This document shows, piece by piece, positions 1 to 24,711 of a DNA stretch of 24,711 nt. Origin of the DNA: a virus; the IMG/VR virus record IMGVR_UViG_3300044846_001264, positions 1 through 24,711 of that record; one strand, 5' to 3'. The notes beneath the pieces are model-generated. The model worked only from the letters and a program-made list of their open reading frames with translations, made no database searches and was not told the DNA's origin. Each line of letters begins with the position of its first letter. The first letter of the stretch is position 1. The position numbers and the translations under genes are program-made.

Positions 1-68
1 AGATAGACGTAATAGACGCAATAGACAAAATCTCTGATAGGTGCCATAAGGTTACTTTTTCAGCATGA
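1..68 (+). CDS. C-terminal end of an upstream protein (partial)
   Basis: An open frame enters from the left edge (codons start at position 3) and ends at TGA 66-68. It encodes about 21 residues ending in KVTFSA. The next gene starts 17 bases later on the same strand, so this is probably the tail of another member of the sugar-gene operon. Three near-identical 9-base units (ATAGACGNA-like, positions 3-29) encode Ile-Asp-x repeats. The fragment is too short to assign a family, and the other two frames also contain stops, so the choice of frame is a judgement. Confidence 0.4.
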   Translation, partial: IDVIDAIDKISDRCHKVTFSA

Positions 69-85
69 CGTGATAGAATAATTAA

Positions 86-1141
86 ATGTTTAGAATGTCC
101 TTATACGCGCAGCCGCACGTTAGAGCGTCTGGGTCATACTATGGATATGCGTACACGTATCAAGAAATAGCAAAGCATTTAAGGCAGTATACACACGACG
201 GTAAGCAAATAAATATTGATATAAACTCTCCTAAATCTAAATTGCAGCTTTACTACGGGTCTCCACATGGATTTTTTTATGATCATCAGTACAAAATACA
301 AATGACCCAGTGGGAATCAACGTTAGTGCCGCCTCACTGGGTTGATCATGCAAAAAGCTATGATGAGTGGTGGACTGCAAATAGATTTGGCGCAGACGCT
401 TTTATAAACGCCGGTGTTCCAGCAGAAAAAGTACATATATTTGAGCACGGTGTCGATGCGTCGCTCTGGACGCCAAAAAAGCGAGGAACAAAAGACACTG
501 TAAGATTCTTGCATATAGATTCTGGGTCTCCAAGAAAAAGAGGTTCTTTAGCTGTGGAGGCGTTTAAAGCTGCATTTGGAAATAACTTTGACTATGAAAT
601 TACACTAAAGTATAGTCACCATGCTGCATCTAAGCAGGACTGGTTTGACGAAAAAATTTTAGAGAGTCATGGAGAGTGGGAAAGCATAAATGTTCGTCAT
701 ATAAAAGAAAATATGACAATAGAGCATTTAATTAGTTTATATCATTTTCATGACATTTTAATATATCCTTCAGAAGGAGAAGGATTTGGTTTAATACCTT
801 TACAGGCGCTAGCTACAGGAATGCCAGTTATATCAACATCAAGATGGTGCAGCTACGATCAGTACTTTAATGATAACATCATAGAATCTCATGAAGGAAT
901 TTCAGACGTTGTCGAAACATATACTAGGCACGGTAATGTTGTTATACCTCACTTAGACTCCATGATCGAGCTTATGAAAAAAGCCGCAAGCAACATTGAA
1001 AGTCAGTCCGAACAATTCTACAATCAGGTGCCAGATGTAACCAGTAAGTATGACTGGCAAAAACTAACTAATTCTGCCATGGATAGTTTAATATCAAGAG
1101 TAGGTATTGGCATGTTTGAGAATTCTGGCTATTTTAAATGA
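86..1141 (+). CDS. GT4-like (group 1) glycosyltransferase
   Basis: Predicted GT-B-fold glycosyltransferase of 351 residues, transferring a sugar from an activated nucleotide sugar; acceptor unknown. The C-terminal half carries the group 1 signature around residues 227-249 (YPSEGEGFG followed by ALATGMPVI), the donor-binding part of GT4 enzymes. The usual E-x7-E pair is E232 and Q240, so the second Glu is replaced by Gln. The N-terminal half has the expected linker (FEHGVD, residues 119-124) before the second Rossmann domain. No signal peptide or membrane segment is visible, so it should be cytosolic. ATG at 86 is used, but ATG at 95 is equally possible because neither has a strong ribosome-binding site. 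It overlaps the next gene by ATGA. The gene is AT-rich with many ATA and AGA codons, unlike the - strand genes, suggesting recent acquisition. Confidence 0.85.
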   Translation: MFRMSLYAQPHVRASGSYYGYAYTYQEIAKHLRQYTHDGKQINIDINSPKSKLQLYYGSPHGFFYDHQYKIQMTQWESTLVPPHWVDHAKSYDEWWTANRFGADAFINAGVPAEKVHIFEHGVDASLWTPKKRGTKDTVRFLHIDSGSPRKRGSLAVEAFKAAFGNNFDYEITLKYSHHAASKQDWFDEKILESHGEWESINVRHIKENMTIEHLISLYHFHDILIYPSEGEGFGLIPLQALATGMPVISTSRWCSYDQYFNDNIIESHEGISDVVETYTRHGNVVIPHLDSMIELMKKAASNIESQSEQFYNQVPDVTSKYDWQKLTNSAMDSLISRVGIGMFENSGYFK

Positions 1142-1824
1142 AATACACGATAATGCATGTCAACGATCGTGCAAAGGACAACATGGAGTATAACAAGCTA
1201 GTTTTAAAAGACTTTGACTACATAGATGATATAGAGTTTTTTAATGGAAACGTAGGCAATGCCTTTGACGTTCTCGATCGCATGGGGATTAGATTAAATG
1301 TTTGGAGTCCTTATGATGGAAGATCGTTTGCGCCTTTGCCAGGAGAGTACGGAGTCTGGGTTAGCACGATTAGAACCTGGCAGTATATTGTAGAAAATAA
1401 GATAGACTCGATGCTAGTGCTAGAAGATGACATTCTATTAGAAGAAAGTTTTGTAAATAATTTGAGTAGCTGTGTAGGCCAATTGCCAGAAGACTATGAT
1501 TTTATTTCACTTTACTATTTTGAAGGGCAAAATGATGTAGATAATAATACAGATTTTGGTGCTAAAAATATACATAGATCATTAAATCAGTACTCGGCTG
1601 GTCAGGCAACATTGTATTCTTACTATGGCGCTAAAAAATTATTAAAATTAGTTTCTAGGCATGGAATTGAGTACACTACTGACTGTTTTATATTTAATAA
1701 GTCGCAGAAAGGTTTAATAAGCGGATACTCGATAAAACCAAATGATTTAAGTTTTTTAAAGCATGACTATAAAAACATCAAATCTTTGATTGATACAGAA
1801 AATATTAGAAATGTTGAAATGTAA
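1138..1824 (+). CDS. GT25-like glycosyltransferase
   Basis: Predicted GT-A glycosyltransferase related to family 25 (LPS/LOS galactosyltransferase type), 228 residues. The acidic metal- and nucleotide-sugar-binding motif is LEDD (E96 D97 D98), preceded by a hydrophobic strand. An aromatic-rich block at residues 69-82 (GEYGVW, then TIRTWQY) occupies the place where GT25 proteins carry their conserved Gly/His-containing segment before the EDD motif. The protein is more divergent than its downstream neighbour and lacks a clear N-terminal NLDRR motif, beginning MKYTIMHVND instead. It is coupled to the previous gene by an ATGA overlap and to the next by TAATG, so all three are probably translated together. 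The gene is AT-rich. The acceptor (glycan, virion protein or modified DNA sugar) cannot be told from sequence. Confidence 0.7.
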   Translation: MKYTIMHVNDRAKDNMEYNKLVLKDFDYIDDIEFFNGNVGNAFDVLDRMGIRLNVWSPYDGRSFAPLPGEYGVWVSTIRTWQYIVENKIDSMLVLEDDILLEESFVNNLSSCVGQLPEDYDFISLYYFEGQNDVDNNTDFGAKNIHRSLNQYSAGQATLYSYYGAKKLLKLVSRHGIEYTTDCFIFNKSQKGLISGYSIKPNDLSFLKHDYKNIKSLIDTENIRNVEM

Positions 1825-2570
1825 TGAATATATTTTTTAATAATCTTCCAATATACTATATAAACCTAGACCGTAGAACAGACAGAAATACTTTAATGTT
1901 GCAGCAATTTGAAGAGCTAGACATTACTAACTTTAAAAAAATAAGTGCGATAGACGCTACTAAGATAGTAAACAGTAACGCACCAACATTGTCTAAACAA
2001 CAGTATGCTTGCACAAGTTCACATATCATGGCGCTTATTGAATTTTTGCACTCTGGCAATGAATATGCCATGATCTGCGAGGATGATGTTGACTTGCGTA
2101 ACTCGCTAAAGCTGTCTTTTAACTTTAAGGAACTATTTGATATTCAAAATGCAGGATGCCTACAGACATGTATCGTGCTTAGAGAAGAAGATACACTAAC
2201 CTTTAACATAATAAAGCGCTCTCCATGGTATTTTAGCACTGCTTCATATATCATAGACAGACCCTACGCTAAAAAAATATTAGATTTATACTATTATAGG
2301 CAAGACGCTATAGATTTCGATTTGTTTACGCGATATAGTGTCCCAGACCCTAGAGGAGGCACTTTTAATATAGAACCAACAGCTGATCAACTAATGTATG
2401 ATGTCGATGACACAAACTCTTTTCCTATTTTTACTGTAATGTTGACGGCATCTGATATACTAGGCTCAGACGAGTGCGCTAGACAGTTTATAAAAAGTAG
2501 AAATGACTTCATAAATTATTGGAGTAAATACGAGATCGTAACCATCGATGATATAGAGGTAAATGTATGA
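1824..2570 (+). CDS. Glycosyltransferase family 25 protein
   Basis: 248 residues with classic GT25 features: an N-terminal strand ending in YYINLDRRTDR (residues 11-21), an ACTSSH block (residues 62-67) before an amphipathic helix, and ICEDDVD (E86 D87 D88) as the metal/nucleotide-sugar motif. GT25 enzymes in bacteria add sugars to LPS or LOS; related domains in animals glycosylate hydroxylysine. There is no signal peptide, so it is cytosolic. It starts at the A of the previous gene's TAA (TAATG) and its end overlaps the next gene, making it part of the + strand sugar operon. It is paralogous in type to its upstream neighbour but closer to the family consensus. The gene is AT-rich, with runs of ATA and AAA codons. 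Confidence 0.85.
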   Translation: MNIFFNNLPIYYINLDRRTDRNTLMLQQFEELDITNFKKISAIDATKIVNSNAPTLSKQQYACTSSHIMALIEFLHSGNEYAMICEDDVDLRNSLKLSFNFKELFDIQNAGCLQTCIVLREEDTLTFNIIKRSPWYFSTASYIIDRPYAKKILDLYYYRQDAIDFDLFTRYSVPDPRGGTFNIEPTADQLMYDVDDTNSFPIFTVMLTASDILGSDECARQFIKSRNDFINYWSKYEIVTIDDIEVNV

Positions 2571-4242
2571 AGGTAGTGCTGGAATTATGAAAGTTGCCGC
2601 TTACTCTATTGCCCTTAATGAAGAAAAACACGCCGCGCGCTGGGCGGAAACTACCAAAGGCGCTGATATACGCGTCGTGTGCGACACTGGATCCACAGAT
2701 CGCACCGTTGAGATCCTACGTGAACATGGCGTTATCGTTTATGAAGTTAGCATAAAGCCTTGGCGTTTTGACGTTGCGAGAAATGCAGCACTTGCGCTTA
2801 TACCGTCTGATATAGACGTATGCCTAAGCTTAGATCTTGACGAGACTTTAGAGGAAGATTTTTTTGATAAGGTAAAAGAACACTGGGTGCCTGGCGCAAC
2901 TCGTGGTTGGTGCGATTTTGACACGGGGCACGTTTGGTCCATGTGCAGACTACATTCACGTAATGGAATGTATTGGAAGTGGCCTATTCATGAAGTGTTT
3001 GTCCCTTCGTTAGACACTAAGCAAGTCGACTGCACTATACCTACAAAGATGTATCATAAGCCAGACAGCTCTAAACCTCGTAGTCAATACTTGCCTATGC
3101 TTGTCGCGGCATGCGCCGAAGAAGGGAGCGCAAAAGATCACCGTCTTGTTACCTACTTATGTAGAGAATACACATACTATCGCGAGTGGGAACTTGTAAT
3201 ATCGACCGCAGAAAGACTTCTTGCATTTAGTGACGACTGGATTGTTGAACGCGCAGCTGTTTGCCGGTGGGCTTCGGACGCATGTCGAGAATTAAATCGC
3301 TTAGACGAAGCTATGTCTTGGGCAGATCGCGCTATAGAGCTTGATCCGTGCGGAGAAAACTATTACACAAAGGTAAGTTGCTACTACTCAATGAGAGACT
3401 GGGGCGGAATGTGGGAAACTTCTAAGCTCGTTGCCACGTGCGCGCCAACAAATCATTATCTTTCTTCCGGGTCTTTATGGACGTGGCAGCTTAACGACAT
3501 GCGTGCGTTGGCAGCTCACAACCTTGGCGACAAGAAAAAAGCTGTGCTATACGGTCAAATGGCGCTAGACGCTAACCCTACAGATCAACGCCTTGCGAAT
3601 AACATAAAGTTCTATGAGCAGGGGATTGAAAATATACAAGAAATTAGTGCAGCTTCAGGGCCAGCAACTTCGATATTTGAAAGTATATATAAGAATAGCC
3701 ACTGGGGAAATGGCAGTGGCCCTGGATCAACTGAGGAAGCAACAGTTGAATACAGAAAAGTAGTGCAAGAGTGGGTTAATAAGGAAGAGATTAAAACAGT
3801 GCTAGATCTTGGGTGCGGAGATTGGCAGTTCTCAAAGCTTATTGACTTTTCAAGTGTGCATTACACAGGCGTTGACGTTGTGCCAGACGTTGTTGCTCAA
3901 AACGATACAGCGTATGGAAGCAACAATGTAGAATTTGTTCTATCAGACGCACTTAATTTTGATTTCCCCAAGGTAGATTTAGTCTTGTGCAAGGACGTTC
4001 TTCAGCATCTTCCGAACACTGACGTTGAAGTAATTATAAAAAGAATACAGAAAGCTGCAAAGTACGCCTTGATATGCAACACAACGTACACGCACGACAG
4101 TGTCAACTACAATATTACTGCAGGTGGATACCGCGGACTAGACTTAAAACTTCCACCATTTTCAATGGAGGTAGACACTGTACTACAGTGGGAAACCGCA
4201 GGAGCGCCTAAAAGAATAGACCTAATAACAAGAAAAGACTAA
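2563..4242 (+). CDS. GT2 glycosyltransferase - TPR - SAM methyltransferase fusion
   Basis: 559 residues with three parts. Residues 10-150 form a GT-A glycosyltransferase of family 2: SIALNEE near 15-21, CDTGSTD at 40-46, and the metal motif DLDE at 91-94. Residues 190-350 are helical, tetratricopeptide-like repeats (for example a DEAMSWADRAIELDP unit near 248-262). Residues 370-559 form a class I SAM-dependent methyltransferase with motif I VLDLGCGD at 413-420 and an acidic residue (D438) ending the second strand; the preceding WGNGSGPGS segment is typical of methyltransferases in surface-glycan clusters. The protein could transfer a sugar and also methylate a glycan. ATG 2563 overlaps the previous gene by 8 bases and has AGAGG just upstream; ATG 2587 (MKVAAYS) is an alternative that begins exactly at the GT2 fold. 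Its stop overlaps the convergent gene's stop. Confidence 0.85.
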   Translation: MYEGSAGIMKVAAYSIALNEEKHAARWAETTKGADIRVVCDTGSTDRTVEILREHGVIVYEVSIKPWRFDVARNAALALIPSDIDVCLSLDLDETLEEDFFDKVKEHWVPGATRGWCDFDTGHVWSMCRLHSRNGMYWKWPIHEVFVPSLDTKQVDCTIPTKMYHKPDSSKPRSQYLPMLVAACAEEGSAKDHRLVTYLCREYTYYREWELVISTAERLLAFSDDWIVERAAVCRWASDACRELNRLDEAMSWADRAIELDPCGENYYTKVSCYYSMRDWGGMWETSKLVATCAPTNHYLSSGSLWTWQLNDMRALAAHNLGDKKKAVLYGQMALDANPTDQRLANNIKFYEQGIENIQEISAASGPATSIFESIYKNSHWGNGSGPGSTEEATVEYRKVVQEWVNKEEIKTVLDLGCGDWQFSKLIDFSSVHYTGVDVVPDVVAQNDTAYGSNNVEFVLSDALNFDFPKVDLVLCKDVLQHLPNTDVEVIIKRIQKAAKYALICNTTYTHDSVNYNITAGGYRGLDLKLPPFSMEVDTVLQWETAGAPKRIDLITRKD

Positions 4243-5126
4243 AGAACGTCTGGGACGTTTATAGCGTTATACTTAGCTTCTCTAGTCTCCGGATCTGCCA
4301 ATTCGTTGTACATCCATGTAGACGCGTCTGCATTTTCAGTTAACGTAAGCACTCCGTATATCTTTCTATTGTCTAGGTACTGATCTACATTATTCTTTCT
4401 TGCTGACTCGGAGAAGACCATATACTCCCAGCGATCAGATTCTTCAAGATAGCTAAGAGTGCCAAGATGCTCTCGCTTGATTAAGTATGTGCAGTGAACG
4501 CAGTCTACTTTATGCGGCTTACGCTCATTCTGATAAAGAATTTGATAGTAAATTGGTTCAGGTACTACCGAGCCGTAGCTATCTACTATGTAGTGGTAAT
4601 TAGAATAATAGCGTCCTTCATGCCCGGCAAGACGACCTTTTTGATCTTCGCTGTCTGGATGCTCTGGTGTAGCTACAGCGTATCTAAGTAGTGGCGCAAC
4701 AATAGGGAGATCAAGTGCGACTAGTTCTTTAAGTGTTTCAGGGTATATAAAGTTATCGGCGTCAATAACAAAGTAGTAATCGCTACCGGCGCGTATAGCT
4801 TGACGTAAACTTTCTTGACGTATTTTGCCAAGAACTCTAAATCGTTCTCCGTTCCATTCGTGCACTCCGTAATTTTCAACCTTAGTAGACACGTTTGAGC
4901 AGTCGAACAAGTAGTCTTGATACTCGCTACCGTTAGCAGAAAGCCACTTGCGAAGAATTTTTTCAGAGTTATCTGTATTGTTATTTGTTCTTACGTACAG
5001 AAATATCTTATCCTTAGGGTAGTCAAGCTCTTCTAAGGTTCTTAAAAACAAAGAAAGAACAGCTTCTTTTTGTTTTACTAGTACTGCGATAAATACGGTA
5101 GGAAGATCAGCATCATTCATAGACAT
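4239..5126 (-). CDS. Glycosyltransferase resembling the N-terminal domain of collagen galactosyltransferases
   Basis: 295-residue GT-A protein. It begins with a strand and helix around PTVFIAVLVKQKE (9-21), then LEELDYPKDKIFLYVRTNNN (31-50) and TDNSEKILRKW (51-61). The metal-binding motif is DAD at 122-124 in YYFVIDADNF, followed by LPIVAPLL (140-147). Near the C terminus are VHCTYLI (210-216) and NRKIYGVL. From memory, the order and wording of these blocks match the N-terminal domain of animal COLGALT/PLOD enzymes, which pair it with a GT25 domain; here GT25 genes lie nearby on the other strand. The reaction is probably sugar transfer to an unknown acceptor. ATG 5126 is used; ATG 5120 is possible, and neither has a clear ribosome-binding site. 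It follows the WhiB gene by 20 bases and may be read through from it. Confidence 0.75.
   Translation of the reverse strand: MSMNDADLPTVFIAVLVKQKEAVLSLFLRTLEELDYPKDKIFLYVRTNNNTDNSEKILRKWLSANGSEYQDYLFDCSNVSTKVENYGVHEWNGERFRVLGKIRQESLRQAIRAGSDYYFVIDADNFIYPETLKELVALDLPIVAPLLRYAVATPEHPDSEDQKGRLAGHEGRYYSNYHYIVDSYGSVVPEPIYYQILYQNERKPHKVDCVHCTYLIKREHLGTLSYLEESDRWEYMVFSESARKNNVDQYLDNRKIYGVLTLTENADASTWMYNELADPETREAKYNAINVPDVL
4245..4259. terminator. Hairpin at the meeting point of two convergent genes
   Basis: A perfect 6-base stem, AACGTC (4245-4250) and GACGTT (4254-4259) around a TGG loop, lies just past the + strand stop (4240-4242) and inside the last codons of the - strand gene (stop 4239-4241). 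Read on the - strand, it is followed by a T-rich run across the stop codon; on the + strand it is followed by TTTAT. It could act as a weak bidirectional terminator. The stem is short and must also encode the Val-Pro-Asp-Val end of the - strand protein, so it may be coincidence. Confidence 0.35.
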
Positions 5127-5146
5127 AACATATCATATCTATTTGG

Positions 5147-5659
5147 CTATTCTTTTGCCTTTTTACGAGTAGTTTTCTTAGTCTTATCTCGTTCCTTCTT
5201 AGCGATCTTTTCTTCTCGCTGAGCATGGTACGCGTCTACCGCATTAGCGCTTGTTCGTGAGCGCCAGGTAAAGTCACACGCCTCGCATTGAACAAGGCGC
5301 ATCGTTGCCCAGCGTCCTCCCCCTGGCACATCTACAACTAATGTCTTAAGTTTGTTTGGTCGCGCGTTACACGCAGGGCACTGCGGGAAACGTTGACGAC
5401 GAGATTCTTGCCCGTTCCATGAAACTGAAAGAGTACGACGAATTTCACCTTCGTCTTTTCCTCCCCAGATTCCCCAGATCTGTCGATGTTCAAGTGCCCA
5501 CTTTAAACAGTCACGACGAACAGGGCAAGAGAAACATAAGTTCTTTGCTTGATACTTTTCAGAAGGTTCAGATGAAAAGAAAAAATCTCTTATTCCTTCA
5601 TTTTCTTTTAGCGCACATGCAGAATCTTTCTGCCAGCTTAAGTCTATAGAAGCGCTCAT
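5147..5659 (-). CDS. whiB: WhiB-family Fe-S regulator with C-terminal zinc ribbon
   Basis: 170 residues. The WhiB domain spans about 8-78: cysteines C15, C42, C45 and C51 (C-x26-C-x2-C-x5-C) bind a 4Fe-4S cluster, followed by the GIWGG turn at 63-67. WhiB proteins bind the host sigma factor and alter transcription; phage versions can redirect host RNA polymerase or block host WhiB action. Unusually, a second metal site follows, CPAC (94-97) and CEAC (125-128) in a zinc-ribbon-like arrangement, and then a Lys/Arg-rich tail (151-169) that could bind nucleic acid. Typical phage WhiB proteins are about 80-120 residues, so this is an extended version. It overlaps the upstream gene by ATGA, and a promoter-like sequence lies 5' of that gene. 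Confidence 0.92.
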   Translation of the reverse strand: MSASIDLSWQKDSACALKENEGIRDFFFSSEPSEKYQAKNLCFSCPVRRDCLKWALEHRQIWGIWGGKDEGEIRRTLSVSWNGQESRRQRFPQCPACNARPNKLKTLVVDVPGGGRWATMRLVQCEACDFTWRSRTSANAVDAYHAQREEKIAKKERDKTKKTTRKKAKE

Positions 5660-6000
5660 TCTGCGGTTACCTCTACCCAGGTGATGGAAAAGACTTGATC
5701 AACTACGTCGCCTTCGCGAGTTTCGCCTTCTTCATCGCAGGCAAGCAGATCTGTGTCGCCATCTACTTCTCCTGCGTAGCCATACGCAACGTAGGCAGAC
5801 TCTAAAAATTGAAAGCCTTTTCCTAACGAGACTGATATTCCATCTCGTTGTAGGGCAGAAGCAAGAGCGCGGCGGATAAGTTCGTTCTCTAGATCAATAT
5901 GATCATCGGTAAAAAATACTATAGAGTCGTCGTTAAGCTGCTCGTAACCGTCTCCGGTCCATTCTTTCCACAGAAGTTCGCCTATACGCGAGTCTTTCAC
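5656..6000 (-). CDS. Hypothetical acidic protein upstream of whiB
   Basis: 114 residues, strongly acidic. The N terminus (LLWKEWTGDG, then an acidic stretch) and the C-terminal beta-rich half (VFSITWVEVTAE) show no motif I recognise. The start is GTG at 6000, supported by a purine-rich AAGGGGAGA ribosome-binding sequence directly upstream (about 6003-6011). It ends in an ATGA overlap with the WhiB gene, so the two are translationally coupled and share the promoter region at 6061-6128. The function is unknown; small acidic proteins in such positions can be host-takeover factors, but nothing in the sequence shows that. Confidence 0.75.
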   Translation of the reverse strand: MKDSRIGELLWKEWTGDGYEQLNDDSIVFFTDDHIDLENELIRRALASALQRDGISVSLGKGFQFLESAYVAYGYAGEVDGDTDLLACDEEGETREGDVVDQVFSITWVEVTAE

Positions 6001-6080
6001 TGTCTCCCCTTACGCCGCCGTATGAGGAATATTACACTGGAAAGTCAGCCATTGCGCGGATAAACGCAGATTATTTTAGA

Positions 6081-6109
6081 GTAATAAATTACCTAAGGCT
6101 AGGTGTGAA
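6081..6109 (-). promoter_or_regulatory. Promoter-like -35/-10 pair upstream of the whiB operon
   Basis: On the - strand, TTCACA (6109-6104) is followed after exactly 17 bases by TATTAC (6086-6081). This matches five of six and four of six positions of the housekeeping bacterial consensus. The expected start point near 6074 would leave a leader of about 70 bases before the GTG start at 6000. The 137-base gap is the longest in the window and is AT-rich. The promoter is predicted by eye only. Confidence 0.4.
6091..6104. promoter_or_regulatory. Inverted repeat within the promoter spacer (possible operator)
   Basis: ACCTA-AGGC-TAGGT is a perfect 5-base inverted repeat with a 4-base centre, lying between the -35 and -10 elements predicted for the whiB operon. 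A protein bound here would block polymerase. A related dyad, TCCTA-GGG-TAGGA, is present at 8293-8305 upstream of the methyltransferase gene. Confidence 0.3.
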
Positions 6110-6128
6110 AGTGTCTCTAAGAGTCACT
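6110..6128. promoter_or_regulatory. Inverted repeat upstream of the -35 element
   Basis: AGTGTCTCTAAGAGTCACT is a 19-base dyad with eight of nine positions paired around a central A. It sits between the stop of the gene at 6138-6665 and the predicted -35 element of the whiB operon. It could be an activator or repressor site, or a weak 3' hairpin for the upstream gene. No T-run follows, so it is not a classic terminator. Confidence 0.3.
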
Positions 6129-6137
6129 GAGCAATGC

Positions 6138-6665
6138 CTACATATTGTTGTAGGTGCCTAGCTGCAAGACCCCGTTGACATCAGGCCATAGGTACTGATA
6201 GTACTCAGGACGATAACCTTTATCCTCTGGCCAGTTAAACTGAGAGTACCAGTCGTACTCTTTGCGTAGTAAAGCAATGCGGTGGGTAGAGGCAATTTGC
6301 TCGTACGTGTCTTTGTCTTTAAACCAGTAAGGAAAGGTAAGCTCGTCGCTGATACGCCCTAGCTCAAGCGCGCGGACTAGTGTTCCTTGAATCTTAGGAA
6401 TCATTGTAGATTTGTAACCACGAGCTAGCCACTCGTCACACATCGTAGTTGCGTATATAGATAAAGCTTTTTCGTGACCTTCCCACATCTTTGCCGCAGG
6501 ATGATTGCGCCAGCCTTTAGGGTCACGGTGTTCGCCCTGTGGATTTAGCGAGGTGAGTACTAGCATAAGTTGCCATGCCTCAAGGACCTGCTTATTAAGG
6601 CGCTTGTTGTCTAGTTCTTGAGCAATACGCTCAAAGGAATCAGTATGAGGTACAAATGTTTGCAT
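6138..6665 (-). CDS. MSMEG_6728 / pyrimidine-dimer DNA glycosylase-like family protein
   Basis: 175 residues. The N terminus (MQTFVPHTD), the KRLNKQVLEA helix (21-30) and GWRNHPAAKMWEGHEKAL (51-68) match, from memory, the actinobacterial MSMEG_6728-type proteins, which are distantly related to the T4 endonuclease V (pyrimidine-dimer glycosylase) family. Repair activity for this subgroup is not something I can confirm. The C terminus is rich in Tyr and Trp (YDWYSQFNW, YYQYLW). It lies in the - strand block downstream of the C5-methyltransferase gene. ATG 6665 has only a weak ribosome-binding sequence. A role in DNA repair or modified-base processing would fit the neighbourhood but is inference. 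Confidence 0.7.
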   Translation of the reverse strand: MQTFVPHTDSFERIAQELDNKRLNKQVLEAWQLMLVLTSLNPQGEHRDPKGWRNHPAAKMWEGHEKALSIYATTMCDEWLARGYKSTMIPKIQGTLVRALELGRISDELTFPYWFKDKDTYEQIASTHRIALLRKEYDWYSQFNWPEDKGYRPEYYQYLWPDVNGVLQLGTYNNM

Positions 6666-6697
6666 GTATTCGTCCGTTCGTCATTGTGTAAATTATA

Positions 6698-7012
6698 TCA
6701 GGCTGGATTGTCCTCGGGCGGTATTTCATCAAAAGGAAGAACGTTTTCTTCGTCCATGTCCATTTCCATATCCATGTCAGGTTCTTCAATGTCATCAGCC
6801 GATACGTATATGCCTACTACTGTAACCTTGCTGCATATAAAGCATTCGCAGACCGTTCCTGGCGACAATTTTATAGGTACGTTTACGCTAACTAACCGCG
6901 TCAGAATGTTCCCTTCCATATCTACACTTTCGGGTTCCCACACGCTATTTTCTTCGATCCAGCACCGTTCACAAAGCGGAACAAGATCATCGTTGTAGTC
7001 GCGTATGCTCAT
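6698..7012 (-). CDS. Hypothetical Cys-rich protein with acidic tail
   Basis: 104 residues. CERC (C14, C17) and a C-E-C-x2-C group (C55, C57, C60) could form a zinc-binding knuckle. The C-terminal 35 residues are very acidic and contain a short Asp-Met/Glu-Met repeat (79-87). ATG 7012 overlaps the stop of the methyltransferase gene by ATGA, so its translation is coupled. I do not recognise a family. An acidic tail suggests DNA mimicry or protein binding, without proof. Confidence 0.7.
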   Translation of the reverse strand: MSIRDYNDDLVPLCERCWIEENSVWEPESVDMEGNILTRLVSVNVPIKLSPGTVCECFICSKVTVVGIYVSADDIEEPDMDMEMDMDEENVLPFDEIPPEDNPA

Positions 7013-8274
7013 TTAGCGGTAGTCTCCATAGGGCTACTGTACCACTTATTCTTAGCGTAGTGTCTGGAGAATCCTTTGTCAGCGTCAATAAGATATTCAC
7101 GATCTCCGATTAACTCCGCGTCCGGGCCTTGTGGGTTACCGTCAAGTGAGTCCTTAATCGCCTTTCCAATCCAATTTGCAGCTTGCACTGGAACAGCCTT
7201 GCCCCATACAGCCGCAAGGTGTGAGTAGTCGCGTGAGTCTTCAATATTCCAGTCATCAGGAAGACCTTGCATACGAGCAGACTCACGGTGCGTGATAAGT
7301 CGTGGTTGGGTTGGGTGCACTACGTGATCTAATGCAGAGCCGGTAAGCACGTTGCACCAATGATCTTCTTTCCAGCGGTACGGTTGCGAGAAGCCCAGCT
7401 TAAATTCCTTGCGAATAACACGAGGAGAAATATCAATCCATTTCTGTGGAAAATTACCATCATTTAAGTCTACGGCTTTCTTTAGCGCACTACCAGTATC
7501 GCCATTGCCTTCCCAGCCATCATTGCCGATGATGCTAAAGATCTCTTCTATACGCTGAGCATGTATGTTTGATTTGCCAATGTGGCCGTCAACTAATCCA
7601 TTTTTTGTACGTAGATGCGTAACGTACTTTGATGGAGACGGCGTGGTGTACTTTTGCTTATTCCAAGTCTGAGGCATCTCTGCAAGATCACCTATGATGT
7701 CCATTATACGTGGAAGTTCTTTAGGCTCGGTGATTGGAGTTGAAAACTTAAGGCCAGACTCAATAGCAACCCAGAAGTAACGTGGGCGATACGAAAATCC
7801 ACCAACCTGCAGGTTGTTTTCCTTAACGTGGTATAGATCGTATTTTTTACCGGAGACCTGCTCGACCATGTCGCGATACTTAACCATTACGTCGCGCCCC
7901 TGGGTGTATGCCTGCTGAACGCACTCGAAAACAATAGCGCGTGGTTTTACCCGTCCAGCATATTTCATAAAGGCTACGGTATGCTCGTGCGCCTTAGAGT
8001 CAGGTCCACGATTCGCAGGACCAGACCATACTGACCAGCCTGAGCAAGGAGGACAACCCATAACTACATCAGCTTTTTGTACGCGCCATTCGCTAGGGTC
8101 GTCGGAAAATTCTGCAGTCCAGTCGTTCCCAAGAAGATGACGGTTGTTTTCAGCTACAACATTTCCAAAGTTTAATGTACCAGTGCGTTGAATCATCTTC
8201 ATATCGTTCTGCACAAAGCCAAGACTCATAAACGCTGCAAGGCCGTTACAGTCAATAAAGGTATGTTGCGACAT
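7009..8274 (-). CDS. DNA (cytosine-5) methyltransferase
   Basis: 421 residues with C5-methyltransferase motifs in order. The start FIDCNGLAAFMSLGF (6-20) replaces the usual DLFAGxGG motif I. Motif IV is GCPPCSGWS (73-81) with catalytic C77. Motif VI is FECV (116-119), in place of the usual ENV. RPRYFWVA follows as motif VIII, and RESARMQGLPDDW near the C terminus is motif X-like. The enzyme would methylate cytosine at C5 in a specific sequence using S-adenosylmethionine. No restriction endonuclease gene is adjacent, so it is an orphan, probably protecting phage DNA from host restriction. The degenerate motif I (the consensus Gly-rich turn is altered) is unusual. ATG 8274 has a GAAAGGT ribosome-binding sequence. 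Confidence 0.88.
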   Translation of the reverse strand: MSQHTFIDCNGLAAFMSLGFVQNDMKMIQRTGTLNFGNVVAENNRHLLGNDWTAEFSDDPSEWRVQKADVVMGCPPCSGWSVWSGPANRGPDSKAHEHTVAFMKYAGRVKPRAIVFECVQQAYTQGRDVMVKYRDMVEQVSGKKYDLYHVKENNLQVGGFSYRPRYFWVAIESGLKFSTPITEPKELPRIMDIIGDLAEMPQTWNKQKYTTPSPSKYVTHLRTKNGLVDGHIGKSNIHAQRIEEIFSIIGNDGWEGNGDTGSALKKAVDLNDGNFPQKWIDISPRVIRKEFKLGFSQPYRWKEDHWCNVLTGSALDHVVHPTQPRLITHRESARMQGLPDDWNIEDSRDYSHLAAVWGKAVPVQAANWIGKAIKDSLDGNPQGPDAELIGDREYLIDADKGFSRHYAKNKWYSSPMETTAK

Positions 8275-8292
8275 CGAGCTACCTTTCGTAGT

Positions 8293-8305
8293 TCCTAGGG
8301 TAGGA
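8293..8305. promoter_or_regulatory. Inverted repeat upstream of the methyltransferase gene
   Basis: TCCTA-GGG-TAGGA, a 5-base perfect inverted repeat, lies in the 63-base gap before the methyltransferase start. On the - strand it directly follows TATAAG, which resembles a -10 element, but no good -35 is visible. It shares the CCTA/TAGG arms with the dyad at 6091-6104. Confidence 0.25.
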
Positions 8306-8337
8306 CCTTATACCGACATCAAGTAGCTGGCGTGCTT

Positions 8338-8661
8338 TTACGCAGAAAGATTAGCTTTTTTCTCTAATTCAATCATCCCGACTTCGTACCCACATCCGGC
8401 ATACCCTGCAATATCAATCCAAGTATCTGCTTGGAATCCAGATTTTGACGCGTAACGTGCAACTTTAAGGCCAACCATCATCATTCCAACATCTTCATTT
8501 GATATCGTAGTGCCAAGTATGACGGACCAGATCTTTGCAATTCGTTCAAAGTTTTCTTCTGGCCCCCCGTACTGCACGTCTCTATCGCCAGAGATAATTT
8601 TTGCAGCCTCGCGTAAAGCTTCTACGCGATATTGCAGAGGATCACCAGGTGACTCAGCCAT
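8338..8661 (-). CDS. DUF6378-like phage protein
   Basis: 107 residues, mostly helical. The block GDRDVQYGGPEENFERIAKIWS (25-46), followed by VGMMMVGLKVARYAS and a TWIDIAGYAGCG helix, is the pattern of a small phage protein family I know as DUF6378, common in phages of many hosts. No activity is established to my knowledge. The all-helical fold with conserved Asp/Glu recalls nucleotide-pyrophosphatase-like proteins, but that is only an impression. The start codon lies within the end of the preceding gene (8-base overlap), so it is part of the same operon. Confidence 0.75.
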   Translation of the reverse strand: MAESPGDPLQYRVEALREAAKIISGDRDVQYGGPEENFERIAKIWSVILGTTISNEDVGMMMVGLKVARYASKSGFQADTWIDIAGYAGCGYEVGMIELEKKANLSA

Positions 8662-8872
8662 TCTTACCCTCTATCTTTGTGCGGATAGTTACATACGCAA
8701 TTAAGACTCCGTCGTTATTTGGATCTTCACTAAAGTCTCTAGCCTTAAGCTCAGAGTCAGGCGGTAGCTCCGCAGAATCGTTATTTACAAAGCCTTGCCA
8801 GCTTTTCTTTGCGTTAGCAAGAATTTCATCGATGTTTCTTCCTCGGACTATAAGTTCTACGGTAGATCGCAT
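8654..8872 (-). CDS. Small hypothetical protein
   Basis: 72 residues of mixed alpha/beta character, starting MRSTVELIVRGRN and ending in a strand (VLIAYVTIRTKIEG). I do not recognise it. It begins at the stop codon of the upstream gene (TAATG) and overlaps the next gene by 8 bases. This close coupling on both sides is the main evidence that it is real. Confidence 0.7.
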   Translation of the reverse strand: MRSTVELIVRGRNIDEILANAKKSWQGFVNNDSAELPPDSELKARDFSEDPNNDGVLIAYVTIRTKIEGKNG

Positions 8873-9291
8873 TAACGGACTCTTTTCTCTAGTTGGTGCG
8901 GTGAGTAATGTGCGCCGTCTAAGATAGGTTCTTTATCATCTGTAGACTTAAATATAATGTCGCCATAACGGATTCCTACAACCTTACCGCGTCTCCCGTT
9001 ATGAATAGCGCCAGTTGCGCCGTCATAAGCGCTAGCTTTAACACGCACTTCGTCGCCTAAAGTAATTGCGCCCGGTTGAGCGTCAGTCCATAGTTCATCA
9101 GGATTATTTTTTACTGCAGCATGTCCGAGAGAAAGACGGCTAAATAGCGCTATAACTTCTTTCTGCTGGTTCACCGACAAGGTAAGATCTTTCCAAGTTG
9201 CAAGAAGTTTAAGTGTAGCGTTGCCTATGCCTACTTTAGTCTTTGCATCTTGCATCTCAGATCTAACCCACTCATCATTAACTTCAGGCAC
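8872..9291 (-). CDS. Hypothetical protein with C-terminal SH3/KOW-like domain
   Basis: 139 residues. The N-terminal 75 residues look helical. Residues 77-138 contain GDEVRV, GRRGKVVGI and a closing strand and turn (HYSPHQLEKRV), a pattern typical of small SH3-like or KOW-like beta barrels that bind nucleic acid or protein. The start is GTG at 9291, made credible by a near-perfect AAGGAGGT ribosome-binding sequence (9300-9307 on the complementary strand) 8 bases upstream. It overlaps the dUTPase-like gene by 8 bases and abuts the next gene (TAATG). Function unknown. Confidence 0.72.
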   Translation of the reverse strand: MPEVNDEWVRSEMQDAKTKVGIGNATLKLLATWKDLTLSVNQQKEVIALFSRLSLGHAAVKNNPDELWTDAQPGAITLGDEVRVKASAYDGATGAIHNGRRGKVVGIRYGDIIFKSTDDKEPILDGAHYSPHQLEKRVR

Positions 9292-9769
9292 TGTAGTCTA
9301 CCTCCTTAGGTAAGCACTTCGAGCACATGTCCGGGCTAGCGCCTCTACCAACGTCGTCGATAGCTCTAGTGCACAGAGAACATTTTACGCCTTCTTCTTT
9401 AACTTTGTACCCTTTTAGCTGTCTTTCTTTATTGCGTTCCATTTTCTCAACGTAAAACTTATTGAGCATCTCGTCTGTTCCACCCGCCGCAACGATGATA
9501 TTTGCGACAAAATGTAGAACATCAACAGCTTCCTTAATTACTTCTTCACGGTCCGCGTAAGGGGCATCGTGCTGCCAAGGCTTCCACGAGATTGCCTGGC
9601 GCATCTCTGCAAGTTCATCGTCTACCGCTAGCATATTCCAACGTAGATACTCTACAAACCTGCGAATGTTCTGAGGCTTATCGCCTTCCATTTCTTCGTA
9701 GTTAATAAAGTATACGTCTTTTTGCAATTCACGGGTACGTTTTAACCAAGAATCAAATAAAATAGACAT
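9284..9769 (-). CDS. All-alpha NTP pyrophosphatase (dimeric dUTPase/dCTPase-like) with zinc ribbon
   Basis: 161 residues. The metal-binding pattern of dimeric dUTPase/MazG-type enzymes is present: E52 and E55 in DDELAEM, then E80 and D83 in VIKEAVDVLHF. Such enzymes hydrolyse dUTP and/or dCTP to the monophosphate and pyrophosphate; T4 gp56 (dCTPase/dUTPase), which removes dCTP so that hydroxymethyl-dCTP is used instead, belongs to this superfamily. After residue 128 is an added zinc-ribbon-like module, CSLC (130-133) and CSKC (149-152). ATG 9769 has GAAAGGA 5-6 bases upstream. Neighbours are two glycosyltransferases. Whether the substrate is dUTP, dCTP or another nucleotide cannot be read from the motifs. 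Confidence 0.78.
   Translation of the reverse strand: MSILFDSWLKRTRELQKDVYFINYEEMEGDKPQNIRRFVEYLRWNMLAVDDELAEMRQAISWKPWQHDAPYADREEVIKEAVDVLHFVANIIVAAGGTDEMLNKFYVEKMERNKERQLKGYKVKEEGVKCSLCTRAIDDVGRGASPDMCSKCLPKEVDYSA
9300..9307 (-). promoter_or_regulatory. Strong ribosome-binding site for a GTG start
   Basis: On the - strand AAGGAGGT lies 8 bases before GTG 9291. It is the closest match to the anti-Shine-Dalgarno consensus in the window and fixes the start of the 139-residue protein inside the end of the upstream gene. Confidence 0.7.
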
Positions 9770-9770
9770 G

Positions 9771-10790
9771 CTATCCTTTCTTAGAATATAGTTTAAGAGC
9801 GCTAGATAGCGCTATTGCCGCGTCAGTGCGTGTAGGTATTGCGTCTGTGTATTCCTTGCGTTGATCTTTAGCTAGTGTATTTCTTTCTTCCTGCGACATA
9901 TCTTCTATCCTTGAAGCCAAGTGCGCCCATGAGCTGCCTATCGCGCTGCTTTCACGCCAGTCGGTTGCTACGGGAGTTAACGTGTTGATACATTGTATAA
10001 GTCTGTACGACCACCATGTGCCGTTTAAGTGTGGACTAAATAGCGCGCCTACACCTGCGGCAATCTGGCTCTCTACCTGCGCGTCTGTCCAGCCCTTGTG
10101 CCACTTCATAGGAACGGTCGGCCTTTGTAATGTTGCGGTAGTTGACTTTACCCATGATGAAGAATAATTTTCTACTACCCACTTTTCACGGCGCTCTAGT
10201 TCTATAACGTCTTGATTATTTATAAGATAAGAATCTAAGCTTATAGGAACCAAAGAAGACGCAGCGCCTGCCGGTAGCTGAGCTGCTACTCTATCTTTAT
10301 CCTGCCATGGAAGTGAAGGATACAGTGTAGTTGGCCACTCTTTAGTAAGTAGATGCTCTACTATGTCTAATAAGTTTTGAAGCATGTTTGGCTGCGAAGC
10401 CGTGTCGTAGCCTTTGCGATACGAGTAAAAAGGCTTAGTTAGGTTGTCTGGGGTCTTAATAATTGCACGAAGACTAGACGTAATACGGTTAGGCTCTGGT
10501 GCATCTAAGAAAAGTACAAGTTTATCAGTGTCAAGTAGCACGTCTATTACGCTAAGTGCACCGTAGACTCTATTAGCGCTTAAGCTTGTTAGAGGACTTA
10601 GCCCGACTAAGACAGAGTCGTATTGATCTAAATCTTTAGTGTTCCATGAGACTTCAGGATCCAACTGTACTACTTCATGTCCTTGAAGAACTAGAACTGT
10701 CCGTATAACACTTGCAAATGACGCAGATCTAGCATTTGCAGATTCTGACGCATGAGAAGCAGACATGCCGGTTATAAGAATCTTGCTCAT
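9771..10790 (-). CDS. GT-B glycosyltransferase, T4 beta-glucosyltransferase-like (paralogue 1)
   Basis: 339 residues, predicted GT-B fold. Paralogous to the next gene: both share a start of the MSKILITG/MKVLMSGF type, a YDSVLVGLSPLTSL / YDVLWINLAPLNSL strand and loop, then LVLFLDAPEP / CVGFFDDWQF and RAIIKTPDNL / RALIRKPEML. In T4 beta-glucosyltransferase the corresponding strand ends in catalytic Asp100 (YLFTD); here it ends in D96. The late block TWWSYRLIQ (near residues 248-256) corresponds to the UDP-sugar-binding helix start. The likely reaction is transfer of a sugar from UDP-sugar, possibly to hydroxymethylated bases in DNA. It overlaps the upstream paralogue by ATGA and sits 1 base from the pyrophosphatase gene. 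The sequence is more divergent than paralogue 2, so loss or change of specificity is possible. Confidence 0.65.
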   Translation of the reverse strand: MSKILITGMSASHASESANARSASFASVIRTVLVLQGHEVVQLDPEVSWNTKDLDQYDSVLVGLSPLTSLSANRVYGALSVIDVLLDTDKLVLFLDAPEPNRITSSLRAIIKTPDNLTKPFYSYRKGYDTASQPNMLQNLLDIVEHLLTKEWPTTLYPSLPWQDKDRVAAQLPAGAASSLVPISLDSYLINNQDVIELERREKWVVENYSSSWVKSTTATLQRPTVPMKWHKGWTDAQVESQIAAGVGALFSPHLNGTWWSYRLIQCINTLTPVATDWRESSAIGSSWAHLASRIEDMSQEERNTLAKDQRKEYTDAIPTRTDAAIALSSALKLYSKKG

Positions 10791-11998
10791 GCCAAAGTCC
10801 CATCTGCGTTACGCTTAACACCTTTATCCTCGGCTACCGCGCGTTCAATGATGCGATTACAGTGCTCTACAAACGCAGAGTATTCTGGGATATACGGAGC
10901 AAGTGCAGTGCGTTGTGCCATGGCTGCTTCGTGTAGCTCTGTATCAGACATCTTCTCAACGTCGGTAATCTTTAGCTTATACGCATCACCAAGTGAATCG
11001 CCTTCGCCTTTGTCGGTTACAAGAATAGAACCCACATGCGCTGCGTATAGGAAGCGACTACGCCACCAGCCGGACCCCGCGTGTGGATACGGTGGAGAAA
11101 GAATTCCCCAGTGATGATTGTAAAACTCGAGGACGTCTTGTTCGGTGTCAAAACGTTGTCCACCAAGTTTTTTAATAAGCTTACGACTGCCTACAATTTC
11201 AACTGGCCAGTCTGGATCTTTCTTTTCTAACCAAGTATCATGCGGCATAAGAGCGCCAAGTACCCACGAGCGCTTCTTGCTTGCTGAAGACAGAGGCACG
11301 ACAGGTTGAAGTGTTGGAATAATCGTAGCGGTAGGGTCTAGAGCTTCAATAGGGCCAACTTCATCAGGCATACGCTTACGTACGCTAGATCTATCTCCAA
11401 AAGCGTACATAGGGCACACTGGAACCATACCAGCAGCCCATCGATCAGCAAGTAAGTCACGCGCAGCTTCAACTAATCTTTTTTCATACGGCTTAATGTT
11501 TTCATCGTTGTCCATCATGTAGTAGCGCTCGATGTAGCACTTTTTTGCTGCCGCAGGATTTAATTCTTTGACTCGCTCGAGCGCTGCCTCGATATCTGCA
11601 CGACTAAAGTACGTTGCGCCTTCTTCACCGCGATGTTCTGTGCCTACAAGCAGATGCTTATATAGCATCTCAGGTTTACGAATTAAAGCGCGTGCGCCGT
11701 TGAATACTGTGTTAAACTGCCAATCATCAAAGAATCCTACACAAGGAATACCAGATGACAAAGCGTACAGTGCGCCCATTGCCCCTTGGCGGCCGTTTAA
11801 CGAGTTAAGTGGTGCAAGGTTTATCCACAGTACATCGTAGCTAGAAAGATCTTCGCCTGGAGTAACTTTACGCCAGTCAACATCATGCCCAGCTTCACGT
11901 AGCGCTTTAGCAATAGACGCAGGCACGTCAATCTTCTGTATTGTGCGTTTTTCTGTGTTGATTTGCAACGCAGTGAACCCACTCATTAGAACCTTCAT
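10787..11998 (-). CDS. GT-B glycosyltransferase, T4 beta-glucosyltransferase-like (paralogue 2)
   Basis: 403 residues. Recognisable GT-B elements: an N-terminal strand with VPASIAKALREAGHDVDW (25-42), YDVLWINLAPLNSL (54-67), CVGFFDDW (86-93) with D91 placed like catalytic Asp100 of T4 beta-glucosyltransferase, a second Rossmann domain starting at KRSWVLGAL, and GSGWWRSRFLYAAHVGSILVTD where T4 has its UDP-binding RVWETMAS segment. The T4 Glu there appears to be Tyr here. Layout and length follow the T4 enzyme (351 residues) with an insertion between the domains. The start is placed at ATG 11998 because GAAAGG (12007-12012) lies 8 bases upstream; a GTG at 12004 would leave only about 2 bases. 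The 5' gap contains an inverted repeat. Confidence 0.68.
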   Translation of the reverse strand: MKVLMSGFTALQINTEKRTIQKIDVPASIAKALREAGHDVDWRKVTPGEDLSSYDVLWINLAPLNSLNGRQGAMGALYALSSGIPCVGFFDDWQFNTVFNGARALIRKPEMLYKHLLVGTEHRGEEGATYFSRADIEAALERVKELNPAAAKKCYIERYYMMDNDENIKPYEKRLVEAARDLLADRWAAGMVPVCPMYAFGDRSSVRKRMPDEVGPIEALDPTATIIPTLQPVVPLSSASKKRSWVLGALMPHDTWLEKKDPDWPVEIVGSRKLIKKLGGQRFDTEQDVLEFYNHHWGILSPPYPHAGSGWWRSRFLYAAHVGSILVTDKGEGDSLGDAYKLKITDVEKMSDTELHEAAMAQRTALAPYIPEYSAFVEHCNRIIERAVAEDKGVKRNADGTLA

Positions 11999-12027
11999 GT
12001 CCACTACCTTTCTAAGTAGATTTGGAG

Positions 12028-12061
12028 TATCACCTATTCACTGTACCAGGAACAGGTGATA
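12028..12061. repeat. 8-base inverted repeat between the ssDNA-binding and glycosyltransferase genes
   Basis: TATCACCT (12028-12035) and AGGTGATA (12054-12061) are perfect inverted copies separated by 18 bases that contain a small CTG/CAG dyad. They fill most of the 76-base gap between the stop at 12081 and the glycosyltransferase start. Possible roles are an mRNA hairpin that attenuates or stabilises transcripts, or a two-site operator. No T-run follows on the - strand. Confidence 0.45.
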
Positions 12062-12080
12062 AACCAGACGTACTTAGTCT

Positions 12081-12647
12081 TTAGAATGGAGCTGACGGTG
12101 GAGCTGCGACTACTGGAGCTTCTGCTACTGCAGCAGCGGCAGGCGCCGGTGCTGGTGCAGGTGCCGGAGCAGCAGCAGGCGCTGGCGCAGGCGCAGGTGC
12201 CGGAGCAGGTGCCGCAGCGGTTGCTGCGCCAGGTGTTGTAGCAGACGGGTAGTACTGCTTAATTTCGTTTTTCTTCTGACCTTGCCAGGTACGTGATGTT
12301 ACCTGTGCACGGAAAGAACGTCCACGAATTGCTTGCTCGATTTGAGCGTTTGAAGGGTTGGTTGCAAAAAATTCACGACCAAGACCTAGAGCGTACATCT
12401 TACGAAAGAACATGCCTAGTGCAGCATTGTTGTCTGGAGTAACTACGAGGTTATCCCAAACAAGACGCTTAGCATGCGCTCCGTTTTGTACCTGTGCCTT
12501 AACGGCAAACATAGTCTTGCCTGATTGCGAGACCTTTGCGGTAGCTTCTACAACTAGTAAGTCGTAATCGCCATCTGGTAGTGGATCATAGCCAGTTGAA
12601 ACTTCGCCGGCATCTTTAACTAAATCGCCCCAGTTAAGAGTACTCAT
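12081..12647 (-). CDS. DUF669-like ssDNA-binding protein candidate with Ala-Pro tail
   Basis: 188 residues. Residues 1-134 resemble phage DUF669-type proteins found beside Sak4-like ATPases: MSTLNWGDLV start, GYDPLPDGDYDLLVVEA (19-35), SGKTMFAVKAQV (42-53) and a WQGQKKNEIKQYY end. Such proteins are thought to act as phage single-strand DNA-binding proteins. Residues 135-188 are an Ala-Pro repeat with a final PSAPF; it recalls the flexible C-terminal tail of bacterial SSB (which ends in acidic residues plus PF) but lacks the acidic residues. The gene starts 2 bases after the stop of the Sak4-like gene. It is distinct from classic OB-fold SSB by sequence, so the assignment rests on family resemblance and context. 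Confidence 0.65.
   Translation of the reverse strand: MSTLNWGDLVKDAGEVSTGYDPLPDGDYDLLVVEATAKVSQSGKTMFAVKAQVQNGAHAKRLVWDNLVVTPDNNAALGMFFRKMYALGLGREFFATNPSNAQIEQAIRGRSFRAQVTSRTWQGQKKNEIKQYYPSATTPGAATAAAPAPAPAPAPAPAAAPAPAPAPAPAAAAVAEAPVVAAPPSAPF
12132..12227 (-). repeat. GC-rich Ala-Pro coding repeat
   Basis: Low-complexity stretch of GCN and CCN codons encoding about 32 residues of alternating Ala and Pro (residues 141-172 of the ssDNA-binding candidate). It is locally much more GC-rich than the surroundings and is prone to length change by slippage. Confidence 0.85.
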
Positions 12648-12649
12648 CT

Positions 12650-13423
12650 TTAGTCATTTCCTTTCGTTGTTGGAGTTGCTTGTGGTGTTGGCCCGAAGAT
12701 CATGTCTAGCATGCGCTCGATTCCAAGGTTTTCTTGTTCAACGATCTTTCCAAGTCGACCTTGTACTCGCTCGCCTGCTTCATATTCGTCTGTGCGTTCT
12801 ACGTACATACGACGTGCCTTAAACGGTGATTGCAGTGGGTCTGGATTTGGAAAAGTTTCCACTGTAATTGCGCCGAGGATGTCATAGAAGTAAGGTGCTT
12901 GAATTGCGAGCTGACCCTGTAGGTACGGACGTGAACGTCCGTCTGCTCCAGGACGCGCCATGGCAGTCAATACAACAGCTTCTAAGGGCTGTGTAGGGTG
13001 CATTGTTAAGTCACGCAGGTCACGCAGTAGCGCACCCATATGACGAAGCAACTCGCCCCATTGTTGCATTTTCATCTGTTCAGTACCCGCAATTGAATCC
13101 ATGCACTTCACTTGAAGTTCAGAGATGGAGTCAATGATAAGTGACTTGAACTGATGCTTTCCAGTTTGTAACCACTGGAATGTTTTGAGAACAACATCGT
13201 AGTCGCGAACGTTAACGACTACAGTATCCCAGGTGCCATCGGCAACTGGTGGTTCTTCTCGGATAGGGTCCCAATACTTAACGGTGATAGGTAGGAATCG
13301 ATGCCCACCTTCAACGTCAAGCATGAGACGTGGATACGGCGCGGTTACGGCGAAGGTTGATTTACCAACCTTTGATTCTCCGTAAACCATGATAGTCAGC
13401 GAACGTTGTACGTCAGACATCAT
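12650..13423 (-). CDS. Sak4-like RecA-family ATPase (AAA_24)
   Basis: 257 residues. Walker A is GESKVGKST (15-23, with K21), and Walker B is SLIIDS (94-99, with D98), followed by SELQ. This is the short RecA/RAD51-core ATPase type known as Sak4 or AAA_24, which in phages works with a single-strand DNA-binding protein in single-strand annealing or recombination. The neighbours fit: a candidate ssDNA-binding protein directly downstream and a Cas4/RecB-like nuclease upstream. The start ATG is doubled (13423 and 13420), with AGGAAACA just before; either can serve. No extra DNA-binding domain is visible. Confidence 0.85.
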   Translation of the reverse strand: MMSDVQRSLTIMVYGESKVGKSTFAVTAPYPRLMLDVEGGHRFLPITVKYWDPIREEPPVADGTWDTVVVNVRDYDVVLKTFQWLQTGKHQFKSLIIDSISELQVKCMDSIAGTEQMKMQQWGELLRHMGALLRDLRDLTMHPTQPLEAVVLTAMARPGADGRSRPYLQGQLAIQAPYFYDILGAITVETFPNPDPLQSPFKARRMYVERTDEYEAGERVQGRLGKIVEQENLGIERMLDMIFGPTPQATPTTKGND

Positions 13424-13453
13424 TGTTTCCTTTCATCTCTTGTTTGTGTAACA

Positions 13454-14380
13454 TTAGTCTGTTCTCTTTTCTTCTACGCCATAGTAAGCGTACGGATTAG
13501 AAACTTCAAATGCGTCTTCTAACGCAGCCTCAGCAGCACTTCCATCGTCAAACATAGGACATATAGAGAAGAATGAGCATTTCCATTTGCAATCGCGTGA
13601 AGGACTTGGGTACGCCGCAAAGCGATGATCTGTACCTTCGTCTAGCGCCTTACGTGTTGCAAGCATATCGGTAAGTGTTCCATGGATACGTTGCCAGAAT
13701 GATCTTAAAGCAAAGACGTTATGTCGGACTTCCATCTGCTCATAGAACGGAGGACGCGCATTAGCAGAACGCTTAACTTTCTTAAGCATAGTAAACAGTC
13801 CGCCTTCAGAGCGTTCACCTTCTTTGTTCTGCGCTGTCTCAAGAAGCATATAGGTAAGAATCTGTTCGTTCATGTGCGCCATTGCTGTAAAGTCGGTAAA
13901 TGACCCACCTACTGTCTTAAAGTCACGGAACATACGCACACCGTCAGCCTTACGACGAACACGCATATCAATCTTACCTTGCAGGATAACCTTGCCGTCA
14001 AAGAGTGGCATTTCAATAATCTCTTCTGTAGAGATCATCTCAAGCTCGGCATCAATACCGTTTTCCTCAACCCACTGTAGGTATCCTTCAAGCATTATGC
14101 GCCCTAGCTCGGCTTCTGAATCTAAATCGAAAGTATCTCGGCCTTCGTTCTCTAGTAGAATTTTGTCCTGTTCGACTAGTTGCGCATGAGCTTCTTGTAG
14201 AGGTATCTGCTTAGAGTAGTACATGTCCAGCGCTTCATGGACGCGTGAACCTAAGGCAAGTGCGCCTGTGAATGACTTTTGTTTTGGCTGTAGGCGACGA
14301 TAGTAACTTAACCACCAGCGTCTCTTACAATCTTTGTAAGTTTGAATCTCGGAGTTAGAGATTCTTATAGGTTGTGTCAT
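13454..14380 (-). CDS. Cas4/RecB-like PD-(D/E)XK nuclease with Fe-S cysteines
   Basis: 308 residues. The RecB/Cas4 signature is visible: SNSEIQTYKDCKRRWWLSY at the N terminus, GSRVHEALD with H48, D138 in GKIDMR, D153-F-K155 (the D-x-K catalytic pair), and Q173-x3-Y in NEQILTYMLL. Four cysteines, C18 near the start and C264, C268 and C274 near the end, are arranged as in nucleases with a 4Fe-4S cluster. The enzyme would be a metal-dependent exonuclease for DNA ends, supplying single strands for the neighbouring Sak4-like ATPase. The ATGA overlap with the helicase gene puts it in the same operon. There is no CRISPR array here, so it is not part of CRISPR adaptation. Confidence 0.87.
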   Translation of the reverse strand: MTQPIRISNSEIQTYKDCKRRWWLSYYRRLQPKQKSFTGALALGSRVHEALDMYYSKQIPLQEAHAQLVEQDKILLENEGRDTFDLDSEAELGRIMLEGYLQWVEENGIDAELEMISTEEIIEMPLFDGKVILQGKIDMRVRRKADGVRMFRDFKTVGGSFTDFTAMAHMNEQILTYMLLETAQNKEGERSEGGLFTMLKKVKRSANARPPFYEQMEVRHNVFALRSFWQRIHGTLTDMLATRKALDEGTDHRFAAYPSPSRDCKWKCSFFSICPMFDDGSAAEAALEDAFEVSNPYAYYGVEEKRTD

Positions 14381-16179
14381 AGCTTTCCTGCCTTATCGTC
14401 TTTGAGTAGTGAGAGAAGCTTGTCTTTATCTTTTACGATTTGTTCAAAGTTATCAGCCTTAGTTGATAGAACCTGGATAACACGTTCCTCAATAGAGCCG
14501 TCTGTAACGTAATCTGTAACGATAATCGAGTCATGAATTTCAGATCCGATACGGTGCACGCGGTCAAGTGCTTGCTTGTGGTCAACAAGTGACCATGGAC
14601 GTTGTAGCATTACAAGACGACGAGCTGCAGTCAAGGTAATTCCAACTCCGCCCGCCTGCGCAGTAAACAGAATCCACTTTAACTTGCCAGACTGAAAATC
14701 ATCAACAGCTTGCTGGCGTTCATCCTCGTTCTGTGCTCCAGTGATTAAACCATGCGGAATCTTAGCCTTTGTCATTTCCGCACTTAATAGCTCAATTAAC
14801 TGACGCGATACCGCGCAGACTGCAACAGAATCATCGCCAAAGTCTCCGCTGTTTATGTCGCTCATTAAAGAGTCTACCTTGCAAGAAGGCTCAGCAAGTA
14901 TTGCGCGCATCTCACCGGTGTCTTCGTTTACGTCCATTGTTGCATATGAACTTGCAAACTGAAGTAAACGAATAGTCTGCGTAAGCGCTGAAGGTGCGGT
15001 AATCGCCTCTCCCGATTCTAACTCTGCAATCATCGTGTCGCGCATCTGGTCATAAGCTTTCTTTTGCTTAGTAGACATCTCTATATCGCGACGTTCAAAC
15101 ATCATTTCTGGTAACCATGGTAAAACTTTTGCCTTAAGCATACGGCGCATGCGTGGATTTACAGTTGCGTAAAACTCTTGTTCCATGTGCGGCTTTACGC
15201 CTAAAACCATCATGCCACCAAAGGCGTTTAACATTACGTTAACCATACGATCAACCCAACGGGTCTTGCTTGGCCACTCTTCAGGCGATAGCCAGTGAAG
15301 GATAGACCATAGATCTAAAACGTTGTTTGCGATAGGTGTTCCCGTTAACGCAAAGCGAATATCCGCGTCGCCTGTTGCAGCCCACAGAGCACGAGATTGC
15401 TTTGACTTTGGCTCTTTAGAGCGGTGTATCTCATCAGCAATCACTGCCTTAAAGTCGATTTCGTTAAGTTCCCGCTTGTGAACCTCGCAACGATTTATTG
15501 TTGTTTTATCATCGTGCCCGCCGCAGTCTGTACAACGAGCTAAGGCAACCGAGCCATAAGGTGCAAGACGCGAGTGAGAGCGCAAGGACTCCCAGTTAAT
15601 AACGTATACGTCAGCCTCGCCCTCAAAGATCTTCCTACGCTGAGTTGCAGAGCCTTTGATAACTTCAACATCAACACCAGGCCACCACATATCAAACTCG
15701 CGCTTCCAGTTTTTCTTTAACGTGTTAGGGCAAACGATAAGCGCGGGGAATACGTCCTCGCCATTATCTTGAAGCTGCTTTAGCGCTCTAATTGCCTGCG
15801 CTGTTTTACCTAGACCAGGTTCATCTGCCAGTAACGCTCTACGGGCTACCGATAGGAATTTGACGCCCGCACGCTGGTGTGGGAACAGGTCCTCGTTGCC
15901 CTCTTCAAGGGTTTCTAGGTCACGAAGTTCATTAGCCGGGGTAATACGTGTAGTCACTTCGTTGGTTGCCCAAGAGGCCAATCTAGGGCCAATTTCAAGG
16001 TCAGTTTTGAAGGTAGACCGTAGCGCTAAGCACGTTGCCCATGATGCAGGCACAGCCCAGACTTGCGTCTTTGCGTCCCACTTTGCGCCAGGGATACTTT
16101 TACAAAGTTCCTTGAGACGCCACTCAGTATTTATTATTACGTGCTTGCCCGATTCATCGAGCTCTACGTTTACTGGCAC
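14377..16179 (-). CDS. SNF2-family (superfamily 2) helicase/translocase
   Basis: 600 residues. An N-terminal segment (1-80) precedes the two-lobed helicase. Motif I is DEPGLGKT (119-126), motif II is DEIH (249-252; usually DEAH or DEGH), motif III is ALTGTPI (277-283), and the C-terminal lobe has GGVGITLTAA and ALDRVHRIG (motif VI). Between motifs I and II is a cysteine/histidine insertion, C216-x2-C219 and C231-x2-H234, probably a zinc knuckle. SNF2-type phage proteins remodel or anneal branched DNA during replication and recombination. The start is GTG at 16179 with AAAGGA 10 bases upstream; no nearby ATG is available. The 86-base AT-rich gap upstream may hold its promoter. Confidence 0.88.
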   Translation of the reverse strand: MPVNVELDESGKHVIINTEWRLKELCKSIPGAKWDAKTQVWAVPASWATCLALRSTFKTDLEIGPRLASWATNEVTTRITPANELRDLETLEEGNEDLFPHQRAGVKFLSVARRALLADEPGLGKTAQAIRALKQLQDNGEDVFPALIVCPNTLKKNWKREFDMWWPGVDVEVIKGSATQRRKIFEGEADVYVINWESLRSHSRLAPYGSVALARCTDCGGHDDKTTINRCEVHKRELNEIDFKAVIADEIHRSKEPKSKQSRALWAATGDADIRFALTGTPIANNVLDLWSILHWLSPEEWPSKTRWVDRMVNVMLNAFGGMMVLGVKPHMEQEFYATVNPRMRRMLKAKVLPWLPEMMFERRDIEMSTKQKKAYDQMRDTMIAELESGEAITAPSALTQTIRLLQFASSYATMDVNEDTGEMRAILAEPSCKVDSLMSDINSGDFGDDSVAVCAVSRQLIELLSAEMTKAKIPHGLITGAQNEDERQQAVDDFQSGKLKWILFTAQAGGVGITLTAARRLVMLQRPWSLVDHKQALDRVHRIGSEIHDSIIVTDYVTDGSIEERVIQVLSTKADNFEQIVKDKDKLLSLLKDDKAGKL

Positions 16180-16221
16180 CTTTTGCGTATCCTTTCGTCG
16201 TTAAGTCGCTATACTAACAGG

Positions 16222-16264
16222 AAACTACTTAAATGTTATTACATTTCTACTTAGTATGTAGTTT
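16222..16264. promoter_or_regulatory. AT-rich nested inverted repeats upstream of the helicase gene
   Basis: The gap between the resolvase stop (16266) and the helicase start contains AAATGT-TATT-ACATTT (16231-16246), a perfect 6-base stem, nested inside AAACTAC (16222-16228) and GTAGTTT (16258-16264). An alternative small stem CTAC/GTAG (16247-16250 with 16258-16261) is followed by six T on the + strand. A cruciform, an RNA hairpin controlling helicase expression, or an operator are all possible. A clear -35/-10 pair was not found. Confidence 0.4.
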
Positions 16265-16265
16265 T

Positions 16266-16718
16266 TTATTGCAGAAGTCTTCTAGGGACCCAACCGAGCT
16301 TTACGCACTGCAATAAAGCGTGTCGTATCGCATCAAGAGCATGACCTTCACCACCCTTATGCCAATATTCCAGCTTCTTAAGTTTAGGGTTATCAAACAT
16401 TGCCTTGGCGTCGGAAGGTGACTGAAGTATGATGTCATCTGCCTTTCTTCCCGCGTCCATAAGACATTGCTTTAAGATACCGATTTGCTCGAGGCTGTAT
16501 GGAGCCTGAGATTTTTTTGCCGTCTGAGCGTTAATGATAAAGCGCTCGCAGACAACAATTACGTCAGGGTACTGAACAAGAGTGTCACGAATAGGCTTAG
16601 CATACTCTTCTTGTTGGTACTCTCCCGCCCAGAGCAAGACAGGCTCTTCACCGCGCTCAAACGAGAACAAAGTCATGCCTGTTGCCTTACCTGGATCTAC
16701 AGATAGGATCACTTTCAT
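16266..16718 (-). CDS. RuvC-like Holliday junction resolvase / RNase H-fold nuclease
   Basis: 150 residues with the RuvC-type RNase H fold. It starts with MKVILSVDPGKATGM, giving first acidic residue D8 in the characteristic SxDPG strand, followed by E58 in VVCERF and a terminal H126/D129 pair in GHALDAIRHA. These acidic residues coordinate two metal ions for cutting branched DNA. Length is close to bacterial RuvC (about 170). It overlaps the DNA polymerase stop by ATGA and ends 87 bases before the helicase start, consistent with resolving replication and recombination intermediates before packaging. Confidence 0.87.
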   Translation of the reverse strand: MKVILSVDPGKATGMTLFSFERGEEPVLLWAGEYQQEEYAKPIRDTLVQYPDVIVVCERFIINAQTAKKSQAPYSLEQIGILKQCLMDAGRKADDIILQSPSDAKAMFDNPKLKKLEYWHKGGEGHALDAIRHALLQCVKLGWVPRRLLQ

Positions 16719-18538
16719 CGATACTTTTCTCCCCAGTTCTCCATAGGTCCGTCAATTCCAGAAGTTAAAGGCACAGCCCAACCTTCGGTAGTAGTCATAC
16801 ATTGTTTTACAATTTTCATGATTTCCTGCGCGTCCTTGCGCGGTGCGTTAAGCACAATTTCATCGTGCACCGGAACGATTAGTAATTCAGTTAATTCTGC
16901 CTGATCTAGCTTTATTAAGTTAGACTTAAATACCTCAGCAGCTCCACCTTGAATTAAATAGTTAACAAGCGTGTACACTCGGTCTTCGTCGCAAGGTAAA
17001 CGTCTACCAGTCCATGTGTACACGTAACCTTGGCCTTCTGCCTTAAGTCTGCGCATACCGGCGTCTTCAATTTGTTTTTGAAAGAGCGACATACCAGGGA
17101 AGCGCATGTCAAACGCATCTGAAACAGTTCTCATCTGGCCTTCTGCTACACCAGCTGTAAGCGCTTGTTTTGCGACGCCTGCGCCGTAGAGACGACCGTA
17201 GACAGTTCCTTTGATGAGATTACGACGCTTGTCCGACCGTTGCATCGTAGGGTCGTTGTAGATTTCACGACCAATTTCAGTGAACGGATCTGACCCTGTC
17301 GCATCTGCACGGTTAAAGAGTGTGATGAGGTTTGGGTCTTGTGAGAGGGATGCGAACATTCTAAATTCGACCTGGTCAAGGTCACTTGTGATGATGACAT
17401 GATCTTCGTCCTTTGGGATAAAAGCAGTACGGACTGTATCGTCACCCTTAGGCAAAGTCTGCAGCGCTGGATTTTGTATTGACATACGACTTGTTCGTGC
17501 GCCAAGTGTCTTTACAGACGGGTGCACGAAACCATTTACGTTGTCATTGATAAAGTTTGCAAAGTACGTGTTAGCAAGCTTGTCTGCCTTGCGTTGTTTA
17601 AGTACTATCTCAGCAAGTTCTTTTACCTCGGAGTTACCTGAAATCGCTAAGAATTGTAGCTGATCTTTAGACGCGGACTTTTGACCCGAAGGTGTAAACT
17701 CGTTAATCTCTGCACCAAGAGATTCTAGCAAGCGCACTAGTTGAATGTTACTAGTTATAGAAACGCCAGCATACTTTTGCTGCGCCCACGACTTAACTTG
17801 CTCCGTGTAGGAAGTAAGCTCATCAAACTTCTTTCTAGAGTAGTCTAGGTCAATGCGCGCGCCATTGAGCTCCATACGCGTAACAATGCGGCGAGTCTGC
17901 ATTTCAAGCTCGTACGCTTTGTGGTAGGGCTGTCCTGGACCGCACTTCTCGTAAAACTGTTCCCATAAGCGCATAGTTAAGATGCAGTCTAACGCACCGT
18001 ATGACCAGTAAGGTTGAAAATTAGTAGGAACAGTTCCCCATGTCCAACCGTTCTTGACAAGCTCTTCATCAAGTGTACCTTGCAACGCAACCGCGCGGCC
18101 GTCAACGTGCAGAGCAGCAAGACGCTTAAGTGCGCCTGTGCCAAGTGGATCTATGATGTGCGCCATAATCATTGTGTCGTGCACTCTGTGCCAAGGTATT
18201 TTCCAACGCGACTGTATATCAAACCAGCGAGCTTCAAAAGCTACGTTATGGCAAACGATAGGTCCATCAAACTTATCCATAGCCTCATAGAAAACTCCGG
18301 CCCATTCGTCCCACGGCATAGCCCAGGACTGTTTACCATCGCCAACTTGAACTAAACGCAGTCTGCCGTGCCACGGTGATAGCGCATGGTCACGTGGGTT
18401 ACCTGGAAGTTCTCCAGTTTCAGTGTCAATTGCAACCGCGTTATGAGGTCGTCGTTCACCTAGCCAAGTTATAAACTCGCCTGCCTTTTCTACGCTGTCA
18501 ATTAAGTGAAGCTGAACTCCTTCTAAGTTATCAACCAT
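16715..18538 (-). CDS. polA: DNA polymerase I (family A) with 3'-5' exonuclease domain
   Basis: 607 residues from ATG 18538. Exonuclease motifs: D38-x-E40 (IDTETG), HN-x3-E near 97-102 (where DNA polymerase I has Asp, here Glu), and Y180-x3-D184. Polymerase motifs: A, SDLDQVEFRM with D386 and E391; B, the RRNLIKGTVYGRLYG helix with K443 and Y447; C, VHDE with H558, D559 and E560. Y447 occupies the position of E. coli Phe762; Tyr here is typical of T7-like and many lytic-phage enzymes. There is no 5'-3' exonuclease domain, as usual for phages. The start is chosen because AGGAAG (18542-18547) precedes ATG 18538; a TTG at 18550 would be without it. It overlaps the dCMP deaminase gene by 8 bases. 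Confidence 0.95.
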   Translation of the reverse strand: MVDNLEGVQLHLIDSVEKAGEFITWLGERRPHNAVAIDTETGELPGNPRDHALSPWHGRLRLVQVGDGKQSWAMPWDEWAGVFYEAMDKFDGPIVCHNVAFEARWFDIQSRWKIPWHRVHDTMIMAHIIDPLGTGALKRLAALHVDGRAVALQGTLDEELVKNGWTWGTVPTNFQPYWSYGALDCILTMRLWEQFYEKCGPGQPYHKAYELEMQTRRIVTRMELNGARIDLDYSRKKFDELTSYTEQVKSWAQQKYAGVSITSNIQLVRLLESLGAEINEFTPSGQKSASKDQLQFLAISGNSEVKELAEIVLKQRKADKLANTYFANFINDNVNGFVHPSVKTLGARTSRMSIQNPALQTLPKGDDTVRTAFIPKDEDHVIITSDLDQVEFRMFASLSQDPNLITLFNRADATGSDPFTEIGREIYNDPTMQRSDKRRNLIKGTVYGRLYGAGVAKQALTAGVAEGQMRTVSDAFDMRFPGMSLFQKQIEDAGMRRLKAEGQGYVYTWTGRRLPCDEDRVYTLVNYLIQGGAAEVFKSNLIKLDQAELTELLIVPVHDEIVLNAPRKDAQEIMKIVKQCMTTTEGWAVPLTSGIDGPMENWGEKYR

Positions 18539-19010
18539 TAGCTTCCTCAAATATCGTCATTTCAATGTTGCACTTAATAAAGTACTCCATAACTTTTTCT
18601 GGCTGTCTATGCTCGGCCTTTGATTGTATACGCATAACAACTCTAGACACACCAGAGTTAGAAACTAACTTCGCGCATTGCATACACGCAGCGTCTGTTA
18701 TGTATATTGTTCCGCCTTCAGTACGAGATCTATCAACGTACAGTAACGCGTTTGCCTCCGCGTGTATAGATGGGCACGCATCATACATGTTGTCTAGTGG
18801 CGCAGTGCCTTGCGCACGTGGGCACCAGTTAATACATTCGCCTTCGTTTGGAAAAGATGCAGCTGGACCGTTGTAACCAGTAGAGCTTACGCGTTGGTCT
18901 TTAGAGACTACAACCGCGCCAATTTGAGCGCGGCTACAGCGAGAACGCAGAGCTATAGTATCCGCAACCTGCATCCAGACTTCATCCCACGATGGGCGAG
19001 TGTTCGTCAT
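18531..19010 (-). CDS. Deoxycytidylate (dCMP) deaminase
   Basis: 159 residues. The zinc-dependent deaminase motif is H83-A-E85 in SIHAEANALL and C109-x2-C112 in AACMQCAK; E85 is the proton shuttle. The N-terminal half (SRCSRAQIGAVVV, TGYNGP) is characteristic of dCMP deaminases rather than cytidine deaminases, and extra cysteines (C59, C63) suggest the second zinc site seen in T4-type enzymes. It converts dCMP to dUMP, the thymidylate precursor. It lies between a 61-residue gene (ATGA overlap) and the polymerase gene. If the neighbouring synthase homologue uses dCMP, the two enzymes compete for dCMP, as in T4. Confidence 0.93.
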   Translation of the reverse strand: MTNTRPSWDEVWMQVADTIALRSRCSRAQIGAVVVSKDQRVSSTGYNGPAASFPNEGECINWCPRAQGTAPLDNMYDACPSIHAEANALLYVDRSRTEGGTIYITDAACMQCAKLVSNSGVSRVVMRIQSKAEHRQPEKVMEYFIKCNIEMTIFEEANG

Positions 19011-19192
19011 TCTGATAAGTCTCCCATACCTTCTGTTACCGATGCGGCAAGTACTTTTGCAACTAACGAAAGAGCTTCCTTACGAGAAAACCCTGCGCTT
19101 TTTAGCTCTTCAAACAGCTCATGAAGTTGGACTACCGCACTTCTCAGAGGGCTTTCATCTTCTTCGTACTTATCTATACTGTCGTTACCCAT
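19007..19192 (-). CDS. Small helical protein between dCMP deaminase and synthase genes
   Basis: 61 residues, acidic N terminus followed by two predicted amphipathic helices (SAVVQLHELFEELKSAG and RKEALSLVAKVLAASV). I do not recognise it. It overlaps the synthase gene by 8 bases and the deaminase gene by ATGA, so it is embedded in the nucleotide operon and likely real. A role as a partner of one of these enzymes is possible but unsupported. Confidence 0.65.
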   Translation of the reverse strand: MGNDSIDKYEEDESPLRSAVVQLHELFEELKSAGFSRKEALSLVAKVLAASVTEGMGDLSE

Positions 19193-20054
19193 TTGTCTTT
19201 GCCTCGTTCTTTTTAATAGCGGTAATCATCGCACGAGCGTACCAGCCTTCAAACGGGTGAAGGCTATTCACTAACATAGGCTCTTCAATATGCATTGCGG
19301 CGCTTAATGAAGACAGTGCGCGATCTTGAACTTGTCGCCAATTAAAACCTGTTATTGCAGGGATATCTTCGTAAGGCTCAGTCGTATACTTTAAGCTTTC
19401 AGCTGCATCGTAGTGCTGTTCATAGATATGAAGAGATCCGACATGGTGCGTATATGAACCAGGGGCAATTCCTAAAACAGACGCTACTGCAATTTGCACT
19501 CGTGTAAATTGGAAGAAGTCGTACGCTGCTCCTAGCCATACGTCATTTGAGCGCATGTAAACACTCATATTAAGCTTGTTGTCACGAATTCTAAACTGAT
19601 GAAGAATCGTGCAAGGGTAATCGCGCTTCTCCGGCAAAAGATCTAGGACTGGGTCCCATATAGTGACAACAGCCTGTCGTGAGTCTGGGTCGTTCTTTAA
19701 ACGCTCGATGATCGGTCCGTATTGATCTTGCGTGCGTGCGCCGTATGCTCCATGAAACATTCCGTTGTCTTCAGCGTAGTTCTTAAACATTGGACCTACT
19801 GCGACAACAAGTTTAGGAGTTGCAGCACCCGCAAGCAGCTGACAGGCTTCAACCGCACCGATACCTGGGACAGTCCCACGCCCTACGCCTAAAGGCAGTG
19901 TGTGCTTAATATCTTCAATGCGAATAACTGCATCTTCAATTTCACGCGTCTTCATTCCACGAGGAGCTGCCTCCCTGCCGTGCTTTAGAACGTGCTGAAC
20001 AAGGTCAACGTATCCGTTAACAGCGTCAGGTATGTTGATTATCGCAGTATCCAT
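19185..20054 (-). CDS. Thymidylate synthase homologue, probable dCMP hydroxymethylase
   Basis: 289 residues of the ThyA fold. Catalytic C148 lies in RDYPCTILHQF; SRQ (125-127) matches the phosphate-binding Arg region; MRSNDVWLGAAYD (167-179) and HIYEQHY are family blocks; E69 fits the general-acid Glu of synthases. At the residue that selects the base (Asn177 in E. coli ThyA) this protein has D179. T4 dCMP hydroxymethylase has Asp at that place, and changing Asn to Asp in a synthase is known to shift preference to dCMP. The tryptophan that guards the methylene intermediate in ThyA appears to be replaced (F90 or near). The product would be 5-hydroxymethyl-dCMP, though dCMP methylation or an atypical synthase cannot be excluded. 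It overlaps the kinase gene by 16 bases. Confidence 0.72.
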   Translation of the reverse strand: MDTAIINIPDAVNGYVDLVQHVLKHGREAAPRGMKTREIEDAVIRIEDIKHTLPLGVGRGTVPGIGAVEACQLLAGAATPKLVVAVGPMFKNYAEDNGMFHGAYGARTQDQYGPIIERLKNDPDSRQAVVTIWDPVLDLLPEKRDYPCTILHQFRIRDNKLNMSVYMRSNDVWLGAAYDFFQFTRVQIAVASVLGIAPGSYTHHVGSLHIYEQHYDAAESLKYTTEPYEDIPAITGFNWRQVQDRALSSLSAAMHIEEPMLVNSLHPFEGWYARAMITAIKKNEAKTNG

Positions 20055-21055
20055 GGATCATCCTTATCTTTTTTCGTAGATAGACGTGTAATAGCTTGGC
20101 CATACTCTTCTTTTTTAGAGTTAAAAAATCGACGTACGTGTTGCGGGTGTGAAGTTACGGTGTATAGGTAGTCAGGGATATTTGCATGGCGTATTCCACG
20201 TTCTGCAAGCCGTCCTAGAGCTACAACTGGTGGACGGCGTAACGTACACCATAGATCCTCAAAACGTTCTGAAGACATATCGTTTACATTAACTATACCC
20301 ATAGTCTTCCACTTATCAGATTCGAGAGCTGTAAGCAAATACTCGCCGGAGTTGCCGTCAACAGGCATGAAAGGAAGAATAGTTTCCTCGCCATATTTTT
20401 TAGTGATATTTCTTGTGTCACCTACAAGTAACACCCTTGGAAAACGTGGTCCGATGTACTCCGGAAACCTAGCAAGTTCCTGCGCGTCATCTTGTATGGC
20501 ATCAGCTCTGTTAATAATATGTGAAGCAAGATGTCCGATAGAATCTAGTGAGTCAGGTGCAGGAGTTAGACGTCCCGCCAGTCCCGCTGACATCGCCGCA
20601 GCAACTTCGTATAGACCTAAGATTTGTTCTAGCTCGTTTGCCTGTACGTAATCGTCACCGCGAGCGTTTAGACGACGAGTAATAACATCAAGAGGTTGAT
20701 ACAACCAAAATTGAGCAACACCGCGTGATTGAAGGAAGAGCTCTGTCCAACGCCAACCAGCTTTACCAAGGAGACCATATCCATCGCCAGAACCCGTCTC
20801 AGGGCGTTTTACCGCGGCGTAAGTTACCTCGCCCCAGTGCCAACGGTCTGCAACAGCTATGCGTTTTGACCAGTCAATATTTTCAATAGACGTGACGTAA
20901 TCCTGTAGGACCCAACGGCGAGTCATCTCATCAGGCTTAGACTTATGGTAAAACTCGATTTCTTTTTTAGGAAACTTTTCAGCAAGTTGTTTTTGGACTT
21001 CAGACACGAGTGTAGACTTGCCTGAGGCGTCTGTACCTTCGATTACTATAAACAT
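20039..21055 (-). CDS. Thymidylate kinase-like / UDG-like fusion protein
   Basis: 338 residues. Residues 1-185 form a deoxynucleoside monophosphate kinase of thymidylate-kinase type: Walker A EGTDASGKST (6-15), the DRW motif at 70-72 (as the DR[YF] of thymidylate kinases) and a REL-like lid ahead of residue 135. Normal kinases end near residue 210. Here residues 203-338 add a second domain with RVLLVGDTRN (207-216), PFMPVDGNSGEYLL (228-241), PPVVALGRLA (275-284) and TSHPQHVRRF (301-310), the order and wording of uracil-DNA-glycosylase-superfamily folds. The kinase would phosphorylate dTMP or a modified dNMP for the adjacent synthase. The role of the UDG-like part is unknown. ATG 21055 has AAAGGA 8 bases upstream. 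Confidence 0.75.
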   Translation of the reverse strand: MFIVIEGTDASGKSTLVSEVQKQLAEKFPKKEIEFYHKSKPDEMTRRWVLQDYVTSIENIDWSKRIAVADRWHWGEVTYAAVKRPETGSGDGYGLLGKAGWRWTELFLQSRGVAQFWLYQPLDVITRRLNARGDDYVQANELEQILGLYEVAAAMSAGLAGRLTPAPDSLDSIGHLASHIINRADAIQDDAQELARFPEYIGPRFPRVLLVGDTRNITKKYGEETILPFMPVDGNSGEYLLTALESDKWKTMGIVNVNDMSSERFEDLWCTLRRPPVVALGRLAERGIRHANIPDYLYTVTSHPQHVRRFFNSKKEEYGQAITRLSTKKDKDDPWILR

Positions 21056-21102
21056 TCGCTGCGTCCTTTGTCTCTAAGAAAATTATAACACTAAAGCTTG
21101 AT

Positions 21103-21573
21103 TTATGGAATAAGCTCTATCCTGTAGATTGACTCGATTCCTTTATCTATCTCGGCTGCAACCTGGAGTAGACGCTCGGCTACCTTGGTTAAATACCTTG
21201 CGCCACCTTGGTCATACTTATAAAGCGCCTCGAGGACCGCATTAGGGTCATCGCTAACCTGTGCCCAGTAACGATGCTTCTCGGGGAAAATCATCACCGC
21301 AGAGCGAGATGGTAAGCACTCTTCGCATGGAAGGGCTCTATCATCTAGCTCATCTGCACTTACCTCATTGAGGCCATAACGCTTTACAAGAGGGCAGGCT
21401 GCTCCATGAAAGACGATAGACACGCCAATGCGAGAAAGAATGTAGGAGCCGTTGTCTGTTTTGTAGAGCGCGAATTCAATCCAGCGCGTTGATCCGCGAC
21501 GCCAGGAAGATGATTCACTTAGGAGACGTCCATTGAACTGTAAAGTTCTAGCGTTATCCTTAACTTCAAACAC
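21103..21573 (-). CDS. Hypothetical protein with His/Cys motif
   Basis: 156 residues, mixed alpha/beta. H56-x3-C60 and C83-x2-C86 could bind zinc; the N-terminal half is beta-rich (WIEFALYKTDNGSYILSRIG) and the last third is helical (RYLTKVAERLLQVAAEI). I do not recognise the family. The start is GTG at 21573, supported by GGGAGAG upstream. The gene stands alone between an 83-base AT-rich gap and the kinase gene (47-base gap), so it is the first gene of the replication block after the tail genes and may have its own promoter. Confidence 0.7.
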   Translation of the reverse strand: MFEVKDNARTLQFNGRLLSESSSWRRGSTRWIEFALYKTDNGSYILSRIGVSIVFHGAACPLVKRYGLNEVSADELDDRALPCEECLPSRSAVMIFPEKHRYWAQVSDDPNAVLEALYKYDQGGARYLTKVAERLLQVAAEIDKGIESIYRIELIP

Positions 21574-21656
21574 TATATCTCTCCCTGTGTCGGTATGTCG
21601 CTAGGCAACATATTATCAAACTTATATGAAAAAATCATGACATTTGCACTTTATTA
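21574..21656 (-). promoter_or_regulatory. AT-rich gap between tail and replication modules
   Basis: 83 bases without a gene. On the - strand GATAAT (21617-21612) resembles a -10 element, but no matching -35 was found at 16-18 bases. Two TGTCG copies (21588-21592 and 21596-21600, + strand) repeat at 8-base spacing. A promoter for the early or replication genes is plausible from position only. Confidence 0.3.
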
Positions 21657-21863
21657 CTAAATATCTTCTGCTCTAGCAATTTTTATTTTTCGTGGTACGT
21701 CTTGCTCTGGTTCTAGTTCTCCCTCAGGCGCGTTTAGCTCCGCGGTAAGAGCAATAATCGTTGCCTTTTGAACAGCTATCTCCTGCGCCAACTCGCCGAT
21801 ATGAGTGCGTAGCGCCGCAAGTACATGCTCGATCTTTATGTCTTGTTCTTGGTTATTTGTCAT
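21657..21863 (-). CDS. Small coiled-coil protein downstream of the tail fibre
   Basis: 68 residues with a long heptad-like helix (VLAALRTHIGELAQEIAVQ and on to about residue 45) followed by an acidic Pro-Glu-rich segment and a basic end. It begins at the last base of the tail-fibre stop (TAATG) with GGAGG upstream, so its translation is coupled to the fibre. A fibre-associated or virion role is possible; no family recognised. Confidence 0.7.
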   Translation of the reverse strand: MTNNQEQDIKIEHVLAALRTHIGELAQEIAVQKATIIALTAELNAPEGELEPEQDVPRKIKIARAEDI

Positions 21864-24711
21864 TATGCCTCCAGTGTAGTTATTCGATTTTCTAGCTCTT
21901 CTACCTTAAGAATTGTTTCCTTTAGAGCTCCTACTACGTAAGGTAGTATATTAGTAGTAAGGATAGACTGGTACTCCGGATTTCCGTCTTTATCAACGGC
22001 ATCCTTTTCTCCCATAGTAAGCTCAGGGGTGCCATCAGCGCCAAATTCATGAGCGATAAAACCAACAACCTCTGTCTTATCTGGGTCATCTTTTAGATTG
22101 AAAACTCGAATTCTTTTTGATTTTATTACTTCAATAGATCCTGAATAGTCTCGTATATTTTCTTTAAGTCTGTAGTCAGAAGGAGCTCTAAAAGAAGGGC
22201 TTGCCGACGTACTTGCGTTAATTCCACCACGGTCTGCGCCATTTACAATGAGACGAATCATTTCAGTAGTGCCTGTTCCGGCTTCGTATTTGTGTAAAAA
22301 CAAAGGTATAGAGTTAAAACGTCTAGCAATAATTCCGCCAGTTGCTGTCAAGAACGTTCCCGCAGATTGCTCGTCGGAAGCGGAAGAATACACGCCCGTG
22401 TAGATGCTGTTTAACGGGTTACCAGCAACTCCGGTAAAAACGATATGTCGCTGTGTGTTTGAGGTTGCGGTGCCACCGTTAGCTACAAGATTTAAAGCGT
22501 AGCCGGATGCGGCGACAACTTCTAGCCCGCGACTGCGACCTGCATCTTCGTTGTTCATATAAACTGTTCCGGTAGCAGCGCCGCGGTTAAGAGTAATACC
22601 ACCTGCACCCATCTGTACAGAAACCGATTCACCATATATGTTTAACGCTGAAACAGAGAACGCACCGAAGCCGCCAAAGCCAGTACTGGTATCAGTCATA
22701 GTTACAGAGCCTGTTGAAGAGCTAATCGTAGTCGAGACGGTGCCGGTACCAATAGCAAGAGAGCCTCTAAAGGTAGCAGCGCCTGTAGAAGTAACTATAG
22801 AAAGAACGTTAACGCTGCTAGAGTTTGTAAAGTATAGTCCCGTGGTGTCCATCTGCACCTTAGGGTTTGATGCAGCAGTTCTTACTATAGCGCCTGTGAT
22901 AGTCTTACCATCAATTGCATCGGCTGAGATTTTTGTTCCTGTAATTGCTCCTGCGTTAATTTTGTCTGACTCAATAGCGTTAGCTTGAATCTTACCGGCG
23001 CTAATAGCATTGGCTTCAATAGCTGCAGCGGTTATAGCATTAGCGCCAATCTTACCGGCAATAATTGCGCCAGCTGCAATTTGGTTAGCACCAATTGCGT
23101 TGGCTGCAATCTTGTCACTGCTAATAGCGTTAGCAGCAATTTCTGTAGCGCTAATAGTTCCTGCAACTATCTTAGCCGCGGTAATAGCATTGGCTGCAAC
23201 TGCGTTTGCAGTTACCGCGCCTGCGGCGATACTTCCAGCAACAACTGCATTGGCTGCAATCTTTCCAGCTTGGATAGCATTGGCTGCAATTGTAGTTGCG
23301 GTTACCGCATTCGCATCTATCTTTCCAGCTGTGATAGCGTTAGCGCCAATAGTAGCTGCTGTAACTGCGCCTGCGTCAATTTTACCAGTTGTAATCGCAT
23401 TGGCTTGAATAGTTGCGGCAGTTACAGCATTTGCGGCAATTTTTCCAGCTTCTATAGCGCCTGCTTGAATAGTTGCTGCCGTTACGGCGTTAGCCGCGAT
23501 CTTCCCAGCTTCAATAGAACCTGCAGAAATCGTTGCCGCGGTAACAGCATTTGCATCAATTTTACCCGCTGTAATTGCATTGGCTGCGATCTTTACGGCA
23601 GTAATTGCGTTAGCTGCAATTGTTGTTGCTGTTACAGCGTTTGCATCTATCTTACTAGCGGTAATTGCATTAGCTTGTATGCTTGCGGCTACAACTGCGT
23701 TAGCAGCAATTTTAGTTTCTGTAATTGCGGCCGCTGCAATTGCCGCAGCGTCTACTGCATTAGCTGCAATAGAGCCAAGTGTAACCGCATTAGCTGCTAT
23801 TGCTCCAGCTGCAACTGCGTTGGCTCCAATTTTTCCAAGAATAACTGCGTTTGCGGCAAGTGCATTAGCGTTTACCGCATTTGCGGCAATCTTTCCAGCT
23901 TCAACTGCGTTAGCGCCAATTTTTGCAGCTGAGATTGCAGCGTCAGCAATTTTTGCCTGTGTAACTGCGTTAGGGCCCAGTTGAGATTCGGTAACCGCGT
24001 TAACCTGGATCATTGCCGAGGATACCGCGTTGGCTGCAATTGCTAACTCCGTTACCGCGTTAGCAAGAATTTTTTCTGCGTTGACCGCGCCGTTAGCTAT
24101 CTTATAGACGTCAATTGAGCCATCGGCAATTGCCGAAGCAGATACTATCTGTCCAGCAAAAGGCCAGGTGCTAAGTGTGTTAGCGATGAGGTCAGTGTCT
24201 ACTAGTCTGTTTACAGATGTAGATGACTGGGTAGAGGCTGTTGTAACTCCGCCGGCTAAGTTTACCGCTATAAACTTGTAGTAATACGTAGTAGCGTACG
24301 TTAGGTCTGTGTCTACATAGAGCTCTGGAGCGGCAAAAAGTTTTCCAATAGCTGTTGAAGTGCTAGGTGTAAATCCGCTTGTTAGAGATCTATGAATCTC
24401 GATATACGCGAAGGTGTCACCCATAACGTTGCCAAGATAGTCAAGACCGTTCCAACGAACAGTAACAGTTCCTAAACGAGTAGTTAGTTGAGGAGCGCTG
24501 GGACGATTCACAACTACAACAGATACCGGAGTTGTTAAGAATATCTCAGCAGAGTAGTCAGATCTATTGTCTGATTTATCATAAGCTTTTACCGCGTAAC
24601 GAATCGCTACGCCTTGCTTTAAGCCTTCGTGTGTGTACGTAAGATCTGTTACGGAGATTAAGAACTTCCAGTCATCTGTTACCAACGTGCGATAGAAAAT
24701 ATCGTAACCGA
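21863..24711 (-). CDS. Tail fibre / receptor-binding protein with S74 chaperone (5' partial)
   Basis: The frame is open to the right edge, so the N terminus is missing; residues are numbered from the codon at 24685. Residues 1-60 are the end of a fibronectin type III domain and 62-160 a second one (ending YYYKFIAVNLAG). Residues 188-597 are about 41 tandem 10-residue units (A-N-A-[VI]-x-A-x-x-I-x), probably a long trimeric fibre shaft. A beta-rich region follows, then at 836-940 an S74 intramolecular chaperone (SDYRLKENI with S836 and K841 as the likely self-cleavage dyad) ending in a coiled coil. The S74 domain drives trimerisation and is then cut off. This protein should be the host-recognition fibre. 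A TTG at 24685 is not a credible start because coding continues upstream. Confidence 0.9.
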   Translation of the reverse strand, partial: GYDIFYRTLVTDDWKFLISVTDLTYTHEGLKQGVAIRYAVKAYDKSDNRSDYSAEIFLTTPVSVVVVNRPSAPQLTTRLGTVTVRWNGLDYLGNVMGDTFAYIEIHRSLTSGFTPSTSTAIGKLFAAPELYVDTDLTYATTYYYKFIAVNLAGGVTTASTQSSTSVNRLVDTDLIANTLSTWPFAGQIVSASAIADGSIDVYKIANGAVNAEKILANAVTELAIAANAVSSAMIQVNAVTESQLGPNAVTQAKIADAAISAAKIGANAVEAGKIAANAVNANALAANAVILGKIGANAVAAGAIAANAVTLGSIAANAVDAAAIAAAAITETKIAANAVVAASIQANAITASKIDANAVTATTIAANAITAVKIAANAITAGKIDANAVTAATISAGSIEAGKIAANAVTAATIQAGAIEAGKIAANAVTAATIQANAITTGKIDAGAVTAATIGANAITAGKIDANAVTATTIAANAIQAGKIAANAVVAGSIAAGAVTANAVAANAITAAKIVAGTISATEIAANAISSDKIAANAIGANQIAAGAIIAGKIGANAITAAAIEANAISAGKIQANAIESDKINAGAITGTKISADAIDGKTITGAIVRTAASNPKVQMDTTGLYFTNSSSVNVLSIVTSTGAATFRGSLAIGTGTVSTTISSSTGSVTMTDTSTGFGGFGAFSVSALNIYGESVSVQMGAGGITLNRGAATGTVYMNNEDAGRSRGLEVVAASGYALNLVANGGTATSNTQRHIVFTGVAGNPLNSIYTGVYSSASDEQSAGTFLTATGGIIARRFNSIPLFLHKYEAGTGTTEMIRLIVNGADRGGINASTSASPSFRAPSDYRLKENIRDYSGSIEVIKSKRIRVFNLKDDPDKTEVVGFIAHEFGADGTPELTMGEKDAVDKDGNPEYQSILTTNILPYVVGALKETILKVEELENRITTLEA
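22121..22180 (-). other. S74 self-cleavage motif of the tail fibre
   Basis: The segment starting at S836 (codon 22180-22178) reads SDYRLKENI and marks the N-terminal edge of the intramolecular chaperone. In related tail fibres and the K1F endosialidase, the Ser-Lys pair cuts just before the Ser, releasing the chaperone after the trimer has folded. The mature fibre would then lack the last 105 residues. Confidence 0.75.
22895..24124 (-). repeat. About 41 tandem 30-base repeats in the tail fibre gene
   Basis: Imperfect direct repeats of 30 bases, each encoding ten residues with Asn-Ala-Val/Ile and Ile at fixed positions. The repeat phase holds through the array with no length change I could see by eye. 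Single units vary in the two or three exposed positions, for example AGKID, AATIQ and TTGKI. Such arrays allow length change by recombination between units. Confidence 0.9.

What the first reader, a model, noticed from the sequence alone, without database searches (positions are those of the whole stretch)
9284..21055. Candidate T4-like pathway for sugar-modified cytosine in an actinobacterial phage
The stretch encodes a dCTPase/dUTPase-type pyrophosphatase (9284-9769), two tandem beta-glucosyltransferase-like proteins (9771-11998), dCMP deaminase (18531-19010), a synthase homologue with the dCMP-selecting Asp (19185-20054) and a dNMP kinase-like fusion (20039-21055). These correspond in role to T4 gp56, alpha/beta-gt, cd, gp42 and gp1. 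Seen: the motifs and linkage. Known: the T4 pathway. Inferred: that the phage DNA carries glycosylated hydroxymethylcytosine, which would block host restriction. I know of no such complete set in a WhiB-encoding phage, but cannot check.
Basis: partly seen in the sequence, partly recalled or inferred. Interest (0 to 1): 0.85.

Follow-up and report, generated by a model that had tools for sequence, protein, structure and literature searches.

The report
Phage genes for sugar-coated cytosine
A group of lake-water viruses of actinobacteria carries what looks like a full enzyme set for swapping a DNA letter for a version with a sugar attached, as phage T4 does, but built largely from other enzymes and with the sugar part exchanged between relatives, which could hide their DNA from bacterial defences.

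Summary
In detail: all six genes lie where stated. The synthase homologue keeps the catalytic Cys and has Asp and Thr at the two positions that best separate synthases of cytosine-modified contigs from plain ones, in 57 of 57 distinct proteins. The pyrophosphatase matches T4 dCTPase gp56 by profile. The two tandem proteins are paralogues without Pfam or PDB sequence matches, yet T4 beta-glucosyltransferase heads the structural list for both (Z 18.5 and 17.4, other GT-B enzymes close behind). New here: the sugar slot is exchangeable. Of 77 distinct intervals, 69 hold GT2-GT1, 6 another GT with kinase, phosphatase and nucleotidyltransferase before GT1, 2 GT1 alone; DSL-LC01 has a UDP-galactopyranose mutase between its GTs. 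GT2 relatives lie beside such a mutase in two T4-like phages and in an arabinose module in a third. The synthase groups with SPO1 dUMP hydroxymethylase, not T4 gp42, suggesting independent assembly. Verdict: new variant of a known kind; sugar unknown.

The parts
9284..9769 (-). all-alpha NTP pyrophosphatase, T4 gp56-like dCTPase/dUTPase (inferred substrates)
   Evidence: PF08761 1.1e-10; profile of 13 relatives vs T4 gp56: hhalign probability 97.5%, E 8.3e-12, 113 columns, 32% identity
9771..10790 (-). GT1: GT-B glycosyltransferase of a phage family, in every relative whose interval is covered
   Evidence: AF2 pLDDT 92.2; best second-look match T4 BGT 1qkj Z 18.5, 3.6 A, 294 residues; D96 aligned with BGT D100, Asp in 22 of 22; 77 of 77 intervals
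10787..12004 (-). GT2: paralogous GT-B glycosyltransferase in the exchangeable slot
   Evidence: AF2 pLDDT 85.6; best second-look match T4 BGT 1j39 Z 17.4, 3.8 A, 300 residues; GT1-GT2 hhalign E 7.6e-43; T4-like homologues beside UGM or in an arabinose module
18531..19010 (-). dCMP deaminase
   Evidence: PF00383 4.6e-18; PHROG dCMP deaminase 2.5e-43
19007..19192 (-). small 61-aa ORF overlapping the ends of the synthase and deaminase genes, function unknown
   Evidence: ORF list; only a PHROG of unknown function at E 0.04
19185..20054 (-). thymidylate-synthase-family enzyme with dCMP-type active site, probable dCMP hydroxymethylase
   Evidence: PF00303 8.5e-29; D at ThyA N177, T at H147, catalytic C146 kept, 57 of 57; closest PDB sequence CMP 5-hydroxymethylase 3.7e-23, first thymidylate synthase 2.3e-21; groups with SPO1 gp29
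20039..21055 (-). P-loop dNMP-kinase-like protein with a long C-terminal part; possible kinase of the modified dCMP
   Evidence: PHROG thymidylate kinase 4.4e-12; profile matches 2axp/3kb2 1.1e-11 and, weakly, thymidylate kinases; no match to T4 gp1 beyond the P-loop
12081..12647 (-). conserved gene that bounds the sugar slot on one side; I label it SSB, by guess
   Evidence: synteny across relatives; no family test was run on it
7009..8274 (-). C5-cytosine DNA methyltransferase in the same region in relatives; role in this pathway unclear
   Evidence: PF00145 9.5e-21; PPCS and RxR motifs conserved in 39 aligned sequences

Best explanation
The region encodes a phage pathway for glycosylated 5-hydroxymethylcytosine DNA that works like T4's but is built largely from other enzymes. 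Proposed steps: the pyrophosphatase removes dCTP (and dUTP) and yields dCMP (inferred from gp56 homology); the synthase homologue puts a one-carbon unit, most likely a hydroxymethyl, on C5 of dCMP (cytosine choice supported by residues, product inferred from its nearest characterised relatives); the deaminase turns surplus dCMP into dUMP for host dTMP synthesis, since the close relatives examined encode no second thymidylate synthase; the kinase-like protein starts conversion of the modified dCMP to the triphosphate (inferred); the phage polymerase incorporates it; GT1 and GT2, predicted BGT-fold enzymes, attach sugar to the hydroxyl in DNA (fold predicted, reaction inferred). GT1 is the constant enzyme and the upstream slot is exchanged between phages, so the sugar or its second unit probably varies. 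Purpose: escape from host nucleases (inferred).
For: D177/T147 with C146, E58, Y94, R166, H207 and Y209 kept in 57 of 57 distinct proteins; positions 177 and 147 are the two that best separate modified from unmodified contigs in PMC8670742 (passages), and T4 gp42 has the same D/T pair. Closest PDB sequence a CMP 5-hydroxymethylase; tree puts it with SPO1 dUMP hydroxymethylase at 95/93. gp56 profile match. BGT first in the second-look structural list for both GTs. Slot exchange for a GT-kinase-HAD-nucleotidyltransferase set or GT-UGM. T4-like GT2 homologues sit beside UGM or in an arabinose module, in phages with a second, D177-type synthase. GT2 had no confirmed relative in a scan of genomes of 84,980 prokaryote species, as expected for a phage-specific rather than a surface-glycan family.
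Against: No nucleoside chemistry. An N177D change alone turns a thymidylate synthase towards dCMP with a methyl product (PMC8670742 passage), so 5-methyl is possible. BGT leads SenB by only 0.6 (GT2) and 1.3 (GT1) in Z, Foldseek's own first 50 for GT1 lack BGT, and no sequence link to BGT was found. BGT D100 falls on GT2 D93, only 17 of 21 Asp; BGT E22, R191 and E272 have no conserved counterpart in my alignment. The kinase does not match gp1. A conserved, apparently intact C5-methyltransferase needs unmodified cytosine. Of the nine phage records with a GT2 hit that I examined (of 57 found), one (Vibrio 6E35.1a, an 84-aa match) has only a N177 synthase. The genome scan used a single short peptide pattern and would miss divergent relatives. 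The lead of CMP hydroxymethylase over thymidylate synthases in the PDB search is small, and the tree has long branches.
Confidence: 0.72

Rival explanations
1. The synthase makes 5-hydroxy-dCMP, as in RB69-type phages, and the GTs attach arabinose directly to the C5 oxygen.
For: GT2 homologue Rgz1 gp40 lies in an RB69-type module with an arabinose-5-phosphate isomerase and a synthase of that type; RB69 and NP chemistry from PMC13390438 (passages).
Against: At ThyA positions 21, 169 and 209 the window synthase has R, D, Y (57 of 57 relatives too) and T4 gp42 K, D, Y, where RB69 048c and Rgz1 gp33 have S, N, F; those two form a separate pair at 100/100 in the tree. No isomerase or NDP-sugar gene between 9284 and 12647 of the window. 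Only two sequences of that type were compared.
Confidence: 0.1
2. The synthase makes 5-methyl-dCMP (dCMP methylase); the GTs act on something else such as virion glycans.
For: A single N to D change gives this activity (PMC8670742 passage). The window has a second GT island at 86-5126, so the phage may make glycans.
Against: Nearest characterised relatives are hydroxymethylases. The E. coli W80 position is K, A, T, S or I in the relatives and G in SPO1 gp29, but W in ThyA and also in T4 gp42, so this residue is only suggestive. GT1 abuts the pyrophosphatase gene and precedes it in 77 of 77 intervals (gaps between match ends 3 to 53 bases in 139 loci, repeats included).
Confidence: 0.1
3. Ordinary dTTP supply: plain thymidylate synthase, dUTPase, dCMP deaminase and thymidylate kinase next to unrelated glycosyltransferases.
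For: Public annotation calls the homologues thymidylate synthase and kinase. The 14 close-relative records searched, some of them partial, have only this one synthase and no ThyX.
Against: D177 and T147 in 57 of 57, N177 or H147 in none of them; not with ThyA in the tree.
Confidence: 0.05
4. 5-methylcytosine made by the phage C5-methyltransferase is oxidised by a TET enzyme and then glycosylated.
For: C5-methyltransferase conserved in the same region; two contigs have sub-threshold Tet_JBP matches, E 1-2e-4.
Against: 0 of 17 records over the Tet_JBP cut-off; the dCMP-type synthase would be superfluous.
Confidence: 0.03

Closest known systems
T4 glucosyl-hydroxymethylcytosine pathway (gp56, gp42, gp1, cd, alpha/beta-gt)
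   Same: dCTPase homology by profile; cytosine-selecting synthase-family enzyme; dCMP deaminase; two GT-B proteins whose best second-look structural match is BGT.
   Different: Synthase groups with SPO1 dUMP hydroxymethylase, not gp42; kinase not detectably gp1; GTs without sequence link to BGT and paralogous to each other; no separate dTMP synthase in 14 of 14 close-relative records; C5-methyltransferase present; sugar unknown and slot exchangeable.
RB69/NP arabinosyl-hydroxycytosine pathway (PMC6024577, PMC13390438; passages read)
   Same: A GT2 homologue occurs inside such a module in Morganella phage Rgz1; tandem GTs could add two sugars.
   Different: Synthase lacks the RB69 048c residue pattern; no arabinose genes beside the window's GTs; GTs do not match RB69 ORF003c by profile.
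Actinomycetia phage DSL-LC01 (OQ999401; PMC10611076 passages)
   Same: Same gene order, kinase-synthase-deaminase-polymerase-...-GT-GT-pyrophosphatase-methyltransferase-WhiB; synthase 63.6% identical.
   Different: UDP-galactopyranose mutase between its GTs; its GT2 only 28.6% identical. The paper reads the mutase as a host cell-wall gene and its main text has no occurrence of 'thymidylate'.
Gordonia phages GMA2, GodonK, Forza
   Same: Homologues of GT1, GT2, pyrophosphatase, deaminase, kinase, C5-methyltransferase and the D177 synthase.
   Different: Extra GTs in the slot; synthase 33-37% identical over aligned columns, kinase 22-28%; GMA2 also has ThyX.
Thanatos deoxypentose-cytosine (PMC12838424; passages)
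   Same: dCTPase, deaminase, synthase-family enzyme and a GT-like protein; a pyrophosphorylase that activates a pentose, comparable in role to the nucleotidyltransferase of the alternative cassette.
   Different: Shewanella phage; its mass spectra point to a pentose on a C5 oxygen, without a CH2 group.

Membership tests
dCMP-directed thymidylate-synthase family (gp42 type) | catalytic Cys and synthase family | tested here: met
   C146 equivalent 57 of 57; PF00303
dCMP-directed thymidylate-synthase family (gp42 type) | Asp at ThyA N177 and Thr, not His, at 147 | tested here: met
   D and T in 57 of 57 and in three Gordonia phages; T4 gp42 also D and T
dCMP-directed thymidylate-synthase family (gp42 type) | belongs to the T4 gp42 clade | tested here: inconclusive
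   tree of 23 rows joins it with SPO1 gp29 at 95/93, apart from gp42; long branches are flagged
dCMP-directed thymidylate-synthase family (gp42 type) | hydroxymethyl product from dCMP | not testable with these tools
   needs enzyme assay
T4 beta-glucosyltransferase | GT-B fold over the full chain | tested here: met
   GT1 Z 18.5 over 294 residues, GT2 Z 17.4 over 300; SenB and PimA close behind; models, not structures
T4 beta-glucosyltransferase | detectable sequence homology | tested here: not met
   hhalign probability 3.9% and 2.5%; no BGT in the PDB profile searches
T4 beta-glucosyltransferase | catalytic Asp at D100 | tested here: inconclusive
   GT1 D96 22 of 22; GT2 D93 17 of 21, with the invariant D94 one residue off; sequence alignment only, no superposition available
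T4 beta-glucosyltransferase | UDP-glucose donor and hmC DNA acceptor | not testable with these tools
   needs enzyme assay
T4 gp56 dCTPase | profile homology over the conserved core and C-terminal motif | tested here: met
   97.5%, E 8.3e-12, 113 columns
T4 gp56 dCTPase | hydrolyses dCTP | not testable with these tools
   needs enzyme assay
T4 gp1 dNMP kinase | sequence homology beyond the P-loop | tested here: not met
   hhalign probability 2.0%, 26 columns at the P-loop
RB69-type 5-hydroxycytosine arabinosylation | 5-hodCMP-synthase residue pattern (S21, N169, F209; my reading of two sequences) | tested here: not met
   window has R21, D169, Y209
RB69-type 5-hydroxycytosine arabinosylation | sugar-activation genes beside the GTs | tested here: not met
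   none between 9284 and 12647 in the window; the rest of this phage genome lies outside the record
TET-based cytosine hypermodification | Tet_JBP dioxygenase | tested here: not met
   0 of 17 relatives' records over the cut-off, two weak sub-threshold matches; some records are partial

The most novel reading that the evidence does not exclude
These actinobacterial phages have an independently assembled cytosine-glycosylation system with a constant transferase (GT1) and an interchangeable sugar cassette, so that related phages decorate their DNA with different sugars; in DSL-LC01 the cassette would supply a furanose (galactofuranose or a similar furanosyl sugar made by the mutase between the GTs). 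That would be a modular, swappable sugar coat on DNA and, to my knowledge, the first furanosyl-hexose on a base.
Probability: 0.3. Interest if true: 0.82.

Novelty: new variant of a known kind. Interest (0 to 1): 0.62.

Why it matters
Glycosylated cytosine is best known from T4-like phages of proteobacteria. If right, a widespread freshwater group, with cultured Gordonia relatives, makes it too, using a synthase closer to SPO1's dUMP hydroxymethylase. The exchange of sugar genes at one fixed place looks like an arms race over which sugar the host's modification-dependent nucleases recognise, and it can be tested directly in the Gordonia phages by nucleoside mass spectrometry. It would also re-read published annotations, such as the DSL-LC01 mutase called a cell-wall gene.

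Tried and rejected
Plain thymidylate synthase: rejected on residues and tree. TET route: no match over cut-off in 17 records. Sequence search of the GT profiles against PDB chains: one irrelevant weak match each. Profile comparison of GT1/GT2 with T4 b-gt and RB69 ORF003c: nothing significant. Kinase against T4 gp1: only the P-loop. Window DNA against phage records by megablast: no match. GT2 profile in prokaryote genomes: 110 pattern matches, none confirmed; a single short pattern, so weak evidence. The alternative-cassette kinase against PDB: no useful match. NTP_transferase in 17 records: 1, the contig with the alternative cassette. The paper most likely to overlap, on glycosylated 5-hydroxycytosine in diverse viruses (cited as a 2025 preprint in PMC13390438), was not held, so I cannot say whether it covers these phages; the Cell Host Microbe 2025 arabinosylation paper was also not read. 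The 2015 Gordonia phage paper (passages) says glycosyltransferase genes may protect phage DNA in general and names GMA2 orf4 and orf22, not orf53-56; every passage with 'restriction' or 'digest' was shown, and none reports a restriction test of GMA2 DNA.


Full report
WHAT IS THERE. The window is a 24,711-base virus record with no megablast match among 50,697 phage records. All six genes of the finding are present at the stated places on the - strand. A 65-kb IMG/VR contig carries the same genes at 99.8-100% protein identity (L005). WhiB (5147-5659, PF02467 4.5e-17) and kinship with DSL-LC01 and Gordonia phages fit an actinobacterial host; the host itself was not shown.

THE SYNTHASE. It is a PF00303 protein (8.5e-29). 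It was aligned with E. coli ThyA, T4 gp42, SPO1 gp29, RB69 048c and relatives. The relatives are 57 distinct proteins with bit score 200 or more among the ORFs of 171 loci: 56 from loci of the synthase query, one of them identical to the window's over its last 280 residues, and DSL-LC01's. All 57 have Asp at ThyA position 177 and Thr at 147, and keep E58, Y94, C146, R166, H207 and Y209. The same D/T pair is in T4 gp42, RB69 048c, Rgz1 gp33, the second synthases of Erwinia FBB1 and Aeromonas 25, three Gordonia phages and the Manatee Spring phage; ThyA and the two canonical phage synthases compared have N/H; SPO1 gp29 has N/N. MetaGPA (PMC8670742, passages) found 177 and 147 the two positions that best separate modified from unmodified contigs, with Asp mostly at 177 in the modified ones. 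So cytosine as substrate is well supported. The product is inferred: the best PDB sequence matches are CMP 5-hydroxymethylases (3.7e-23), narrowly ahead of thymidylate synthases (2.3e-21), and a tree of 23 rows joins the clade with SPO1 dUMP hydroxymethylase (95/93), apart from gp42, with long-branch warnings. The simplest reading is a hydroxymethylase that became cytosine-directed independently of T4.

THE OTHER NUCLEOTIDE ENZYMES. The pyrophosphatase profile (13 sequences) matches T4 gp56 at 97.5%, E 8.3e-12 over 113 columns, while its PDB matches are dUTPases over some 40-50 residues; dCTP and dUTP are both plausible substrates. The deaminase is clear. The kinase-like protein has a P-loop and matches a phage thymidylate-kinase PHROG, but not T4 gp1; its C-terminal part is unexplained. 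All 22 records searched have a PF00303 gene: 19 have one, and three T4-like ones (FBB1, Rgz1, Aeromonas 25) have two. ThyX was found in 1 of 22, GMA2. The 14 records of close relatives (13 IMG/VR contigs, some partial, and DSL-LC01) thus seem to depend on the host for dTMP, and the deaminase would feed it.

THE TRANSFERASES. GT1 and GT2 have no Pfam match and no relevant PDB sequence match by profile, but are paralogues (hhalign E 7.6e-43). AlphaFold2 models from window and IMG/VR sequences are confident (pLDDT 92.2 and 85.6). In the second-look alignment T4 BGT is first for both: GT1 Z 18.5, 3.6 A, 294 residues; GT2 Z 17.4, 3.8 A, 300 residues. The lead is small: SenB 17.2 (GT1) and 16.8 (GT2), PimA 15.7 and 16.5, T4 AGT 15.4 and 15.6. 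In Foldseek's own order BGT is second for GT2 and not among the 50 listed for GT1. BGT D100 aligns with GT1 D96 (22 of 22) and GT2 D93 (17 of 21), BGT R269 with GT2 R317 (21 of 21) and GT1 R263 (17 of 22); BGT E22, R191 and E272 have no conserved counterpart in that alignment (the role of D100 is recalled, helped by the title of PDB 1nzd). Among predicted viral structures GT1 has five close relatives, one from Gordonia phage Phendrix, one from an uncultured virus and three without a name at hand, then a wide gap.

THE EXCHANGEABLE SLOT. Between a conserved gene I label SSB (12081-12647; a guess) and the pyrophosphatase, 77 distinct intervals (49 duplicates dropped) hold GT2-GT1 in 69, a different GT followed by an APH-like kinase, a HAD hydrolase and a nucleotidyltransferase and then GT1 in 6, and GT1 alone in 2. 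These counts are biased by retrieval: besides 80 synthase loci, the loci came from two GT2 queries and one with the alternative GT (16 loci). In loci retrieved by the synthase alone, 43 distinct SSB copies are followed by GT2 in 32, the alternative GT in 5, GT1 directly in 2, and the contig end in 4. The nucleotidyltransferase matches NTP_transf_3 and NTP_transferase, 6e-16 and 1.3e-9, and sugar-1-phosphate thymidylyltransferases in PDB (8.3e-6); the kinase and HAD matches are weak. In DSL-LC01 a UDP-galactopyranose mutase lies between the two GTs; its authors read it as a cell-wall gene (PMC10611076, passages). Aeromonas 25 and Erwinia FBB1 have a GT2 homologue next to a mutase, and Morganella Rgz1 has one between an NDP-sugar protein and an arabinose-5-phosphate isomerase, near a synthase of the RB69 048c type. 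The mutase family was found in 3 of 22 records, DSL-LC01, FBB1 and Aeromonas 25. GT1 diverges faster than its neighbours: median identity to the window 44.5%, against 68 (TS), 80 (PolA), 70.5 (pyrophosphatase) and 73 (GT2), over 32 loci, 30 for GT2.

HOW IT MOST LIKELY WORKS. As in Best explanation. Shown here: gene content, active-site residues, predicted folds, conservation of linkage, slot exchange. Inferred: hydroxymethyl product, DNA as acceptor, order of sugar addition, protection from host nucleases. The conserved C5-methyltransferase (39 aligned sequences) suggests that replacement of cytosine may be partial, or that the methyltransferase acts elsewhere; this is unexplained.

RELATION TO WHAT IS KNOWN. 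It works like the T4 pathway; membership of individual enzymes in the T4 families is met for gp56, not met for gp1, not met by sequence but suggested by fold for BGT, and inconclusive for the gp42 clade. Ten paper searches listed no paper whose title or abstract start describes glycosylated cytosine or this gene set as DNA modification in an actinobacterial phage; only open-licence papers were searched, most were seen as listings only, and the preprint most likely to overlap was not held.

VERDICT. New variant of a known kind, interest 0.62.

Noticed in passing
7009-8274: C5-cytosine methyltransferase with conserved PPCS and RxR motifs in a phage expected to replace cytosine; Gordonia relatives GMA2 and Forza also carry it near WhiB.
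   Followed up: partly
6138-6665: Pyrimidine-dimer DNA glycosylase (PF03013 4.3e-20), the family of T4 endonuclease V by recall; also in relatives and DSL-LC01.
   Followed up: no
86-5126: A second glycosyltransferase island: a GT4-like gene, two GT25 genes and a GT2-TPR-methyltransferase fusion on the + strand, then an Anp1/GT2-like gene on the - strand; DSL-LC01 has a GT, a tryptophan halogenase and collagen-like genes beyond its WhiB gene. GT25 includes collagen-glycosylating enzymes (recalled), so this may decorate virion proteins.
   Followed up: partly
21863-24685: A 940-aa fibre-like protein rich in short repeats of the type NAITAGKIDANAVTA, with long antisense ORFs that are probably spurious.
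   Followed up: no
L088, L095, L104, L123 (about 10849-11892 in L088 and L123): An extra family-2 glycosyltransferase (PF13704 5.4e-14 in L123) inserted between the synthase and the deaminase; read in L088 and L123, and suggested by the gap in L095 and L104.
   Followed up: partly
GT1 9771-10790 and relatives: GT1 is the universal but fastest-diverging gene of the module (median 44.5% identity against 68-80% for neighbours).
   Followed up: partly
Gordonia phage GMA2 record 44111-44686: GMA2 carries ThyX besides the D177 synthase, alone among 22 records searched, which fits the D177 enzyme not being its dTMP synthase.
   Followed up: no
records G009 and G012 (contigs of L123 and L108): Sub-threshold Tet_JBP-like matches (E 1-2e-4, 65 aa), perhaps a 2-oxoglutarate oxygenase.
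   Followed up: no
8338-8661: DUF6378 protein (3.8e-29), function unknown.
   Followed up: no
MW202657, 20529-34400: A 56-kb spring-water phage has a GT2 homologue, a D177 synthase annotated pyrimidine hmase, an NTP-PPase-like protein and an annotated deaminase: a distant parallel set.
   Followed up: partly
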